Shown here: in pieces, positions 1-64,000 of the stretch | Numbering within the stretch: position 1 is the stretch's first letter | Layout of the letters: every line of letters begins with the position of its first letter | Program-made: the position numbers and the translations under genes | Notes under the pieces: generated by a model | Told to the model about the DNA's origin: nothing | Database searches by the model: none | What the model saw: only the letters and a program-made list of their open reading frames with translations | Assembly (NCBI GenBank): GCA_947503145.1 | Contig: CANNCP010000013.1 | Location: 1-64,000, forward strand | DNA from: an uncultured Roseovarius sp. | GTDB taxonomy: Bacteria; Pseudomonadota; Alphaproteobacteria; Rhodobacterales; Rhodobacteraceae | DNA length: 64,000 nucleotides | Reading direction: 5' to 3'

Positions 1-75
1 CTGGGGGCTTTGCCATCCGACAGGCGGGTCAAAATCAAATGCTGAAGCCGGGTCAGTTTTGAATGCTCATTGACA
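1..75 (-). mobile_element. IS21-like element terminus (interior lies left of window)
   Basis: On the minus strand the sequence from 75 downwards begins TGTCAATGAGCATTC and then carries two spaced copies of a motif ending in TGACCC (reverse complements at about 28-44 and 52-66). Multiple terminal repeats starting with TGTCA and carrying TTGACCC-type motifs are typical of IS21-family ends. A related end, facing the other way, occurs at 36364. No transposase gene is visible here; the body would lie outside the window. Family assignment is from memory of such ends and is tentative. Confidence 0.45.
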
Positions 76-329
76 GATCAGGGTCTGAGTTCCAAAGGAC
101 AAAAAGCCCGCTCTACACTTTTTGTGGTTTCCGCCGAAAGCTATGACGGAGGTTGGGCAACGAGAGTGAGTGCAGAATTTCAGATCACGAGCGCGACCCG
201 CCCTTGTCCGAATCAAAGGCTAAGTCACGCAGCCGATCGGCAAACACTTTTTTGACAGAAGAAGCGGCGGCAACCCACCAAAACACCCCGAAACGCACAA
301 AGGTACCAGGTAAGACCAGAACGCACTGT

Positions 330-476
330 TCAAGACTGTTGGCGGCGCTTCTCATCAATCACCGCCTGCACAAGATTCATCACGTAGGAATGCGGTGTCG
401 CGGCCTGCTGGTCATTCAGCGCCTCCTTCACCTTGGACCGAAACCAGGCATCATGGGACGTCATCTCAGCGGTCAC
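330..476 (-). CDS. possible RelB/ParD-like antitoxin, orphan or remnant
   Basis: A 48-codon frame starting at GTG (476) or ATG (464) and ending in TGA at 330. It encodes TAEMTSHDAWFRSKVKEAL followed by a charged C-terminus ending EKRRQQS. The phrase HDAWFRxKVxEAL resembles the C-terminal half of plasmid antitoxins of the RelB/ParD-like group. An AGGA lies about 8 nt before the GTG. No ParE/RelE-like toxin is seen downstream on the minus strand, and the N-terminal DNA-binding half is short or missing, so this may be a broken gene left after loss of its toxin. Low confidence. Confidence 0.3.
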   Translation of the reverse strand: MTAEMTSHDAWFRSKVKEALNDQQAATPHSYVMNLVQAVIDEKRRQQS

Positions 477-987
477 GGCAATGGTCCTCGAGGCGCCTAT
501 CCAGAAATTCGCCTAGGTCTCTCGGCATAACTGCAACGCTCAGAGCGACCCGAGATCGGCGGTAGGGAGAATGGACCTTGGACAGATTGACTTTGTCGCA
601 AGCCTGTTTGCGGTCTGAAGGCTGTTTCGACTCGGATTCCCCGTTCACGCGATGATCGAACGTTACAGCAAAACTTCCCGGACGATAAGACTCTTGAGAT
701 CTCTACATTATGGGGATGACCAAAACATCTGCGCACAGACGCCCCTTCACACCATTGCCGACGTTGGGGCGGGATGCCGCGAAGGTCTCAAACGAGCCCT
801 AATTACCAATTTTCTGTTGCGCAGCTAAAGTCCGCTCTCGCGCAAAGGGGTTTGAAGCTTTTTAGAGACGACCCTTAGCGACCATTCGACAGGCGGTAAA
901 AGTCTACGGTGCAACATCCCGTCCCGTACATTAGCCGCAGCTCCAGGCCCTAAAAATTTCCGAATGTTTGGAGTGCGATTAGAACCG
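477..987. other. intergenic stretch with no supported gene
   Basis: About 510 bp between the antitoxin remnant and the ClpP-like gene. Short open frames exist on both strands but have no convincing ribosome-binding site, domain or codon pattern. The composition is less GC-rich than the rest of the window, which fits debris next to the insertion-sequence end at the left edge. Confidence 0.5.
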
Positions 988-2055
988 TCACTGGGAAGTG
1001 CTATAGTCACAATTATTCGCTGCAAATATCAAGTTATCACGGCTTCCTGAAAGGAACCCGTGTGCGCCAATCGGTTCATACGGTTTTTTAGTGTCAACTC
1101 GAAATTCGTATTGAGAGACCTCAGTAAGCCATGGCAATACCTTCTCAGTTGGAATCGGTATTGCTACCATCGTGACTAGCCGGTCCTCTTGCCATATCAT
1201 CGGCTCAGTTGTTTCGAGGCTGAATTCATCAGTTAGTAGGACAACTCTTTGAGTTACTTCTTCAACCTTTTCTGATGGCCCGTGGATTTCGATCGCAAGG
1301 AACAGAACGCCAGGGATGTGCTCAACGCAAAACTGATTTAGCTGGAGTTCTCTTTCCGCATCAGAGACGGATCGATTGAAAGCGCGCCACCCATTCTTCC
1401 AGAAATCCAAGCGCCAAGCAGCTTGTGCCGGTGGGGTCTTTCCTGTGATTGCCTTGAAGATACGAGGTTCACTCTTTTCGAACCCAGACTCTTCAGAGCC
1501 AGGATAGTGTGAGATCCCCCAACCATCGATGTCCGCACGACTGAACCAGAGCATCTCGGTTGGAGCGGTATAAGTCACGAAAGCCGCAACAGACCCGTGT
1601 GAGACACCATTGGACATTGCATGTTGGCTGATCAGTTCATTACATTCGGTGTCTGGCGTACCCGAAACTGAACAGGAGTGCTGTCCAAAACGACCGAAGT
1701 GTTCCATGGTTCGATACTTGCCAGCGATGAAAACTATAGAAGCACACGCGGACGCACAACTCGCTCCATCCGGTATCACTGTGTGAAAAGGCCGGTTCTT
1801 CATGGCTGCAGAAAGCAGTAGGGCTTCGAATACGGACCCTCCCGGACTGTCCAGCAAAAGAACGGGCAGACCATGTTCTGCTGGCTCTATTCCGTCTGCA
1901 ATTTCGTTGAAACGCGCCGCTGTACCTGAGTTAATCGGACCAGTCATCTTGAGCGCTTGTCTACCGCGCCATTCAACTATCTCAAACTGTGAAGCATGAG
2001 CCGTTGCTGAGAAATAAAGGAAGATTCCCAACACCCAAATCATTAGTCCGTTCAT
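988..2055 (-). CDS. secreted ClpP/crotonase-fold serine protease-like protein
   Basis: A 355-residue protein. I place the start at ATG 2055 because AGGGAT sits 6 nt upstream and the N-terminus MNGLMIWVLGIFLYFSATAHA is a typical signal peptide; an upstream ATG at 2106 adds 17 residues. The segment LLLDSPGGSVFEALLLSAAM followed by GASCASACASIVFIAGKYR resembles the ClpP/SppA-like core, where the SPGG turn forms the oxyanion hole and the nucleophilic serine lies in the GASCASAC-type motif. The C-terminal 150 residues are not recognisable. Such proteins are usually annotated as hypothetical periplasmic proteins in roseobacters. It stands alone, beside mobile DNA. The substrate is unknown and protease activity is inferred only from the fold motif. 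Confidence 0.6.
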   Translation of the reverse strand: MNGLMIWVLGIFLYFSATAHASQFEIVEWRGRQALKMTGPINSGTAARFNEIADGIEPAEHGLPVLLLDSPGGSVFEALLLSAAMKNRPFHTVIPDGASCASACASIVFIAGKYRTMEHFGRFGQHSCSVSGTPDTECNELISQHAMSNGVSHGSVAAFVTYTAPTEMLWFSRADIDGWGISHYPGSEESGFEKSEPRIFKAITGKTPPAQAAWRLDFWKNGWRAFNRSVSDAERELQLNQFCVEHIPGVLFLAIEIHGPSEKVEEVTQRVVLLTDEFSLETTEPMIWQEDRLVTMVAIPIPTEKVLPWLTEVSQYEFRVDTKKPYEPIGAHGFLSGSRDNLIFAANNCDYSTSQ

Positions 2056-2416
2056 GGCTATCCCTACAAAAAACAGGCTTACAAGCTCACCAACGTCTAT
2101 ATGCATCCCTCAGACAAATTGCCACCTGCTTCCCTTCGGAGGTGCGTTTCTTGCAAGTGCAGTATTTGAGCAGCAGCCGTTTATAGAGTAATAACCAACG
2201 GCTGCTTTGTCCGCATCTTACCAGTTAGTACACGATGCAGCGAACGGCAGGTGTACGGATAGGGAGGGACTTCTGAGAATTTCATCGTACCAGCCATATG
2301 ACACACCAATGTCGCCTATTTCACTTGGCCCAAGTATGACGGCGATTGAAACGCATAATGCCCACTCACTGGCAGCCTTAGCGTGGGAATCCGCCCCTTC
2401 GGGCATTCGACCCCAC
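2056..2416. other. intergenic stretch between ClpP-like gene and yhaV
   Basis: About 360 bp holding the presumed promoter of the ClpP-like gene and the downstream region of yhaV. A 73-codon minus-strand frame (2218-2439) overlaps the 3' end of yhaV but lacks a Shine-Dalgarno sequence and a recognisable domain. No clear terminator or repeat was found. Confidence 0.4.
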
Positions 2417-2935
2417 TTACCGATCGGGCGCTGCTTCAAGGGACGTCTCGAACCGCTTGTTCGCCGCCGCTGCTTCTTTCAAGAGCGCGTCGAAATTGTC
2501 AGGTGGATTGCCATCTTCCAACATCCCTTTGAACGTCGCATAGGCATCCGTCTTGCTGCCGTAGGCGCGCAGGGTCTTGTCGTCGTTCACCCAGGCCACC
2601 ACGATGACCTTCGCATCGCTGTTGAAGCGGTAGAACAGCCGATACTGCTGGAAGAATTTCGCCCGGAACCAGTGCTTGCGGTGATCGCCGAGTGTGCCGC
2701 CTTGCCGGAAGGCGGCGGCACCCGGATCCGCCGGTATGGCCTCGGTCACCAGCTTGAAGATGGCGGCCAGCCGTTTCGTCGGGTTTTTCTTGCGCCAGGT
2801 CTTAGGATCGCGTGCCTTACGCGCCTCGACCTCCAGGGTCAGCCCTTCGAGCTGATCCAGAAAGAGCGGATGCGCATAAATCGACCATCCGTTTACGACA
2901 AGGGGCGCTTGGGCGGGCACGCTATCGCCGCTCAT
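2417..2935 (-). CDS. yhaV: type II toxin YhaV (mRNA interferase)
   Basis: A 172-residue protein matching the YhaV toxin family in length and motifs: an N-terminal NGWSIYAHPLFLDQLEGL segment, a central KNPTKRLAAIFKLV stretch, and a conserved FRQGGTLGDHRKHWFRAKFF followed by QYRLFYRF. YhaV is a RelE-superfamily ribosome-dependent endoribonuclease neutralised by PrlF. Its ATG overlaps the prlF stop by 4 bp (ATGA at 2932-2935), so the two are translationally coupled, antitoxin first, as in the known systems. On a plasmid such a pair most likely acts as an addiction module. The C-terminal half shows no truncation. Confidence 0.9.
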   Translation of the reverse strand: MSGDSVPAQAPLVVNGWSIYAHPLFLDQLEGLTLEVEARKARDPKTWRKKNPTKRLAAIFKLVTEAIPADPGAAAFRQGGTLGDHRKHWFRAKFFQQYRLFYRFNSDAKVIVVAWVNDDKTLRAYGSKTDAYATFKGMLEDGNPPDNFDALLKEAAAANKRFETSLEAAPDR

Positions 2936-3258
2936 TCATCCTCGAGCGATAGCGGCGCATCGAGATCGACGTCAACGTCTCTGACCAGTGATGCAAGACG
3001 GTCATGCAAAGCCCCATCGAACGCCCGAATGCGGTCCGGATGCGCCTTGATATCGGCTTCGACAAAATCGAGAAACGTGCCGAGCGCTGGATCATCCTCT
3101 TCGGCGCGTACGGGCTCGATATAGACCCTGCCACTCGCCTCGGTGCAGTAGCGAATCCGGTCGCCCTTGCCCAGCTTGAGTTGCTTGCGAACACCCGCCG
3201 GCACGGTCGTCTGATACCGATCCGTGAGTTTCGAGACATCTTGTGCGAGGGCTGTCAT
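2932..3258 (-). CDS. prlF: type II antitoxin PrlF (SohA)
   Basis: A 108-residue protein with a swapped-hairpin AbrB/MazE-like N-terminal DNA-binding domain: LTDRYQTTVPAGVRKQLKLG, then GDRIRYCTEASGRVYIEP. The acidic C-terminal half (EEDDPALGTFLDFVEADIKAHP) is the likely YhaV-binding part; members of this family usually carry the same phrase. It is the first gene of the prlF-yhaV pair and overlaps yhaV by 4 bp. An AGGAGACTG-type Shine-Dalgarno sequence precedes the ATG. PrlF-type antitoxins usually repress their own promoter, which would lie in the 130 bp upstream (3259-3385). Confidence 0.88.
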   Translation of the reverse strand: MTALAQDVSKLTDRYQTTVPAGVRKQLKLGKGDRIRYCTEASGRVYIEPVRAEEDDPALGTFLDFVEADIKAHPDRIRAFDGALHDRLASLVRDVDVDLDAPLSLEDE

Positions 3259-3385
3259 GGCAGTCTCCTGAAAGAATGGGGGGTCTTTGCTACCTGCGAT
3301 AGGTAATGCATTTGCATTGCCTTGTCAAGATAAGCCACAGGATCTGCTGTTGCCGGGCAGGCCGATGAACCGTCCGGCGCAGGAC

Positions 3386-4039
3386 CTATTCTCGCCCCGC
3401 AAGAAACTCCGCCAGCACAGGACTGGCCTCGCCCTTTGCGGAGCTGAGCAGCTCCGAGCCCGCAAGCGAGGCCTTCGACAGGCGTACGAGCCCGCCGGTT
3501 TCCTCAATGCGGTAGCAGCGGCGTTTCTGCCGCCCCCGCCTGTAGTGCGTCGCGGTGACGATCTGGCATGTACTGCCATCGGTGAGCGTCACGGGCGCGG
3601 CGAGCCTGATCTTGTCGCCTTCCTCGTAGTCCGGGATCGACGCCCAGTCCCGGCAGCGCTGACGCCAGTCCTGGGCGTAGCTGTCCGGGTCTTTCAGGTC
3701 GGAGAGGAGCTCGATCAGCCCAAGGGGAGCACGAGACTCGTTCGGGCCAGCGCTTTCCTCCATGTCCTTGTAGCCCCAGAAGCCGTCATCGTATCGGGTG
3801 AGGAAGACAGCGCCAAAAGTGATCGACCCGTCCGCATCGGTCACATAGGTCGTGTCTTCGACAGGGGTGCCGTCGAGATTGATGACCTTTGCCGCCGCGT
3901 ACCAAGTCGAACCCACCTTGCAGGCTTTGACCAGTTCCGTCTTGCGCCTTTCGCCCTCGAAGGTGCACAGCCGAGCAATCTCCGCTTTCTCATCCGCGTA
4001 GGTCTGGACGCGGCCGTCGGTGTAGAAGAGCCAACCCAT
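3386..4039 (-). CDS. conserved plasmid protein of unknown function (DUF6927-like)
   Basis: A 217-residue soluble protein starting MGWLFYTDGRVQTYADEKAE. The ATG at 4039 overlaps the TGA of the upstream gene (TGATG), so the two are coupled; a GTG one codon earlier is less likely. The body contains GSTWYAAAKVINLDG, FGAVFLTRYDDGFWGYKDM and a basic RRGRQKRRCYRIEETGG segment. Proteins beginning MGWLFY recur in alphaproteobacterial plasmid accessory blocks beside ParB-like and DUF3085-type genes; I recall the label DUF6927 but could not verify it. No catalytic motif is evident. Its place in a backbone block suggests a role in plasmid maintenance or transfer, which is inference only. Confidence 0.6.
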   Translation of the reverse strand: MGWLFYTDGRVQTYADEKAEIARLCTFEGERRKTELVKACKVGSTWYAAAKVINLDGTPVEDTTYVTDADGSITFGAVFLTRYDDGFWGYKDMEESAGPNESRAPLGLIELLSDLKDPDSYAQDWRQRCRDWASIPDYEEGDKIRLAAPVTLTDGSTCQIVTATHYRRGRQKRRCYRIEETGGLVRLSKASLAGSELLSSAKGEASPVLAEFLAGRE

Positions 4040-4632
4040 CACGCCGCCCTCCGGTCATCGATTTCCATCAGCGCATCGAGCGGCACGCGGTAGGGCTGCA
4101 TGGCGTCGAAATCCTCGCAATTGCCGCAGTTCTGCACGATCGCGAAGGTGTCGCAGGCATCCTTGAGGATGACCCGGAAGGTGCCGCCGAGGCCCGAGGG
4201 CACCTCGTAGGTCCCGCCGATGAGATAGTCCGAGGCCCGGCGCACGAAGACGCGGATGCTGTGGCCATCGGTGGCGAGCCGGATCGCACCCCGCCCCCGG
4301 TCGATGAGCACCTGCACGTCATCCAGGATGTCGGTGTAGAACTGGCCGGTCAGATCACGAAACGCCATGCGGCGCTGCGCCATCCAGTCGGTGTCCCGAA
4401 ACGGGTTCATGCCGTCGGCGAAGGCGAAGGAGGGATCGGCCTGTTCGGTGGTGACGATACGGGTGGTCGTGCCATCGATGCCGTTCGAGCGCAGATGCAC
4501 ACCATTGCCGACGATGAGGATCAGGGCTGGCCTGTCCACGGGCCCGTTCCAGTTGGGCAGGAAGGTTTTGCAGGCGCGCGCATGTGCGATTTGCGCCGCA
4601 ACAGCGGAGGCAGAGAACTTGAGAATAGCCAT
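4039..4632 (-). CDS. conserved plasmid protein of unknown function (DUF3085-like)
   Basis: A 197-residue protein, MAILKFSASAVAAQIAHARA at the start. ATG 4632 is preferred over an upstream candidate at 4671 because the conserved reading begins there and AAAGA lies upstream. The middle has PALILIVGNGVHLRSNGID and VLIDRGRGAIRLATDG, which suggest a small alpha/beta fold, and the tail has CGNCEDFDAMQPY. It resembles DUF3085-type proteins that accompany ParB-like genes on roseobacter plasmids, but the assignment is tentative. It lies 72 bp downstream of the ParB-like gene and is coupled to the next gene by a TGATG overlap, so the three are probably co-transcribed. Confidence 0.55.
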   Translation of the reverse strand: MAILKFSASAVAAQIAHARACKTFLPNWNGPVDRPALILIVGNGVHLRSNGIDGTTTRIVTTEQADPSFAFADGMNPFRDTDWMAQRRMAFRDLTGQFYTDILDDVQVLIDRGRGAIRLATDGHSIRVFVRRASDYLIGGTYEVPSGLGGTFRVILKDACDTFAIVQNCGNCEDFDAMQPYRVPLDALMEIDDRRAA

Positions 4633-4704
4633 GAGGATGTCTTTCGGTTGGGTGTGGGAGGGTCGACCCACGCGGGGAATGCCTCGCGCGGGTCGCGTGA
4701 TGGC

Positions 4705-6687
4705 TCAGGCCGCTTTCGCGACCTCGCCGTCAGGTTCCGGGGTTTCTGCAATGGGCTCCGCCTCATCACAGGCAACACCGGCGGTCTGCATCATCGGCGG
4801 GCACCAGGCGGCGACGGCAGCGCGCTGCGCGTCCGTGAGCGTGGCGAAGGGCTCGGCGAAGAGCTTGTCACAAAAGGCGACGATCTCCTTCTTGCTCGAC
4901 GAGGCCAGCGTCACCGCCTCCTGGGCGAGACCCAGATCCTCGCCGAGGATCTTCAGGAGCCAAGCCTTCTTGAAGCGGTTGAAGAGCGCCGCATTCGGCG
5001 TCCAGTGGGCGCGGATATCGGGCATGATCTCGATCTCGAACGCATGCATCAGGCTGTCGCGCCAAGGATCCCGCGCGAAGCAGGACTGCGTGGTGCTGGC
5101 GGTGGCATAGGCCACGAGCTTTGCCTTCTCGCCGGCCTCCAGCGCGCGAAACGCCGCGAACTGATCAGCGGGCGCGCGGGCGTCATCTAGCCAGGACAGA
5201 TCAAGCGCATCATGCGCCGCCGCCACCTGCTCGAGCGAGGTCTCGTCGATCTCGTCCATCTTGGCATGGCTGCGGTATTCCTTGCGGGCATCGATCTTGA
5301 TCGCCTGCGTGACACTCATGCCGCTGGCCAGAACGTCACTGACCAGCTTGAAGAGCGTCAGATCGAGCGTGGCTTCCGGATGCAGCGCCATTGCGGCCCC
5401 AAGCGCCATGGCTCGCTCGGTCTTGAGGTCCTCAGCCAGTGAGGCTGGGTAGGTGATTTCGCCGGCGTCCGGGACCTCCTCCGCGGTCGGGCTTGCCGAG
5501 GAGCCGCGCGCGCCCTTCTCTTTGACGGTGTCTTCCGGGCGGACGAGGCCCACATGGAGCGTGACCTTACCGGCCGACCACGACGCGATCACGCCTGCAC
5601 GGGCGAGGTCCTCGGCGCTGTAGGCCTCCTGCAGGTCGCGGGCTTCCTCTTCCAAGGCGTCCACTCGGTCGTAAAGCGCGTTGTAGGCACCGTCCTCGAA
5701 CCCCTCATCCTCCATCTCGAGCTGCAATTGCTCGAGCTCGGCGGTGATCTCATCAATGCGCTTCTGGGCAGCCTCATCCGGCTCGATCGGGCCGGGATAG
5801 ACGCGGCCGTAGTCGGCCATGGTCGCGTAATCATAGCGGACCATCGCATCGGCCCAAGCAAAGCCCAGCCTCATACGGGCGTCCTCGGCGGCTGCACCGA
5901 GCTTCTCAAGCAGGATGGTCTCGACCAGCGCCGCATCCTCAAGCACGGAATGCTCTTCCAGAAGGTCAGCCGCGACAGCACCGCCCCGCGCCTCGTAGTC
6001 TTCGCGCACGAAAGCCCCGATATCATCGCTGACCTGCACCCCGCGGGATTTGAGCGCCTGTCGAACGGTATAGGCCTGCAGAAAGCCGCCGTCTTTCGTG
6101 AGCGCCTCGTAGACCTCACGCTGCGCCTCCTGGCTCGGGTGCTCGGCGAAGGCCTTCATCGTGTCGAGCGTAATCACCTTGCCCCGAGCCGCAGCGCGGA
6201 TGTCGGGGTGGATAAGGCCATAACGCAACCGGCCTTTTACGGCCGCCACCGTGGTGCCGAAGGTCTTCGCGATGGTCTCGGGCGTCTGGCCGTCGACCTC
6301 CATCATCCGCGCGAAGGCTTCGAACTCGTCGATCGCGTTCATGGGGGCCTGGGTGATGTTCTCGGCGAGCGACAGTGCCGTGGTGACGTCGCAGTCCTCC
6401 GGCACGAGGCGGCAGTCCACCTTGGTCTTCGCTGTGAACCCCTTGGTGGCCTTGTCGGCGATCAGCTCCTTCAGCGCGGCATGGCGCCGGCCACCGGCGA
6501 GGACAGCATATTTGCCGTCAAGCTTCTGAACCAGAAGCGGCTGGAGCAGGCCCAGCACAGCGATACTGGCCTTCAGATGGACGATGTTCTCGGGGTCATA
6601 AGTTTCCGGCGAGTTGCTGCGCACATTGGCGGGATGCGGGACGAGATCGCCGATAGCGACGGTAAGGGGAGCAAAGCTTGTGGTCAT
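4705..6687 (-). CDS. large ParB/Spo0J-family protein of plasmid backbone
   Basis: A 660-residue protein with an N-terminal ParB CTPase domain: VPHPANVRSNSPETYD, LQPLLVQKLDGKYAVLAGGR and the box II-like SLAENITQAPMNAIDEFEAF. A helix-turn-helix follows (ETIAKTFGTTVAAVKGRLRY). The central part is a long acidic coiled coil (about residues 305-370, rich in EL/LE repeats). The length is well above a canonical ParB (about 300 residues) and matches the accessory ParB-like proteins of roseobacter plasmids. GGAAGGA precedes the ATG. It is not the partner of a ParA here; the repABC locus has its own RepB. A decayed paralogue lies at 20820-22580. Role in DNA segregation or regulation is inferred. Confidence 0.8.
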   Translation of the reverse strand: MTTSFAPLTVAIGDLVPHPANVRSNSPETYDPENIVHLKASIAVLGLLQPLLVQKLDGKYAVLAGGRRHAALKELIADKATKGFTAKTKVDCRLVPEDCDVTTALSLAENITQAPMNAIDEFEAFARMMEVDGQTPETIAKTFGTTVAAVKGRLRYGLIHPDIRAAARGKVITLDTMKAFAEHPSQEAQREVYEALTKDGGFLQAYTVRQALKSRGVQVSDDIGAFVREDYEARGGAVAADLLEEHSVLEDAALVETILLEKLGAAAEDARMRLGFAWADAMVRYDYATMADYGRVYPGPIEPDEAAQKRIDEITAELEQLQLEMEDEGFEDGAYNALYDRVDALEEEARDLQEAYSAEDLARAGVIASWSAGKVTLHVGLVRPEDTVKEKGARGSSASPTAEEVPDAGEITYPASLAEDLKTERAMALGAAMALHPEATLDLTLFKLVSDVLASGMSVTQAIKIDARKEYRSHAKMDEIDETSLEQVAAAHDALDLSWLDDARAPADQFAAFRALEAGEKAKLVAYATASTTQSCFARDPWRDSLMHAFEIEIMPDIRAHWTPNAALFNRFKKAWLLKILGEDLGLAQEAVTLASSSKKEIVAFCDKLFAEPFATLTDAQRAAVAAWCPPMMQTAGVACDEAEPIAETPEPDGEVAKAA

Positions 6688-6764
6688 GGGATATCCTTCC
6701 AGGAGGGTGAGGTGTGGCCCGCGCGCTCACGCGCGTGACCAATCCCCGGCTTCAGGGATCACCA

Positions 6765-6806
6765 CGACAAAAGGCCCACTTTCCCTTTGAGGGTTCAGCG
6801 GGCCTT
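6765..6806 (-). terminator. rho-independent terminator after DUF3768 gene
   Basis: AAGGCCCAC (6771-6779) pairs with GCGGGCCTT (6798-6806), a 9-bp stem with one G-T pair. Read on the minus strand the stem is followed by TTTTGTCG, and it lies just after the stop at 6843. Confidence 0.6.
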
Positions 6807-6842
6807 CATCGTCTCAGATGTCAGGGGGAGGAGTCCCCTGCC

Positions 6843-7232
6843 CTACCAGTCGCGCGCCAGCATGATGGTCAGCACGCGCATGGTGGTGGCAGGATTGTCC
6901 GGGGTCTCAGCCCCGTAGCGGAAGTCCGAGTCTGCTTCATAGAGATCGATCTTCCAGAACACGGTCTCGCCCCGGATCTCGACCGCGCCGAAATCGTGCC
7001 ATCCCTCGGGATCATTCTCAGGCTCGAATGTTGCAAACTCACCGGTGGCCTTCACCGCCTCGGCCATGAAGCCGTCATCGGCCTCCATAAGCGGGCGGGT
7101 GACATGCATCCGGCCCTGGATGGGCTGCGCGGGCGGCCCTCCAAGGCACGCGAGCTTGCGAAACTCGTCGTTCTGCGCCGCGATCAAGGTCGCATCGGGA
7201 CGATCTGGCTGGGGTTGAACGGTCATGGACAT
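6843..7232 (-). CDS. DUF3768 domain-containing protein
   Basis: A 129-residue protein. The signature IAAQNDEFRKLACLGG near the N-terminus and the C-terminal FWKIDLYEADSDFRYGAETP plus TMRVLTIMLARDW match DUF3768, a small family found almost only on alphaproteobacterial plasmids and integrative elements. AAAGGAGATT precedes ATG 7232. It belongs to the same minus-strand block as the ArdC-type gene and ParB-like gene, with its own terminator at 6765-6806. No function is known for the family. The pattern of a conserved aromatic and acidic C-terminus suggests a folded single domain rather than a DNA-binding protein. Confidence 0.75.
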   Translation of the reverse strand: MSMTVQPQPDRPDATLIAAQNDEFRKLACLGGPPAQPIQGRMHVTRPLMEADDGFMAEAVKATGEFATFEPENDPEGWHDFGAVEIRGETVFWKIDLYEADSDFRYGAETPDNPATTMRVLTIMLARDW

Positions 7233-7320
7233 GGGAATCTCCTTTGAGAAGTTTGAAACACCCTTCTAAAAGCCCGCTTTTTCTTTTCCGCTTGGCGGAT
7301 GAACCGAGGCCGAAGGTGCC

Positions 7321-7530
7321 CTACCCGAACATTCCCTTGGGTCTGTAATTCGGGTTGGGGATGGTTTCGATCCAGCCGCCCTGGTCCTTGATGCTCTCGA
7401 GTGCCGCCGAGAGCGGGTAAGCGCCCTCGGACGGGCTCCACCAATAGGCACCGAGCTTGAAGGTGATGATCTTGCGGCGGCCGTCGTTGAAGCAGGCCAC
7501 CCGCAGCGTTTTGGGTTCCTTACGTGACAT
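7321..7530 (-). CDS. small conserved hypothetical plasmid protein
   Basis: A 69-residue protein (MSRKEPKTLRVACFNDGRRK... ending NYRPKGMFG). ACGGAGACACCC precedes ATG 7530. It sits between the DUF3768 gene and the ArdC-type gene, 23 bp after the latter, and in the same direction, so it is probably translated from the same transcript. The central GAYWWSPSEGAYPLSAALE is rich in aromatics. I do not recognise a family; small genes of this kind are common in the ArdC-DUF3768-ParB block of roseobacter plasmids. Coding status is supported by the Shine-Dalgarno sequence and by tight packing. Confidence 0.55.
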   Translation of the reverse strand: MSRKEPKTLRVACFNDGRRKIITFKLGAYWWSPSEGAYPLSAALESIKDQGGWIETIPNPNYRPKGMFG

Positions 7531-7553
7531 GGGTGTCTCCGTTCTCCGTGTGG

Positions 7554-8492
7554 TCAGGCGGCCTCGGCACTGCGCCCTGCCCTGCCCACCTCCGATCTGG
7601 CGATCAGATAGTCGCAGGCGCGCTGCGCGTCCGCGGCGTGCCGGAAGATCGCGCCCTTGTCCGACCGAAGAACGCGCAACCAGTTGTGGAGGTAGGCGGC
7701 ATTCATCTCGAGCGTATGCGCCGTGAAGCCGAGCGTCTGACCCAGGAACACCGAGGTCAATTCCGCGACGATTTCCTCGCGCGCATAGGACGTGTTGCCA
7801 AACTTCGAGAACCCGAAATCACGGTTCAGTCGATGGGGGGCTTTCGTGGCATGGGCCAGCTCATGCGCCCAGACCCCGTAGAAATTGCGCGGGTCCTGAA
7901 ACCGTGTGATGGATGGCATGTAGACCTTGTCCACGGGGGGCAAATAGTACGCCTCCGTGCCCGTGAAGACGGTTGTGATGTCGATGGCATCGAAAAACGC
8001 CTGCATGTGCGGGATCGGCTCGGACGGCGGATGCTTGGGCGCGGGCTCTGGGTCAGGGTAGAAGCTGTCGGGCAAGCCCTCGATCTGGCAGGCATTGAAC
8101 ACACGGTAGGATTTCTGGAAGCGGAAGATACGGGCTTCCTCGGAGTGATCATCCCCGTCGCTGTGAACATGCTCATCGCCGGCGTCTCTCCGGCTTTGAC
8201 CGTAGTAAACGACGACAGAGGACTTCTCGCCCTTGCGGACCTTTGCGTCCAACGCATTGGCCTGCGGCAGCGTCATCCAGAAGGGAGAGCTGTGGCCCGC
8301 CATCACGGTCCGCATCGTCAGCAGGAAGTTGTTCACTCCCTGGTAGGGTTCTCCGCCCACGCGCAGGGGACGAGAGCTGCCACCTGCGGTCCAGGGCTTG
8401 CGCCACGGCAGGACGCCGCGCTCGATGATGCGGATGATTTCGTTTGTGATGACCTCTGAGGCATCGAATTTGGGCGTACGGGATCGGGCCAT
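7554..8492 (-). CDS. ArdC-family antirestriction protein / ssDNA-binding metallopeptidase
   Basis: A 312-residue protein with the two ArdC domains. The N-terminal ssDNA-binding domain holds ITNEIIRIIERGVLPWRKPW and PYQGVNNFLL; the C-terminal zincin-like domain holds the HELAHATKAPHRLNR motif (HExxH) and the downstream EEIVAELTSVFLGQTLGF glutamate segment expected for metal binding. ArdC proteins on plasmids protect incoming single-stranded DNA from restriction during conjugation. AAAGGAGGCCAACC precedes the ATG. The gene heads the minus-strand block that continues into the DUF3768 gene. No relaxase or type IV secretion gene is present in this window, so any transfer genes lie elsewhere. Confidence 0.85.
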   Translation of the reverse strand: MARSRTPKFDASEVITNEIIRIIERGVLPWRKPWTAGGSSRPLRVGGEPYQGVNNFLLTMRTVMAGHSSPFWMTLPQANALDAKVRKGEKSSVVVYYGQSRRDAGDEHVHSDGDDHSEEARIFRFQKSYRVFNACQIEGLPDSFYPDPEPAPKHPPSEPIPHMQAFFDAIDITTVFTGTEAYYLPPVDKVYMPSITRFQDPRNFYGVWAHELAHATKAPHRLNRDFGFSKFGNTSYAREEIVAELTSVFLGQTLGFTAHTLEMNAAYLHNWLRVLRSDKGAIFRHAADAQRACDYLIARSEVGRAGRSAEAA

Positions 8493-8533
8493 GGTTGGCC
8501 TCCTTTTCGAGTTTTGGTGAGAGGGAGTGGTGA

Positions 8534-9004
8534 CTAGGTTGACCGACAGGGGCGCGGATCGTTGGCGATCCTGGCACCGAGGGCTTCGACCATGTGGATG
8601 TAGGTGGTCAGCGACACGGACTTGCCGGGACCCGAAGAGTCAGGGTCGACCGATCCGTCCTGCGCCACCCGCGGCAGGTTCGCGAAGGCGATGACGTCAC
8701 TGATGGGTCGGATATCGATGAACGGCGTGCCACGTGCGACCGCAAAAGCGGCCAAGGGAAAGCGCTCGATCGGTGCGAAACTCGACACGGTGGTCAAGCC
8801 GAGGTGGATGAATGTCCCGCCCTCTCCGCAGATCACATGGGCATTCGGCAGCTTCGCCGCCTGCCTGAGATAGCCGAGATCACGCAGGACGGTCTGGCGT
8901 TCGAGCCGCTGTGCCAGCAACGTCTGGCCAGTTCGGCGCAGATCTCTATGCCGCCACCAGGAGGCGGCGGTCGCGCGCAACACGCGCAAGACACCTGTTT
9001 GCAT
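8534..9004 (-). CDS. hypothetical protein of plasmid backbone
   Basis: A 156-residue protein (MQTGVLRVLRATAASWWRHR... ending NDPRPCRST). ATG 9004 is chosen because GAAGGG lies 9 nt upstream; an in-frame ATG at 9019 is the alternative. The N-terminus is basic, and the middle has GYLRQAAKLPNAHVICGEGG and a proline-spaced segment FPLAAFAVARGTPFIDIRPI. I do not recognise a family. It precedes the ArdC-type gene by 41 bp in the same direction, so it may be the first gene of that block. Nothing in the sequence indicates membrane insertion or catalysis. Confidence 0.5.
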   Translation of the reverse strand: MQTGVLRVLRATAASWWRHRDLRRTGQTLLAQRLERQTVLRDLGYLRQAAKLPNAHVICGEGGTFIHLGLTTVSSFAPIERFPLAAFAVARGTPFIDIRPISDVIAFANLPRVAQDGSVDPDSSGPGKSVSLTTYIHMVEALGARIANDPRPCRST

Positions 9005-9121
9005 GGGAATGCCCTTCATCAGGAACGGCAGACCGGAACCCGGCCCGGACCCATCTGAGGGACCCCGAAGGCCCTCATCCATCAGTCACAAAACCCGAAG
9101 GACACTTTCACTCTTTAGGGA

Positions 9122-9189
9122 TCTGATGCCGGAGATTGTTAAATGCGAAGCTCATGAGAACGCAGAATCCTGCACTTTCCGGCATCAGA
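9122..9189. repeat. 12-bp perfect inverted repeat in the 9005-9356 intergenic region
   Basis: TCTGATGCCGGA (9122-9133) and TCCGGCATCAGA (9178-9189) are exact reverse complements, 44 bp apart. The 350-bp region between the hypothetical gene at 8534 and the gene at 9357 otherwise holds only the promoter of the latter. The arms could form a long-loop hairpin or be sites for a regulator or recombinase. Confidence 0.5.
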
Positions 9190-9298
9190 CCCCAATGAGG
9201 AACAGGATCAGGCCCGGGCACCCTCTTTCGGGCATCCTCAGGCCTGACCTCCCCCGGCCCTCCTCTTCCTCTCAAACCCCATGATTTCCGCAGGTGGC

Positions 9299-9327
9299 TT
9301 GATTTTGTTCCTGTTATGTTCTATTTT
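9299..9327 (+). promoter_or_regulatory. sigma70-type promoter for the 9357 gene
   Basis: TTGATT (9299-9304), a 17-bp spacer and TATTTT (9322-9327). The surrounding DNA is unusually AT-rich for this window and the start codon lies 30 bp downstream. Confidence 0.5.
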
Positions 9328-9356
9328 AAGGACCACGCTAAGAAGGGAGATCCCCG

Positions 9357-9650
9357 ATGGAAAGCACCACTTACGCCCTGCCCGCGACGCCCAAGCAGAT
9401 CGCCTATGCGCGCGCGCTGGCCTTGCGCACCCAGACGCTTTTGCCGTGGGAGGTTCAGCAAGATCGGCGGTCCCTGAGCGCCTGGATCGACGCACAAGCC
9501 AAGTTGAACCCGGGCGCGCAGGACAGCCGCCCGACATCGAAGCAGGTCGCCTTCGCCGAGCGTCTCGCCCGGATCAAACGCCGCGCCGTCCCGGATGAGT
9601 GTTTCCGCGACAAGGGGCTGATGTCAAAATGGATCGATGGGAACAAATGA
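9357..9650 (+). CDS. small hypothetical protein with internal duplication
   Basis: A 97-residue basic protein made of two related units: residues 8-46 (PATPKQIAYARALAL ... RRSLSAWIDAQ) and 57-96 (PTSKQVAFAERLARI ... KGLMSKWIDGN). Each unit begins with a P-x-x-KQ[IV]A[YF]A helix and ends with a L-x-x-WID motif about 30 residues later. AGAAGGGAGAT precedes the ATG, and a good promoter lies at 9299-9327. The duplication suggests a small helical protein that may act as a pseudo-dimer. Related KQ-A-A-LA ... WI motifs occur in small proteins of roseobacter plasmids; no function is known to me. Confidence 0.6.
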   Translation: MESTTYALPATPKQIAYARALALRTQTLLPWEVQQDRRSLSAWIDAQAKLNPGAQDSRPTSKQVAFAERLARIKRRAVPDECFRDKGLMSKWIDGNK

Positions 9651-9678
9651 AGCTGGGTAGCCCCTGCGGTGATTGAGA

Positions 9679-9969
9679 CTACTTCAGCCGATCAACAATC
9701 GATGCCCCGCCCGACCTGGCAAGCGCGATCAGGCTGGACTGGATTTTGGATGTGAAGACGGAACTGAACGTGCCGATGGGCGTGCGGTCCTCCCAGACAT
9801 AGGACCGCTCCAGAATATCGGTGTTGATCTCGTCCAGCATGACCCATTTGCGGACATGGGTTTCTGACCCCACGCGCTGCGACTCGATCTGTGGCACCTC
9901 GATGATCAGCACGATGTTGACGAGCGTTGCCGCAACAAGCAGCCGGAGCGGGGTTCGGGTACACCCCAT
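9679..9969 (-). CDS. small membrane-anchored protein at the end of the VIT operon
   Basis: A 96-residue protein starting MGCTRTPLRLLVAATLVNIV at ATG 9969, five bp after the stop of the VIT gene, so it is probably the last gene of that operon. One hydrophobic segment (residues 8-24) is followed by IIEVPQIESQRVGSETHVRK and a soluble tail of about 60 residues with aromatic and acidic residues (WVMLDEINTDILERSYVWED). It looks like a type II membrane or secreted protein. No family is recognised. Its position suggests a link to metal transport, which is only an inference. Confidence 0.5.
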   Translation of the reverse strand: MGCTRTPLRLLVAATLVNIVLIIEVPQIESQRVGSETHVRKWVMLDEINTDILERSYVWEDRTPIGTFSSVFTSKIQSSLIALARSGGASIVDRLK

Positions 9970-9974
9970 TGACT

Positions 9975-10676
9975 CTAGCCTACGGCGACCCCGAACAGCG
10001 CACCGACCCCGGCTGTCGCCGCCATTGCAAGCGCTCCCCATAGCGTGACCCGCGTGGCCCCACGGACGACGCCTGCGCCGCCGGCCGAAGCGCCCAATCC
10101 GCCAAGAACCGCAAGGCCAAGGATCGTCGATCCCGCCACCAGGGGAGCGATCTGCGCCTCCGAGACCAGCAGCACGACGATCAGGGGCAGCACCGCCCCA
10201 ACGGCGAAGGTCAGTGCGGACACCAGAGCCGCCTGGATAGGGCGGGCGGTAAAGGTTTCCGAAATGCCGAGCTCGTCGCGCGCATGCGATCCGAGCGCGT
10301 CGCGTTCAGTCAGTTGCACGGCAACCTTTTTCGCCAGGTCGCGGTCCAGCCCCCTTTCAACATAAATCAGGGTTAGTTCCTCGAGCTCGGCCTCGGGCGT
10401 TTCCTCGAGTTCACGGCTCTCTCGGGCGAGGTCCGCCTGTTCGGCGTCAGTTTGCGAGCTGACCGAGACATACTCCCCCGCCGCCATCGACATCGCACCA
10501 GCCATAAGCCCGGCCAGCCCGGCGATCATGACCTCGGGCTTGCCGGAGCCTGCGGCCGCGACGCCGACGACGAGGCTCGCGGTCGAGACAAGACCATCGT
10601 TGGCTCCGAGAACGGCGGCCCGCAACCAGCCGATGCGATGCACCATATGGATTTCAGAATGTGATAGACGGCTCAT
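9975..10676 (-). CDS. VIT1/CCC1-family iron/manganese transporter
   Basis: A 233-residue integral membrane protein. The N-terminal GWLRAAVLGANDGLVSTASL and the MAGAMSMAAGEYVSVSSQTD motif are hallmarks of the VIT1/CCC1 family, which moves Fe(II) or Mn(II) out of the cytosol. A charged loop (ARESRELEETPEAELEELTL ... LAKKVAVQL) between TM2 and TM3 is the metal-binding cytoplasmic domain in this family. Three further TM segments follow. Its ATG overlaps the stop of the P1B ATPase gene by 4 bp (10673-10676), so the two are translationally coupled. In the operon it may export or store-and-release Fe/Mn handled by the reductases encoded upstream. Confidence 0.85.
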   Translation of the reverse strand: MSRLSHSEIHMVHRIGWLRAAVLGANDGLVSTASLVVGVAAAGSGKPEVMIAGLAGLMAGAMSMAAGEYVSVSSQTDAEQADLARESRELEETPEAELEELTLIYVERGLDRDLAKKVAVQLTERDALGSHARDELGISETFTARPIQAALVSALTFAVGAVLPLIVVLLVSEAQIAPLVAGSTILGLAVLGGLGASAGGAGVVRGATRVTLWGALAMAATAGVGALFGVAVG

Positions 10677-12589
10677 GGCGTGGCTCCTTGAACGATGTCA
10701 CCTTGCTCTGACGTGATGGCCTGTGGTTTGCCCGTAGCTGGCTCCTGCGGCGCGATGCGCAGCGCGCGCAGGGCGTTCAGGATCACGGCAACGTCGATCA
10801 CTTCTTGCAGGAGCGCGCCCTGGACCGGCGTGAGGTAGCCGAAAGCGGCCGCGATCATGCCCATGACAGACAGGCCGATCCCGGCGACAACGCTTTCGAC
10901 CGCTATCCGCCGCGAGGCCCGCGCGATCTCGATGCCGGGCCCCAGCCGGTCGATCCGGTCGACGAGCAGCACCACGTCGGCGGCCTCGGCCGAGGCCGCG
11001 GCGCCCCGTGCCCCCATTGCCACGCCTACATCGGCTGCGGCCAGGGCGGGCGCGTCGTTGACACCATCACCCACCATCATCACCGGCCCGTGTTTATGCT
11101 CGGAAAGCACCAGTAACACCTTTTGATCCGGCGTCAGACCGGCCCGCAGCCCGTCGAGGCCCAGCCCCTCGGTCACGCGCTCGGCCACGTCCGCGCGGTC
11201 GCCAGTAGCCAGAAGGATGCGCGCGATCCCTTGACGGCGCAGACCGTCCAGCATGGCACCCGCTCCCTCGCGCAGCGGGTCGGACATGACGAGGTGCCCG
11301 GCCATGTGACCGTCAACTGCCACTGCGACAAGGACCGATCCGGCGCCCTTGGCGGGGTGATCGCCCACCATCCGCCCGACACGGGACGCCACGAAGCCGT
11401 CGCCGCCGACGATCACCTCGCGGTCCTCCACACGACCCAAGACCCCTTCGCCCGGGATCTCAGCCACTTCTGTCGGAACGGGCAGTGTGAAGGCCCGCGC
11501 CTTTGCGGCAGCGACGATGGCCTGCGCCACAGGGTGTTTCGATGCCTGATCGAGCGCGGCGGCAAGGCGGAGGATGTCGTCCTCGGTCATGCCATCGTGG
11601 CTGTCGATCGAGATGATCTGCGGACGGCCATCTGTCAGCGTCCCCGTCTTGTCGAGGATCAGCGTACGGATGCGCGCCATTGTCTCGAGCGGCCCTGCGC
11701 CCTTGATCAAAACGCCAAAATGCGCCGCACGCGAGAGACCCGCGACCAGTGCGACCGGCACGGCAAGGATCAGCGGACAGGGCGTGGCGACCACCAGCAC
11801 GGCGACCGCGCGGATCGGATCGCCTGTGAACCACCAGGCCGCGAAGGCGATACTGACGGTGACGACCAGAAAGCCCAGCGACCAGCGGTCGGCCAGCCGG
11901 GACATCGGCGCTTTGGACGCCTGCGCTTCCTCCACTAGACGAACGATCCCGGCATAGGTGCTGTCCTTGGCCTCGCGCGTCGCCGTCAGGTCGAAGGCCT
12001 CGCCCGCGTTGGTCGATCCGCTCATGGCGTCGGCCCCGCGCGCCAGCCGGACTGGCAGGGACTCACCCGTCAGCGCCGCGGTGTCGAGGAAGGCGGTGTC
12101 GGACGCCACCGTGCCGTCCACGGGAACGACATCACCCTGCCGGATCAGCAGGCGATCGCCCGGTGCGATCTCCTCGAGAGGCACATCCTCAAGACCGCCG
12201 TTCCGGTGCCGCGTCGCGGTCCGGGGTACGCGGGATAAAAGATCCTTCATCGAACGACGTGCACGGCCCTCAGCGAAGGCTTCGAGGAAAGTGCCTCCAG
12301 AATACATGACTGCGACGACAGCCGCAGCCAAGGTCTCGCCGAAGACAAGCGCCGCCGACATCGACAGCGCGGCAACGATATCGAGGCCCACCTCGCCGCG
12401 CCCAATGCTCCGGACGATTTCGACCACAAGCGCTGCCAGCGCGGGAACAACTCCTGCAATCCAGATCAGGGTCGCGATCTCTGGTTGGCCCGCAAGGTAG
12501 AATGCGAGTCCCACGATCAGCCCGGTTGCGGCCATCAGCAGGAGTGCGGTCTTGAAGCGATCGGTACGGGTCTGTTCCATGCGGCTCAT
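10673..12589 (-). CDS. heavy-metal P1B-type ATPase with TPCPL motif, no N-terminal metal domain
   Basis: A 638-residue P1B ATPase with TGES (residues 174-177), DKTGT phosphorylation site (313-317), GDGVND hinge and eight predicted TM segments. The TM6 metal motif is ATPCPLIL (269-276): the second cysteine of CPC is replaced by leucine. No HMA or HMBD domain precedes the first TM segment. TPC-type P1B pumps are not the classical Cu(I) (CPC) or Co (SPC) exporters and their substrate is uncertain. GGGGGAAG precedes the ATG. The gene overlaps apbE by 4 bp upstream and the VIT gene by 4 bp downstream. Coupling with a Fe/Mn transporter makes Fe(II), Mn(II) or Co(II) plausible substrates, as inference. 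Confidence 0.85.
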   Translation of the reverse strand: MSRMEQTRTDRFKTALLLMAATGLIVGLAFYLAGQPEIATLIWIAGVVPALAALVVEIVRSIGRGEVGLDIVAALSMSAALVFGETLAAAVVAVMYSGGTFLEAFAEGRARRSMKDLLSRVPRTATRHRNGGLEDVPLEEIAPGDRLLIRQGDVVPVDGTVASDTAFLDTAALTGESLPVRLARGADAMSGSTNAGEAFDLTATREAKDSTYAGIVRLVEEAQASKAPMSRLADRWSLGFLVVTVSIAFAAWWFTGDPIRAVAVLVVATPCPLILAVPVALVAGLSRAAHFGVLIKGAGPLETMARIRTLILDKTGTLTDGRPQIISIDSHDGMTEDDILRLAAALDQASKHPVAQAIVAAAKARAFTLPVPTEVAEIPGEGVLGRVEDREVIVGGDGFVASRVGRMVGDHPAKGAGSVLVAVAVDGHMAGHLVMSDPLREGAGAMLDGLRRQGIARILLATGDRADVAERVTEGLGLDGLRAGLTPDQKVLLVLSEHKHGPVMMVGDGVNDAPALAAADVGVAMGARGAAASAEAADVVLLVDRIDRLGPGIEIARASRRIAVESVVAGIGLSVMGMIAAAFGYLTPVQGALLQEVIDVAVILNALRALRIAPQEPATGKPQAITSEQGDIVQGATP

Positions 12590-13566
12590 CTTCCCCCGGC
12601 TGAGGCGATTGCCGCTGGTTCTTCGGAAAAAAGACGCCCGACTCCCACGCCCATTGCATTGCCTTCATCATCGCACAGAAGAAACAGGGCGTCGAGTCCA
12701 CGTTGTCTTGCGAGGTCCGCACCCCTCTCCGCACCGAGCACCATCAGCGCCGTCGCCCAAGCATCGGCCTCGGCACAGGTGCGGGCCACGACGGTGACGG
12801 AGGCGGGCGGCGCGATCAGCGGCGCGCCACGTCTCGGATCCATGGTATGCGACAGGCGGCACCCCTGAACCTCCACCCAATGGCGGTAGTCACCGGATGT
12901 CGCGACGGCGGCGTCCTGCAGCGCCAGAACCGATTGCGGCGTCCGGCGATCAGGGTCCGGCGCTTCTACCGCGATGATCCATGCCTCGCCATCGGGGCGC
13001 AGGCCCATGGCACGCATCTCACCGTCGATGCCGACAAGGGCGTCGGCAATCCCATGATCGCGCAAGGTCTCGGCGAGCTGGTCGACGCCATAGCCCTTGG
13101 CGATGCCGTTCAGATCCAGCGCAATGGGCGCGGTCTTGCGCAACTGCATCCCCTCGATCTCCAGCACCTCCTGCGCCGGGCGGCGGGGGGCGTCCATCGC
13201 GGCGCGGATACCCTCGGGCGCGGCGGCCCCGGGCCCGAAGCCCCAGGCCGTCACCGCATCGCCCATTCCGATATCGAAGGCCCCGCCCGAGGCGCGCCCG
13301 ATCTCGAGCCCGAGGCGCAGGACCGCCCGCAGTTGCTCCGGCACCACCACCCAATCGCCCACCGGCGCCGCGTTGATCCGCATGAGCGCGCTCTCCGCGT
13401 TCCACGTCGACATCTGCGTGTCCACCTCGTCGACAACCGCCTGAAGGGCGGCACGGATTGCATCCGTGTCGCGGCCCCGATCCGCGAAGAACAGGGCCGA
13501 CCAGCGCGTGCCCATGGTGGGGCCGTTCAGGACGATGCGCGCGCGCTCAGTAGACATCTTCGACAT
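12586..13566 (-). CDS. apbE: FAD:protein FMN transferase ApbE
   Basis: A 326-residue ApbE-family flavinyltransferase. Recognisable parts are GPTMGTRWSALFF near the start, SGGAFDIGMGDAVTAWGFGP, the IALDLNGIAKGYGVDQLAET substrate/metal-binding segment, LVGIDGEMRAMGLRPDGEAW and the HTMDPRRGAPLIAP motif with TCAEADAWATALMVLG downstream. ApbE attaches FMN to a Ser/Thr in D-x-x-[ST]-G-A-[ST] motifs of exported or membrane proteins. The likely local target is the DUF2271 protein (NGITGAS) encoded two genes upstream. GGAGGGG precedes ATG 13566. No lipobox or classical signal peptide is evident, so its side of the membrane is unclear. It overlaps both neighbours. Confidence 0.9.
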   Translation of the reverse strand: MSKMSTERARIVLNGPTMGTRWSALFFADRGRDTDAIRAALQAVVDEVDTQMSTWNAESALMRINAAPVGDWVVVPEQLRAVLRLGLEIGRASGGAFDIGMGDAVTAWGFGPGAAAPEGIRAAMDAPRRPAQEVLEIEGMQLRKTAPIALDLNGIAKGYGVDQLAETLRDHGIADALVGIDGEMRAMGLRPDGEAWIIAVEAPDPDRRTPQSVLALQDAAVATSGDYRHWVEVQGCRLSHTMDPRRGAPLIAPPASVTVVARTCAEADAWATALMVLGAERGADLARQRGLDALFLLCDDEGNAMGVGVGRLFSEEPAAIASAGGR

Positions 13567-15754
13567 ACCGCCCCTCCGCCTTCAGAACTGCGGGCGTCAA
13601 CCCGAATGGTGAGAGAATTTCGGCCAGCGCATCGGTCACACCCATGGCCATGTCGCGCCCGCCGCAGACCATCACGCGGGCCCCGTTGCGAAGCAAACGC
13701 GCAACTTCGGTGGCCTCTCCACGCAGCGCGTCCTGCACGTAATGCGGAAGCGTCCCGCGCGAGACGGCCGTGACAAGCCGGGTCAACCGCCCCTCTGCCT
13801 GCCAGCCGGCCATCTCCTCGCCATAGAAGAAATCGCTGTCCGCATGCCGCATGCCGAAGAACAGGTGCACGGGCCTGTGCCGCGCATTGCCGCGGATGAA
13901 GCCCGCCAGCGGCCCGATGCCGGTGCCCGCCCCGATCAGGATCAGCGGGGTGCGACCGCGACCGGCGTGAAAGCCGGGATTGCGCCGCAGAAAGGCCCGG
14001 ACCGTATCGCCCGGTTCCAGCGCGGTCAGCTGGCCCGAGGCCAGACCGCCCGGATGCTTGCGCACCACGATCTCGACGAACCCGTCGCGCCGGCCCGAGG
14101 CCAGCGAATAGAGGCGCGGCACCGGGCTGCCCTGCGGCAGGACGCCGATCAGGTCGCCCGCCTGGAACCGTGCGAAGCCCGTGCCCGTCAGCCGCTGCCA
14201 CGGCGTTGCGCGCGGCAGGGCGAAGCGCAGGATCGCGGCCCCCGCCTGCATCTCGGCCCCGTAGTTGCGCCGCGAGACGAGGGTCAATGTTTCGGTGCGC
14301 GGCGAGACGGGCTGGTGAAAAAGCTCGAGAGAGATGCTAAGCGCCTCGCCAAGAGCGCGGCCCCAGCGCGCGAAATCCTGTGGCGATTGGCGGTCGATCG
14401 TGTCCAGCGGCATGAGTTCGGCCCAGCCCTTCGCCTGCGCCGCTGCCGCAACGGCGTTGGCGAAGGCGCAATAGGCCGGAAAGCTGCGGTCGCCGAAGCC
14501 GAGCACGGCCATCTGGATATCAGGCACAGGGGCCGACGCGTTCAGCCGGTCGAGAAAGCCCTTCGCCGAGGACGGAGCGGCACCATCGCCATAGGTCGCG
14601 GCGAGCAGGATGATGCGCTCGGCACGGGCGTAGCGCTCTGGCGCGAAGCCCGACATCGGGCCAACATGGACGCCCTGCCCCGCTGCCGTCAGCGCGGCAT
14701 GCAGGGTCGCGGCGAAGCCCCAGGTGCTGCCACCCTCGCTGCCGACAAGAATGATCGTCTCGGCACGGCCCGCGGGCTGGTTGCCCCGGATGCGCGGCCG
14801 CCCGCGCCGCCCGGCAAGCCAGATCAAGACGCCGGTCACGCCCATCGCCGGCACTCCGAGCGCCATCATCCCGAGCACAAGGCCGAGCGTCGCGGCCCCC
14901 TGCCCCGTGTGCAGCATGTAAATGGTTTCCGAGACGCGCTCCCACCCGGTCAGGTCGGCCCATGCCACGAGCGCGCCGGTTCCCTGGTCAAGATAGCCGG
15001 TGCCCCGGTCGGTCTTCAGTGTGAACACGTCCGTCGCGTCGCCGGGATAGGGAAAGCTCAGTTCGCGCAGCTCGGCGACGGGGGCCTGCAGCAGCGTGGC
15101 CATCTGATCGAGAGCGAACCCAATTTCTCCGCTCACTTCGGTGGGATCAGCCGGCAGGACGCTACCGTCCGGCAGAAGATCGAAGGTGGAGGCTGTCATC
15201 CAGAGGGCGGTGGTGGAGGACAGAACGAGGCCGATGACGGCGATCCGGGCGATCTCGACATGCAGCCTGCCCGCGAACGGACCGCGCAAGGACGCGAACC
15301 AGTGCCGCCATCCGCCCGCCCGTCGCGCGACCAGCATAGCACCCGAGAGCGAGAGGACCAGCATCGCCGCGGCCCCGGCGGCCATGGCGATACGCCCGCC
15401 ATCTCCGAGGAAGAGCGAGCGATGAAAGTTGGTGAGCCAGCGAAGGGCCTGGTTCGGGTCGGCCGAGGCCACGCCCGCGCCCGTCGCCGGGTCGATCACG
15501 GCAGCACCCGGCGCGCCCTGATCGAACCAATAGGCGGTGATCCGACCGGAGGGCGACCGCCGGATCTGCTCGACGCCCGGATAGACGACCTGGATGCGGT
15601 CCGCGAGGGTGGCGACTGTCAGGCCAGTCTCCACCTGCGGCGCGGTGATGCGCTCGACTGCCGGAAAGACCGAGAGCGCAGCGCCGCTCAGGCTCAGGAT
15701 CGTGACGAGCGCGAGTGCCAGAAGACCCGGCCAGCGATGGAGTATACGGATCAT
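13547..15754 (-). CDS. PepSY membrane domain fused to flavodoxin and FNR-type reductase
   Basis: A 735-residue fusion. The N-terminal third is a PepSY-TM unit: TM at residues 4-22, an external loop with WLTNFHRSLFLGDGGR, TMs near 105, 150 and 285. A flavodoxin-like FMN domain follows (ILVGSEGGSTWGFAATLH, AATYGDGAAPSSA, VLGFGDRSFPAYCAFA), then an FNR unit with the FAD motif PRLYSLAS and NAD(P)H motifs GAGTGIGPLAGFI and FFGMRHADSDFFYGEEM, ending EGRYVEDVY as in CysJ/P450 reductase relatives. It should carry electrons from cytosolic NAD(P)H to an extracytoplasmic acceptor, probably the flavinylated DUF2271 protein. ATG 15754 has GAGGGG upstream; an earlier GTG at 15769 would overlap the DUF2271 stop. 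Confidence 0.85.
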   Translation of the reverse strand: MIRILHRWPGLLALALVTILSLSGAALSVFPAVERITAPQVETGLTVATLADRIQVVYPGVEQIRRSPSGRITAYWFDQGAPGAAVIDPATGAGVASADPNQALRWLTNFHRSLFLGDGGRIAMAAGAAAMLVLSLSGAMLVARRAGGWRHWFASLRGPFAGRLHVEIARIAVIGLVLSSTTALWMTASTFDLLPDGSVLPADPTEVSGEIGFALDQMATLLQAPVAELRELSFPYPGDATDVFTLKTDRGTGYLDQGTGALVAWADLTGWERVSETIYMLHTGQGAATLGLVLGMMALGVPAMGVTGVLIWLAGRRGRPRIRGNQPAGRAETIILVGSEGGSTWGFAATLHAALTAAGQGVHVGPMSGFAPERYARAERIILLAATYGDGAAPSSAKGFLDRLNASAPVPDIQMAVLGFGDRSFPAYCAFANAVAAAAQAKGWAELMPLDTIDRQSPQDFARWGRALGEALSISLELFHQPVSPRTETLTLVSRRNYGAEMQAGAAILRFALPRATPWQRLTGTGFARFQAGDLIGVLPQGSPVPRLYSLASGRRDGFVEIVVRKHPGGLASGQLTALEPGDTVRAFLRRNPGFHAGRGRTPLILIGAGTGIGPLAGFIRGNARHRPVHLFFGMRHADSDFFYGEEMAGWQAEGRLTRLVTAVSRGTLPHYVQDALRGEATEVARLLRNGARVMVCGGRDMAMGVTDALAEILSPFGLTPAVLKAEGRYVEDVY

Positions 15755-15765
15755 GGCCCTGCCCC

Positions 15766-16236
15766 TCACATGTCGTAGGAGAAGTTGGCGATGTAGCGCC
15801 GCCCGGTCACCGGAGTGCCCGCGCCCGCCGTCGTCAGCGGCACGGCCACCTCGTTCGGGCTGTCGCGCATATCCTCGACCGCCGCGTCGATGTGCAGCGT
15901 GTAGCCCGCATCGAACAGCGCATCGGCCAGATCAAGCGTGATTTCGAGACTGCGGCCCGCGCCGACGCTGGCGCCGGTGATGCCGTTTACCTCCGCGGTA
16001 TCGCCGCCCGTGGCACGGTACCAGTCGCTAAGATGCTCGTAGTACTTGGACTTGTCGCCGGCCATCCAGAGACTGCCGACATAGGCGCCCGAGGCGTCGG
16101 TTACGTAAAGCGCGAGGTAAGCGCCGTCGCCGCCATAGTTGTTAAGGGTGGTTGTGAGCGTCACGGGCCGTGCCATAGCGAGGCCGGGAAGCGTGAGTGC
16201 GGTGGTAAGCGCGAGCGTTGCGAGAAGTGATTTCAT
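15766..16236 (-). CDS. periplasmic DUF2271 protein with ApbE flavinylation motif
   Basis: A 156-residue secreted protein with a clear signal peptide (MKSLLATLALTTALTLPGLA-MA). The fold is DUF2271 (LTTTLNNYGGDGAYLALYVT, GSLWMAGDKSKYYEHLSDWY, YIANFSYDM). Residues 84-90, NGITGAS, match the ApbE target consensus [DN]-x-[IL]-[ST]-G-A-[ST], so Ser90 (or Thr87) is the likely FMN attachment site. DUF2271 proteins have been linked to post-translational flavinylation and PepSY reductases. The next gene downstream is the PepSY-flavodoxin reductase, followed by apbE. It probably acts as the periplasmic one-electron carrier or terminal reductase of this chain. A 35-bp gap separates it from the upstream PepSY gene. 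Confidence 0.82.
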   Translation of the reverse strand: MKSLLATLALTTALTLPGLAMARPVTLTTTLNNYGGDGAYLALYVTDASGAYVGSLWMAGDKSKYYEHLSDWYRATGGDTAEVNGITGASVGAGRSLEITLDLADALFDAGYTLHIDAAVEDMRDSPNEVAVPLTTAGAGTPVTGRRYIANFSYDM

Positions 16237-16271
16237 GGGAATGATCCTTGTTCAGGGTGCTTCGGAGCTGT

Positions 16272-16652
16272 TCAGTTCACCTGAACCTGCGGAGGGGCGC
16301 CGTTTCCGAAGAGGCCGTTCTGCGGAGGAGCGACCGTTCCAGCGGGCGCGGGATTGCGGGCGCCACCGCGGTCGTCGTCATCATCCTCGTAGTCCATCTC
16401 GACGATCTGCAGCGTCGCCGGATCGAGCTTCACCTCGATCTCGCGACCATCCTGGTCTCGGCCTTCGATTTCGTAGCAGCCGTCGTCGATCTCGAAGTCG
16501 CGCACCGTCCAACCGTTCTGTTCGGCCATCTGCATGGCGGCCTCGCGCGGCTGCCACTGGTCACGGGGCGCATTGCAATCATCGTCGTCGGCCAGCGCAG
16601 CGCCGGCGGGCAAAAGTGCGATCAGGGCAAGGGCGGTCAGGGTCTTTTTCAT
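16272..16652 (-). CDS. periplasmic PepSY-domain protein (first gene of the redox/metal operon)
   Basis: A 126-residue exported protein. Start ATG 16652 has AAGGA 9 nt upstream and gives a signal peptide (MKKTLTALALIALLPAGAALA). The mature part begins DDDDCNAPRDQWQPREAAMQ and carries a PepSY core (AEQNGWTVRDFEIDDGCYEI ... PATLQIVEMDYEDDDDD), ending in a Pro/Gly-rich tail. The acidic Asp clusters could bind cations. It is paralogous to the protein at 18177 (about 60 percent identical over the core by eye). Its promoter region (16698-16746) carries the same paired CTTCAG-type sites as the other PepSY promoter, so both are probably controlled by the neighbouring response regulator. Confidence 0.78.
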   Translation of the reverse strand: MKKTLTALALIALLPAGAALADDDDCNAPRDQWQPREAAMQMAEQNGWTVRDFEIDDGCYEIEGRDQDGREIEVKLDPATLQIVEMDYEDDDDDRGGARNPAPAGTVAPPQNGLFGNGAPPQVQVN

Positions 16653-16697
16653 GGCAAGGAGTCCTTTCGTTTGATGAGACCAATCTGGCACCCCGAC

Positions 16698-16746
16698 CTG
16701 AGGGCATCCTGACGCCCCAGCGATTCCTGCTTCAGCTTGCCGTCAG
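16698..16746. promoter_or_regulatory. paired CTTCAG-N5-YGTCAG operator upstream of PepSY operon
   Basis: Two sites in opposite orientation: CTGAGG-GCATC-CTGACG (16698-16714, minus-strand reading CGTCAG-N5-CCTCAG) and CTTCAG-CTTGC-CGTCAG (16730-16746). Each has two hexamers of the form nnTCAG spaced by 5 bp, as expected for tandem half-sites of an OmpR/PhoB-type dimer. Starts of the two sites are 32 bp apart. The same layout recurs at 18546-18595. Confidence 0.65.
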
Positions 16747-16750
16747 GAAA

Positions 16751-16776
16751 ATGGCCCCGCCGATGAGGGCGGGGCC
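16751..16776 (-). terminator. terminator after the ferric-reductase-like gene
   Basis: GGCCCCGCC (16753-16761) pairs with GGCGGGGCC (16768-16776), 9 bp with a 6-base loop. On the minus strand it is followed by ATTTTCC. It separates the 18494-16835 transcript from the 16652 operon. It is next to, not overlapping, the operator at 16730-16746. Confidence 0.6.
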
Positions 16777-16834
16777 AAAAAAAGATGCGAGCGCAGGCTA
16801 CAGGGCTGGCATGGCTATGCGCCCTGCCCCGCGT

Positions 16835-18184
16835 TCAGGTGAATTCGAACTGCTCGAAGCGGACACGGCGAGGCGTTTGGCCTTGTGCTTTCAAGCCCTT
16901 GAGAATCCCGTCCTTCAGACCGGTTGGGCCGCAGAACCACAAATCGGCTTGCCGGATCGCGAAAGGGACCGCGCCAATCAGGCGCTCGGCCGTGAGCCTG
17001 CCATCGCGCGTCGTAACGACCACCTCGAAACTGAACCTCGGGTTGCGGGCAGCCGCAGCGCGCAGCGTCTCTACCCCAATCGCCTCCTCTTGTGTCCGAA
17101 CGCAGTGGATGAGGTGAATGTCGCGGCTATCCGCTTCGCTCAGGCTTTCGGCCCAGGCGAGGAACGGCGTGATACCGATGCCGCCCGCCAGCCATATCTG
17201 GCGCGCACCGCCCTTGCGGAAATTGAACCGTCCATATGGCCCTTCGACCTGCACGCGCGTTCCGGTCCGCAAGATGGCGAGCAGGCTTCGTGTCCAGCCA
17301 CCCAAGCCCCGGATGGAGAACGTCAGGGTGCCGTCAGGGCGCGGGGCGCTGGCGATCGTGAAGGGGTGCGGCTCGGACAGTCCTGCCTCTGGCGCGCGGA
17401 AGAAGGCGAATTGCCCCGGCCGCCACCGCATTGCCCGCCCCTCGGGGCGGAGGGTTAGCGTGGTGGTGTCCTTGGTCTGGCTGATCTCTGTGACGGTGAA
17501 TTCTCTACGCCGCAGGTACGGGGCGACCAGCTCGGTGAATATCCACGCGATCACTCCCGCGATGCCAAATGTGTTTAGAAGCACCGAGAGCGATGGATCT
17601 ACCTCTGTCGGCAGGTCGACGAAGAACTGGTGAAAGACCACGATTGCAAAAAGGGCCCCCATGAAACGATGGCTGAACCGCCAGATCTGATAGGGGATTT
17701 CCAGTGGGGTGAAGGGCAATCTCCGGAACCAGCTGACAGCAACCAGGGCGAGAAGCGCGTTGAAGGCAAGTTCGCCCGCCTCTTCACCAAGTTCACCAAG
17801 AGAGGTTTCACGCACCAAACGCTCGAAATCCGGCTCGATCTGCTGGTGCAGGATCATCAGGACCATTGCGGAAATACCAAGCCACTTGTGGAAACGGTAC
17901 ATGCGATCGAGACCGCCGAACAATGGTTCCACCAGCGGCGGCCGTGCGGCGAGGATCAGGGTCTGTGCCATCGCGACAACTGCCGCGGCCCCGACGGCAA
18001 TGCCAAGTGCTGCATCCGCGCCATAGGGCGCATAGGTGTTGAACCCGATCAGTGCCGCCAGCAGGCATGGCAACGCAACCAGCACCGGGCCCGTCAGAGC
18101 TAGAGGAGAGTTTAGGGAAAGCCGGGAGAGTGGCGGCAGGCCCGGCACCGGGACATTACCGTCGCGACGCGCTGCATCAGTCAT
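16835..18184 (-). CDS. ferric reductase-like membrane protein with FNR domain
   Basis: A 449-residue protein. The N-terminal half has about six TM segments with a ferric-reductase-like b-heme layout (YRFHKWLGISAMVLMILHQQ and FSHRFMGALFAIVVFHQFF supply paired histidines). The C-terminal half is a ferredoxin-reductase module with the FAD motif HPFTIASAP, RVQVEGPYGRF, the NAD(P)H motif LAGGIGITPFLAW and a terminal WFCGPTGLKDGI. It resembles FRE/NOX-type transmembrane electron carriers of bacteria. ATG 18184 overlaps the preceding PepSY stop (18177) by 8 bp, so the two proteins are co-translated. It probably moves electrons from NAD(P)H across the inner membrane to a metal or to a periplasmic carrier. 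Confidence 0.82.
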   Translation of the reverse strand: MTDAARRDGNVPVPGLPPLSRLSLNSPLALTGPVLVALPCLLAALIGFNTYAPYGADAALGIAVGAAAVVAMAQTLILAARPPLVEPLFGGLDRMYRFHKWLGISAMVLMILHQQIEPDFERLVRETSLGELGEEAGELAFNALLALVAVSWFRRLPFTPLEIPYQIWRFSHRFMGALFAIVVFHQFFVDLPTEVDPSLSVLLNTFGIAGVIAWIFTELVAPYLRRREFTVTEISQTKDTTTLTLRPEGRAMRWRPGQFAFFRAPEAGLSEPHPFTIASAPRPDGTLTFSIRGLGGWTRSLLAILRTGTRVQVEGPYGRFNFRKGGARQIWLAGGIGITPFLAWAESLSEADSRDIHLIHCVRTQEEAIGVETLRAAAARNPRFSFEVVVTTRDGRLTAERLIGAVPFAIRQADLWFCGPTGLKDGILKGLKAQGQTPRRVRFEQFEFT

Positions 18185-18494
18185 CGTCGCGTCTCTCGTG
18201 ATCCCGCTCGCGGCGATCATCCTCGTCGTCCTCGTATTCGAACTCGATTATCTCCAGCGTGGCCGGGTGGACAGTCACCTCGATCGCACGCCCCTCGGCA
18301 TCCCTCCCATCGATCTCGTAGCAGCCGTCATCGATCTTGATCCGGCGCACCGTCCAACCATTTTCCTCAGCCAGCATGGCAACAGCATCGCGCGGCTGCC
18401 AGTCGGCCATCGGCACGAAGCAATCGTCGTCAGCCAGCGCCGCGCCGACCGGAAAGACCGCGAGAAAGCCGATAATTGTCAATGTCTTCTTCAT
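18177..18494 (-). CDS. periplasmic PepSY-domain protein, paralogue of 16272
   Basis: A 105-residue exported protein, start ATG 18494 with AGGAG upstream. Signal peptide MKKTLTIIGFLAVFPVGAALA, then DDDCFVPMADWQPRDAVAML, a PepSY core (AEENGWTVRRIKIDDGCYEI ... PATLEIIEFEYEDDEDD) and a charged tail RRERDHERRDDD. The Asp/Arg/His-rich tail differs from the paralogue. It overlaps the ferric-reductase-like gene and is divergent from the response regulator gene. Small PepSY proteins of this layout often accompany QseB/QseC-like two-component systems; a role as periplasmic inhibitor, metal sensor or reductase partner is possible but unproven. Confidence 0.78.
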   Translation of the reverse strand: MKKTLTIIGFLAVFPVGAALADDDCFVPMADWQPRDAVAMLAEENGWTVRRIKIDDGCYEIDGRDAEGRAIEVTVHPATLEIIEFEYEDDEDDRRERDHERRDDD

Positions 18495-18545
18495 GGGGCA
18501 CACTCCTAGTGGCTCGCCTCTTGATGCCATTCATGCGCCGCGAAG

Positions 18546-18595
18546 CTGACGGCAGCCTGAAGGGGCTCGACCCACAAGCTTCAGCTTCGTGTCAG
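18546..18595. promoter_or_regulatory. paired CTTCAG-N5-YGTCAG operator in the PepSY / response-regulator divergent promoter
   Basis: CTGACG-GCAGC-CTGAAG (18546-18562; minus strand reads CTTCAG-N5-CGTCAG) and CTTCAG-CTTCG-TGTCAG (18579-18595), starts 33 bp apart. The region lies between the PepSY start (18494) and the response regulator start (18640), so one binding event could control both directions. Layout and spacing match 16698-16746. Confidence 0.68.
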
Positions 18596-18639
18596 CCAGA
18601 CGGATCATGGAGGGACATCAGGAAAGGACGGGTACGACC

Positions 18640-19299
18640 ATGCGCATATTGCTGATCGAGGACGACACGACTCTTGGCGCTGCCGTGCGCGACCAGATCG
18701 CAGCTGATGGCCAGTCAGTAGACTGGGTCACGCGGCTAGACGCGGCGGCAGACGCGATGAGCGCAACCTCCTACGACCTGCTCCTGCTCGACCTCATGCT
18801 GCCAGACGGACGTGGTATCGGGTTCCTCAAGGGCCTCAGGACGCGTGGAGACGTGACGCCGGTCATCATCCTGACGGCGCTCGACCAGGTGTCCGATAGG
18901 ATCGAAGGCCTCAATGCGGGCGCTGACGACTATCTTGTGAAGCCCTTCGACCTGTCGGAACTGTCGGCACGGATCGGATCGGTCGCGCGGCGCTACAGCG
19001 GCAACCCCAACCCGATCCTGACCCACGGACCGCTCGACATCGACCTTGCCGCGCGCAGCGTCCATCGGGATGGCAGACATGTGCCGCTGACGGCGCGGGA
19101 ATGGGCGCTCTTCGAGGCCTTCCTGGCGCGTCCCGGGCAGCTCCTGTCCAAGGCGCAGTTGGAGGAGAAGCTCTACGCTTTCGACGCCGAAGTCGAGAGC
19201 AACACCATCGAGGTGCACGTGAGCCGCCTGCGCAAGAAACTGGGGAGCGCCATCATCGAGACCGAGCGCGGCATGGGTTACCGGCTGGGCAAGCCATGA
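18640..19299 (+). CDS. OmpR/QseB-type response regulator
   Basis: A 219-residue response regulator. The receiver domain starts MRILLIEDDTTLGAAVRDQI with the acidic pair E7-D8-D9, phospho-acceptor Asp51 (LLLLDLMLPDGRG), a Thr switch (IILTALD) and Lys in LVKPFD. The C-terminal winged helix carries LTAREWALFEAFLARPGQLL and NTIEVHVSRLRKKLG, typical of OmpR/PhoB proteins of the QseB/PmrA subgroup. ATG 18640 is preferred over an upstream GTG at 18589 because the conserved domain begins there. It overlaps the histidine kinase gene by 4 bp (ATGA). It is the obvious candidate to bind the CTTCAG-type sites beside it. Confidence 0.92.
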   Translation: MRILLIEDDTTLGAAVRDQIAADGQSVDWVTRLDAAADAMSATSYDLLLLDLMLPDGRGIGFLKGLRTRGDVTPVIILTALDQVSDRIEGLNAGADDYLVKPFDLSELSARIGSVARRYSGNPNPILTHGPLDIDLAARSVHRDGRHVPLTAREWALFEAFLARPGQLLSKAQLEEKLYAFDAEVESNTIEVHVSRLRKKLGSAIIETERGMGYRLGKP

Positions 19300-20663
19300 T
19301 GTGGCCATCCAGCCTTCAGGTACGGCTCGGCTTGTCACTCGGCCTTGTGCTGACGATCCTCTGGCTCGCCGCCGCCACGGTTACCGCGGTGATCGTTCGG
19401 GGCGAGATGGATGAGGTCTTCGACAGCGCCCTACGCGAAACCGCCGAGCGCATCCTGCCGCTGGCCGTGACCGACATCGTCGGGCGAGAAGATCAGGGTG
19501 TGACGCAGCGCCTCGCGCCGATCCGGGAGCATGACGAGTTCTTCACCTACATCGTACGCGATGCCGAGGGACGCATTTTGCTGCAATCCCATGCGGCGGA
19601 CCCTGCCGTGTTTCCTCCATACGATGGTCCGGGATTTGGGCAGAACGCCACACATCGCCTCTACAGCGACGCGGCGCTCCAGGGGACGATCAGCATCACC
19701 GTGGCCGAACCGTTGGCGCATCGCGCTTCGGTTGCTCGGGAAATCCAGATGAGCCTTGGCCTGCCGCTGCTGGTTGTGCTGCCGTTGGCGCTCGCGTCGA
19801 TTATTCTCGCTGTGCGCTTTAGCCTCGCCCCTCTCCATCGGTTCCGTACGCGGCTTGAAGCGCGCGGCGTGCGCGACCTGTCAGAAGTACCCGCGGCCGA
19901 CCTGCCGACGGAAATCGGCCCGCTGGCTGCAACCTTGAACAGCCTTTTGGCTCGGTTGCGCGACGCGTTCGAGGCTGAGCGAAGTTTTGCAGCCAATGCG
20001 GCTCATGAACTAAGGACACCATTGGCGGGCGCTATCGCCCAGGCGCAGCGACTGCGGTCAGAGACCAAAGATCCGACCATCGACGCGCGCGCCGCCGAGA
20101 TCGAGGCGACGCTCAAGCGTCTCGCTCGGCTGTCCGAACGTCTCCTGCAGCTTGCGCGGGCGGAAGGCGGTAGACTTCGGATGGACCAGAGCGCTGATGT
20201 CAGAACCATCACTCGGGTCGTGGTGGAAGATATTGCGCGCAGCACAGAGAACGGGCGCCTTATGTTGAACTTGCCGGACACGCCTGTCTTGTCTGATATC
20301 GACCCCGACGCATTGGGAATTCTGTGCCGGAATCTGGTGGAAAACGCCCTACGCCACGGGGCGCAGAATGCCCCAGTCGAGGTTACACTCACGAGCGACG
20401 GGCAGTTGATCGTGGCGAACGAGGGCCCCGCGGTAGCAACCCAAACACTCGAACGCCTGACAGGGCGCTTCGAGAGGGCAGATGCAAAAACTGATGGTAG
20501 CGGGCTTGGCCTCGCTATCGTCTCAGCCATCGCAGAACGGATCGAAACCTCTCTCTTGCTCCAGTCACCACGTCCCGGTGAAACTTCTGGATTTCAGGCA
20601 TCCGTCAGATTGCCAACGGATGCTCCAAATGCCCATGTGAAAGATCGGGAGCATTGGCCTTGA
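19296..20663 (+). CDS. sensor histidine kinase (QseC-like)
   Basis: A 455-residue kinase beginning MMWPSSLQVRLGLSLGLVLT at ATG 19296, which overlaps the regulator stop by 4 bp. TM1 (residues 8-31) and TM2 (about 145-167) flank a periplasmic sensor of about 110 residues; this is followed by a short linker in place of a clear HAMP domain, then the HisKA box FAANAAHELRTPLAGAIAQA with His near residue 237. The ATPase domain shows the N box (NLVENALRHGAQ) and GSGLGLAIVSAIAERI (G2-type). Together with 18640 it forms a two-component system whose signal is probably metal, redox state or a PepSY partner in the periplasm. The C-terminus is intact. Confidence 0.9.
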   Translation: MMWPSSLQVRLGLSLGLVLTILWLAAATVTAVIVRGEMDEVFDSALRETAERILPLAVTDIVGREDQGVTQRLAPIREHDEFFTYIVRDAEGRILLQSHAADPAVFPPYDGPGFGQNATHRLYSDAALQGTISITVAEPLAHRASVAREIQMSLGLPLLVVLPLALASIILAVRFSLAPLHRFRTRLEARGVRDLSEVPAADLPTEIGPLAATLNSLLARLRDAFEAERSFAANAAHELRTPLAGAIAQAQRLRSETKDPTIDARAAEIEATLKRLARLSERLLQLARAEGGRLRMDQSADVRTITRVVVEDIARSTENGRLMLNLPDTPVLSDIDPDALGILCRNLVENALRHGAQNAPVEVTLTSDGQLIVANEGPAVATQTLERLTGRFERADAKTDGSGLGLAIVSAIAERIETSLLLQSPRPGETSGFQASVRLPTDAPNAHVKDREHWP

Positions 20664-20819
20664 AGTCTCACGTCGCAGCGCCCCGAGGGGTGCGGTGTCG
20701 ATGATGGTTGTTGTAGACATGATTCTTCATTCTGAATGCGAGTAATCGCACTCATCCCATTGATATTATTACACTATAGGGTGATTGGGGGCGGAATCTC
20801 CGCCCCCCGCTGGATCACG

Positions 20820-22580
20820 TTATTCCGAGGCCAGCATCGACGCGCCTTCAGCAGGCAGGTCATCCGTCAGAAATGCAGGAAGGTCAGCTTCACTGACGCT
20901 GTCAGCCGCTTCGGCATCCGCCCCCTGCCCTTCGGCATGGTCCTCATCGTCCAGCGCCACGAGATCGTTCCGGCGCATGACGCTCGTCGACCAGCTTTGC
21001 CACCACGCTGTCCTTCAGATCGCTCGCCTGCGCCGGCATGTAGATGTGACGCACTGAGGCTTCGAGACAGCTTCCCGAAGCAGAGGAAGTGCGGAAGGTG
21101 TCCGTCACAATCTTCAGCAGCAGCAGAATCAACGCCACGTCGGGCGAGCGCCCGATCGCTTCACGCAGCGCCAGCGTCCGGTGTGCCGTCAACTCGATTA
21201 CGAGCCGCTCGGGCAGTGGCTTCAGCGCTCCGTCATCCTCATCCTCCGGGAAGTCAGCTCCGATAGGCTGGCCACCCGACATAATGATGGTTCCGCCAGG
21301 AGCGGCACTGCCATGGCCATCGGTGAGATCACGATCAGCACCCTGCCCCGCCACCGCAGGATCAGTATCATCCTGGACCGCTGCCTCCTCAACAGGCTCA
21401 TCCTCTGACCGCACATAGCCGCGATAGACGGCCAGCGCGCCGTAGCGGTCGAGCGTGACGAACGCCCCTGCCCGCCCGATCTCCTCCGCGTCGAAGATCA
21501 ACGGCCGGGTCTCGATCCTTTCCATCTCCGCTTCCAATACGCCAAGCCGCGTGTCGACCTTGTCGGGGATCTCATCCTGACCCGCGTATTCCTCTTCCAG
21601 CGCCCGATACTCGGCGAGCAGCTTGGCATGGGCCGCACCTTCCTCATCCGTCATCGGTGCCGGATCGCCGGATAGGGACCGCAGCCTGTAGCTGTAGCCG
21701 TAGGGCAGGTCAAGCGCGACTTCGATCCACTTCCAGCCCTCAACCGCAACCGTCTCAGCCTCGGCCTGGAGTTTTTCCGTCACCAGCCGATCGAGCAGGG
21801 CAGGGTCCTCGAGCCAGCCATCGTCATCGCCCTGAAAGAGGTCATGCAGCATCGTGCCGCCCGCCTCTTCGTAGGCCTCAACACCCACAAAGACCGCGCG
21901 CCGGTCGGACGCTCGGACCGAGGTCTCGGTCAGCATGCGCCGGATCTGGAATGGCTCCTTGTTCCAGGATGAATGGATCACATCCCAGACCTGAACCTGA
22001 CGCGCGTGATCGGGGTTCACGGTGAAGGCCATGAGCTGCTCCAGCGTCATGCCATCCTCGGCATAGACCTCAAGCAGGGCAGGGGCGACGGAAGCGAGTT
22101 TCAGGCGCTACTTCACGATCTGTGGCGTCACGAAGAAGGCGGCAGCAATCTCTGCATCGCTCTGGCCCTTATCCCGCAGCGCCACAAACGCGCGGAACTG
22201 GTCGAGCGGGTGCAGGGCGACGCGATGCATGTTTTCTGCAAGGGAATCATCCTCGGCCAGGATGTCGGACGCAGCATCGCGCACGATGCAGGGAATGGGC
22301 GTGGTCTTTGCCAAACACTTATGCTTCACCAGCAGGGACAATGCTTGGAACCGACGGCCACCGGCCGGGATCTCGACTTGCCGGTCTCGGTGCCATCGTC
22401 AGCCAACACGGGCCGCACGCTCAGGCTCTGCAAGAGGCCGCGGCGGGCGCTGTCTTCGGCCAGTTCCTTGACGGACACGCCAGCCTTGATGCGCCGCACG
22501 TTGGACTGACTCAACACCAGTTTGTCAAAAGGGATATCCCGGGACGGGGACAGGGTGATTTTCTGGACAGCTTTCGTCAT
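20820..22580 (-). pseudogene. decayed ParB-like gene next to repABC
   Basis: The reading runs from ATG 22580 (GGAGA upstream; MTKAVQKITLSPSRDIPFDK) in pieces to a TAA at 20820. A 1-nt deletion near 22380 shifts the frame just before the conserved EIPAGGRRFQALSLLVKHK. An in-frame TAG at 22108-22110 interrupts TPQIVK-RLKLASVAPALLEV where a Q codon is expected. A third shift near 20965 leaves the natural tail (LPAFLTDDLPAEGASMLASE) in another frame. The order of ParB domain, HTH, coiled-coil middle and acidic tail matches the intact gene at 4705. The fragment 20944-22050 is the longest open piece and might still be translated. Cause of decay is unknown; redundancy with the 4705 gene is plausible. 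Confidence 0.85.
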
Positions 22581-22689
22581 CAGATCTTCTCCACGACGGG
22601 CGCCGGAAGCCACTCTCCCGATCTCATTTCCCGTCACCCTCAAACCAACACTCCTTTGCCTCTCGATGATCGTATGGTTGCCAAGAGGC

Positions 22690-22709
22690 GACTTAACAGC
22701 TGTTAAGTC
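22690..22709. promoter_or_regulatory. parS-like palindrome 1
   Basis: GACTTAACAGCTGTTAAGTC is a 20-bp perfect palindrome centred on AGCT, 40 bp downstream of repC. repABC plasmids use 16-bp AGCT/GC-centred palindromes of similar form as RepB-binding centromeres. Confidence 0.75.
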
Positions 22710-22737
22710 ATGCCAACTGAGCACCGCGGCGTTGAAA

Positions 22738-22753
22738 CTTAACAGCTGTTAAG
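22738..22753. promoter_or_regulatory. parS-like palindrome 2, overlapping the repC stop codon
   Basis: CTTAACAGCTGTTAAG is a 16-bp perfect palindrome identical to the core of the first. The repC stop codon (complement of 22749-22751) lies inside it. The two copies start 46 bp apart. Confidence 0.78.
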
Positions 22754-23972
22754 CCGCACTTCGCCGACCGATCAAAGCCATGACCATCGGACCGCAAGAG
22801 AATTCGCCCGCCGCGGCCTTGGACGTCAGCGCCCGCAAGTATCCACCCGGTGATCTGATGTCAGAGAAACGTTCCAGCATGGCCACGACGACGATCGAGG
22901 CTTGCTCTGGTCCCATGCAGCGTTGCGCTTCTTCCCACGCAGAAACACTGATCCCCATGGCCGGCCTTACATGACAAGCCGCGTCGAAAAGTTGGTGCCA
23001 GTGTCGAATGTCGCCCTGATAGAAAGTCTTGAGCGAGGGACAGCCGGCGATTACCAGGTGGAGAGGGATTTTCGGCACCCGCCTCGTGTCAGGCTCTTCA
23101 AGGTCAGCCACGGGCTCACCCGTATCATCATCAGGCGCGCGTCCCGCCGCCCCGCCTTTTTCTAAGGCAGGTTCAAGATCTATAGATTCTTTATTTGAAT
23201 TATGATGGTGACGCTCACATTGGGCATCATTGGTGTTCATTTCTTCTGTTTCAGGACCGTCAATCACATTACGCGCCTGGTCAAGAAGGGTCTCCAGTTC
23301 AGTCCGAAATGCCGACAGATCCTCAAGCGAGAGTTTGCGGCGAAGAGCGCGGGCGGTGAGGGCTGCCTTGTCGCGGAGCTGGTCCCACAGGCCAAGCCCG
23401 GGCTGGATCTCCTCGCCGAACTCCGCCAGAGCGGCCAAGTCGCGACGCATAAGGCTCACTACCTCCCTCAGTCGCCGCACACGGTCCTCGGCCTCACGCA
23501 CAGCCTCTGCAGCCCGTGCAATATCCTCGGCCCGGCAATAGAGCGGGGAGAGATCAAAGCCGAAGGCCACCCGATCTTCGCCACGCTTGCGCACATACCG
23601 CTTCCCATTGGGGCTATCGCGCCGCATGAGCAAGCGTGCCTCTACCAACCGGGCGAGGTGACGGCGCATCGTCGAGCAAGGCATGCCGTTCAGCCGCTCG
23701 CAGATCGCCTTGTTGGATGGGAAGACGACCATTTCGGTGTTCCCGCCAAGCGCATCGTCCGGAAAGAAGCTGAGAAGCCCCTGAAGAACGGTCAGATCGC
23801 GCTCGGAAACCCCAAAGGCCGCCTGTGCCTTGGACAGCTCGCGGAGGAGCTCCCACTTGTTGACGGGCCTGCCGGGAACAGACGCCTCAGGACGCTCGAC
23901 CACGCGCAGATGGGCGTGCGATATCGGCCGCATAAACGGCGAAATCGGTGTGTAATCCATGATGTCATTCAC
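22749..23972 (-). CDS. repC: RepC plasmid replication initiator
   Basis: A 407-residue RepC. The N-terminal winged-helix part holds KWELLRELSKAQAAFGVSER, LTVLQGLLSFFPDDAL and FPSNKAICERLNGMPCSTMR, all typical of RepC initiators. A coiled-coil middle (EAVREAEDRVRRLREVVSLM) and a variable acidic linker precede the C-terminal YLRALTSKAAAGEFSCGPMV. RepC acts in cis at an origin inside its own gene. The start at 23972 has no strong Shine-Dalgarno sequence; ATG 23960 (MDYTPISPF) is the alternative. Low initiation efficiency fits control by the antisense RNA upstream. It is third in the repA-repB-repC order; the stop lies inside a parS-like palindrome. Confidence 0.93.
   Translation of the reverse strand: MNDIMDYTPISPFMRPISHAHLRVVERPEASVPGRPVNKWELLRELSKAQAAFGVSERDLTVLQGLLSFFPDDALGGNTEMVVFPSNKAICERLNGMPCSTMRRHLARLVEARLLMRRDSPNGKRYVRKRGEDRVAFGFDLSPLYCRAEDIARAAEAVREAEDRVRRLREVVSLMRRDLAALAEFGEEIQPGLGLWDQLRDKAALTARALRRKLSLEDLSAFRTELETLLDQARNVIDGPETEEMNTNDAQCERHHHNSNKESIDLEPALEKGGAAGRAPDDDTGEPVADLEEPDTRRVPKIPLHLVIAGCPSLKTFYQGDIRHWHQLFDAACHVRPAMGISVSAWEEAQRCMGPEQASIVVVAMLERFSDIRSPGGYLRALTSKAAAGEFSCGPMVMALIGRRSAA
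23155..23270. other. AT-rich segment inside repC, candidate oriV
   Basis: Within repC the stretch from about 23160 to 23270 (TTTTTCTAAGGCAGG through GAATTATGATG and TTCATTTCTTCTG) is clearly richer in A+T than the flanking coding DNA. It encodes the non-conserved linker of RepC. In studied repABC plasmids the origin lies in such a segment of repC. No initiator repeats were identified by eye. Confidence 0.4.
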
Positions 23973-24010
23973 GAAGGCAAAATTTCCCTGGCCCGCGAAT
24001 CGCTTTGCGC

Positions 24011-24039
24011 TTGCGGGAAAGGGGCCAGATCGCTACATT
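24011..24039 (+). promoter_or_regulatory. promoter of the counter-transcribed RNA
   Basis: TTGCGG (24011-24016), 17-bp spacer, TACATT (24034-24039), on the strand opposite to repABC. Predicted transcription start near 24046. Confidence 0.6.
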
Positions 24040-24045
24040 CAGAGG

Positions 24046-24130
24046 TGCGAAAACTGAAGTTTTGTAGCGGGCTGGTCCCGTGCGAAACCTAAGAAAGGTC
24101 TCGTGAAGCTTGCTTCTCGGGGCCTTTTTC
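24046..24130 (+). ncRNA. repABC counter-transcribed antisense RNA (incA-type ctRNA)
   Basis: In the 200-bp repB-repC gap, on the strand opposite to the rep genes, the promoter at 24011-24039 is followed about 60 bp later by a strong terminator. The stem GGTCTCGTGAAGC (24097-24109) pairs with GCTTCTCGGGGCC (24112-24124) with one mismatch and several G-U pairs, then TTTTTCTTTT. This gives an RNA of about 80 nt. All studied repABC plasmids carry such a ctRNA, which represses repC expression through the repC leader and determines incompatibility. The 5' end is predicted, not measured. Confidence 0.75.
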
Positions 24131-24173
24131 TTTTCTGCCTGTCTCGTGCCTCCTTTTTGATTGTTGCTCTTCC

Positions 24174-25106
24174 TCAGTCTTCCGAACGCTTCCAGCGCTC
24201 GTGAAGCTCGGCGATCAGCTGCGGGGCGTTGCCCTCAAGCCAGCTGACAAAATCGCTCTCCTCGGCCTTCAACTCGAGCTTGAGTTGCTTTCCACGACGT
24301 CCGGTCGTGACAGTGGCGGCACCGACCCCCGGAATCACCGTGCCGGGCCGCCCGCGAGGGCGAGACGAGGATGTGGTCTGTTCGGGCTTCCCTGCAGCAG
24401 AGAGGACGGCCAAAAATGCATGATCGGATTTCTCGTCAATACCGCCTTGGTAGGATGTTTTGGCCTCACCCGCCAAAGCTGCAAGCAGTTCGCGATCGGC
24501 ATCCGTAGCCCCCAGCAACTTCTTGAGCTCTTCCCACCTGGGCCGACCAATGCCCGGAGCGGCACCGATGGCGAGGACCAGGTCCTCCCCAACGGTGCGG
24601 ACCACGCTTAACAGCTGCGACACTCCTGCCTCGGTCAGATTGAGAACCTCGGCGACACCCTTGTTAGTGCGTTCGGATGCGCTCAGATGGTCACCGTCGA
24701 GCAAGGCTGCGGCAACAAGCGCTCGTTCGATGAAGCTTAGATCCCGCCGCTCTTGGTTCTCTAACAGCTGATCACGAAGTGCCTGATCGCCCTCCATCTC
24801 TGTGACAATGGCGCGGACCTTGATCCCAAGTTCTCTGCAAGCTTCCAGTCGACGACGGCCATAGATCAGGCTGTAGCGATCACCATCAAGCGGCCGGACG
24901 AGGATTGGTACTCGCTGTCCGTTCTTGGAAATTGACGCCTTGAGGCCCGCAGTCTCAATCTGCAGCCTGTCATCGAGCCGACCTGTGATTTCGATTTGGT
25001 CAGGCTCGATTTCGAAAACGCCGCCGCGCAGCCTGCGCCCTTCAAGAGCGTCGGGCGCGTTGCGCAGGGTCTGCAGTGGCAGTCCCAGTTTAGGCTTTCT
25101 TGCCAT
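24174..25106 (-). CDS. repB: RepB, ParB-like partition protein of repABC
   Basis: A 310-residue ParB-family protein. The ParB CTPase domain has ASISKNGQRVPILVRPLDGD, RYSLIYGRRRLEACRELG and QLLENQERRDLSFIERALVA; the helix-turn-helix has RTNKGVAEVLNLTEAGVSQL. The C-terminal part contains a basic RPRGRPGTV segment and ends with a dimerisation tail (FVSWLEGNAPQLIAELHERW). It should bind the AGCT-centred palindromes at 22690-22753. The ATG overlaps repA by 17 bp, so the two are coupled. Two half-matches to the palindrome occur inside this gene (near 24605 and 24760) but are not palindromic. Confidence 0.93.
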   Translation of the reverse strand: MARKPKLGLPLQTLRNAPDALEGRRLRGGVFEIEPDQIEITGRLDDRLQIETAGLKASISKNGQRVPILVRPLDGDRYSLIYGRRRLEACRELGIKVRAIVTEMEGDQALRDQLLENQERRDLSFIERALVAAALLDGDHLSASERTNKGVAEVLNLTEAGVSQLLSVVRTVGEDLVLAIGAAPGIGRPRWEELKKLLGATDADRELLAALAGEAKTSYQGGIDEKSDHAFLAVLSAAGKPEQTTSSSRPRGRPGTVIPGVGAATVTTGRRGKQLKLELKAEESDFVSWLEGNAPQLIAELHERWKRSED

Positions 25107-26283
25107 TGCGTCCCCACGTGTTCTGGATGATCGCCGCGATCTCGTCGTTGACGGCGTTCATGGATTCGATTGCACGATCGAAAGTCTGACGCGTGAAGTC
25201 CTTCTTGTCGGCCTCGTAGAGCGTCTGCTTCGTCAGCCCTGCATCAGAGATCGCAGTAGACTCAACCATGTGGTTGGTCAGGACTGACCTGCCGAACAGA
25301 CCCCGGATGAAAGCAATGACCTCGGTCTGCGGGGCATCACCCACCTTGTAGCGGGTCGGCAGAAAGCGCAGCCAGTCGAAGCGAAGGTTTGCGCCAGCAT
25401 CCCGGATGACGCCAAGCAGATCAGCGGTCATTCGCAGAAACTGCGACATGGACATCAGATCGAGCATTTGGGGGTGAACGGTAACAAGCACCCCTGAAGA
25501 TGCTGAAAGGGCGGACATGGTTAAAAAACCAAGCTGCGGCGGACAGTCGATGACGACGACGTCATAGTCCGCTTCGACACTGTCGAGCGCGTCGCGCACA
25601 CGGGCAAAGAATGCGCGGGCGCCGCCACGCTGAATGGCTGCCGGTGTCTCATGTTCGAATTCCATGAGCTCGAGGTTCCCGGGAATCAGGTCAAGACCAC
25701 GGATGTAGGTCTTGCGGATCACGTCCGAGATCGGGACCGGTTCATCGTAGCGAACCGCATCATACAGCGTGCCACCCTCCATCAGGTCCAGCTCAGGCTG
25801 GATGCCATGCAGCGCGGAAAGGGATGCCTGGGGGTCCAGATCGATCGCAAGGACACGATATCCCTTGAGAGCCAAGCGCTGTGCAAGGTGAGCGGATGTT
25901 GTCGTTTTCCCGGACCCGCCTTTGAAGTTCACAACAGAAACAATCTGAAGCTCGTCACCGGCACGACGCCCCGGAACGTAGGTTCCAGGCTTCTTCGCGT
26001 TTGCCTCAAGAGCGTGGCGAATCTCCCAGATATCATCGAGGGTATATCGCCGGTGGCTGCCCGCAGTGGTTTCGACGTCAGCGATCTTTCCTTCTCGATG
26101 AAGCTTGCGAAGGTAGGTATGATCGACGCCAAGCAACTCGGCCGCCTCGCCGCTGGTCAGGCTGCGCATGACTTTTTTGGCGTCGGGAGGGAAGTGGGCA
26201 GCACGTTGCGCATGAAGATTGGACGCAAGAAGCTCTGCGTAGTGCCCGATGGCAATGTCCAGGTCCTGCTCAGCTTCGCTCAT
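25090..26283 (-). CDS. repA: RepA, ParA-type partition ATPase of repABC
   Basis: A 397-residue ParA. An N-terminal helix-turn-helix (LTSGEAAELLGVDHTYLRKL, then GSHRRYTLDDIWEIRHAL) is followed by the deviant Walker A VVNFKGGSGKTTTSAHLAQR, Walker A' (VLAIDLDPQASLSALHG) and Walker B (YDVVVIDCPPQLGFLTMSAL). RepA autorepresses the repABC promoter and drives partition with RepB. GAGGCAGAG precedes the ATG. The region upstream (26284-26450) carries two AACGCGC direct repeats (read on the minus strand) that could be operators. The length and domain order are normal for the family. Confidence 0.94.
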   Translation of the reverse strand: MSEAEQDLDIAIGHYAELLASNLHAQRAAHFPPDAKKVMRSLTSGEAAELLGVDHTYLRKLHREGKIADVETTAGSHRRYTLDDIWEIRHALEANAKKPGTYVPGRRAGDELQIVSVVNFKGGSGKTTTSAHLAQRLALKGYRVLAIDLDPQASLSALHGIQPELDLMEGGTLYDAVRYDEPVPISDVIRKTYIRGLDLIPGNLELMEFEHETPAAIQRGGARAFFARVRDALDSVEADYDVVVIDCPPQLGFLTMSALSASSGVLVTVHPQMLDLMSMSQFLRMTADLLGVIRDAGANLRFDWLRFLPTRYKVGDAPQTEVIAFIRGLFGRSVLTNHMVESTAISDAGLTKQTLYEADKKDFTRQTFDRAIESMNAVNDEIAAIIQNTWGRNGKKA

Positions 26284-26432
26284 CTCTGCCTCGATTCGTG
26301 GGCGCGTTTTTTATGTGATCGCGCGTTATTTATCGAGACTATTGCCCGAGCTATCAGATTCGTGCAAGCTCTTTCTAGATTTGGTGTCAGTCGCTGCGTC
26401 ATGCACAAGAGTAGCTAGGGTTTGCGGCAGGC

Positions 26433-26477
26433 TTGTCTTAGGAACCTTTCGGATATACATTACAAGACGTATATCCG
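26433..26477 (+). promoter_or_regulatory. promoter and operator dyad of the AbrB/PIN toxin-antitoxin pair
   Basis: TTGTCT (26433-26438), 17-bp spacer and TACATT (26456-26461). The inverted repeat CGGATATAC (26450-26458) / GTATATCCG (26469-26477), spacer 10 bp, spans the -10 box and the predicted start, so binding there would block transcription. This fits autorepression by the antitoxin. Confidence 0.65.
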
Positions 26478-26491
26478 CATGGGAGGTCACG

Positions 26492-26719
26492 ATGCAGGTC
26501 GCAAAATGGGGTAACTCGCTGGCCGTCCGTTTGCCCGCGGAGCTCGTCCGAGAGCTTGGTCTCAAGGAGGGTGATCAGATCGACCTGGTCAAGGACGACG
26601 GTCGGGTCAGAGTCCGTCGCCTTGCTCGTGCGGATGAGGTACTTACCGGCCTGCGCCGCTTCCGGGGCAAGTTGTCCGCAGCAGAACGTCTGAGCCGCGA
26701 CGACGCACATGAGCGCTGA
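26492..26719 (+). CDS. AbrB/MazE-type antitoxin
   Basis: A 75-residue antitoxin starting MQVAKWGNSLAVRLPAELVR, the swapped-hairpin AbrB/MazE fold (WGNSLAVRLP is the hallmark), followed by KEGDQIDLVKDDGRVRVRR and a C-terminal toxin-binding tail. ATG 26492 has GGGAGG 7 nt upstream. The stop overlaps the downstream PIN toxin start by 11 bp. It should neutralise the toxin and repress the promoter through the 26450-26477 dyad. The pair sits directly upstream of repA in divergent orientation, a common place for plasmid stability modules. Confidence 0.88.
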   Translation: MQVAKWGNSLAVRLPAELVRELGLKEGDQIDLVKDDGRVRVRRLARADEVLTGLRRFRGKLSAAERLSRDDAHER

Positions 26720-27104
26720 GTTCGCGGACACGAATGTCGTTCTTTACCTGCTCGACGATGGCCCAAAGGCCGATCGCGCCGAGGTCATCCTGGGGCAGGG
26801 GCCCCGGATCAGCGTTCAGGTTCTAAACGAGTCACTGGTGAACTGCCGCCGCAAAGCTGGCCTCGGTTGGGAGGAAGCAGCGGCCTTTCTCGAAGGCGTG
26901 CGCGCCTTGTGTCCCGTCGAAGATCTCTCCGTGCAGACCCATGACGTCGGCCGCGCTTTGGCGGAACGCTACGGCTTCTCGATCTACGACGCGATGATCG
27001 TGGCCAGCGCTTTGGTTGCGGGGTGTACCACGCTGTGGAGCGAGGACATGCAAGATGGCCTGCTGGTGGAAGGCCAGCTTCGCATCGTCAACCCCTTTGC
27101 ATGA
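26709..27104 (+). CDS. PIN-domain toxin (VapC-like)
   Basis: A 131-residue PIN protein. Acidic catalytic residues are visible in FADTNVVLYLLDDG (Asp7 region), in LNESLVNCRRKAGL and in YGFSIYDAMIVASALVAGCT (Asp97 region), with LWSEDMQDGL at the C-terminus as the fourth acidic position. VapC-type PIN toxins are Mg-dependent endoribonucleases that cut tRNA or rRNA. It overlaps the AbrB-type antitoxin and follows the usual antitoxin-first order. Length and motifs are complete, so it is probably active. A large inverted repeat at 27134-27178 ends the transcript. Confidence 0.88.
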   Translation: MSAEFADTNVVLYLLDDGPKADRAEVILGQGPRISVQVLNESLVNCRRKAGLGWEEAAAFLEGVRALCPVEDLSVQTHDVGRALAERYGFSIYDAMIVASALVAGCTTLWSEDMQDGLLVEGQLRIVNPFA

Positions 27105-27133
27105 GCGGACGGCTTCTGTGCCTGAAACTGACC

Positions 27134-27178
27134 ACAACCTTGTAATCCTTCCCTGTAGTGGAGGATTTGCAAGGTTGT
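27134..27178. terminator. large inverted repeat between convergent genes
   Basis: ACAACCTTG-T-AATCCT (27134-27149) pairs with AGGATT-TG-CAAGGTTGT (27162-27178), about 15 bp with a small internal asymmetry. It separates the toxin gene from the convergent recombinase gene. There is no strong T-run, so it may instead be a recombinase-associated repeat. Confidence 0.45.
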
Positions 27179-27182
27179 TAGG

Positions 27183-28070
27183 CTACTCAAGCAGCCCCAG
27201 CCTCTCCGCCCGCTCCAACAGCATCTTGACTGACGACGGCTGCCATCTCGTTCGGCCACGTGGTGTGCGTTCGCGCATAGATTCCAGCCGTTCACAGATC
27301 GCCTGGAGCGTAATGCCGGGATCCGCGCCCTTGATGGCGGCGACGATGGCGGGCAGGCGGTCGTCGGTTTCGCGGCGGCCGGCGCGGGCCAAAACTGTCT
27401 CGGGCAGGAAGCCGTCGCGGACATAGGCCTTCACGGCGCGCAAGAGACGGCTTTGGGTCCAGCGACGCGCCTCGGGCAAGGGGCCGTTGATGATGCGCAC
27501 CACGTCTTCCCAGGCCAAGTCGGGGCGCAACCGGCGCACATGGGGCACCCAATCTTGTGCCGTTTCGTTCAGACGCTCCATGTAGCCGTCCTGTCGCGCT
27601 AGCCGCACCTTGCGAAGAGCGGCAGGGTCTTTGGCCCGCAGTCCAGGGTTTCCGCCCACGCGGCCCTTTGTGCGCGCACTGGCGAGGCCGGCCTTGGTGC
27701 GCTCCCGGATCAGGGCGCGCTCGAACTCGGCCGCAGCGCCCAAGACCTGCAGCGTGAACTTGCCCTGCGGGGATCCAGTGTCGATCGGGTCCTGGATCGA
27801 GCGAAAGAACGCACCCCTGGCCTCCAGCCGCTCGATCACTTCCAGCAGATGCGACAGAGACCGCGCAAGCCGGTCGATCCTCACGACGACCAGCGTATCG
27901 TCACTCTGGATGCGTTCGAGCACACGCCCAAGCACCGGCCGCGCGCGATTGCCGCCTGAGGCGTGCTCTTCATAGATTTCGGCGCAACCCGCAGATTTCA
28001 GGGCCTGCGACTGGGGCAGGGGGGTTTGATCCTCTGTGGATACGCGCGCATAGCCTATCAATGGCATCAA
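27183..28070 (-). CDS. serine recombinase / resolvase
   Basis: A 295-residue serine recombinase. The catalytic domain starts LIGYARVSTEDQTPLPQSQA (Ser11 region of YARVST), with VVRIDRLARSLSHLLEVIER and GAAAEFERALIRERTKAGLA (EFER and arginine-rich E helix). The C-terminal 100 residues beyond the resolvase core contain a longer extension than Tn3 resolvases (about 185 residues), with RWTQSRLLRAVKAYVRDGFL and a final HTH-like RTRWQPSSVKMLLERAERLG. It may resolve plasmid dimers or mobilise a small element. Divergent from the SNF2-type gene; the 115-bp gap between them is the likely recombination or promoter region. Confidence 0.85.
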   Translation of the reverse strand: MMPLIGYARVSTEDQTPLPQSQALKSAGCAEIYEEHASGGNRARPVLGRVLERIQSDDTLVVVRIDRLARSLSHLLEVIERLEARGAFFRSIQDPIDTGSPQGKFTLQVLGAAAEFERALIRERTKAGLASARTKGRVGGNPGLRAKDPAALRKVRLARQDGYMERLNETAQDWVPHVRRLRPDLAWEDVVRIINGPLPEARRWTQSRLLRAVKAYVRDGFLPETVLARAGRRETDDRLPAIVAAIKGADPGITLQAICERLESMRERTPRGRTRWQPSSVKMLLERAERLGLLE

Positions 28071-28184
28071 AACAGTCTTTTTGCAGTTTCATATAGCGCT
28101 ACTAAACGACCGATTGATGGCAGAAGAATAACGTTTCGGAGGTTGGTGCCACCTTTTTTCTGTAAGTTCCACATAGGCGGCGCA

Positions 28185-31100
28185 ATGGAAAACCGCTATC
28201 TGGAAGAATATGCGGGAGACCTGTGGGCCGGGTCTGCGGGGCGGGCATTGGGGTGTTGCATGGACTTACGGTTGAGGGATTATTTTGATGTCGGCACGCT
28301 GCAACGCGGTGAAGATTATGCGCATCGCGGTCTGGTCGCGACGGTCGAGCCTCTGCCGGATGGGAGTATCCGCGGGCGTGTGTTGAATGGGCGCGGGGAA
28401 AGCTACCAACAGCGGATTACCCTGAGCAACAGCTTTGTGGACGGGATTTGCTCTTGCCCGGTGGGGCATAATTGCAAGCACGTGGTCGCTGTTTTGATGA
28501 CATCGGCGGAACGCGATTCCAGCTCCCCGCAACTGGCAGCACCGGTGCGGGGTTGGCTGACCCGTGTCAAGCAGCAGCCGACAGCCCTAGTGCCGCCTGA
28601 GGCACGTCCCGAGGACTATCCGGACAAGGTGAAGGAACGCCTGCTTTATGTCCTGATCCCGAATGAAACAAAAGTCAGGATCGACATTTACAAGGGCCGT
28701 ATCAATGCTGCTGGCACGGGCCTGAACAAGGCGATCCGGCGCTATGATGCGCTGCATGCCCTGCGCAGCAACGCTGTGGCAAAATTCATCCGACCGACCG
28801 ATCTGGAGCTTTTGTCTGCGCTGGCGCAGACCCAACTGTGGGAAACGCACTATAGCTACGGCCTGCCCGGTATGTTCAAGCCAAAGGGGCAGGATGCTTT
28901 GCCCCTGATCCGGCGCTTGTGCGGCACGGGTCGCTTCCTCCATGACAATTCTCCGGACGCGGAGTTGAGCTGGTCAGAAGCGTGTCCAAAGGCCAGACTG
29001 GCCTGGCGCATGGCGGCGGATGGCAGTCAGAGCCTGGGGTTTGAGGACGCAGACGGCATACAGTTGGAGTTGCGGGCGTTGGACGGGGCAGCGCTATGGG
29101 TGAACACCGCGCACGGTCAGATCGGGGCGCTGGCACAGCCGGTGCAGATTGAGGCGCTGCAGCTTGTCCAGAGCGCTCCCCAAGTCGCGCCCGATGAAGC
29201 GGCGGCCCTGGCTGCGGAGATGCCCGCCACGCTCGCTGGACTGGCCTTGCCGCCGCCGCATGTGGCGCGACAGAGACGGCGCGCGGCCCATAAACGCATC
29301 GCTCGTTTGACGCTTGGAGCGGAGAGCGCGCGTGACGGCTATAGGCGTTGGGACAGCGTTTCTGTCACTCTGCCAACACTGACATTGCGCTTTGTCTATG
29401 ACGGGCAGGAGGTTTGGGAAGGCGACGCCGACCCCCGGGTCGTTGAAAACAACGAGGTCGTAACGCTGACGCGCGATCATCAATGGGAAGCTGCTTGCGT
29501 CATCCGGCTGATGGATGCAGGGGCGATACCCGTTGACGAAATGGACTATCTTTTGCCGAGCGCTCGAATGCTGCAATGCGATTTCGTCTTCGCTGAGGAG
29601 GAGATGGGCGCGAACAGTATGCGCCTCCCGTCGTCGCGCGATGGTCTCGAGTTTGCGTTCCGGACGCTGCCCGGGTTGCGGACCGAAGGCTGGGAAATCA
29701 TTGAAACATCAAAGTGGCCCTTCCGTTTGAGCGATGAAGCTGCCGCGCTGACGGTTGCAACACAGGCCGAGGCAGGCGACGCATTCCACGGCAACGACTG
29801 GTTCTCGCTGGGGTTTCAAGCCGAGATCGGCGGCAAGCCAGTGGATGTCGCGCCCCTGATCGCGGCCTTTCTTGAACAGGTGCGTGACGAATGGGACGCC
29901 GTGCCGGATGTCGACGTCCTGTCGCAGCATCTGTCCGATAAGCCGGTTTACCTGAACCGGGGCAAGGCGGGCTATGCCCCCCTGGACCTCAGTCCGCTGG
30001 CACCCCTACTCCATCTGGTGCTGACGCATTATGCCGAGTTGGGCGCGCTGCACCCGTCGGATGCCGATGTCGCTCGGTTGGCAGAAAAGGCGCTGGCAGG
30101 CAGCTCGGTACACTTCGCCGATAACGCCGGGATCATTCCGCTGGCTCGTAGCCTGAAGGCATTGGCCGAGGCCGAGAGTTTTGCTCCACCAAAGGGATTG
30201 CGCGCGCAGTTGCGCCCCTATCAGGCCTATGGTTCCGCCTGGATGGGCAGCTTGCTCGAAGCCGGTTTTGGCGGAGTTCTGGCGGATGATATGGGGCTGG
30301 GCAAGACAATTCAGGTGTTGGCCCTCTTGCAGGCACGTCGCGAAGCAGGAGCAGCTGGCCCGGCGCTTCTGATCGTACCGACCAGCCTGTTGCATGGCTG
30401 GCAGATGCAGTCCGCGCAATTCACACCGGATATTCGGCTCGTGGTCCTGCATGGCACAGGCCGGGCGGCGCTGCGCGACGAGGCTCTGCGCGCCGATCTG
30501 GTCGTCACCACCTATCCGTTGCTGGCGCGTGATCAAGACTGGCTGACAGCGACAGAGTGGCCTCTGGTGATCCTGGACGAAGCGCAAACCCTCAAGAACC
30601 CTGCGTCGCAAATGGCCAAGAGCCTGCGCAACATTCCTGCCAAGGGGCGGCTGGCGCTGACCGGCACGCCGCTGGAAAACTCGCTGCAAGACCTTTGGAC
30701 ACTGATCGACTGGGTGAATCCGGGTCTTCTGGGGTATAGAAAAGAGTTTCAGAAACTGTTTCGCACCCCGATCGAAAAGCATGGTGACGCGGTCGCACAA
30801 TCGCGTCTCAACCGTCGGCTGCGCCCCTTCATGCTGCGTCGCACCAAGGAGCAGGTCGCAACCGAACTTCCTCCTAAGACCGAAATCCTGGAACGGGTGG
30901 AGCTGCCAAAGCCGCAGCAAGCGCTTTATGAAGCCGTACGCAGCACCATGGATGCCCGGGTGCGCGAGGCGATCAGCGCCCGTGGTCTGGCCGCAGCGCA
31001 GATTACCGTGCTCGATGCGCTGCTCAAGCTGCGGCAGGTGTGCTGCGACCCGGCGCTGGTCAAGACTGACGCGGCGCGCGCGGTGGCGGACAGCGCCAAA

Positions 31101-31610
31101 CGCTCGCGATTGCGTGAATTGCTGGCCGAGCTGGTGGCCGAGGGTCGCCGCGTTCTGGTGTTTTCGCAATTCGTTGAAATGCTGCGTCTGATCGAAGCGG
31201 ATCTGGCCGCCGCCGGCATCCCCCATCTGACGTTGACGGGCCAGACGCAAAAGCGTGCCGATGTACTGGAAAGCTTCGCGAAAGGCACTGCGCCGGTTTT
31301 CCTGCTTAGCCTGAAAGCCGGTGGTCTTGGGCTGACCTTGACCGAGGCGGATACGGTGATCCTTTATGACCCATGGTGGAACCCAGCTGTGGAGCGTCAG
31401 GCCATGGACCGCACCCATCGCATAGGTCAGGACAAACCGGTATTCGTGCATCGTCTGGTCGCCGCAGGCACAGTAGAGGAAAAGATACTTGACATGCAGT
31501 CGCGCAAACAGGCGCTGGTCGACGCCTTGTTCGACAAGGATGGGGGACAGGCTGGCCCGTTGCTGGACGAGGCGATACTGCAAGATCTGTTTGCGCCGCT
31601 CGGGGTGTGA
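28185..31610 (+). CDS. SWIM zinc-finger SNF2-family ATPase
   Basis: A 1141-residue protein; ATG 28185 gives MENRYLEEYAGDLWAG with AGGCGG upstream. An N-terminal SWIM finger (CSCPVGHNCKH, residues 89-99) is followed by a long middle domain and a SNF2 ATPase: DDMGLGKTIQ (Walker A, near residue 702), LDEAQTLKN (DEAH-like box, near 797), LTGTPLENSLQDLW, then the helicase C domain with LLSLKAGGLGLTLTEADTVI and QAMDRTHRIGQ. This matches the bacterial SWIM-SNF2 proteins, which translocate on dsDNA and have been seen in mobile elements and defence-related loci. The substrate and partners are not known. It is the only gene of its transcript. Confidence 0.88.
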   Translation: MENRYLEEYAGDLWAGSAGRALGCCMDLRLRDYFDVGTLQRGEDYAHRGLVATVEPLPDGSIRGRVLNGRGESYQQRITLSNSFVDGICSCPVGHNCKHVVAVLMTSAERDSSSPQLAAPVRGWLTRVKQQPTALVPPEARPEDYPDKVKERLLYVLIPNETKVRIDIYKGRINAAGTGLNKAIRRYDALHALRSNAVAKFIRPTDLELLSALAQTQLWETHYSYGLPGMFKPKGQDALPLIRRLCGTGRFLHDNSPDAELSWSEACPKARLAWRMAADGSQSLGFEDADGIQLELRALDGAALWVNTAHGQIGALAQPVQIEALQLVQSAPQVAPDEAAALAAEMPATLAGLALPPPHVARQRRRAAHKRIARLTLGAESARDGYRRWDSVSVTLPTLTLRFVYDGQEVWEGDADPRVVENNEVVTLTRDHQWEAACVIRLMDAGAIPVDEMDYLLPSARMLQCDFVFAEEEMGANSMRLPSSRDGLEFAFRTLPGLRTEGWEIIETSKWPFRLSDEAAALTVATQAEAGDAFHGNDWFSLGFQAEIGGKPVDVAPLIAAFLEQVRDEWDAVPDVDVLSQHLSDKPVYLNRGKAGYAPLDLSPLAPLLHLVLTHYAELGALHPSDADVARLAEKALAGSSVHFADNAGIIPLARSLKALAEAESFAPPKGLRAQLRPYQAYGSAWMGSLLEAGFGGVLADDMGLGKTIQVLALLQARREAGAAGPALLIVPTSLLHGWQMQSAQFTPDIRLVVLHGTGRAALRDEALRADLVVTTYPLLARDQDWLTATEWPLVILDEAQTLKNPASQMAKSLRNIPAKGRLALTGTPLENSLQDLWTLIDWVNPGLLGYRKEFQKLFRTPIEKHGDAVAQSRLNRRLRPFMLRRTKEQVATELPPKTEILERVELPKPQQALYEAVRSTMDARVREAISARGLAAAQITVLDALLKLRQVCCDPALVKTDAARAVADSAKRSRLRELLAELVAEGRRVLVFSQFVEMLRLIEADLAAAGIPHLTLTGQTQKRADVLESFAKGTAPVFLLSLKAGGLGLTLTEADTVILYDPWWNPAVERQAMDRTHRIGQDKPVFVHRLVAAGTVEEKILDMQSRKQALVDALFDKDGGQAGPLLDEAILQDLFAPLGV

Positions 31611-31713
31611 CAGGGGCTCGCCGCCTAGACGTTGCGCCAAAGCATGCGAACGCGGCTCTTCCGGCTTGAGATGTTACCGACCATTTCTGGCAAACGCGCC
31701 GAAGGTCCGAAGA

Positions 31714-32808
31714 TTACAGCCCCGCAGCCTTGGTCAGGTTTACGCGGAACCGGTCGCGGCGACGCTGATAGCGGCGGGTCATTTCGGCTGAGGCGTGACC
31801 AAGATGCTTTTGGACGTAGCGCTCATCGACTTCGGCAGAGCTCGCGAGACCGGCGCGCAAGGAATGGCCGGAAAACAGCGCCAGGCGCTCTTTTTCGGAC
31901 AGTTCGGATCGGATGCCGGCGTCGAGGACCGTGCGCTTGATCAGTCGTGCGACATGTTTGTCGTTCAGGCGTGTTTCAGATGCGCACTTGCCATCCCGCG
32001 AGGTGCCGACGAAGACAGGGCCGAAGTCGATCTTTGCAAAGTGCAGCCATTGTTCCAGCGCCTGGACCGGGCAGGTTTGATCGCTGGAGCCGCGGCCAAT
32101 CTCGACCTCGCGCCAGCCGGTCTTCGCGTTGAGCGTGAGCAGGGCGCCTTTGTCGAAGATCTCAATCCAGCCACCAGAATCCGGCGTGTCGTCCTTGTGC
32201 ACGTCGAGGCTGACGATTTCGGATCGGCGCAGACCCCCCGCGTATCCCAACAGCAGGATCGTGCGGTCCCGCAACCCACGCAGATCGAAGGGAAGGCTGC
32301 CCACCATAGCGAGTATATCGTCGGCCATGATTGCTTCTTTCCGAACCGGCGGTCGCGCGTGCCTGCGCTTGATCCCGGCAAGCACGGAGGCGATGTGGCG
32401 GTTCTTACGATCAAGGGTGAAGCCGCGCTGAGTGTAGTTCCAGCCAAGGCCAGAAAGACGGCGATCGATTGTCGAGACTGAGAGGGCAGGGGCCTTTCCC
32501 GTGGGTGCCGCCAGGTTGGCGAGGTAGAGCCCGATCATCTCGGGTGAAGGCGGCAAAGGGTCCGTTCCCTTCAGTCTGCACCAGCGGGTAAAGTGCGCCC
32601 AGTCTTTCGCATAGGCCTTCAGGGTATTCTCAGAGGCCGCCTGCTTTGCATAGCTGCGTGCGGTTTCTACCAGCTGATCGACGGTGCCTGAACCAGCCAC
32701 ATGCGAGGGCAAGGTGATGCTATCACTTTTCTCTTGATCGCCCTCGCCGACGCAAGCATCAAGTTTGTCAGAGGGCGTTGACGTCGATTTCTCGATCTCT
32801 GTGTCCAT
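31714..32808 (-). CDS. tyrosine site-specific recombinase (integrase)
   Basis: A 364-residue tyrosine recombinase with an N-terminal SAM-like core-binding domain (LKAYAKDWAHFTRWCRLKGT, PPSPEMIGLYLANLAAP). Catalytic residues are visible in GYAGGLRRSEIVSLDVH (Arg), HSLRAGLASSAE (HxxR) and HLGHASAEMTRRYQRR (His and nucleophilic Tyr). This is the layout of Xer/phage-integrase recombinases found on roseobacter plasmids. GGGGAAAG precedes the ATG. A XerCD-like dyad lies 56 bp upstream at 32864-32888 and is a candidate target. It may resolve multimers or integrate DNA. Confidence 0.88.
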   Translation of the reverse strand: MDTEIEKSTSTPSDKLDACVGEGDQEKSDSITLPSHVAGSGTVDQLVETARSYAKQAASENTLKAYAKDWAHFTRWCRLKGTDPLPPSPEMIGLYLANLAAPTGKAPALSVSTIDRRLSGLGWNYTQRGFTLDRKNRHIASVLAGIKRRHARPPVRKEAIMADDILAMVGSLPFDLRGLRDRTILLLGYAGGLRRSEIVSLDVHKDDTPDSGGWIEIFDKGALLTLNAKTGWREVEIGRGSSDQTCPVQALEQWLHFAKIDFGPVFVGTSRDGKCASETRLNDKHVARLIKRTVLDAGIRSELSEKERLALFSGHSLRAGLASSAEVDERYVQKHLGHASAEMTRRYQRRRDRFRVNLTKAAGL

Positions 32809-32863
32809 TCTTTCCCCTTAATATTCGCTGATTTTGAGACTGTGTAGCAGCATATTCCACCAA

Positions 32864-32888
32864 GTCCGATAAGGCAAGCTTATTGGAC
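32864..32888. repeat. dif-like dyad, candidate recombinase target
   Basis: GTCCGATAAG (32864-32873) and CTTATTGGAC (32879-32888) are an inverted pair with one mismatch, separated by GCAAG. The inner ATAA-N7-TTAT resembles the core of Xer sites (ATAA-N6-8-TTAT). It lies directly upstream of the integrase gene. Confidence 0.45.
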
Positions 32889-32966
32889 GTGATAGAGAAC
32901 CGCAGGCTGGGGCGGTTTGGACATCACATTGTGGACGAAAGCGCCGCAAGAGACTAGTGTTGTAGC

Positions 32967-33920
32967 ATGACATTTCAGGCCGCCAAAATCTCGAACGACT
33001 TGAATACCCTGCCGCAGCTACCCGGCTGGGTCACCTCCGGTCGTGCCGAAACCCTTGATACTGTGGGCTTTCGGTCGGGGGCGGCACTGACGGTGCTCGA
33101 CCAGTTGATCGGTGACTCAAGGTATGGCGTGCCGCTCAAGCTGCTTGCCAATCGGCTGGCCCTCAGCGCGGCGACGGCCACCTCGAAACTGGAAGGCCGC
33201 CTGGCGCGGGAGGCGGATATCCGCGACGCCTGGCACCTGACACCGCCGGGCGAGGCGCGGGGCCCCGACGGGGATCTGCTGGCCTTCTGGCGCGAGGCGG
33301 CGCAGCTGCGGGCAGGCGGGACGGGAGAGGTCGCCGACCTAGTTGGCGCAGACTTTACCGGGGAAGTGGGTGGCTGGCTCGATGCGGGGCAAGAACGTGC
33401 CCGGACCCACGGACCGCTGGCGGGATGCGTGGCCGTCCTGCGTGCCGTTCTCCAGGTCGATGACCGGGCCGAACGCACCGCCTGCCTGCTCTCGGACATC
33501 GTGCTGGCTCGGGCGTTGAGATGGAAAGCGGTGCTGCCGGTTTCGGCGCAGCGGCTCACCAAGGGGATGCTGCGTGATCTGGCTGCGGCCGGGCAGGGGG
33601 GCGAGCCTGTGGTTCAGGCGCGGATACTTGAGTCCATCGAAGAGACGATCCGGCTGGCGCGGGATCTGGCCCGCCGCGCGGACGCCCTCCGGTCGGTGGC
33701 CCCAAAACTTCGGGCGAAGGGATCCGCGGCAGCGGTCGACCTGTTCCTGACCGAAGATGCCGTGGCGCCGTCGACCATGCTATCGCCGATGATCCACGGG
33801 AGCAGCATTTTGATGACGGATCGCGCGGCACGGCGGTTCTGCGACCGGCTGGTGGAGCTGGGTGTCGCACGGGAACTGACCGGACGGCCGACGTTTCGGC
33901 TCTACGGGATCGTGCCATGA
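32967..33920 (+). CDS. DUF1403 family protein
   Basis: A 317-residue protein with the DUF1403 layout: LPQLPGWVTSGRAETLDTVG at the start, GAALTVLDQLIGDSRYGVPL, LANRLALSAATATSKLEGRL and AEIRDAWHLTPPG in the first half. It is rich in helix and has no membrane segment. Its last bases overlap the scpB start by 4 bp (ATGA), so the two are coupled. DUF1403-ScpB pairs recur on alphaproteobacterial plasmids. No ScpA (kleisin) gene is present, so DUF1403 may take the kleisin's place or act with the chromosomal ScpA; this is inference. No motif indicates enzymatic activity. Confidence 0.82.
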   Translation: MTFQAAKISNDLNTLPQLPGWVTSGRAETLDTVGFRSGAALTVLDQLIGDSRYGVPLKLLANRLALSAATATSKLEGRLAREADIRDAWHLTPPGEARGPDGDLLAFWREAAQLRAGGTGEVADLVGADFTGEVGGWLDAGQERARTHGPLAGCVAVLRAVLQVDDRAERTACLLSDIVLARALRWKAVLPVSAQRLTKGMLRDLAAAGQGGEPVVQARILESIEETIRLARDLARRADALRSVAPKLRAKGSAAAVDLFLTEDAVAPSTMLSPMIHGSSILMTDRAARRFCDRLVELGVARELTGRPTFRLYGIVP

Positions 33921-34525
33921 GTGTTGCGGGGAAACGAAACTCTGCAACAGGGCAGGGGGGCTCGGAACGCGGCGGTGATCTTGATCGAGAGCTCGAGGAC
34001 CTTCCACAGGACCTGCGTTGGCGGGAATGGATGGGTCGGATCGAGGCGGTATTGTTCGCCAGCGCGTCACCGGTTGGTCGCGACGACCTGGCCCGCGTGG
34101 TGGGGCAGCGGGCCTCGGTCGAGATGCTGATCGACGACATCCAGGCCGAGCTGACCAGCCGTCCCTATGAGTTGGCCCAGCTACCGGGTGGCTGGATGTT
34201 CCGCACGAGGACGCAGTTCTCCGAGGCGATCAAGGCGGCGGCTGATCTCGGGGAACAGTCACTCTTCACCGAGATGGAGATGGGGGTGCTCTGCGCCATC
34301 GCGTACCACCAGCCGATCGACCGGGCCGGCCTCGCCGACATCTTCGGTAAGGAGGTCAGCCGCGATTTGCTGGCCCGATTGCGGTTCAAGGATTTGATTG
34401 CAGCCGGACCGCGGTCGCCGCGACCGGGCGCGCCGCATACATTCGTGACGACGGACACCTTCTTGATGACGTTCGATCTGCAGAGCTTGCGGGATCTGCC
34501 GGAGCTGGTACTGCCGCAACCTTGA
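33917..34525 (+). CDS. scpB: SMC-Scp complex subunit ScpB (plasmid copy)
   Basis: A 202-residue ScpB. The paired winged helices are recognisable as IEAVLFASASPVGRDDLARV and VLCAIAYHQPIDRAGLADIF, with RLRFKDLIAAGPRSPRPGAP and FVTTDTFLMTFDLQSLRDLP at the end, all typical of ScpB. The N-terminal 30 residues are an extra acidic, glutamine-rich leader. ScpB with ScpA bridges SMC for chromosome condensation; a plasmid copy may serve segregation of large replicons. The stop at 34525 is followed by the regulatory region of the Fic gene. Confidence 0.9.
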   Translation: MSVAGKRNSATGQGGSERGGDLDRELEDLPQDLRWREWMGRIEAVLFASASPVGRDDLARVVGQRASVEMLIDDIQAELTSRPYELAQLPGGWMFRTRTQFSEAIKAAADLGEQSLFTEMEMGVLCAIAYHQPIDRAGLADIFGKEVSRDLLARLRFKDLIAAGPRSPRPGAPHTFVTTDTFLMTFDLQSLRDLPELVLPQP

Positions 34526-34636
34526 TGTCCGAAATATGTCGTGCTCTTCGGACACGCGAAGCCGTCTGCTTTCAATCGGTCGGACCAGACATGAAGACCG
34601 ACGTTATCAGAGCGGCAACACGAGTTCGAACGCTGT

Positions 34637-34707
34637 GAGGCATAGAATTGACTTCTATACCTCAAAAATGATCTATATGCGAGTTATAGAAAGGAACGCT
34701 ATAACTC
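34637..34707. promoter_or_regulatory. double inverted repeats in the fic leader, the second flanking the Shine-Dalgarno sequence
   Basis: GAGGCATAGAA (34637-34647) / TTCTATACCTC (34653-34663) pair with one mismatch around TTGAC. GAGTTATAG (34681-34689) / CTATAACTC (34699-34707) pair perfectly, with the loop AAAGGAACG holding the Shine-Dalgarno sequence and the ATG directly after the right arm. TTGACT (34648-34653), 17 bp and ATCTAT (34671-34676) could be the promoter. The second repeat could be an operator or an RNA hairpin that shields the ribosome-binding site. Confidence 0.6.
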
Positions 34708-35823
34708 ATGGCATGGAACTGGCAGATATCCGGTTGGCCGTATTTCCGGTATGACGAAGAAGCACTGGCACCGCTCGAGCAGCGATTTCTGATGTCGTCG
34801 GGCGAAGTCCTGGGGGCTGTCCACCATGTGAATCCGTCCGAGCGTGATCAACTCCGCATCGATCTGCTGAGCGATGAAGCCATGAAGACCAGTGCCATCG
34901 AGGGCGAGATGCTGGACCGGCGCAGCGTACAATCCTCACTGCGCCGGCACCTTGGATTGGAACCTGACAGCTATCCCAACAAACCTCGCGAGCAGGGGGT
35001 AGCCGAGATGATGGTCGATGTTTACTCGACCTATGCCGAGCCGCTCGAGCATGGCACACTCTTTCGGTGGCATGAGATGCTTCTGGCCTTCGACAAACGG
35101 TTGGAAGCCGTCGGGTCATACCGGCAGCACAAGGATGCCATGCAGATCGTCTCGGGTCGTCTTGATCGCCCTGTCGTGCATTTTGAGGCCCCGCCATCGG
35201 CGCAGGTTCCGGATGAGATGGACCGATACGTCGACTGGTTCAATCGGACCGGGCCGGGTGCCGAAGAATCGTTGCCAGCATTGACGCATGCGGGCCTGAG
35301 CCATCTCTACTTCGAAAGCATCCACCCGTTTGAGGACGGGAATGGCCGCCTTGGTCGGGCCCTGGCCGAAAAGTCCCTGGCTCAGAATATTGGGCAGCCC
35401 AGCCTCATCGCGCTCGCCTTCACCATCGAGCGTAAGCGGAAGGACTACTACGATCAGCTTGAGCGGCACCAGAAGACGCTGGATGTCACGCCTTGGCTGG
35501 TGTGGTTTGCAGAGGCCGTTCTGGAAGCGCAGCAGGTCACTTTGGACCGCGTGGGCTTTTTCATTGCCAAGGCACATTTCTACGACCGGCATCGCGACCA
35601 GCTGAACGAACGGCAGGCCAAGGTGATAGAGCGTATGTTCCGCGAAGGGCCAGATGGCTTCGAGGGTGGTCTGAGCGCCGAGAATTATATTTCGATCACC
35701 GGGACATCGCGTGCGACTGCTACAAGGGACCTGCAAGAACTTGTCGAGATTGGAGCCCTCACGCGCACTGGCGAACGCCGATACACGCGTTACTGGCTGA
35801 GGCTTGAAGAGTTGCGCGGGTAG
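34708..35823 (+). CDS. Fic family protein (AMP transferase-like)
   Basis: A 371-residue protein. An N-terminal DUF4172-like part (WQISGWPYFRYDEEALAPLE) holds the inhibitory motif TSAIEG (T61-E65-G66), of the class II autoinhibited type. The catalytic Fic motif is HPFEDGNGRLGR (His206 region), with the flap region LPALTHAGLSHLYFESIHPF. A C-terminal winged helix (ISITGTSRATATRDLQELVE) completes the usual layout of Fic/DUF4172/HTH proteins. Fic enzymes transfer AMP from ATP to a hydroxyl side chain. The target is unknown. The single gene has a repeat-rich leader and may be autoregulated through its own HTH. Confidence 0.88.
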   Translation: MAWNWQISGWPYFRYDEEALAPLEQRFLMSSGEVLGAVHHVNPSERDQLRIDLLSDEAMKTSAIEGEMLDRRSVQSSLRRHLGLEPDSYPNKPREQGVAEMMVDVYSTYAEPLEHGTLFRWHEMLLAFDKRLEAVGSYRQHKDAMQIVSGRLDRPVVHFEAPPSAQVPDEMDRYVDWFNRTGPGAEESLPALTHAGLSHLYFESIHPFEDGNGRLGRALAEKSLAQNIGQPSLIALAFTIERKRKDYYDQLERHQKTLDVTPWLVWFAEAVLEAQQVTLDRVGFFIAKAHFYDRHRDQLNERQAKVIERMFREGPDGFEGGLSAENYISITGTSRATATRDLQELVEIGALTRTGERRYTRYWLRLEELRG

Positions 35824-35825
35824 TG

Positions 35826-36363
35826 AGCTACCCCCCGAAATTCGGACACTGACATAAGCTACGATTTGCAGTCTGCTGATCTTCGACGAGAAGGAGATCA
35901 GAGATGTCGAAACGCAAGCAGCACGTGCCCGAGTTCAAGGCGAAGGTGGCGCTGGAAGCCCTCAAGGGTGAAGAGACGGCGGCAGAGTTGGCGAGCCGGT
36001 TCGGAGTGCATCCGACGATGATCCATCAATGTAAGCGAGCCCTGCTCGAAGGCGCGTCCGGCGTGTTCGAGCGCGGAGGCCGCAGGAAACCCGAGATCGG
36101 CGAGGAGCAGGTGAAGCAGCTCCACGCCAAGATCGGGGAGCTGGCGGTAGCCAACTCTTTTTTGGAACGAAAGCTGAAGCCTTGGGGCGGAAAGTGAGGC
36201 GTGGCATGATCGAGCCGAACCATCCGGATCTGTCGATTGGGCAGCAGTGCAAGCTGCTGTCGATCGCACGCTCATCCTATTACTACGAGCCGAAGGGAGA
36301 GACCGAACAGAACCTCGGCCTGATGCGGCAGATCGACGAGCAGCAGTTCTTGGAGACGCCCTT
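35826..36363 (+). mobile_element. truncated IS3-family element
   Basis: A left end (TGAGCTACCCCCCGAAATTC at about 35824) precedes orfA, and the start of orfB is cut at 36363. The truncation point is exactly the first base of an IS21-like end (36364). Length is about 540 bp of an element that is normally 1.2-1.3 kb. Confidence 0.75.
35904..36197 (+). CDS. IS3-family transposase OrfA
   Basis: A 97-residue OrfA with the helix-turn-helix typical of IS3: FKAKVALEALKGEETAAELA SRFGVHPTMIHQCKRALLEG is the DNA-binding part, and the C-terminal leucine-zipper-like helix ends NSFLERKLKPWGGK. GAAGGAGATCAGAG precedes the ATG. In an intact element OrfA is fused by ribosomal frameshift to OrfB. Here orfB is cut after about 55 residues, so no active transposase is made; OrfA alone could at most repress the element's promoter. 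Confidence 0.85.
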   Translation: MSKRKQHVPEFKAKVALEALKGEETAAELASRFGVHPTMIHQCKRALLEGASGVFERGGRRKPEIGEEQVKQLHAKIGELAVANSFLERKLKPWGGK

Positions 36364-36379
36364 TGTCAATCGGCATTGA
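36206..36379 (+). pseudogene. truncated IS3-family OrfB
   Basis: The N-terminal part of the IS3 integrase subunit starts MIEPNHPDLSIGQQCKLLSI and continues ARSSYYYEPKGETEQNLGLM with QIDEQQFLETPF, matching OrfB proteins of the IS3 family. After LETPF the reading passes into an IS21-like terminal repeat (36364) and stops at 36379. The DDE catalytic core is missing entirely, so the product cannot be an active transposase. Confidence 0.85.
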
Positions 36380-36413
36380 AGTTTGACCCCCTATCGGCGT
36401 CCAATATTGACCC
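36364..36413 (+). mobile_element. IS21-like element terminus inserted in IS3 orfB
   Basis: TGTCAATCGGCATTGAAGTT starts at 36364 and is followed by TTGACCCC twice (to about 36413). The layout matches the end at 1-75 in opposite orientation. The element body should lie to the right, but no istA/istB genes follow, so this is a remnant. Confidence 0.5.
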
Positions 36414-36451
36414 CTTTGTGCTGTGGACCCGTTTCGTGCTATGTTGCGCGG

Positions 36452-36829
36452 ATGGGCCACAGTAATCGACATTTTGTGCTTACGAAGATCGTGCGGAATT
36501 TCCGTTTTTTGATGGCAGCATTTCTGACAGCTATGTTGATTGCTGGAATAGCTCACACCGATGTCCATCAGACGGCTGATGTCGATCGGAATGGCACCAA
36601 TCTGCTAGTGCATGCTCAGGATGTGGGTCCTGACAATCACGATGCCGTGGAATCGTCACACGATGCATCTTGTCCTTCACAATCTTTCTGTCACAATCAG
36701 CAGATGTTAAGTGCCGAGACTCTTGGGTCCAGACAGCCCCTGTTTAAGAGCTTCCGGCTCCCAATGCCGGACCCGTCTTTTGGCAGCAGCCAAATGGTTG
36801 CACTGGACATTCGCCCGCCGATCGCTTGA
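36452..36829 (+). CDS. small exported protein of unknown function
   Basis: A 125-residue protein. ATG 36452 gives MGHSNRHFVLTKIVRNFRFL followed by a hydrophobic segment (MAAFLTAMLIAGIAHTDVHQ), so it is membrane-anchored or exported. The mature part has several His, Asp and two Cys in CPSQSFCHNQ. No family is recognised. It precedes the DUF5676 gene by 145 bp on the same strand, and no strong Shine-Dalgarno sequence is visible. The His/Cys content would suit metal binding in a metal-related region, but this is inference. Confidence 0.45.
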   Translation: MGHSNRHFVLTKIVRNFRFLMAAFLTAMLIAGIAHTDVHQTADVDRNGTNLLVHAQDVGPDNHDAVESSHDASCPSQSFCHNQQMLSAETLGSRQPLFKSFRLPMPDPSFGSSQMVALDIRPPIA

Positions 36830-36853
36830 CGATCCGGCGTTGGCCCGATTTTT

Positions 36854-36883
36854 TTGACAGGTTTTGGTTTCTGAGCCTGTAAT
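36854..36883 (+). promoter_or_regulatory. promoter of the DUF5676-DUF3141-ackA operon
   Basis: TTGACA (36854-36859), 18-bp spacer, TGTAAT (36878-36883). It lies 91 bp before the first start codon, after the stop of the gene at 36452, and is preceded by a T-run that could end that gene's transcript. Confidence 0.6.
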
Positions 36884-36974
36884 GATCTCCCTCTGACAAC
36901 GTCTTGATATTGAGCCCGTGGAAACACGGGGCCGTTCGCGCTTGCGCGACGTCAAGTTTCAAGGAGTGATTCAT

Positions 36975-37244
36975 TTGTCAAATCCAAGTCCCATTCGCAT
37001 TTATCCGGTCGGCATGACCCTTGGCCTCCTGCTGGCACTGAGCTTTGCGTTGTGTGTTGTGTTCGGACTGCTGTTTCCCGGGGCCACAATGTACCAGGCG
37101 TGGTTGCCGCTGTTACCCGGCGTAACCTGGATCAGCTGGGCAAGCGCTATTCTGGGTCTGGCCGAAAGCTTTGCCTACGGCTGGTACATCGCCGTGATTT
37201 TTGTGCCGACATTCAACTTCTTTTCGCGGAGGACACAAGCATGA
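36975..37244 (+). CDS. DUF5676-like small membrane protein
   Basis: An 89-residue protein. I choose TTG 36975 because AAGGAG lies 8 nt upstream (36961-36966) and the family usually starts a few residues before IYPVGMTLG. Two TM segments, MTLGLLLALSFALCVVFGLL and WASAILGLAESFAYGWYIAV, flank the motif PLLPGVTWISWASAILGL; the C-terminus is FVPTFNFFSRRTQA. It matches small DUF5676-type membrane proteins that precede metal-related genes. The stop overlaps the start of the DUF3141 gene by 4 bp. Function unknown. Confidence 0.68.
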   Translation: MSNPSPIRIYPVGMTLGLLLALSFALCVVFGLLFPGATMYQAWLPLLPGVTWISWASAILGLAESFAYGWYIAVIFVPTFNFFSRRTQA

Positions 37245-39001
37245 ACACCCAAGCCAAGTTCGACAAATTAGTAGCTGCAAACACGGATCCTGAAGTTAAA
37301 TTCGCTGGGGATTATCAAGCGTCACCTGATCCCGTCGCCTATGGCCGCGATCTGTGGGAACGCTCGGTGCTTTTCATGGACACGCTGCGTGAACGTGCCG
37401 ACAACATGATCGCGCATGATCGCGCCGGAATGCCGCCACTGCTGGATTTCAAATACGAAACGCTGCTGGATGCGCGCCAGTTCGATCAGCCTGCCAATTA
37501 CGCGCTGTTGCGGATCACCGAAATTGACGGAAATTGCTGGGACGATTGCGTCGATGAGGCAAAGCCGCCGGTGATTGTTGTCGATCCGCGCGCCGGCCAT
37601 GGTCCCGGCATCGGCGGGTTCAAACGCGACAGCGAGGTCGGGATGGCGATGGCCGAGGGCCACCCGGTCTATTTCGTTATCTTCTTTCCGGAACCTGTCG
37701 CAGGTCAGAAGCTCGACGATGTTCTGTTCGCCCTGCGTCGCTTTGTCGAAGAGGTCTCGGCTCGTCACGACGGCGCGGCCCCGGTGCTTTACGGCAACTG
37801 TCAGGCTGGCTGGGCTGTCACGCTTCTGGCCGCGCATTGCGAAGGTCTGGCGGGTCCGGTGGTGCTGAACGGCTCGCCCCTGTCCTACTGGGCGGGCGAG
37901 GAAGGTGTGAACCCGATGCGGGTAACCGGCGGATTGCTGGGCGGATCGTGGCTTGCTCATCTCACCGCCGATCTGGGCGACGGCCGTTTCGACGGCGCCT
38001 GGCTTGCGCAAAACTTCGAGAGCCTCAAGCCGGAAAAGGCGATCTGGGAGAAATACGCAAACCTGCTGACCAACATCGATACCGAACGCGAGCGCTTTCT
38101 CGACTTCGAGCGCTGGTGGAACGGCTTTTACACGCTCAGCCGGGAGGAAATTTTGGAAATCACGCAGGACCTGTTTATCGATAACCAGATTGAGAGCGGC
38201 AAAATGCGTATTGGCGATCACTGCATCGCCGACCTGCGCAAGATCACGAACCCGATGATCGTCTTCGCCTCCTATGGCGACAACATCACACCGCCCGCGC
38301 AGGCGCTTGGCTGGATTCCTGCGGTCTACAAGGACACTGCCGATCTCAAGTCTGCTGGACAGAGGATCGTCTACATGACCAACGCCCATGTAGGGCACTT
38401 GGGGATTTTCGTTTCCGCCTCGGTGGCACGTCTCGAACATCGCGCCATTCTCGAAAGCCTTGAGCGGATCGGCAAGCTGAAGCCCGGCCTGTACGAGATG
38501 AAGATCGACAATCCCTCGGGCGATCCCGATTGCCACGCGCCGGACTACAAGGTGCGGTTCGAGCCGCGCGACGTCGCCGATCTGCGACATGATGTGCCGA
38601 CGGAAGCCTTCGAGAAGGTCGCCCGCCTGTCGGAGGCCAACGAGACATTCTATTCCGCATTCGTCAGCCCCTGGGTTCGGCTGATGACCTCCCCGGCCAG
38701 TGCAGAGATGCTGAAATGGATGCATCCGATGCGCACCAGCCGTCTGATGTTCTCGGAACGCTTCAATCCCTGGATGCACCTTGTCCGGCAAACGGCGGAG
38801 AATATTGCCGAGTCCCGCAAGCCCCTTGATCGCGACGACCCCATGCTCGCGCGCGAGCGGGCCACACTTGAGGCGGTCGGTGACGCCATAGAACGGGCAC
38901 GCGTTGCCCGCGACGCCGGCTTTGAGCGCACATTCAGGACACTCTACAGTGGTCGCGATGACGGGATGGATAGCGAAAAAGACGCGCGTCTGCCGGTCTG
39001 A
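37241..39001 (+). CDS. DUF3141 protein (alpha/beta-hydrolase, PHA synthase-related)
   Basis: A 586-residue protein. ATG 37241 has GCGGAGG upstream and gives MNTQAKFDKLVAANTDPEVK; the DNA upstream belongs to the DUF5676 gene. It starts with a helical region (YGRDLWERSVLFMDTLRERA), then an alpha/beta-hydrolase with the nucleophile-like YGNCQAGWAVTLLAAHC motif (CxxG-type elbow) and TNAHVGHLGIFVSASV as a likely histidine region. The layout is close to PhaC-related DUF3141 proteins. It leads a set with ackA, pta and fabI, so it may make or split an acyl-CoA or polyester. The reaction is unproven. Confidence 0.8.
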   Translation: MNTQAKFDKLVAANTDPEVKFAGDYQASPDPVAYGRDLWERSVLFMDTLRERADNMIAHDRAGMPPLLDFKYETLLDARQFDQPANYALLRITEIDGNCWDDCVDEAKPPVIVVDPRAGHGPGIGGFKRDSEVGMAMAEGHPVYFVIFFPEPVAGQKLDDVLFALRRFVEEVSARHDGAAPVLYGNCQAGWAVTLLAAHCEGLAGPVVLNGSPLSYWAGEEGVNPMRVTGGLLGGSWLAHLTADLGDGRFDGAWLAQNFESLKPEKAIWEKYANLLTNIDTERERFLDFERWWNGFYTLSREEILEITQDLFIDNQIESGKMRIGDHCIADLRKITNPMIVFASYGDNITPPAQALGWIPAVYKDTADLKSAGQRIVYMTNAHVGHLGIFVSASVARLEHRAILESLERIGKLKPGLYEMKIDNPSGDPDCHAPDYKVRFEPRDVADLRHDVPTEAFEKVARLSEANETFYSAFVSPWVRLMTSPASAEMLKWMHPMRTSRLMFSERFNPWMHLVRQTAENIAESRKPLDRDDPMLARERATLEAVGDAIERARVARDAGFERTFRTLYSGRDDGMDSEKDARLPV

Positions 39002-39019
39002 CAGGAAGGGACAAAAGAG

Positions 39020-39199
39020 ATGCAATGGATTTTGGAAAACTGGGTGCTTTTGCTTGTCGGCGGCGCAATGGTGGCGATGCATGTGTTCCGCCACGGGCAC
39101 AAAGACCGGGGCCATGCTTCACATCTGGGCTCCGCGACGCCCGCTGAAGCTCCCGTAATCGAGGTCTCGGATCAGGCCAGGGGCCGCACCAATGACTGA
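39020..39199 (+). CDS. tiny membrane protein between DUF3141 and ackA
   Basis: A 59-residue protein starting MQWILENWVLLLVGGAMVAM, with one TM helix, then HVFRHGHKDRGHAS and an acidic tail ending SDQARGRTND. AAGGGACAAAAGAG precedes ATG 39020, and its stop overlaps ackA's ATG (39192) by 8 bp, so it is translationally coupled. The H-rich boundary after the helix is like DUF2933 proteins (compare MHLFMHGG in 44755). Too short for many automatic gene finders but well supported by overlap and Shine-Dalgarno sequence. Confidence 0.65.
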   Translation: MQWILENWVLLLVGGAMVAMHVFRHGHKDRGHASHLGSATPAEAPVIEVSDQARGRTND

Positions 39200-40400
39200 A
39201 CGGGTCATCCTGACACTGAATGCGGGTTCGTCCTCACTCAAGTTCGCGCTGTTCACTGCAGTCGGAAACCCGAGACGACTCTGGTCGGGGTCGATTGATC
39301 GGATCGGCCTGCCAAATGCGCGTTTCCAGTTGAGCGATGCGCGCAAGACTGTCGTGGTGGATGAACCGGGGTCGCTCGACTGCCATGAGGCAGCGCTCAC
39401 CCGGTTGCTCAGCGCGATTGCCAGCTTACCTGGGGCGCTTGATCTCGTGGCGGTCGGCCATCGCGTTGTTCATGGCGGGCCCGAATGTGATTGCCCCAAG
39501 CGCGTCACGCCCGCGCTGACGGCGCGACTGCGTCGTTTGACGTCGCTGGCGCCGCTGCACATCCCGCCCAATCTGGCGGGGATCGACGCGGTTCTGGCCA
39601 CCCGGCCCGATCTGCTGCAGGTGGCCTGTTTCGACACCTCGTTTCACCACGATTTACCTCGTATGGCGCAGATGACGGCTCTGCCGCGCGCCCTCACTGA
39701 CTCCGGCGTCCGACGCTACGGCTTTCATGGGCTTTCCTACGAATACATCATGGAGACGTTGCAAAAGGATGGCGTGAAGACCGGTGCCGAACGCATCATC
39801 ATCGCGCATCTCGGAAACGGTGCGTCGATGGCCGCGATCCGGGGTGGCTGCCCCGTCGAGACGACAATGGGGTTCTCCACGATCGCGGGCCTGCCGATGG
39901 GCACGCGCAGCGGCGACCTCGATCCCGGTATCCTGCTCTATCTGATGCGGGAAGAGGGCATGACGGCAGACGAGATTTCTGATCTGCTCTACAACCAAAG
40001 CGGCCTTTTGGGAATCTCGGGCATCAGCCGCAATATGCAGGATTTGCTCGACAGCCGTAAGGACGCCGCCGTAGAGGCTGTCGATTACTTCTGCTATCAG
40101 GCCCGGTTGCATCTGGCCCGACTGACCGGCGCGCTCGGCGGACTGGACCGCGTCGTGTTCACCGGCGGTATCGGTGAAAATTCGGCCGGGGTTCGCGGCC
40201 GGATTTGTGCGGAGCTCGGATATCTGAGGATAAGCCTCGACAGCGCTGCGAACAAGGCAGGGCCGGGCGTCATTTCGAAACCCGGTGCCGGTGTGACAGT
40301 GGAGGCGCGCTCCACCGACGAAGAAAAGATGATCGCCTGCCATGTGGCTGCGAAGCTTGCGGTTGATTCGGTGCCGCAACCTGCTCGGACGGAGGCCTGA
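39192..40400 (+). CDS. ackA: acetate kinase
   Basis: A 402-residue acetate kinase. Motifs visible are ILTLNAGSSSLKFALF at the start, VGHRVVHGG, FDTSFHHDLPRMA, RRYGFHGLSYEYIM, IIAHLGNGASMAAI and DTTMGFSTIAGLPMGTRSGD-like METTMGFSTIAGLPMGTRSG, then VFTGGIGENSAGVR. The substrates are acetyl phosphate and ADP (or acetate and ATP). ATG 39192 overlaps the preceding tiny gene by 8 bp. Together with the pta gene (3 bp downstream) it makes a complete acetyl-CoA to acetate route with ATP gain, which is useful when respiration is limiting or for CoA recycling. Active-site residues appear intact. Confidence 0.95.
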   Translation: MTERVILTLNAGSSSLKFALFTAVGNPRRLWSGSIDRIGLPNARFQLSDARKTVVVDEPGSLDCHEAALTRLLSAIASLPGALDLVAVGHRVVHGGPECDCPKRVTPALTARLRRLTSLAPLHIPPNLAGIDAVLATRPDLLQVACFDTSFHHDLPRMAQMTALPRALTDSGVRRYGFHGLSYEYIMETLQKDGVKTGAERIIIAHLGNGASMAAIRGGCPVETTMGFSTIAGLPMGTRSGDLDPGILLYLMREEGMTADEISDLLYNQSGLLGISGISRNMQDLLDSRKDAAVEAVDYFCYQARLHLARLTGALGGLDRVVFTGGIGENSAGVRGRICAELGYLRISLDSAANKAGPGVISKPGAGVTVEARSTDEEKMIACHVAAKLAVDSVPQPARTEA

Positions 40401-40403
40401 ACC

Positions 40404-41435
40404 ATGTCCCCAAATCCTGAAAAGCTGCAAAACCTGATCGAAAGAGCCTGCGCGCTCACTCCAGTTCGGGTGGCTGTGGTCGACGCCGCGCAATTGGTGG
40501 TTCTCGAAACTGTCCGTGATGCGGTGACACTTGGTCTTGTCGAGCCGCGATTGGTGGGCGAGCCGGACGCGATCCTTGCCATGTGCCGCGAACTGAGCTG
40601 GAACGTCGATCCCGCGTGGATCACTCCGGCCACGTCCGACACCGAAGCCGCTGTCCGCGCCGTGGCCATGGTGCGCCAAGGCGAGGCCGATCTTCTGATG
40701 AAGGGCAACCTGCATACCGATGTGCTGCTGCGCGCGGTGCTGGACAAGAATCGCGGCCTGCGTCTACCCGGCCGCCGGGTCAGTCATGTCTTTCTGGTCG
40801 ATGTGCCCGGTCACGACCGGCTGATCGGCATTACTGATGCCGCGATCAATATCGCACCTAACCTGACTGCAAAGGCCGAGATCTGCCAGAATGCCGTCGA
40901 TATGTTGCACATCCTTGGAATTGCAGAGCCGCACGTCGCCGTTCTCTCGGCGGTCGAGACGGTCGCGAGCGGCATCGCCTCGACGCTCGATGCGGCCTGC
41001 CTGACGCTGATGGCGCGGCGCGGCCAGATTACCGGCGCGCAGGTCGATGGGCCGCTGGCTTTCGACAACGCCATCTCGGCGCTGGCAGCGAAGGAAAAGG
41101 GCATCCTGTCGGATGTCGCAGGACGGGCCGACATCCTTCTGGTGCCCGATCTCGTTTCTGGCAATATCCTTGCCAAGGCGCTGGAGTATCTCGGGCGGGC
41201 GGTCGCCGCCGGTGTTGCCGTCGGTTTATCAGCACCCGTCGTGCTGACCTCTCGTTCCGACCCTGCGCCCGCCCGGATGGCATCGCTCGCCGTGGCGGCA
41301 TTGATGCACCATCAAATCGGGTCTGACAATGAGCGCGGACAGCTGCAGGAGAGCAGCATCGCTGCCGCACCGCAAGCAGAGCATGCCTGTTGCCCCTTGA
41401 GCGTAACCGCCGCCATCAGGGAGGCCGCAGAATGA
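40404..41435 (+). CDS. pta: phosphate acetyl/butyryltransferase
   Basis: A 343-residue phosphotransacylase of the short Pta type. The sequence VRVAVVDAAQLVVLETVRDA starts the core; GEADLLMKGNLHTDVLLRAV, SHVFLVDVPGHDRLIGITDA and ADILLVPDLVSGNILAKALE are family motifs. The C-terminal LSAPVVLTSRSDPAPARMAS completes the domain; the extra N-terminal domains of long Pta enzymes are missing. It converts acyl-CoA and phosphate to acyl phosphate and CoA. It follows ackA by 3 bp and overlaps fabI by 4 bp (ATGA). Specificity for acetyl versus butyryl cannot be told from the sequence. Confidence 0.9.
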   Translation: MSPNPEKLQNLIERACALTPVRVAVVDAAQLVVLETVRDAVTLGLVEPRLVGEPDAILAMCRELSWNVDPAWITPATSDTEAAVRAVAMVRQGEADLLMKGNLHTDVLLRAVLDKNRGLRLPGRRVSHVFLVDVPGHDRLIGITDAAINIAPNLTAKAEICQNAVDMLHILGIAEPHVAVLSAVETVASGIASTLDAACLTLMARRGQITGAQVDGPLAFDNAISALAAKEKGILSDVAGRADILLVPDLVSGNILAKALEYLGRAVAAGVAVGLSAPVVLTSRSDPAPARMASLAVAALMHHQIGSDNERGQLQESSIAAAPQAEHACCPLSVTAAIREAAE

Positions 41436-42244
41436 GAGACGTTTCCCTTGCGAGCAACCCCGGCAGATTACTCGACATGACCGGCAAGAAGGGTCTAGTC
41501 ATCGGCATTGCCAATGAACACAGCCTGGCCTGGGCGGCGGCGCGCAATTTCCATGCTGCGGGCGCCGACCTCGCGGTGACCTATCTCAACGACAAGGCCC
41601 GGCCATTCGTCGAGCCGTTGGCTACCGAGATCGACGCGTCCATACTGCTGCCCTGCGATGTGGCACAGGACGGTCAACTGGAGGCGGTCTTCGGTGCCAT
41701 GACCCGGACCTGGGGGCATCTCGATTTTGTACTGCATGCCGTCGCCTGGTCACCGTCTGAAGATCTGCACGGTCGCTTGACCGACTGTTCGGCCGACGGA
41801 TTCGCGCAAGCGATGCTGGTGTCCTGCCATTCCTTCATCCGCACGGGGAAACTCGCCGAACCGCTGATGCGCACGGGCGGCAGTCTGATGACGCTCAGTT
41901 TTCTTGGTGCTGAAAGAGTTGTGGATCATTACGGCGTCATGGGTCCGGTCAAGGCCGCGCTCGAGTCGTCAGTGCGCTATCTGGCGCATGAGCTCGGACC
42001 CAAGGGGGTTCGCGTCAACGCAATCTCGGCAGGCACGGTCAGGACCCGCGCCGCCTCCGGTATCGAACATTTCGACGAGTTGATCGACGAGACCGAGCGC
42101 AAATCCCCGCTGCGCCGCACCGTTACAACTGACGAGGTCGGGCGCGCCGCGCTTTTGCTCGCCAGTGACTACACAACCGCAATCACTGGCGAAGTCATAC
42201 ATGTCGACGCCGGATTCCATGTCAATGGCATGGTGTTTCATTGA
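41432..42244 (+). CDS. fabI: enoyl-[acyl-carrier-protein] reductase FabI-type
   Basis: A 270-residue SDR enzyme. ATG 41432 overlaps the pta stop by 4 bp. The NAD(P)-binding segment is DMTGKKGLVIGIANEHSLAW, close to the FabI consensus (G-x-x-x-x-x-S-I/L-A). The active-site pair is Y-x6-K in HYGVMGPVKAALESSVRYLA. Substrate-binding GVRVNAISAGTVRTRAASGI and the C-terminal GEVIHVDAGFHVNGM are conserved. FabI reduces the enoyl-ACP or enoyl-CoA double bond in fatty acid synthesis. A second fabI beside ackA, pta and DUF3141 suggests a role in a reductive acyl pathway or in coping with a FabI inhibitor. Both are inference. Confidence 0.88.
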   Translation: MRDVSLASNPGRLLDMTGKKGLVIGIANEHSLAWAAARNFHAAGADLAVTYLNDKARPFVEPLATEIDASILLPCDVAQDGQLEAVFGAMTRTWGHLDFVLHAVAWSPSEDLHGRLTDCSADGFAQAMLVSCHSFIRTGKLAEPLMRTGGSLMTLSFLGAERVVDHYGVMGPVKAALESSVRYLAHELGPKGVRVNAISAGTVRTRAASGIEHFDELIDETERKSPLRRTVTTDEVGRAALLLASDYTTAITGEVIHVDAGFHVNGMVFH

Positions 42245-42300
42245 GGTCCGAACCCGTCGCGGAAAACCCGCGGTGAGGGCAGGACAGGAAAGGACACGAG

Positions 42301-44703
42301 ATGAACGTAACCAAGGGTAAATTTGGCAAGAGGACGGACGACGTGGAGAGCTTTGACACGGTTCCGGAGGGCTATTCGGGAACGGTCTACACCTGCTCAA
42401 TGCACCCCGAGGTGCGCAGCGCCGAGGAGGGAACCTGCCCGAAATGTGGTATGTTCCTGATACCGGAAGGGGAAGTTGCGGAGCACGGGCATCACGACCA
42501 TTCCGGTCACGCCGAGGCGCATGGTAGCGCAAGCGTGAGTAAAACGGAGGGCGAATACGACACCGTACCCGAGGGCTACAGCGGTACAGTCTATACCTGC
42601 CCGATGCATGCGCAGGTGCGCCATCCCGGACCGGGGTCATGTCCGATTTGCGGTATGGGGTTGGAACCGGAAACCGTAAGCCTCGAAGATGACGGCCCGA
42701 ACCCCGAACTGGTGGATTTCACCCGGCGGTTCTGGGTTGGTGCCCTGCTGACGATCCCGGTTCTGGTCCTTGCGATGGGTCCATTCGTCGGATTCACATA
42801 TTTCCAGGAACTGTGGGGGGAGCGCACTGCGCTCTGGATCGAAACGGTTCTGGCGACACCTGTGATCCTCTGGTCGGGTTGGCCGTTTTTCGTCCGCGGC
42901 TACAATTCGTTCCGCACGATGAATCTCAACATGTTCAGTCTGATCTCAATGGGCGTCGGTGCCGCTTGGATTTTCAGCGTCGTGGCCGTCATCGCACCGG
43001 GGATATTCCCCGACGGATTCCGCGACCAGAACGGCAATGTCGGCGTCTATTTTGAAGCGGGCGCCGTGATTGTGGTCCTGGTCCTGCTGGGACAGATGAT
43101 GGAGTTGCACGCCCGCGAAGGTACCGGCAAGGCGATCCGCGCGCTGCTCGATATGGCGGCCAAGACGGCGCTGGTGATCCGCCCCGACGGCACCGAAGAA
43201 GAAATCGAACTGGACCAGGTGCAGTTGGGCGATCACCTGCGAGTGCGCCCCGGCGACAAGGTACCGGTGGATGGCGTGGTTGTCGAAGGCCGCTCATCCG
43301 TCGATGAATCGATGATCTCGGGCGAACCCATGCCGGTCGAAAAGGTCGCCGGAGAGCCTGTCACGGGCGCGACGATCAACGGCACCGGCAGTCTGGTGAT
43401 CGAGGCGACAAGGATCGGCGCCGACACCATGCTGTCCCAGATCGTGCAGATGGTCGCAAATGCGCAGCGCAGCCGCGCCCCCATCCAGAAATACGCTGAC
43501 AAGGTGTCGGGGATGTTCGTGCCCGCCGTTATCGTCATCGCGATCCTGTCGTTCATTTCCTGGGCGATCTGGGGACCGGACCCCGCGATGGCCTATGGTC
43601 TCGTCTCCGCCGTGGCCGTGCTGATCATCGCCTGTCCCTGCGCACTTGGCCTCGCGACACCGATGTCGATCATGACCGCTACGGGCCGCGGTGCGCAGAT
43701 GGGCGTGCTGATCAAGAACGCCGAAGCATTGGAGCGGTTCGAGAAGATCGACACGCTCATCGTGGACAAGACCGGTACCCTGACCGAAGGCAAGCCCAAG
43801 CTGGTAGCCGTGCTGCCCGAGAAGGGGCACGACGAGGCCGAAGTGCTGCGCCTTGCTGCCTCGCTGGAGCGCGGATCGGAACACCCGCTGGCCGAGGCCA
43901 TCGTACGCGGCGCCGAGGAACGCGGCATCGAGTTTTCCAAGGCCGAGGATTTCGAGGCCGTGACCGGCAAAGGCGTCAAGGGCCGGGTGGACGGCAAGTC
44001 CGTGGCGCTTGGCAATGCGGCCCTGATCCATGATCTGGGGCTGGACAGCGGCGCACTGGTCGATACGGCCAACACGCGCCGCGACGAGGGCGAGACGGTG
44101 ATGTTCATCGTATTGGACGGCGCCATCGCCGGCCTCGTGAGCGTCGCTGACCTGGTGAAGGAAACCACCCCTGCTGCGATCGAAGCGCTGCACGAGCAGG
44201 GTTTTCGGATCATCATGGCGACGGGCGACAACGAGCGCACGGCGCAGGCAGTCGCGAGCCGGCTGGGCATCGACGAGATCCGCGCTGACGTGCTGCCCGA
44301 AGACAAGGCCCGCATCATCAAGGAGTTGCAAGCCGAGGGTAAAAAGGTCGCGATGGCAGGTGACGGTGTCAATGACGCGCCTGCCCTTGCGCAGGCCGAT
44401 GTCGGCATCGCCATGGGCACCGGGGCCGACGTGGCAATCGAGAGCGCGGGCTTCACGCTGGTCAAGGGAAACCTTGATGGCATCGTACGGGCCCGGAAAC
44501 TAAGCCACGCGACCATGCGCAACATCCGTCAAAACCTGTTCTTTGCGATGATCTACAACGCGGCGGGCGTCCCGATCGCAGCAGGTGTGCTTTACCCGTT
44601 CCTTGGCATCCTGATCAGCCCGATCTTCGCCGCTTTCGCGATGACGGCGTCATCCCTGTCGGTCGTATTGAACGCACTTCGGCTGCGACGGCTCAGATTC
44701 TGA
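42301..44703 (+). CDS. copper-type P1B ATPase with two HMBD metal domains
   Basis: An 800-residue ATPase. The N-terminus has two short heavy-metal-binding domains: [10 protein letters not shown]...CPKCGM (residues 30-52) and [10 protein letters not shown]...CPICGM (98-120), separated by a His-rich stretch ([14 protein letters not shown]). TM6 carries IIACPCALG (near 446), then DKTGT (near 488), HP locus SEHPLAEAI and GDGVND. CPC with HMBDs is typical for Cu(I)/Ag(I) pumps of the CopB/SilP type. GGAAAGGACACGAG precedes the ATG. It follows fabI by 56 bp and may belong to the same transcript. No copper-responsive regulator lies immediately beside it. Confidence 0.92.
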
Positions 44704-44754
44704 ACCAGAGATGGCGGACAGTTTCAACATTCACCAAAAGCAGGACGAGAACAT

Positions 44755-45003
44755 ATGACAAGGCAAAACCAAGACAACCACCAGGAGAATCCCGAAAAAG
44801 GGTTCTGGAAGTCGCGTTCAGGTATCTTCCTTTTGGTCGCTCTCGGGGTCGGTGCGCTTTTGCTAGTGTTTGAAAACCGCCTCCACATTCTTGGGGGCAA
44901 TGGGTTCCTTGCACTGCTACTTTTGGGATCCGTCGTGATGCATCTCTTTATGCATGGTGGGCGCGGGGGTAATGGCGGGGGCGACAAGCGAAATGACTCT
45001 TGA
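44755..45003 (+). CDS. DUF2933-like small membrane protein
   Basis: An 82-residue protein starting MTRQNQDNHQENPEKGFWKS, two hydrophobic segments (GIFLLVALGVGALLLVFENR and GFLALLLLGSVVMHLFMHGG) and a Gly-rich tail (GRGGNGGGDKRNDS). The H-x-F-M-H-G-G end matches DUF2933 proteins, which recur beside copper ATPases. AGGACGAGAACAT precedes the ATG; it lies 51 bp after the ATPase, so it is probably in that transcript. Function is unknown; a metal-related role is suggested by context only. Confidence 0.72.
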   Translation: MTRQNQDNHQENPEKGFWKSRSGIFLLVALGVGALLLVFENRLHILGGNGFLALLLLGSVVMHLFMHGGRGGNGGGDKRNDS

Positions 45004-45086
45004 AGTTCCACCTGCTGCAAGCCCTACACTCCACCAAAAGTACCACCGCCCAGGTCGGTACCAGAATTACAGGAGTGATGTGTGAC

Positions 45087-45752
45087 ATGCTGACAAGACG
45101 CCATTTCGTGATGACTACGGCTGCGTTGTTCTCGACACCTGTTGTGAAACCGGCTTTCGCGAATAGCTGGCCGACCAAGGAGCAGAAAGCTGCTTGGGAC
45201 GCACAGGTGACGCCGCTGAACTACGACCCCACGACCTCCAACCCATGGGGTCTGCATCCGCGCTTCCTTCCGACGCGGGTGATCGCGAACGACGGGCTTA
45301 TACCGGGCGACATCCATGTCGATGCGGTGGCGCGCTACCTCTATCACATCGAAGAGGGCGGGACCGCCATGCGCTATGGCGTGGCTATCGGTCGAGGCGA
45401 TCTTTATGAATCGGGCACCTATACGATCCGCCGCAAGGTCGAGTGGCCACACTGGACCCCGACCCGGAACATGATCGAGCGTGAGCCGGAACTCTATGCA
45501 AAATATGAGGACGGGATGGAGCCGGGCCCGACCAACCCGCTTGGTTCGCGCGCGCTATACCTCTACGTCGGCAACCGGGACACCTATCTTCGCATTCACG
45601 GCTCACCCAACCCCGAGTCGATTGGCGGTCGCGCGAGTTCGGGCTGCGTACGGATGGTGATGGCCCACATGAACGATCTCTATCCGACCGTAAAGACCGG
45701 ATCGACCGCGGTCCTGTATCCTCCCGAGGACCGCATCACCGCGCAAAGTTGA
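45087..45752 (+). CDS. L,D-transpeptidase (YkuD family)
   Basis: A 221-residue exported enzyme. MLTRRHFVMTTAALFSTPVV is Tat-like (RRHFV). The YkuD domain shows AVGVAIGRGDLYESGTYTI-like MRYGVAIGRGDLYESGTYTI, YLRIHGSPNPESIGGRASSG with catalytic Cys in SSGCVRM (Cys187). These enzymes cross-link peptidoglycan peptides (3-3 bonds) or anchor proteins to it. ATG 45087 is chosen over 45078, since the AGGAG at 45071 is too close to the latter. It lies at the end of the metal and acetate cluster. Its role there is unclear, perhaps envelope strengthening under metal stress; inference only. Confidence 0.85.
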   Translation: MLTRRHFVMTTAALFSTPVVKPAFANSWPTKEQKAAWDAQVTPLNYDPTTSNPWGLHPRFLPTRVIANDGLIPGDIHVDAVARYLYHIEEGGTAMRYGVAIGRGDLYESGTYTIRRKVEWPHWTPTRNMIEREPELYAKYEDGMEPGPTNPLGSRALYLYVGNRDTYLRIHGSPNPESIGGRASSGCVRMVMAHMNDLYPTVKTGSTAVLYPPEDRITAQS

Positions 45753-45865
45753 GACGCGTTGCTGTAGCGTTCAACGCATGCGGGGAAGGACGGCGTCAAT
45801 GTTCCATCGCGTTGCACACTGCGTTCGAAGACGATGCTATTGGCCAGTGACTATCCGGTTCTAGG

Positions 45866-46147
45866 TTACGATGCCGATTGTGTGCAGATCGGGCGCCCGT
45901 CAACCGTGCGAAGCGGCAGCAAGGTGGTTTCCACGGGTCCGGTGTGTCGATACCAATAGCATCCATCTTCGGGGCGCAGGCGCGCGGATCGAAGATCCTG
46001 GTTGGGGTCTGCAATCGAGGCCACGGATTCGGGAAGCTCTCCGATCTGCGGGTTGGCCGCCTCCGGTATTGCGGTCAGCGATGCCGAGCACGCGCCCAGC
46101 ATCAGCGTTGCTGTCAGCAGCATTGCGGGGCGAGATCGCACTCTCAT
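45866..46147 (-). CDS. putative small lipoprotein
   Basis: A 93-residue protein with a lipoprotein signal peptide (MRVRSRPAMLLTATLMLGAC, lipobox LMLGAC, Cys20). The mature part is short, has a single WYRHTGPVETTLLPLRTVDG motif and a final cysteine in PICTQSAS. The lipoprotein lies downstream of nuoN on the same strand across a 115-bp gap, and could be independently expressed. No family is recognised. AAAGGACAATGAC precedes the ATG. Confidence 0.55.
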   Translation of the reverse strand: MRVRSRPAMLLTATLMLGACSASLTAIPEAANPQIGELPESVASIADPNQDLRSARLRPEDGCYWYRHTGPVETTLLPLRTVDGRPICTQSAS

Positions 46148-46262
46148 GTCATTGTCCTTTCAGGGGTTTGACAGGATATTTGCGCGTAAAGGTCGCATTC
46201 CACGAAACGAACCGCAACGCGGAAGTGTACTCCAGTCGAGGGTCGTCAGCTTGCCGTGCTGT

Positions 46263-47660
46263 TCACGGCAGGACGACCCCTCCGAAAGCTTGGGCGAGGA
46301 ACGGGCCGCTCAGGAGCCCCAAACCGATCAGCGCAATGGCACAAAGCACGGCTATTGCGCCGCTGGACCGGCCCAACGTGGCGGGCCTCGCGTCCGGTCG
46401 AGCGGTGAAATACATCGGCGCGATGACCCGCGCGTAATAGAACAGCGAGACGACGGTGTTCAGCACCGCCGCGAGTGCCAGCCATGTATAGCCGCCGTCG
46501 ATGGTGACCAGGAACAACCCCAACTTGCCCACGAATCCGATCAGCGGCGGGATGCCGACCAGCGACAGGAACGCCACGATCAGCCCCGCCGCCATGTCGG
46601 GGCGCGTGCGCGCCAGCCCATTGTAATCCTCCAGCGCCGTGCGACCGCGCAGATGGGCGACGACGGCAAAGGCGGTCACGTTCGCAAGCGCATAGGCGGC
46701 CAGAAACCAGATCAGCGCGGGCAGCGCCTCCGCGCTAAGGTCCGCCACGGCCACAGCCATCAACGCATAGCCCGATTGCGACACCGAGGACCAGCCGATC
46801 AGGCGGCGCACATCGGTCTGCCAGAGTGCGGCGAGGTTGCCGAGGCTCATCGTCAGAACCGACAGCGCCGCGATCAGCGGGCGCAGCATGTCCGTCTCGG
46901 GGAACAGATGCACCAGCCGGTAAAGCGCCAGCGCCGCGCCGATCTTGGGCACCACCGTCAGGAAGGCCGCCGCGGGCACCGGCGCGCCCTCGGCCACGTC
47001 GGGCATCCAGGCGTGCCCCGGCACCGCGCCCAGCTTGAACGCCAGGCCGCAGACGATCAGCGCAAGGCCCAGAAGCGCCAGCGGGGATGAGACATCCGCG
47101 CCTTTCAGGGCGGCGAAATCGCTGGTCCCTGTCATGCCCATCAACAGGATTACGCCGATCACCAGCAGCGCATTGGCGAGCGCGCCGATCAGGAAGTATT
47201 TCATTCCCGCCTCGACCGACAGCGCCCAGTCGCGGTGCCAGACGGCCAGCACATAGCCCGTGACCGAGGACAACAGCACCGCCATGACAAGCTGCATCAG
47301 GTCCGCCGCCCCGGCCATCGCGACCGCGCCGAGCGCGGAAAACAGCGTCATCGTGTAGAACTCGCCATGGCGCCGGTCGCTGGCGAACCAGCACGGCGCC
47401 AGCGCCAGGCAAAGCGCCGTCGTCACCACGATTATCGCCCGCGCCCAAAGCGTCACGCCATCCAGCGCGAAGGTGCCCGAAAAGGTCAGCCGCGCCGCCC
47501 CCGCTTGCGCGAGCGCCCAAAGCGCCGCGACCGCGAGTGCTGTCAGCGCCGCGGCAAGGCACCAGCCCAGCCGGGGCTGCGGCAGCACCATCGCCAGCAA
47601 AAGCGCCGCGATGGCCCCCGCGATCAGCGCGATCTCGGGGCCAAGGTCCGCGACCGGCAT
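46263..47660 (-). CDS. nuoN: NuoN-like antiporter-type subunit of a complex I-related module
   Basis: A 465-residue NuoN homologue with about 14 TM segments. The antiporter core shows DRRHGEFYTMTLFSALGAVA, SVEAGMKYFLIGALANALLV (TM7-like lysine at 154) and AFKLGAVPGHAWMPDVAEGA. In the TM5 segment the canonical glutamate of [LF]GLELLSLxLY is replaced: DLMQLVMAVLLSSVTGYVL has Leu129 at that position. Other charge positions (Lys154, the HAWMPD segment) remain. It is the last gene of the A-BD-H-J-K-L-M-N order, starting 1 bp after the nuoM stop. Loss of that Glu questions standard proton pumping by this subunit. Confidence 0.85.
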   Translation of the reverse strand: MPVADLGPEIALIAGAIAALLLAMVLPQPRLGWCLAAALTALAVAALWALAQAGAARLTFSGTFALDGVTLWARAIIVVTTALCLALAPCWFASDRRHGEFYTMTLFSALGAVAMAGAADLMQLVMAVLLSSVTGYVLAVWHRDWALSVEAGMKYFLIGALANALLVIGVILLMGMTGTSDFAALKGADVSSPLALLGLALIVCGLAFKLGAVPGHAWMPDVAEGAPVPAAAFLTVVPKIGAALALYRLVHLFPETDMLRPLIAALSVLTMSLGNLAALWQTDVRRLIGWSSVSQSGYALMAVAVADLSAEALPALIWFLAAYALANVTAFAVVAHLRGRTALEDYNGLARTRPDMAAGLIVAFLSLVGIPPLIGFVGKLGLFLVTIDGGYTWLALAAVLNTVVSLFYYARVIAPMYFTARPDARPATLGRSSGAIAVLCAIALIGLGLLSGPFLAQAFGGVVLP

Positions 47661-47661
47661 C

Positions 47662-49140
47662 TCAGCCGCCCCCGGTGGCCAGCAGGGCGCCGGCGCCGAT
47701 CATCTCCAACAGCCAGGCGGGCCAGACCCCGATCAGGACCACCAGCACCAGCAGCGCGGCCATCACGCTCATCTCCACCGCCGTCAGGTCGGCGAAATCA
47801 TTCAGCGCCGGCGGCCTCTGCCCGAAGAATATCCGTTGCAGCATCCCCAGGAACAACGCCGCCGTGACGATCAGGCCCAGCAGCGCCAGCGCCGCCAGCC
47901 AGGGCCAGACGGCGAAGGCGCCGATGAAGATCTGCACCTCGGCCACGAAGCCGGCCAGCCCGGGCAGGCCCAGCGAGGCAAAGCTCGCCAGCCCCATCGC
48001 CGCCATCATGCGCGGCGCATTGCCCGCCAGCCCGCCGTAGTGGTCGAGGTCGTATTCCTGCCGGCGCGCCCAGAACGCCCCCGCGATCAGGAACAGCGCC
48101 CCGGTGATCAGCCCGTGCGCCACCATCTCGACCACGGCCCCCGTCAGCGCCAGGTCGCGCGCCGCCTCGTGCCCCGTCACGGCAGAGCCCGCAACCGCGA
48201 TGCCGAGCACCGCGTAGCCCATGTGGTTGACCGAGGTGTAGGCGATGCGCCGTTTCAGGTTCTCCTGCGCGAAAGCGACGATGCTGCCCCAGAGGATCGA
48301 GATCAGCGCCACGATGCCGATCGCCAGCGCCCAGGTGGCAAAGGTCTCGCGCATCATCTGCATCGCGATGCGCACCAGGCCATAAGTGCCCATCTTCAGC
48401 AGCACGCCGGCAAGAATGGCCGAGGCCGCGCCGGGCGCGTCCACATGCGCGGGCGGGAGCCAGGTATGCACGGGAAACAGCGGCGTCTTCACGGCAAAGC
48501 CGATGACGAAGCCCAGAAGGATCAGCCCGGCGCGCAGGTCCATCCCCGCCACCGGCTGCATCGCGATCAGCTCGCGCATGTCGAAGGTCAGCGGATCGAC
48601 CATGAGCACCAGCGCGATGATCGCCAGCAGGATCAGCAGCGAGCCGGCGAGCGTGTAGAGAAAGAACTTCAGCGCCGCGCGCTGTGCCTCGCCGTGTCCC
48701 CAGCGCCCGATCAGGAAATACATGCCGACGAGGCTGAGATCGAAGAACACGTAGAAGATCAGCAGGTCGAGCGTCAGGAACACGCCCAGCGACGCGCCTT
48801 CGAGGAACAGGAACCAGGCGTAGTACTGCCGCGCGTTCACCTCGCGCTCCATCGGCCAGGCGATGGCGGCGACGAACAGCAGCCCGCTCATCAGCGCCAG
48901 CGGCAGCGAGATGCCGTCGACACCCACCCGCCAGGCGACGCCGAGCGCGGGGATCCACGGCGCCTCCTGCACCGCCTGGAACCCTGCCGCCGGCGTGAAG
49001 CCGGCCCAGACCACGACCAGCGCCACAAGCGACAGCGCCGCCGCCGCGATGGCCAGGGAGCGCGACAGGGAGGCGGACAGCGGCGCGAAGGCCAGCAGGG
49101 CCGCGGCGGCGAGGGGCAGCAGGATGGCAAGTGTCAGCAC
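47662..49140 (-). CDS. nuoM: NuoM-like antiporter-type subunit
   Basis: A 492-residue NuoM homologue with the usual 14 TM segments. Well-conserved stretches are GVDGISLPLALMSGLLFVAA, AALKFFLYTLAGSLLILLAI (TM7 Lys) and FAVKTPLFPVHTWLPPAHVD with ASAILAGVLLKMGTYGLVRI (TM8 Lys and His). In TM5 the motif FYVFFDLSLVGMYFLIGRWG has Asp134 where family members have Glu and Gly where Pro is usual. The acidic charge is kept but shortened. Two bp separate it from the nuoL gene. It is GC-rich and has normal length. Confidence 0.88.
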   Translation of the reverse strand: MLTLAILLPLAAAALLAFAPLSASLSRSLAIAAAALSLVALVVVWAGFTPAAGFQAVQEAPWIPALGVAWRVGVDGISLPLALMSGLLFVAAIAWPMEREVNARQYYAWFLFLEGASLGVFLTLDLLIFYVFFDLSLVGMYFLIGRWGHGEAQRAALKFFLYTLAGSLLILLAIIALVLMVDPLTFDMRELIAMQPVAGMDLRAGLILLGFVIGFAVKTPLFPVHTWLPPAHVDAPGAASAILAGVLLKMGTYGLVRIAMQMMRETFATWALAIGIVALISILWGSIVAFAQENLKRRIAYTSVNHMGYAVLGIAVAGSAVTGHEAARDLALTGAVVEMVAHGLITGALFLIAGAFWARRQEYDLDHYGGLAGNAPRMMAAMGLASFASLGLPGLAGFVAEVQIFIGAFAVWPWLAALALLGLIVTAALFLGMLQRIFFGQRPPALNDFADLTAVEMSVMAALLVLVVLIGVWPAWLLEMIGAGALLATGGG

Positions 49141-49142
49141 CG

Positions 49143-51131
49143 TCAGAACCTCCGGAATATCAGGAACAGGATCGCGGCCGCCGCGCCGGTGACGAATATC
49201 GCGTAATAATGATGCGACAGCCCGGTTTGCAGCCGCCGTGCATCGGCGCCACTGTGCCCGATGATGCGTGCGGCTCCTTCGGGCAGGCCGTCGGCCAGCG
49301 TTTCGCCCGGATTATCGCTCAGACGTGCCAGTGCGCGCGTTATCGCGACCGTCCGCCAGACCGCAGCGTCGATCAGTCTGTGGTCAGCTTGCATCAATCC
49401 ACGGAAACCGCGCCGACCGTGCGGCAGCATCCGTGTCGCGCCCTCAGCCCCTTGCGGAACCGCGCCCGGTCCCGCCTTGTCGAACCAGCGCCACCCACGC
49501 GCAACCCGCTTTGCCAGTCGGGCGGCCCCGCGCGGGAGCGCATCGAGAACGGCATCGTCGATATAGGCGGCCAGACGGGCCATCTGCCCGAAGGGCAGGA
49601 CGATCCCGGCGTCGATCAGCGCAGGCAGACCCAGCCAGTCAGCGGCTTGCGGCTCCGGCGCCTTTTCCCGCCGTGCCAGCGTCAGCCCGGCCAGCAGGCC
49701 GGTGGCGACCAGCACGAGCGACACTGCGGTTTCCAGCGATACCCCCTCGGGCAGGCGCATCGGCAATGCCGCCTGCACCGGGTCGAGCCACAACAGCCCA
49801 AGACCGACGCAAGCCAGGGCCAGCGCCCCCGTCGCGGCAATCTCGGGCCAGCGCGGCCTTGCCTCCGGCGCCGTATTCCCCGGCGCATAGGCCAGCCACC
49901 AAAACCGCGCGGCATACGCGGCGGAAAGCGCGCCTGCGACCATCACAGCAAGCCCCAGCCAGAGGCTTTCGTGCATGGCGGCGGCAGCAATCCGTTCCTT
50001 GCTCCAGGCGGCGCCCATGGGCGGCACCGCTGCCAGCGCCAGAGCCGCCAGCGCGGTCAGCCCGGCTGTCCAGGGCAGCGCGTGCATATATCCCATTTCG
50101 CGCAGGCGATAGGTTCCGGCGGCCTCTCCCGCGATCCCGGCAGACAGGAACAGCGGTGCCTTGAACGCGGCATGGGTGACCAGATGCACCACCGCGACGC
50201 CCGGGTAGCCCACGCCCACGGCCACGGCCACGGCCACGAACATCAGCCCCAGTTGCGCCGAGGTCGAGGCCGCCAGCAGCTTTTTCGCGTGCCCGTGCAT
50301 CACCGCCACCGCGCCGCCCGCCAGCGCCGTGACGAGGCCAAGCGCGATGACCGCGCCGCTCCAGCCCGGCACGCCGCTTAGCCACGGATGCAGCCGCGCC
50401 AGCAGATAGGCCCCCGCCGCGACCATCGTCGCCGCGTGCAGCAGCGCCGAGACCGAGGACGGCCCGTCCATCGCGCGGAACAGCCAGACCGCGAACGGCC
50501 CTTGCCCCGCCTTGGCCCCGGCAGCGACCAGCACGCCGAAGGCGGCCAGCGCCAGCGCCGTTCCGTTCAGCCGCCCGAGCGCGGCATAATCGAGCGTGCC
50601 CGCGCCGCTCCATGTCGCCATCAGCGCGATGAACAGGCCCAGATCGCCCAGCCGGGTGGTCACGAAGGCATAGCGCCCCGAGGCCATGTTTGTGTGGTCG
50701 CGCCAATGGTGGCCGATCAGCGCCCAGGAACAGAACCCCATCACCTCCCAGCCGATCAGCAGCGACAGCAGGTCGGCGGCGGTCACGGTCAGCAGCATCG
50801 CGCCGGTGAATATCAACATCAGGCCGAGCAGCCGCGCCCGCCCGCGCCGTTCCTCATGCGCGGCGGCAAAGACCAGAACCGCCAGCGCCACCGCCGGGAC
50901 GGTGATCGCCACGGCGGCCGAAAGCGGCGTCAGCGCCAGCCGCAATTCCAGCCCCGTGCCCCAGACAAAGCTGCCCTGCCAGCCCTGCGCGGCGGCCAGC
51001 ACCGCCAGCGCCAGCGTCACAACTGCCGCGCCGCCCGTTATCAGCGCCAGGCGCAGCCGCGGCCCGTCGCCTTGCGTCCAGATCGCCAGCCCGGCCAGCG
51101 CCGGAAAGAGAGGCAGCGCGAACAGCATCAA
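49143..51131 (-). CDS. nuoL: NuoL-like antiporter-type subunit with lateral-helix region
   Basis: A 662-residue NuoL homologue. Family stretches are LLSLLIGWEVMGFCSWALIG (TM5 Glu present), GRYAFVTTRLGDLGLFIAL, GAKAGQGPFAVWLFRAMDGP and SSVSALLHAATMVAAGAYLL; canonical PLHVWLPDAMEGPTPVSAL is changed to PFAVWLFRAMDGPSSVSALL. The C-terminal part extends to 662 residues and includes a charged segment (near 560-640) before a final TM, as in NuoL proteins with the lateral helix. It overlaps nuoK by 4 bp. Start ATG 51131; the preceding gene end supports this start. Confidence 0.88.
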   Translation of the reverse strand: MMLFALPLFPALAGLAIWTQGDGPRLRLALITGGAAVVTLALAVLAAAQGWQGSFVWGTGLELRLALTPLSAAVAITVPAVALAVLVFAAAHEERRGRARLLGLMLIFTGAMLLTVTAADLLSLLIGWEVMGFCSWALIGHHWRDHTNMASGRYAFVTTRLGDLGLFIALMATWSGAGTLDYAALGRLNGTALALAAFGVLVAAGAKAGQGPFAVWLFRAMDGPSSVSALLHAATMVAAGAYLLARLHPWLSGVPGWSGAVIALGLVTALAGGAVAVMHGHAKKLLAASTSAQLGLMFVAVAVAVGVGYPGVAVVHLVTHAAFKAPLFLSAGIAGEAAGTYRLREMGYMHALPWTAGLTALAALALAAVPPMGAAWSKERIAAAAMHESLWLGLAVMVAGALSAAYAARFWWLAYAPGNTAPEARPRWPEIAATGALALACVGLGLLWLDPVQAALPMRLPEGVSLETAVSLVLVATGLLAGLTLARREKAPEPQAADWLGLPALIDAGIVLPFGQMARLAAYIDDAVLDALPRGAARLAKRVARGWRWFDKAGPGAVPQGAEGATRMLPHGRRGFRGLMQADHRLIDAAVWRTVAITRALARLSDNPGETLADGLPEGAARIIGHSGADARRLQTGLSHHYYAIFVTGAAAAILFLIFRRF

Positions 51132-51433
51132 TGCCTCATCGTCTTCAGGCTTTCGGTTATGTCCGCCTGCCGCTTGCGGTAGACCGCGACGACAAGCGCA
51201 AAGCCCACCGCCATCTCGACCGCCATCACCGCCATGACGATGATTGCCAGAAGCTGCCCCTCGGGCGCGCCACCAAGCGAGAACGCCCAGAAACCGATCA
51301 CTGCGAGGATCGCGCCGTTCAACATCAGCTCCAGCCCCATCATCAGCATGACGAAGCTCTGCTGCGACAGCGCGCCGTAAAGCCCGATGCCGATCAGCGC
51401 GGCGGCGACGATCAGGACGGAGACCAGCGTCAT
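51128..51433 (-). CDS. nuoK: NuoK-like subunit
   Basis: A 101-residue NuoK homologue with three TM segments: LVSVLIVAAALIGIGLYGAL, FVMLMMGLELMLNGAILAVI and IIVMAVMAVEMAVGFALVVA. The two conserved glutamates (in GLELMLN and AVEMAVG) are present. ATG 51433 lies 1 bp after the nuoJ stop (51435), and the end overlaps nuoL by 4 bp, so translation is coupled. Length matches NuoK (about 100 residues). Confidence 0.9.
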   Translation of the reverse strand: MTLVSVLIVAAALIGIGLYGALSQQSFVMLMMGLELMLNGAILAVIGFWAFSLGGAPEGQLLAIIVMAVMAVEMAVGFALVVAVYRKRQADITESLKTMRH

Positions 51434-51434
51434 C

Positions 51435-52034
51435 TCAATGCCCTCCGTGGTGGTGATGTCCGCCGCCATTCTCCGGCTGCCGCCCCGCGGGCGCGCCGCC
51501 GGGGGTAAGGCCGGGCGGCACAGATCCAGCGTCGGAGTCGCTATAGCGGCCCGAGCGGGCCGACAGCACCACCGCGCCGATCATCGTCGCCAAAAGCGTG
51601 ACGCCCGCTGTCTCGAAGATCAGCATCGACGGCCCGAGGAGTTCGTGGCCCAGAGCGCGCACCACGTCGGCGCCCTGTGGCACCGGGTTCGATGGCAGGT
51701 CCGACAGCAGCGCCGCCGCCGACAGCCCGGCAAAGGCGACGATCCCCGCCGCGACGGCAAAGCGGTGCTGATGCACCATTACCATCGGGTTCAGCCCGGC
51801 GGGGTTCATCATGAACATCACCATGAACAGCGCCATGACCATCATCTCGACCGCCATCATGAAGATCGTGGCGATGCCGATATAGGGCGCGGCGAGCAGC
51901 ACCGCGATCAGGCCGACGGCGATGAAAGACACCATCAGCTGAAACGAGGCGCGCACCATGGAATCGACCCGGAACACGCGCCAGCCCGACCAGATCGCCA
52001 GCGCAGAAAGGGCAAGGAAGAGCGCATCGGTCAT
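51435..52034 (-). CDS. nuoJ: NuoJ-like subunit
   Basis: A 199-residue NuoJ homologue with five TM segments (LFLALSALAIWSGWRVFRVD, MVRASFQLMVSFIAVGLIAV, GIATIFMMAVEMMVMALFMV and two more). The final 25 residues are His- and Gly-rich (ENGGGHHHHGGH), which is not seen in canonical NuoJ and could bind metal. It overlaps nuoH by 4 bp. Order and size fit the H-J-K-L-M-N membrane arm without nuoI between H and J. Confidence 0.85.
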   Translation of the reverse strand: MTDALFLALSALAIWSGWRVFRVDSMVRASFQLMVSFIAVGLIAVLLAAPYIGIATIFMMAVEMMVMALFMVMFMMNPAGLNPMVMVHQHRFAVAAGIVAFAGLSAAALLSDLPSNPVPQGADVVRALGHELLGPSMLIFETAGVTLLATMIGAVVLSARSGRYSDSDAGSVPPGLTPGGAPAGRQPENGGGHHHHGGH

Positions 52035-52901
52035 GGCAGCACCTCCACGCCCACCAGCGCCAGACTGGCGAAGGAGAGCGGCAGCAGCACCACCCAGAGC
52101 AGGGTCAGCATCCGTGCGGGTGGCATCCGCACAAAGAACCGCCCGGCAGCCACCGTTGCGGCCATCACGGCCAGCGTCTTAAGCAGCAGCCAGACCGGCC
52201 CCGGCAGCACCGGCCCCAGATGGCCGCCGAGAAAGGCTGTCGCTGCCATGGCCGAGAAAGCTACCAGCATCGCCGCCCGCGCGAATTTCCAAAGCGCCAG
52301 CGCCGGGCCGCTTTCCTCGGCGCTGGTGCCGCCCGCCAGTTCCGCGCCATCGGCATAATCGAACGGCCCGCGCAAGGTGATCGCCAGCCCCAGCGCCATG
52401 AAGAGCGGCAGGCCGAGCGGTTGGCGCACCACGTTCCACAGACCGCGCTGCGCCTCGACGACCTCCACGACCGACAGCGATTTCGCCGGCAGCGCCGCGC
52501 CAATCAGCACGAACATCGACAGCAGCATCGCCGGCAGGGCGATGGCGACATAGCGATAGGCGCCGATCAGTGGAAAGGGCGCGTTCGGCGACCAGCCATG
52601 CAGAAAGACGACCACCACCGTCAGCGCCTCGCTAGCGCCCCAAAGGACAAGGCCGGTTGACAGATCGCTGGCGACGACGTCCTCGGCCAGCGGCACCACT
52701 GACAGGCCCACCAGCGCCAGCGCCAGATACCAGCCGGTCGGGCGCCTCGGTCGGGGTGTTCGGACGCAGCAGCAGCGCCGCGCCATTGCGGATCGGCCCC
52801 ATGACAACGGCGCCGCGCCCGGTGCCGATGCGGTCGAACATCGCGGCAAACCAGACCAGCGGCGGCAGCGCCATCAGCAGGATGACGGTTGCAAGGATCA
52901 T
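52031..52901 (-). pseudogene. nuoH: NuoH-like subunit gene with a frameshift
   Basis: The N-terminal reading starts at ATG 52901 (MILATVILLMALPPLVWFAA) and proceeds to EAPDRLV, where it shifts frame near 52730-52733. The next frame continues WYLALALVGLSVVPLAEDVV to the end at 52031. One extra or two missing nucleotides at the CTGGTATCTGG stretch would explain this. Combined length is about 290 residues, with PFDYADGAELAGGTSAEESG matching the PFDLPEAE-like segment of NuoH. The start overlaps the previous gene stop by 4 bp. Since all neighbours are intact, a sequencing error or a very recent mutation is likely. If real, the module is broken. Confidence 0.82.
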
Positions 52902-53776
52902 GCGGTCTCCTTGGTCAAAAAGGCGGCGCGCAGGCGCGAGGGCGGGAAACTGGCCAGCCAGAGCACCGCCTCGGCCCATTCCAGACCCGGCAGCGCCTCG
53001 GACAAGGGGGCGGGTGTTTCGGCAACCGCCTCACCGCGTAGCCATGTCGCCAGCCGTCGCCGCATGCCCGAGCCTTTGGGCAGCGCCATGAGCGCCCCGC
53101 GCATCCGTGCAGCAACCGGCCCGATCCCCATCAGCCGCAGCATCCGCGCGGCGCAGAGGGCGGGCGCATCGCCCCGCCGCCCCTGTTCAATCGGTGGCGA
53201 GACCACGGTGGCCGATACGATCACGTCACCTTGCAACGTCATATCCAGCACAAGCCCCGGCGGCCACATCGGCAGGAACGGGCCGAACCGCGCAGTATAG
53301 GCATCCAGCGCCAGCCCGTCGCGGATGTCGTCCGCAGTCATCGCCATCGGCCGGCCATAGGGATTGCCGCCCATCATGCCGCGCCCGCCTTGCCCGTGCG
53401 GTCCCATCCCCTGCCAGGGATGCGGCGGCACGTCGGGGCGCTGGTCGGGGTCATCCGCCTCTGCCGCAGCCCGGATCGCGGGCAGGGGATCGTCGCCCGC
53501 CACGGCCTCGCCCCGCTGGAACAGCGGCGGCGCCTGCCACCAGACCGTCCCGCGCGGCGTCGGGATCTGCGCGTGAAGCCGTTCCAGTTCGGTCTTGTGC
53601 GCGCCATCCACCGCGCCCGCGACCAGCAGCACGCGGGCGTGGCGGGGGCTGTCAACCAGACGCAGGCCGGGCCGGTGCCGCAGCCCTTCGACCGGCACCA
53701 GACCCTGTGCGCCAACCACCGCAAAAACCGGGATCTCGGCGCCGCGCGCCAGGGCGGAAAGCCAGTTCATTGCCAT
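52898..53776 (-). CDS. NuoB-NuoD-like fusion lacking the iron-sulfur cysteines
   Basis: A 292-residue protein. Start ATG 53776 has AGGGGG 7 nt upstream. Residues 12-80 are NuoB-like: RLVDSPRHARVLLVAGAVDG and LERLHAQIPTPRGTVWW correspond to the NuoB ASPRQADLMIVAG ... QMPEPKWVIAMG region. The NuoB Cys motifs are missing; only one Cys (208) occurs in the whole protein. A His/Met/Gly-rich linker (116-145) follows. Residues 147-200 are NuoD-like (RDGLALDAYTARFGPFLPMW, LVLDMTLQGDVIVSATVV). It should not carry cluster N2, so it may be a structural adaptor that caps the membrane arm. Intact and in-frame with nuoA/nuoH overlaps. Confidence 0.72.
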   Translation of the reverse strand: MAMNWLSALARGAEIPVFAVVGAQGLVPVEGLRHRPGLRLVDSPRHARVLLVAGAVDGAHKTELERLHAQIPTPRGTVWWQAPPLFQRGEAVAGDDPLPAIRAAAEADDPDQRPDVPPHPWQGMGPHGQGGRGMMGGNPYGRPMAMTADDIRDGLALDAYTARFGPFLPMWPPGLVLDMTLQGDVIVSATVVSPPIEQGRRGDAPALCAARMLRLMGIGPVAARMRGALMALPKGSGMRRRLATWLRGEAVAETPAPLSEALPGLEWAEAVLWLASFPPSRLRAAFLTKETA

Positions 53777-54111
53777 CGGAACACCCCCTCGCGCCAGCCA
53801 TAGAGGATACCGACGGACAGGATGCCGAGGAACATGCCCATCTCGGCCAGCGCCACCGGCCCGGTTTCGACATAGACCACCGCCCACGGATACATGAACA
53901 TCATCTCCATCTCAAAGGCGATGAAGAGCAGCGTCATCGGGTAATAGCGCACATGAAACCGCTGCCAGGCATGGGTTTCGGGCAGCCCACCCCCGAGAAA
54001 GGGCGCGCGCTGCGGCCATGTCGCATCAGTCCGCGCGCCGATCCGCTGCATCGCGACCGCAAAGGCGATGGCAAGCAGCACAAGGATGAGGGGCATTGCG
54101 ATCCCGGTCAT
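53767..54111 (-). CDS. nuoA: NuoA-like subunit
   Basis: A 114-residue NuoA homologue. TM1 is MPLILVLLAIAFAVAMQRIG; the cytoplasmic loop holds PFLGGGLPETHAWQRFHVRY, then TM2 YPMTLLFIAFEMEMMFMYPW with the conserved acidic EMEMMFMYPWAVV motif. The canonical Cys of the loop (ECGF in NuoA) is replaced. It is the first gene of the module and overlaps the next gene by 10 bp. A promoter should lie at 54112-54234; TATGCTAT-type sequences are visible but not convincing. Confidence 0.85.
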   Translation of the reverse strand: MTGIAMPLILVLLAIAFAVAMQRIGARTDATWPQRAPFLGGGLPETHAWQRFHVRYYPMTLLFIAFEMEMMFMYPWAVVYVETGPVALAEMGMFLGILSVGILYGWREGVFRWQ

Positions 54112-54234
54112 CGTCCTGTCCTCCGTTCACGTTCCGCGCGGGGTCATTCCCGACGCCTTATCACCCATTCCGTGAAGGATAGCATATCCAACCGCAGTGT
54201 CGTCCGACCTGCCCGTGCCATCCCGAAACGACGC

Positions 54235-55116
54235 TCACGGCGCACACCGGTAGAAGCCGCGGAACCCGGCGGTCAGGCCGGCATCCAGCTCAAGGGTCAG
54301 GTCGGCCTCCTGCATGGTTCCGTCCGCGTTCAGGGCACCGCCGCCCGGCGCGCTCACCTCTATGGCAAGACCGTCCGCGCGCGGCGCGGCGCCGGTCGCA
54401 ATATCGCCTTCCGGCGCAACGTCCAGCCGCACCAGATCGCCGCTGAGTTTCACAAGGCCCGCCATGTCGTCACCGACCGAACCGATTGCGAGCACCGCGG
54501 GACTGTCGGAGGTGTAGGAGAACGTGCAGGTGGGACCATCTGGGAAAAGCCGCGCGATTTCCGCGTCACTCATGAAGCCCGGATCGAGAACCGGTATATT
54601 GGCCGTGGAAAGCGCCTGGTCGAGGCTCACGATTTCGCCGACACTCGACTCTTGCGGCTCGGACATCACGCCCGATGCCTCGATCTCGTCGACAAGATAC
54701 CGCATCTGGGCAATTTCCTTGTCCTGGGCATAGATGATTTCATCGGCCAGCTTGCGCACGCGGGCATCTTCGATATTGGCCCGGCTCGACGTCATGATGG
54801 CGATGGAATGATGCGGGATCATCGCCCGCATGAAGCTGGTATCGCCGACCGTCACCTGGCTGCGCACCAGCCAGAGCGACGCTGCGAAGGCCAACGCTGC
54901 ACCCGCAAAAATCGAGGCGTTGATTGTCTTGCTGGAATACATTGACAACATGAATCCGAGCATGATGAAGGCCATTGTCGCGCCCATCAGGACCGCCATG
55001 TAGGCCCGTGTCTCCGACCAGAAGACATGCGCCCAGAGGTAGGTATTGAGATACATCAGGATGAACATCACGACCGTCGAGGTCGCGATCATTGCGGCAA
55101 ATCTCCAATATGACAT
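54235..55116 (-). CDS. DUF305-type membrane protein
   Basis: A 293-residue protein with four TM segments (residues 5-90) followed by a DUF305 region: FMRAMIPHHSIAIMTSSRAN and EDARVRKLADEIIYAQDKEI with ALLYLVDEIEASGVMSE-like RYLVDEIEASGVMSEPQ. The H-H pair after MIP is typical of DUF305. The last 130 residues form a second, less clear domain (LFPDGPTCTFSYTSDSPAVL). DUF305 proteins are frequent in copper and other metal resistance loci. Its promoter region contains two adjacent palindromes (55154-55188), one of them CueR-box-like. Function unknown; a metal-binding role is probable. Confidence 0.72.
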   Translation of the reverse strand: MSYWRFAAMIATSTVVMFILMYLNTYLWAHVFWSETRAYMAVLMGATMAFIMLGFMLSMYSSKTINASIFAGAALAFAASLWLVRSQVTVGDTSFMRAMIPHHSIAIMTSSRANIEDARVRKLADEIIYAQDKEIAQMRYLVDEIEASGVMSEPQESSVGEIVSLDQALSTANIPVLDPGFMSDAEIARLFPDGPTCTFSYTSDSPAVLAIGSVGDDMAGLVKLSGDLVRLDVAPEGDIATGAAPRADGLAIEVSAPGGGALNADGTMQEADLTLELDAGLTAGFRGFYRCAP

Positions 55117-55153
55117 GAGTGACCTTTCAGATTCGCGTTAAAACAAGGTAACG

Positions 55154-55188
55154 ACCTTCCAGCGCTGGAGGGTTCCAAAGCTTTGGAA
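55154..55188. promoter_or_regulatory. CueR-box-like dyad and adjacent perfect palindrome upstream of DUF305 gene
   Basis: ACCTTCC-AGCGCT-GGAGGGT (55154-55173) resembles the ACCTTCC...GGAAGGT dyad of CueR/HmrR sites, with a 6-bp centre in place of 7. TTCCAAAGCTTTGGAA (55173-55188) is a 16-bp perfect palindrome next to it. Read on the minus strand, GGAACC and TTACCT flank a 19-bp spacer, as MerR-family promoters do. Confidence 0.5.
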
Positions 55189-55209
55189 AGTCCAGATATG
55201 CGGCAGGCG

Positions 55210-55626
55210 TCAGGAATGTCGTCTGGTCGTGACCAGAAAGATGGTCGAAGCCGAACAGCTGATCAGCAAGAAACCGTTCAGCGCCTCAATCCCCGCCAGA
55301 AAGCGCAGATGACCTGTCGGATAGATGTCGCCCAGCCCAAGGGAAGAATAATTCACCACTGAGAAATAGAACACATCCATGAATGAGTTCACGTCAGCTT
55401 GCGCAAAACCGCCAATGCCCGTCGGTTCGCCGATAAAGAAGCCGACCGCGTAGAGCCCTGCCTCGGCAATATGCGCGGCCGCCAGGACGTAAAGGGCAAT
55501 CAACAGTGCACCTGTGCCGGTGATGTGCTTCCGGTCGGTAAGGTGCATGGCGAATGCCATTGCACGCGCATGCAGGCCACCGCACAATCCGAAAAGAATG
55601 ATGACCAGCCCTGCAGCCAGTGTCAT
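55210..55626 (-). CDS. small two-TM ion channel-like protein
   Basis: A 138-residue protein with several hydrophobic segments and a pore-like motif VNYSSLGLGDIYPTGHLRFL, close to the TTVGYGD type of potassium channels, followed by the inner helix AGIEALNGFLLISCSASTIF. The first part has a re-entrant hydrophobic region and HLTDRKHITGTGALLIALYV. It lies 15 bp downstream of cueR and is likely co-transcribed with copA-cueR. The ion is unknown; the filter SSLGLGD is not the strict K+ signature. Charge balance during metal efflux is a possible role (inference). Confidence 0.7.
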   Translation of the reverse strand: MTLAAGLVIILFGLCGGLHARAMAFAMHLTDRKHITGTGALLIALYVLAAAHIAEAGLYAVGFFIGEPTGIGGFAQADVNSFMDVFYFSVVNYSSLGLGDIYPTGHLRFLAGIEALNGFLLISCSASTIFLVTTRRHS

Positions 55627-55641
55627 ACGCGACTGTCCCTC

Positions 55642-56061
55642 TTAACCGGCTTCATTCAGCAGAGCGATTTCTTCCTCTTTCGCTGCAAGATCGGCCAGGA
55701 TAGGGCAGTCGGGCCGGTGGTCTCCGGCGCAGGCATCGACGAGATGCGCAAGCGTCGCGCGCATCTCCGTCAACTCCGCGATCTTCCGGTCAATCCGGTC
55801 AAGCTGCACTTCGGCGATCTGTTTGACCTCGGAGCTGGTGCGGTCGTCGTCCTCGTAGAGCTTCAGGAGATTGCGGCAATCCTCGATGCTGAAGCCGAGC
55901 GCGCGGGCGCGCCCGAGGAATGCCAGCTTGTGCACGTCGCGGTCGCGAAAGCTGCGATAGCCGTTGGCGCTGCGCAGCGGCTTGACCAGCCCGATATCCT
56001 CGTAATAGCGGATTGTCTTGGCCGGCAGGCCGGAGCGTTCCGCGACATCTCCGATGTTCAT
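55642..56061 (-). CDS. cueR: CueR-type copper-responsive MerR regulator
   Basis: A 139-residue MerR-family regulator. The start ATG 56061 has AAGGAGG upstream and gives MNIGDVAERSGLPAKTIRYY (winged HTH). The C-terminal metal-binding loop has Cys111 and Cys119 in DACAGDHRPDCPIL, matching the C-x7-C spacing of CueR/HmrR. This supports Cu(I)/Ag(I) sensing. It follows copA by 13 bp and precedes the channel gene. It should activate the copA promoter (58610-58640) and the plus-strand promoter next to it; both carry CCTTCC-type dyads and a -35 TTGACC. Confidence 0.88.
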   Translation of the reverse strand: MNIGDVAERSGLPAKTIRYYEDIGLVKPLRSANGYRSFRDRDVHKLAFLGRARALGFSIEDCRNLLKLYEDDDRTSSEVKQIAEVQLDRIDRKIAELTEMRATLAHLVDACAGDHRPDCPILADLAAKEEEIALLNEAG

Positions 56062-56074
56062 CTCAAAATCCTCC

Positions 56075-58582
<2,508 letters not shown>

Positions 58583-58609
58583 GGCGGACTCCTGTCTGGA
58601 TTTGTCCGA

Positions 58610-58640
58610 AAGATAGGGGTTCCACCTGATGGAAGGTCAA
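58610..58640 (-). promoter_or_regulatory. CueR-type promoter of copA
   Basis: On the minus strand: TTGACC (58640-58635), a 19-bp spacer and TATCTT (58615-58610). The spacer carries the dyad CCTTCC-ATCAGGT-GGAACC. A 19-bp spacer with this dyad is the hallmark of MerR-family copper promoters such as copA of E. coli. Confidence 0.78.
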
Positions 58641-58668
58641 TAGGGTTCAAAAATATTCCATTCCGTCC

Positions 58669-58692
58669 TTGACCTTCCTGCGGTGGAAGACC
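58669..58692 (+). promoter_or_regulatory. CueR-like dyad upstream of copZ
   Basis: TTGACC (58669-58674) and CCTTCC-TGCGGT-GGAAGA (58673-58690), a near-dyad with a 6-bp centre, 35 bp before the copZ start. The -10 box (about 58694-58699) is weak. Confidence 0.6.
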
Positions 58693-58723
58693 TCACCTGA
58701 ACTGGAATTCGAAGGAGATAGGC

Positions 58724-58930
58724 ATGACCAGATTGAGCGTACCGGACATGAGCTGCGGGCACTGCACCGCTGCAATCGAGAAGGCGATCAAGGCAATTGA
58801 TCCAACCGCCAGGGTTTCCTGTGACCTTGGGGCGCATATTGTCGAGGTGGAGAGCTTTCTAAGCGAGCGGGCCGTGTCCGAAGCAATTCGCGATGCCGGC
58901 TATGATGCAAAAACACCGGCAGCGACCTGA
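58724..58930 (+). CDS. copZ: CopZ-like copper chaperone (HMA domain)
   Basis: A 68-residue single HMA-domain protein, MTRLSVPDMSCGHCTAAIEK, with the metal motif MSCGHC (residues 9-14) and the usual beta-alpha-beta-beta-alpha-beta layout (RVSCDLGAHIVEVES, AIRDAGYDAKTPA). GAAGGAGATAGGC precedes the ATG. It is divergent from copA and shares the CueR-controlled intergenic region. CopZ proteins hand Cu(I) to CopA or to CueR. The gene is complete, and a terminator at 58938-58964 separates it from the convergent dsbA-like gene. Confidence 0.9.
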   Translation: MTRLSVPDMSCGHCTAAIEKAIKAIDPTARVSCDLGAHIVEVESFLSERAVSEAIRDAGYDAKTPAAT

Positions 58931-58937
58931 TACGAAA

Positions 58938-58964
58938 AATGGCGCCGGCGGGTCCGGCGCCATT
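58938..58964 (-). terminator. terminator after the dsbA-like operon
   Basis: AATGGCGCCGG (58938-58948) pairs with CCGGCGCCATT (58954-58964), 11 bp, loop of 5. On the minus strand it is followed by a T-run (TTTTTCGTA); it could also end copZ transcripts. Confidence 0.72.
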
Positions 58965-58989
58965 CCAACATCTGATCTGGCGAGCGAGA

Positions 58990-59718
58990 TCAATCACTTT
59001 CCCGTGTCTTGTCGACCAGAGCCTCCAGTTGATCCTGTTCGACAAATCCGGGCACAAGGGCGTCTCCGATCACGAAAGACGGTGTTCCGTTGAAACCGAG
59101 CGCCTGGGACAGGCGCATCGATTCGTCGATATGCTCCTGCACCTCGGACGCGTCCATATCGGTGCGCAATTGTTCGATATCGAGCCCGATCTCCTCGGCC
59201 AGGCGCATGACCGATGCTTCCTCGGCGCGCCCTTCCATACCCATCAGTGCCCAGTGAAACTCCTCGTATTTTCCCTGCTGCCTTGCGGCCAGGGCCGCTT
59301 TTGCCGCGAACACCGAATCTTCGTTGAGAATGGGCCATTCGCGATAAACGAGCCGAACATTACTGTCGGCATCCAGAAGCCCCTGAACTTCGGACATGGC
59401 CCGCTTGCAGTAAGGGCAGTTGTAGTCGAAGAACTCCACGACCGTGACATCGCCTTCGGGATTTCCGAGGACCGGCGCGTTCGGATCACGCTCGAGCAAC
59501 TGGCGCTGGTTTTTCAGAACGTCGGCAGCTGCGTCTGCCCGGGTGGCCGCCTGCTCCTGTTCGAGCAACTGCACGGCTTCCATGACGATCTGCGGATTTT
59601 CCCGGATCGCTTCCAGCGCCAGTTCCTTGATCCGTGTATCGCTCGGCTCTTGCGCGAAGCCGGCAATCGGCACGATAGCCAGGCCAAGCGCCAGGGCTGC
59701 GGTTTTCATCGGGTGCAT
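58990..59718 (-). CDS. DsbA-family thiol:disulfide oxidoreductase
   Basis: A 242-residue exported protein. Start 59718 has AAGGA 8 nt upstream, giving a signal peptide (MHPMKTAALALGLAIVPIAG). The active site is FDYNCPYCKRAM with CPYC at residues 101-104, and the cis-Pro motif is GFNGTPSFVIGD. An extra N-terminal helical region (residues 25-80) precedes the thioredoxin fold, as in BdbD/ScsC-like relatives. In this operon it may form disulfides in, or protect, the periplasmic cytochromes and copper proteins. It is the last gene of the operon, 2 bp after the cytochrome gene. Confidence 0.85.
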   Translation of the reverse strand: MHPMKTAALALGLAIVPIAGFAQEPSDTRIKELALEAIRENPQIVMEAVQLLEQEQAATRADAAADVLKNQRQLLERDPNAPVLGNPEGDVTVVEFFDYNCPYCKRAMSEVQGLLDADSNVRLVYREWPILNEDSVFAAKAALAARQQGKYEEFHWALMGMEGRAEEASVMRLAEEIGLDIEQLRTDMDASEVQEHIDESMRLSQALGFNGTPSFVIGDALVPGFVEQDQLEALVDKTRESD

Positions 59719-59720
59719 TG

Positions 59721-60197
59721 TCAATTTCCTTCTCTCTGGGACTCGGCGGCACTGCGTTCGGCCTGAATCTGTTGTTGCCGATCCGGCCAGGTGGATTTGA
59801 TATAGGCGAGGATGTTCCAGATCTGGTCGTCCCTCAGTTGATCGCCAAAGCCGGGCATGCCGCTTGCAAAATCAACGCCCTGTGCCGCGAGGGTCGCCTT
59901 GCCGCCGAGCCTGGTGTAGTCGAAGAGCACGCTGTCGGGATGATGCCAGGTATGGCCCGTTTCGTCATGCGGCGGCGCGGGCAGCGTGCCGTCCGGTCCA
60001 GGTGAGCGCCAGTCCGGCTGGCCCTCGAGGTTGGCGCCGTGGCAGGAGGCGCAGTAGCTCTGGTAGAGTTTCTCGCCCTGCGCCAGATCGGCGCTTTCCG
60101 GAGGAGCGCTGGTTTCGGCCCCGGCCTGCGTCATCAGCCATGCGCCCGCGGCGGCACCGGATAGAAGCACGGCGGAAAGGAGCAGGTATTTCCGCAT
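59721..60197 (-). CDS. monoheme c-type cytochrome
   Basis: A 158-residue cytochrome c with an N-terminal anchor or signal (MRKYLLLSAVLLSGAAAGAW). The heme motif is CASCH (residues 49-53), preceded by GEKLYQSY. The second ligand is probably the Met of GMPGFGDQLRDDQIWNILAY. This is a class I cytochrome of the type that accepts electrons from oxidases or dehydrogenases. Its ATG overlaps the stop of the multicopper oxidase (TGATG). It could be the electron acceptor or donor of the multicopper oxidase (inference). The C-terminus is Gln-rich (DRQQQIQAERS). Confidence 0.85.
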   Translation of the reverse strand: MRKYLLLSAVLLSGAAAGAWLMTQAGAETSAPPESADLAQGEKLYQSYCASCHGANLEGQPDWRSPGPDGTLPAPPHDETGHTWHHPDSVLFDYTRLGGKATLAAQGVDFASGMPGFGDQLRDDQIWNILAYIKSTWPDRQQQIQAERSAAESQREGN

Positions 60198-61588
60198 CAC
60201 GCCACCTCCAGCCAGGTCATCATGCCCGAGTCCGCATGGCTCAGCATGTGACAGTGAAACAGCCATTTTCCCGGATTGTCGACGACGAAAGCGATGGTCC
60301 GGGTCTCGCCGCCAAACATCAGCAGGGTGTCGCGGAAGGGGCCAAGGCCCGCGTCCCCGGTTACTTCCCGGAAATGCATCCCGTGCAGGTGCATTGCATG
60401 GGGGAAGGACGTGTCGTTGTAGATTTCCAGCTTGATCGTCTCACCCACGGGCACGCTCACGAGCGGGGTGTCGGTCATCCCGATCGTCCCGTTGAAGGAC
60501 CAGAACTGGTTTGCCTCGACCAACTGGCGAAAGCTCTTGCGTTCGCCGTCGAGGGTGGCGGCATCGAGTGTGCCCATTGCCCCGCCCTGCATATTGAGCC
60601 GCGCCGTTACCGCTTTTTCCATGCCGGATATGTCCATGCGTGGGTTCGGGGGCAGGGGATGTGGCGACCCGCGCCGCGCCGCCGCCGCGCGGCCCGATAC
60701 CGGAAACGCCACCTGTGAGACGCCCTCCTGATCCTCGACGCGCACAAGATGCGCTGTCTCGCCCGACGCCGCTGTGACGTCCACGATCAGATCGGCGCGC
60801 TGGCCCGGCCCAATGATCAGCACCTCACTTACTGGCTTGGGCTCGGACAGCGGCATGCCATCAAGGGCCACGGTCCAGCCTTCCATCCCGAAAATCGAAA
60901 GAACGAATATCCGGGCGTTGGCGGCATTGATCAGCCGCAGCCGCAGGCGTTCGTTCTGCTTCACGTCCAGCGACAGATCAAAGCGCCCGTTGGTGGCGAT
61001 GAAGTTGCCGCGCCGCCCGGCATGGCTGCGATCATGGCGTGACGTGAAGTCGGGGTCGATCTGTGCCGTTTCGGGATCGAGAAGCCAGTCGTCGAGGATC
61101 AATACCTCCTCGCGGTCGATATCCGGCGCCTCGGGCTCTTCCACGATCAGCGCACCATAGAGTCCGCGCGCGACCTGCTCGGTTGACCGGTTGTGCGCGT
61201 GATACCAGTAGGTGCCGGCGTCCGGCACCACGAAATCATAGTCGAAACCCTGTCCCGGCTCGACAGCTGGCTGCGTCAGCCCGGGAACCCCGTCCATCGC
61301 GTTGTCGATGCGGATCCCGTGCCAATGAACCGAACTTGCCTGCGGCAGTTCGTTCAGGAACGATCTCTGGATGCGGGCGCCTTGAGCCATCCGCAACTCG
61401 GGTCCCGGCATCGCGCCGTCATAGCCCCAGATTTCAGTCTTGGGATAGGTTGGGGGTGCAAGTTGGACGCGCGCGGGCCGGGCCTTGAGTTCGGTAAAGC
61501 GTGGCGTTGCAGCACGCGCCAGGGCCGGAACGGTCAGAGCCGCAATCGTCGCCGCGCCCTGCTCAAGAAATTCTCGCCGTGTCGTCAT
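60197..61588 (-). CDS. multicopper oxidase with Tat signal (CueO/PcoA-like)
   Basis: A 463-residue multicopper oxidase. The Tat signal is TTRREFLEQGAATIAALTV. Copper ligand motifs are HWHG (88-91), YHAHNRST (YWYHAH, 129-132), HAMHLHGMHF and the C-terminal HCHMLSHADSGMMTW. This gives the full T1, T2 and T3 sets (T1 with Met). Enzymes of this group oxidise Cu(I) or other metals and organic substrates. Start ATG 61588, 49 bp after the diheme cytochrome gene. The extra Met-rich segment typical of E. coli CueO is not visible. Metal substrate is unproven. Confidence 0.9.
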   Translation of the reverse strand: MTTRREFLEQGAATIAALTVPALARAATPRFTELKARPARVQLAPPTYPKTEIWGYDGAMPGPELRMAQGARIQRSFLNELPQASSVHWHGIRIDNAMDGVPGLTQPAVEPGQGFDYDFVVPDAGTYWYHAHNRSTEQVARGLYGALIVEEPEAPDIDREEVLILDDWLLDPETAQIDPDFTSRHDRSHAGRRGNFIATNGRFDLSLDVKQNERLRLRLINAANARIFVLSIFGMEGWTVALDGMPLSEPKPVSEVLIIGPGQRADLIVDVTAASGETAHLVRVEDQEGVSQVAFPVSGRAAAARRGSPHPLPPNPRMDISGMEKAVTARLNMQGGAMGTLDAATLDGERKSFRQLVEANQFWSFNGTIGMTDTPLVSVPVGETIKLEIYNDTSFPHAMHLHGMHFREVTGDAGLGPFRDTLLMFGGETRTIAFVVDNPGKWLFHCHMLSHADSGMMTWLEVA

Positions 61589-61637
61589 CTTTTCCGTGTC
61601 CTTGAAATGTGCGGGGCGATACGCCGCCCCGCCCGTG

Positions 61638-62579
61638 TCAATCGATGGTTTTGCCGATACTCGGCGTCCCCGCCAAAGCCCTGCGTTCCGGTACATCGCT
61701 GTCGAGAAGATAGATCGCCATCGCTTTCGAATCGGACTTTGAGAGGAACCGCGTTCCGTTCTGGACAACCTCACCCATGCTGCCGCCGAACACGTCTCCT
61801 GACGGGGTAACACCACTTTGCAGAGCATATGACAGATTGGCGACGGTCCATCCGCGATCTGCCAGATCGTCGGACAGGATTGATGGTGCCTTGTTTCCAC
61901 CGGGCAGGTCGTCGTTGCCGGCAAAAACGGCATCTGGCATCCGGCCGCCCGCGAGGTTCCGACCGGTGTGACAGGCCCCGCAATGGGCGGCGCCGCGCAC
62001 GAGTTGCCGGCCGCGGTTCCAGTCGACGCTCTTTCCTTCCACCGGTTCGGTCTGCGGATCATGCATGAAAAGCGCACGCCATAGTTTCAGGCCCCAGCGT
62101 TGGTTGAACGGGAAACCGACATCGTGCGGTGGTGCGGGGTTGGTTACCGGTGCGACGGTCTGGAATGCTGCCCACATATCGGCGACGTCCTGATCGGAAA
62201 AATCCGCATAGAACGGATAGGTGAATGCCGGAAAGAAGGGCTCGCCATCGGGCGAAACGCCCTGCCTGACAGTCATCGCGAAGTCAGACAGGCTCCAGTC
62301 TCCGATGCCGTGCTCGGGATCGGTGGTTATGTTCGGCGGGTAGAAGACGCCAAACGGGGTTTCGAGCGGGGCACCGCCCGCCAGCGGAGCGCCGCCATCC
62401 TCGAAATTCGTGTGACAGGCGATGCAACCGCTCGCGCGCGCCAGATAGGCACCGCGCTGGACATCGCCGGTCAACTCGATCTCGGCGGGCGGTCGGCCAA
62501 TGGGCCAAACCACCAACGCCGCGATTGCCGCCGTGCCGGAAAGGGCAAGGACGGCAACACCTGCAAGAACCCGCCTCAT
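61638..62579 (-). CDS. diheme c-type cytochrome
   Basis: A 313-residue protein with an N-terminal TM/signal (VLAGVAVLALSGTAAIAALV) and two heme motifs, CIACH (52-56) and CGACH (200-204). Each cytochrome domain has later Met-containing segments as ligands. The layout matches the cytochrome subunits of membrane dehydrogenases (alcohol/gluconate dehydrogenase type) but no flavoprotein or PQQ partner is nearby. It sits in the minus-strand operon, 1 bp after the cytochrome c' gene. A role in passing electrons between the quinone pool, oxidase and copper oxidase is possible. Confidence 0.85.
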   Translation of the reverse strand: MRRVLAGVAVLALSGTAAIAALVVWPIGRPPAEIELTGDVQRGAYLARASGCIACHTNFEDGGAPLAGGAPLETPFGVFYPPNITTDPEHGIGDWSLSDFAMTVRQGVSPDGEPFFPAFTYPFYADFSDQDVADMWAAFQTVAPVTNPAPPHDVGFPFNQRWGLKLWRALFMHDPQTEPVEGKSVDWNRGRQLVRGAAHCGACHTGRNLAGGRMPDAVFAGNDDLPGGNKAPSILSDDLADRGWTVANLSYALQSGVTPSGDVFGGSMGEVVQNGTRFLSKSDSKAMAIYLLDSDVPERRALAGTPSIGKTID

Positions 62580-62580
62580 G

Positions 62581-63165
62581 TCATTTCACCTTCGCGCGGA
62601 AGCGGGTGTGACAGGACGAACAGGTGTCGCTGACCTTCGCGAAAACCGCGTTGGCGGGCATCTCGGCCAGTTCTTCGCGCCCCATCGTGTCATCGGCCAT
62701 CATGTCACCACTGCCCATCATCGAGTTGGCTCCCATCATGTCGGAGCCGCCCATCATGACGCTTGTATTCGACATGGTGTCCGACTGACTTGCGGGTGCG
62801 TTGTCAGCGGCAAGAGCCAGGCCTTCGGCGTATCTGTGCAACTCCTCGGCCAGGCCTGCAAAGCTCTCCCAATCGTTCCATATGGCGTCTTTCGCGACCG
62901 ATGGCATGCCTGCGCTGCCGTCCGGGAACAGACGGGTCATGGCATCGCCAGCGTGCATGCCGATGGTTTCCGCAGCGTGCCGCACGGTATCAGCATCATA
63001 CGCCGTCTCGCCGCTCATCATCGGGGCGACCTGTTTCACGGCCTTGCCCATTGCCGACATCGCGTCCATGCGCTCCTTCACGATACCGGTCGCGCCGCTA
63101 TGGGCGAGCGCCGCCGATGCCACGCCGACAAGCACGGCGGAAGTGATAATCCCTGTAGGTTTCAT
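62581..63165 (-). CDS. cytochrome c'-like protein
   Basis: A 194-residue exported protein. Start ATG 63165 has AAGGA upstream, giving the signal MKPTGIITSAVLVGVASAAL. The four-helix cytochrome c' layout is visible in GIVKERMDAMSAMGKAVKQV and AKDAIWNDWESFAGLAEELH; the heme motif is near the C-terminus (CSSCHTRFRAK), as in class II cytochromes. An inserted Met/Ser/Asp-rich stretch (MMGGSDMMGANSMMGSGDMM) is unusual and resembles copper-binding Met motifs. It may bind copper or nitric oxide. The final gene distance to the diheme cytochrome is 1 bp. Confidence 0.82.
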   Translation of the reverse strand: MKPTGIITSAVLVGVASAALAHSGATGIVKERMDAMSAMGKAVKQVAPMMSGETAYDADTVRHAAETIGMHAGDAMTRLFPDGSAGMPSVAKDAIWNDWESFAGLAEELHRYAEGLALAADNAPASQSDTMSNTSVMMGGSDMMGANSMMGSGDMMADDTMGREELAEMPANAVFAKVSDTCSSCHTRFRAKVK

Positions 63166-63204
63166 GTCATTGTCCTTCAAATCCTGATTTCGAGACAGGT
63201 CCGA

Positions 63205-63561
63205 TCAGGTGAAGGATCGTGGAGGGGGCGGTTCATAGGCCGGACCGCTCCCGTCATGCGTTACGTGAGGAGGCCGGACCTTCGTGGTCGCGGCACGCCT
63301 GACGGGGTGTGCGCGCTCTGAATCCACCGTGATCGCCGCAAGTGCGCAGTCAATTCCCGGATGGCAATGTCCGAATGCCTCCTGGATGACAGTATGATCT
63401 TCGCCATGATCATCGTCGACCACGGCGTGCGTTGAGCTTGTCGCGGCGGGAGCAGAAGAATGGGCTTCAGCGCCCTGAGGGGTCAAGCCGAATGCGAAAA
63501 GCGCGCAGAGAATCATCGCGCGTAGCAAGCCGACAGGTTCAATTTTGCGTCTTTCGTTCAA
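63205..63561 (-). CDS. His-rich exported protein of unknown function
   Basis: A 118-residue protein. It has a signal peptide (LLRAMILCALFAFGLTPQGA) and a mature His/Asp-rich part (HAVVDDDHGEDHTVIQEAFG) with a Cys pair (HCHPGIDCALA). The tail is proline-rich (GPAYEPPPPRSFT). The ATG overlaps the stop of the upstream cytochrome gene by 4 bp, so it belongs to the operon. No family is recognised. The His/Cys content suggests metal binding in the periplasm, in line with the copper-related neighbours. Confidence 0.6.
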   Translation of the reverse strand: MNERRKIEPVGLLRAMILCALFAFGLTPQGAEAHSSAPAATSSTHAVVDDDHGEDHTVIQEAFGHCHPGIDCALAAITVDSERAHPVRRAATTKVRPPHVTHDGSGPAYEPPPPRSFT

Positions 63562-64000
63562 AAGATGCCGTTTTCCTTCTGAAGCTCACGAATGTAACGC
63601 GTGATCATTTTCACGTCGCCATCGGTCACACCCTCCACCGTCGGCATGTTGCCGAAGTTCCAGTGATGCGCACGGACGCCGTTTTTTGCCGCGAGGACGA
63701 ATGCCATGTCGGAGTGATGGTTTGGCTCATAGGTCTTGTGTACAAGCGGTGGGGCGACGCCGTTCTGGCCCGCCGCATTCGCACCATGACACTCGGCGCA
63801 TTTGGCGTCGAACGCCCGCTTTCCGATCTGCGCGTCCGCCGACAGTTCGGCGGGAAGCGCCACCTCGACGATCGGTGCGCCCTCGGCCAGGGTGCTGGTA
63901 TCGGGCGGAATCATCGAATGGCCCGTGCCTTGCGTCGCCCGTTGCGTCGCATTCCAGTAGACCGCAAACCCCCCGACGAGAAAGAAGGCGACGATCGCCA
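63558..64000 (-). CDS. c-type cytochrome, 5' end outside window
   Basis: The visible part has at least 147 codons and runs off the right edge. The N-terminal visible stretch is a TM segment (AIVAFFLVGGFAVYWNATQR), then a cytochrome c domain with the heme motif CAECH and the Met-containing WNFGNMPTVEGVTDGDVKMI. An internal ATG at 63914 exists, but the reading continues in frame to the edge, so it is not the true start. It overlaps the next gene by 4 bp. It is the first visible gene of the operon; the family cannot be fixed without the missing part. Confidence 0.75.
   Translation of the reverse strand, partial: AIVAFFLVGGFAVYWNATQRATQGTGHSMIPPDTSTLAEGAPIVEVALPAELSADAQIGKRAFDAKCAECHGANAAGQNGVAPPLVHKTYEPNHHSDMAFVLAAKNGVRAHHWNFGNMPTVEGVTDGDVKMITRYIRELQKENGIF

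Follow-up and report, generated by a model that had tools for sequence, protein, structure and literature searches.

TM5 glutamate changes in the NuoM and NuoN homologues of a complex I membrane-arm derivative with metal-binding parts

Results

Gene content of the locus

The window, i.e. the whole 64,000-nucleotide stretch of uncultured Roseovarius sp. DNA that was analysed, contains a cluster of eight genes in the order nuoA-[B/D-like]-H-J-K-L-M-N. Genes for a multicopper oxidase, a P-type ATPase and a CueR-like regulator lie upstream of it on the same strand. The features are as follows.

42301 to 44703, plus strand: second heavy-metal P-type ATPase, with two HMBD stretches (PF00122, PF19335)
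46263 to 47660, minus strand: nuoN homologue, 465 aa (TIGR01770 at cut-off, PF00361)
47274 to 47276, minus strand: NuoN Leu129 codon in the TM5 Glu column (E. coli E133), position computed from the ORF start
47662 to 49140, minus strand: nuoM homologue, 492 aa (TIGR01972 above cut-off)
48739 to 48741, minus strand: NuoM Asp134 codon in the TM5 Glu column (E. coli E144), position computed from the ORF start
49143 to 51131, minus strand: nuoL homologue, TM5 Glu retained (profile and alignment matches)
51128 to 51469, minus strand: nuoK homologue, Glu36 and Glu72 retained, start possibly further in (PF00420)
51435 to 52034, minus strand: nuoJ homologue with the C-terminal tail GGGHHHHGGH (PF00499)
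52031 to 52901, minus strand: nuoH homologue, with a frameshift between ~52630 and 52850 (PF00146)
52898 to 53776, minus strand: B/D-like subunit, 292 aa, with a NuoB-like N-terminal domain, a Gly/Met-rich linker and a shortened NuoD-like part
53767 to 54111, minus strand: nuoA homologue (PF00507)
54235 to 55116, minus strand: DUF305/CopM-like protein (PF03713 over cut-off; the CopM model below its cut-off)
55210 to 55626, minus strand: ion-channel-type protein (PF07885)
55642 to 56148, minus strand: MerR-family regulator, called CueR-like from annotated relatives only, start probably further in (PF13411, PF09278)
56075 to 58582, minus strand: heavy-metal P-type ATPase, in which two metal-binding motifs were read near the N terminus
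60197 to 62077, minus strand: multicopper oxidase ORF of uncertain start, matched in tblastn by the multicopper oxidases of Roseivivax and Arthrobacter

Pfam matches exceed the cut-off for all seven membrane subunits (A, H, J, K, L, M and N); among the NCBIfam models, TIGR01972 (NuoM) and NF004320 (NuoK) are over their cut-offs and TIGR01770 (NuoN) is exactly at its own, the other cut-offs shown being missed. A scan for promoters and terminators gave nothing beyond chance. Among the related orphan clusters, i.e. those from which the redox genes are absent, nuoH was found in 46 loci, and its ORF reaches at least 290 aa in 44 of these. Relatives of the ATPase at 56075 to 58582 are present upstream of nuoA in loci L019-L021 and L023, and in Roseivivax a set similar to that of the ATPase, regulator and oxidase adjoins the cluster on the opposite strand.

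The TM5 glutamate position

An earlier note, made from this DNA alone, had placed Asp134 of NuoM and Leu129 of NuoN at the TM5 position that carries a conserved glutamate in the antiporter-like subunits, NuoL being said to keep the glutamate and all three subunits the TM7 lysine. Comparison with PDB chains (phmmer for NuoM and NuoN) and MAFFT alignment bear out the three TM5 assignments, and the statement on the TM7 lysines is correct for the window. NuoM Asp134 aligns, in an ungapped helix, with the TM5 glutamate of cyanobacterial NdhD (6hum_D), 8qby_M and plant ND4 (7aqq_M), and NuoN Leu129 with that of 8qby_N, NdhB (6hum_B) and plant ND2 (7ar7_N), T. thermophilus chains (4he8) also being among the PDB matches listed. 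An L-INS-i alignment (MAFFT) that includes the canonical NuoL, NuoM and NuoN of the window's own genome and those of E. coli K-12 yields the same columns, the E. coli equivalents being NuoL E144, NuoM E144 and NuoN E133. Superposition of a structure model of NuoN agrees, in that a predicted helix (residues 121-141) contains residue 129 and fits NuoN chains at Z ~29-31, the mean pLDDT being 72 for the block with this helix and only 61 for the whole model.

A glutamate displaced within the same helix is excluded for the window, there being no shifted acidic residue in its place in NuoM or NuoN. It was also looked for across the family, acidic residues being absent from -8 to +10 of the column in 46 of 47 orphan NuoN rows; the sole exception is the Halomonas row, with Glu at -6. 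Over the same interval in NuoM, the column's own Asp or Glu is the only acidic residue (47/47 rows).

Conservation across the clade, the support that the earlier note had looked for, was found. In the 47 alignable orphan clusters (the residue table excludes the frameshifted record L043 and, for NuoL, also L090) the NuoN column is Leu in 25, Val in 19 and Gln in 3, and never acidic, whereas all 10 canonical rows have Glu. The NuoM column is Asp in 23/47 and Glu in 24/47 rows, a single change on the tree, and the NuoL Glu is present in 46/46. The lysines of TM7, TM8 and TM12 (Glu in NuoM TM12) are invariant save for K217E in NuoN (5/47) and K399E in NuoL (3/46). Of the canonical rows, six are from genomes found by a class-level search at E<=1e-90 (identity 39-42%); five of these loci (L100, L102-L105) have redox genes, and the sixth, L101, is too short to be judged by gene content; in the NuoM tree its sequence falls with that of L104, and it was counted as canonical.

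The orphan rows form one side of a branch with SH-aLRT 100 for NuoM and 97 for NuoN, in trees made by a quick method and in which long branches meet. The dN/dS values for nuoL, nuoM, nuoN and the B/D gene are 0.15-0.29, indicating purifying selection, with 0.18-0.29 for nuoN against L020, L021 and L023. On these alignments, the loss of the NuoN glutamate is more than chance (Glu-less in 47/47 orphan rows against 0/10 canonical rows), and the TM5 changes in NuoM and NuoN are shown, at the level of residues, to be fixed traits of a complex I membrane-arm derivative that is apparently non-redox. The sampled records are in many cases marine, others being from soil, sputum and weathered concrete, and the clusters occur on plasmids and in islands.

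Redox arm, B/D-like subunit and quinone side

Searches by blastp with the E. coli proteins found no NuoE, NuoF, NuoG or NuoI in the fetched stretches of 48 orphan loci, several of which end at contig ends; the same probes do match in canonical loci. A full second complex I was rejected, no redox genes being found in these stretches. Near the Halomonas cluster there is a weak NuoG match (21%) that fits a neighbouring annotated formate dehydrogenase.

The HMBD type of the B/D subunit is related to NuoD (hhalign 98.6%, E 6e-16; three members score 40-58 bits with Pfam Complex1_49kDa, cut-off 24) and less strongly to NuoB (hhalign 93%, E 3e-7; the Pfam NuoB model does not reach its cut-off). Both the window subunit and the profile of the HMBD type have the histidines of the NuoD quinone motif GPxHPxxHG replaced, as is, in the hhalign match, the GSCA cysteine of NuoB; the 292-aa window subunit has one Cys in all, and the counted NuoD-like parts have 0-5. 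A Foldseek search with a model of the short window form gave 40 matches at E<=1e-3, all to complex I/NDH-1 (or supercomplexes) or formate hydrogenlyase; the model is reliable only at ~residues 13-106 (pLDDT ~70-83), most of the remainder being under 50. Judged by chain letter and length, the matched chains fit the NuoB-type subunit. Foldseek also places chains of FHL and MBH, which are NiFe-hydrogenase-type complexes, beside NuoB. The B/D gene is absent from three loci (L048, L049 and L082). In Pseudarthrobacter the B/D region harbours an IS3 transposase.

The residues of the quinone side in NuoH and NuoJ, including acids of the NuoH E-channel, are changed in part. In NuoH, E241 is Arg in 42/45 orphan rows, E157 is mostly changed, E218 is acidic in 0/45 (a gap in 25) and E216 is Glu/Asp in 16/45 and non-acidic in 29/45, the E216-E220 loop aligning with gaps; E228 (Glu in 42/45) and E220 (Glu/Asp in 42/45) are kept. 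Tyr59 of NuoJ is Met in 42/45. The NuoK Glu72 is retained in 44/45 rows and is Asp in the other.

Metal-related features

Heavy-metal-binding domains (HMBD) or His tracts were found by script, the B/D subunit carrying repeats of the domain or a His tract, or NuoJ a His tail, in 31 of 43 complete loci, or in 38/43 if weak NuoJ tails are counted. L042 was scored on a short annotated fragment, a longer His-rich ORF giving 32/43 and 39/43; for L091 the NuoJ tail alone was counted, its 'B/D' coinciding with the nuoH ORF, and the L080 B/D is a fragment. No such tract was found in L024, L043 (a broken record), L046 or L048. None of nine canonical NuoJ tails qualifies, and none of 13 canonical B/CD ORFs reaches the His-tract threshold of 6 His in 30, though three reach 4-5.

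Copper or heavy-metal markers are present in the flanks of 22/42 loci, compared with 1/20 random windows (Fisher p 0.0002), the control windows coming from 12 genomes that all belong to the window's family, and the loci from several phyla. The 22/42 derives from a raw 31/48 by removal of the loci that supplied probes (the window, L036, L038, L039, L042 and L050), with L087, L095 and L098 scored negative because their HMBD match is probably the unmasked B/D gene; it becomes 20/42 without L026 and L048, whose only marker is DUF305. The P-type ATPase probe does not distinguish copper from zinc, cadmium or lead, and the single control marker is a MerR-type gene. The probes found no marker in 20/42 loci, some of them on short contigs, others, on the Gordonia, Rhodococcus and M. 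fujisawaense plasmids, with 14-15 kb of flank. Annotated genes missed by the probes comprise CusA (L040), a plastocyanin/azurin-family protein (L047) and DUF305 (L082). The M. fujisawaense plasmid has an annotated DUF305 protein 5 kb from its cluster. Whether plasmid location alone accounts for the metal link was checked in a small control: two full canonical nuo loci that are plasmid-borne (Tsukamurella and Sphingomonas) showed no marker in ~10 kb of flank each, the remaining canonical flanks being short (0.4-7.6 kb).

Discussion

The earlier note had read the two TM5 changes as a graded loss of charge that would alter or abolish pumping and fits specialization. Specialization is supported, the orphan rows separating in both trees with position 133 of NuoN never acidic, and there are clearer signs of it in the missing redox arm, the degenerate NuoB/NuoD, the partly dismantled quinone side and the added metal tracts. 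A gradient is present in part of the family only, NuoM retaining Glu in 24/47 rows. That the changes would alter or abolish pumping is not supported: the change to Asp keeps the charge, and according to PMC13073174, E. coli NuoN E133A has NADH oxidase and proton pumping activities at about the wild-type level, NuoK Glu72 being offered as the explanation. The accessible part of PMC3046159 cites an older E133A result, effects of E144 changes in L and M, and a few metazoan ND2 without the TM5 Glu. No paper containing the string NuoM E144D was found in the literature search. The pumping-loss reading is weakened further by the near-complete retention of the antiporter lysines and of NuoK Glu36/Glu72. 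As E133A is almost without effect in E. coli, the NuoN change may be neutral drift that followed loss of redox coupling.

It is tentatively proposed, as a plausible though far from assured reading, that the orphan cluster encodes a non-redox, metal-coupled proton machine, its parts being read from sequence and its role inferred. The B/D subunit may still cap NuoA/H, and protons passing through NuoL, NuoM and NuoN could drive cation movement or sensing; the metal-binding cap would present the cation, most likely Cu(I) or a different soft metal. The cation route might be the remodelled NuoH/A/J/K end, which would be the site of the complex I E-channel and of the Mrp cation exit; these are described as coinciding in the available text of PMC7419157. 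Loss of the NuoN Glu would remove the first Lys-Glu ion pair beside NuoK, so that, it is proposed, a redox-gated hand-over may be replaced by direct contact of NuoK Glu72 with NuoN, while the pairs further along, formed with Asp or Glu in NuoM and with Glu in NuoL, would presumably continue to work. The narrower proposal, of a copper-binding cap derived from the NuoB-NuoD quinone module and a membrane arm that spends proton-motive force to expel or sense copper, is possible but more doubtful.

That the cluster works like Mrp, coupling Na+ (or K+) to H+ in adaptation to ionic or marine conditions, with the metal genes as plasmid companions and the tracts only regulating or buffering, is rather unlikely, though the many marine records keep a sodium role in play and the antiporter lysines are intact. 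In the available text of PMC3314556 the 'partial 2' nuo genes of Penn and Jensen are thought to pump sodium ions or protons, and the same gene list is given for Kocuria flava in that of PMC6002675. However, soil, sputum and weathered concrete are among the sources of members, the metal-binding domains sit in the complex's own subunits, metal markers are enriched, and NuoK has Glu36/Glu72 where MrpC, per the accessible part of PMC7419157, has histidines. It is improbable that the arm is a copper-insensitive proton conductor, relieving or balancing proton-motive force or cytoplasmic pH when metal damages complex I; the lack of Fe-S ligands, the metal-resistance neighbourhood and the conserved half-channels would suit this, but a plain leak needs neither 7-8 conserved subunits nor a NuoD-sized cap with repeated HMBD domains. 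The setting implied by the earlier note, a spare membrane arm that borrows the host's canonical NADH/quinone arm with altered stoichiometry, is very improbable: the host does carry a canonical nuo locus, and NuoH E220 and E228 are kept, but the cluster supplies its own degenerate NuoB/NuoD and several quinone-side residues of NuoH and NuoJ are changed. Decay to functionless genes, to which the frameshifted window nuoH, the broken Ornithinimicrobium record and the Pseudarthrobacter transposase might point, is scarcely credible and already disfavoured for the family by the low dN/dS, the nuoH frame open in 44/46 loci and key lysines invariant in 47 rows.

Opinions still differ on how the quinone site of complex I passes energy to its three distant antiporter subunits. 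The family keeps the antiporter chain but has neither a redox arm nor the quinone histidines, and the first Lys-Glu pair is gone, a separation that point mutants do not give. If the copper-cap proposal is true, loss of the NuoN TM5 Glu would mark an antiporter chain uncoupled from the E-channel, a natural test of coupling; if metal is moved, a new kind of metal-resistance machine may lie behind 'NADH-quinone oxidoreductase' annotations on marine, soil and clinical plasmids. For annotators, orphan nuo genes are no proof of a second NADH dehydrogenase.

Relationship to known systems

The orphan clusters are a widespread family of cut-down complex I relatives, mostly with metal-binding parts. A like gene set has been known since 2012, and for a metal-linked nuo cluster a literature search, with subscription papers and bioRxiv outside its reach, found no description among the entries listed. 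The 'partial 2' operon described by Penn and Jensen in Salinispora has seven nuo genes for the membranous part, regarded as marine adaptation genes (PMC3314556, available text), and the Kocuria flava S43 operon has nuoA, H, J, K, L, M and N in an organization said to match Salinispora arenicola (PMC6002675, available text); these texts infer horizontal acquisition and report relatives in Proteobacteria. At the level of the gene list, the orphan cluster resembles these in having nuoA, H, J, K, L, M and N without a redox module. The B/D-like eighth gene, the metal-binding domains, TM5 and the lost quinone site go unmentioned in the available parts of those accounts. Copper is nowhere named in the 2012 text, and the Kocuria paper, in its accessible part, lists copD among adaptation genes without tying it to nuo. 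The string nuoAHJKLMN occurs in PMC8795404; the main text of PMC13386836 (Sulfitobacter plasmids) has none of the words nadh, nuo, copper or complex i. A plasmid HMM survey reports Nuo subunits on plasmids of 57 species, mostly as partial sets that are given no functional reading in the part available, copper not being in the text (PMC12361115).

The vectorial CO2 hydration complex DAB2 is likewise a non-redox machine with an antiporter-like subunit (PMC13144422). A DabB2 chain is among the matches of the window NuoL; unlike the orphan cluster, DAB2 has a different partner protein. DAB2 is not known to have a NuoH/A/J/K set. With Mrp the cluster shares a non-redox use of the same antiporter folds, as expected from the retained lysines; it does not make up an MrpA-G set, a host antiporter-type pair, read as Mrp, lying elsewhere, on contig C4. 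The orphan cluster is set apart from Mrp by NuoH and NuoA, by the Glu36/Glu72 of its NuoK-type subunit, by having three antiporter subunits and, in most loci, by a NuoB/D cap. With respiratory complex I (NDH-1) it shares homologous A, H, J, K, L, M and N and a NuoB- and NuoD-derived subunit; by contrast with NDH-1, the orphan clusters have shed the NADH module, the Fe-S ligands, the quinone histidines, some NuoH acids and the NuoN TM5 Glu.

TM5 substitutions in the window NuoM and NuoN

The window cluster comprises eight consecutive minus-strand genes, nuoA, a gene encoding a NuoB/NuoD-derived subunit (B/D), and nuoH, J, K, L, M and N, with the NuoL, NuoM and NuoN products being clear homologues by profile matches. 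A canonical nuo locus lies elsewhere in the host genome and carries the only host match to PF01058 (NuoB), none being present in the window cluster; the host also has an antiporter-type pair that we read as Mrp. The earlier note placed NuoM Asp134 and NuoN Leu129 at the conserved TM5 Glu, and both placements hold in gap-free alignments to chains of solved structures; the same columns (E. coli NuoM E144 and NuoN E133) were obtained using MAFFT with E. coli K-12 and the host's own canonical NuoL/M/N. A shifted Glu in the same helix is ruled out, the window proteins having no other acidic residue from -8 to +10. In the predicted NuoN structure (mean pLDDT 61, moderate confidence), residues 121-141 form a helix, and the model aligns structurally with known NuoN chains at Z about 29-31.

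Distribution of the orphan clusters and conservation of the TM5 change

Relatives were collected with B/D, NuoM and NuoN searches. A B/D protein search was positive in 8/196 genomes of the order, including that of the window, and a B/D search of genome contigs gave 7 named loci, i.e. Pelagivirga, Sedimentitalea, Roseovarius spongiae (twice), an uncultured Rhodobacteraceae bacterium, Palleronia and an Allopusillimonas record. A NuoM search at E<=1e-95 identified 20/394 genomes of the family, again counting the window's own. In a NuoN search of plasmids, which matched 373 records in any way, rows H10 to H44, reaching as low as 38% identity, proved to be of the orphan type wherever fetched, and loci from 21 of these 35 rows were taken in: Roseivivax, Acuticoccus, Halomonas, Sulfitobacter, Roseovarius indicus, Arthrobacter sp. 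FB24, Pseudarthrobacter, Pseudonocardia, Ornithinimicrobium, Gordonia, Rhodococcus, two Rubrobacter, Curtobacterium, Nitratireductor, Rhodopseudomonas, two Methylobacterium, Paracoccus, Mycobacterium avium and M. paragordonae. The total is 48 orphan loci, several of which are close kin or cut by contig ends; none has its own NuoE, F, G or I in the fetched stretches. R. spongiae HN-E21 has two divergent cluster copies (L020, L024), and the record titled Allopusillimonas ginsengisoli (L022) contains a member with 76% identity in the B/D protein, reflecting horizontal transfer or contamination.

For the residue table the frameshifted L043 was dropped, and L090 is cut before nuoL. The loss of the NuoN Glu is conserved in the clade, with Glu in 0/47 orphan (Leu 25, Val 19, Gln 3) vs 10/10 canonical rows. 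The proposed conservation of Asp in NuoM is borne out in part, the E144 column being Asp in 23/47 and Glu in 24/47 orphan rows, and Glu in 10/10 canonical rows; the NuoL E144 column is Glu throughout (46/46 orphan, 9/9 canonical). In quick maximum likelihood trees, from which the column in question was left out beforehand, the orphan rows form one side of a branch (SH-aLRT 100 for NuoM, 97 for NuoN). The NuoM state changes once and the NuoN states three times, the minimum for four states; the clade root is unsure, because long branches meet near the base of the trees. The Rhodopseudomonas/Methylobacterium subclade (L048, L049, L082) has Gln at NuoN 133 and no B/D gene.

Other functional residues

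NuoL K229, H254, K305 and K342, NuoM K234, K265 and E407, and NuoN K158, K247 and K395 are invariant in the orphan rows. NuoK E36 is retained in 45/45, and E72 is Glu in 44/45 and Asp in 1/45. The TM7 lysine, which the earlier note described as retained in all three antiporter-like subunits, is so in the window, and in every orphan row for NuoL and NuoM; in NuoN, 5/47 rows (L037, L048, L049, L052, L082) have Glu in place of K217, which reverses the charge. NuoN H305 is Gln in 47/47 orphan rows (canonical His 7, Asn 3), and NuoL K399 is Glu in L048 and L049. Judged from these residues, the antiporter core of the orphan clusters is intact.

Elsewhere, NuoJ Y59 is Met in 42/45, NuoH E241 is Arg in 42/45, NuoH E218 is acidic in 0/45 (a gap in 25), NuoH E157 is Glu in only 8/45 and NuoA D79 is Glu in 13/41. 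Acids persist at the NuoH E216 column (Asp 15/45, Glu 1/45), the E220 column (Asp or Glu 42/45) and E228 (Glu 42/45). The changed and retained NuoH acids together suggest that the quinone-side end of the E-channel has been remodelled, with acids partly kept, rather than emptied of them.

The dN/dS values for nuoL, M, N and the B/D gene are 0.15-0.29 (window vs two or three relatives). The window nuoH is frameshifted (52031-52901), either as an artefact of assembly or through a recently acquired lesion; a nuoH ORF of at least 290 aa is present in 44/46 orphan loci having nuoH.

The B/D subunit and metal-binding tracts

In one subclade B/D is a long fusion of a NuoB-like domain, a heavy-metal-binding domain (HMBD) and a NuoD-like domain, with one to five HMBD stretches (Pfam E down to 1e-72) and His-rich linkers; Complex1_49kDa exceeds its cut-off in three of the three fusion proteins tested. 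Profile comparison relates this fusion form to NuoD (98.6% probability) and NuoB (93%), other residues standing in for the GPxHPxxHG histidines and for the GSCA cysteine; it is under the cut-off of the Pfam NuoB model alone. Several Actinomycetota (M. avium, M. paragordonae, Gordonia, Rhodococcus, Pseudonocardia) have a His-rich tract in the middle of B/D; the Arthrobacter and Curtobacterium proteins lack such a tract there. The window's subclade has a short B/D, with one cysteine in the window copy, the confident part of whose model is predicted to have a NuoB-like fold, and most members have a His tail at the NuoJ end.

With a metal tract defined as an HMBD motif, or as 6 or more His within 30 residues, in B/D or the NuoJ tail, 31/43 complete loci carry one by script (32 with a longer L042 ORF), or 38/43 including weak NuoJ tails (4-5 His). 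Canonical NuoJ tails have at least 4 His in 0/9, and canonical B/CD ORFs have at least 6 His in 0/13 and 4-5 His in 3/13. By ORF search and annotation the B/D gene is missing in three loci (L048, L049, L082); the annotated NuoJ is longer in L048 and L082. In the Pseudarthrobacter plasmid cluster (L080, 3027-5482), the B/D region carries the annotation of an IS3 transposase.

Metal-resistance neighbourhood

On the same strand, upstream of the window cluster, lie genes for a heavy-metal P-type ATPase, a CueR-like regulator, a multicopper oxidase and a DUF305 protein. With tblastn probes for copper-type genes, flank matches were found at 31/48 orphan loci; without probe sources and doubtful matches this becomes 22/42, or 20/42 dropping DUF305-only loci. 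Such markers were found in 1/20 windows of 20 kb drawn at random from twelve of the same genomes (22/42 vs 1/20, Fisher p 0.0002); this p value overstates the case for copper, because the loci are kin and the P-type ATPase probe is not copper-specific. Canonical loci, with mostly short flanks, had markers in 0/9. Annotation at several loci names copper, e.g. CueR or CsoR, multicopper or copper oxidases, CopB and copper-translocating ATPases. Adjoining the metal-resistance genes, window 37052-42244 has consecutive DUF3141, acetate kinase, phosphate acetyltransferase and enoyl-ACP-reductase-like genes (all names except DUF3141 assigned by reading), and a short ORF near the island edge (35904-36197) is transposase-like and reads as IS3 type.

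Implications for pumping and comparison with related systems

According to the wave model, protonation of NuoK E36/E72 is followed by a change in the NuoN K217-E133 pair, which passes the charge on (PMC13324432). The proposal that a graded loss of TM5 charge would alter or abolish pumping is not supported: E. coli NuoN E133A is near wild type, with NuoK E72 proposed as a stand-in for the lost Glu (PMC13073174), and the family, in which NuoK E72 is retained and the NuoN Glu dispensable, fits such a stand-in. The TM5 change alone is therefore no proof of lost pumping. Given the remodelled quinone end and the missing redox arm, we interpret it as a hand-over point that has been relaxed or re-wired.

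Seven-gene partial NDH-1 operons have been described in Salinispora, as a marine adaptation (PMC3314556), and again in Kocuria (PMC6002675), and plasmid-borne partial nuo sets were counted in 2025 (PMC12361115). The partial nuo operon is known in print; our literature searches turned up no description of the metal-binding B/D subunit, of its metal-resistance setting or of the lost TM5 Glu. The path by which cations leave Mrp coincides with the E-channel (PMC7419157), which makes the E-channel end of the orphan complex a plausible site for a cation. It may be that the complex moves a metal, and that this metal is copper.
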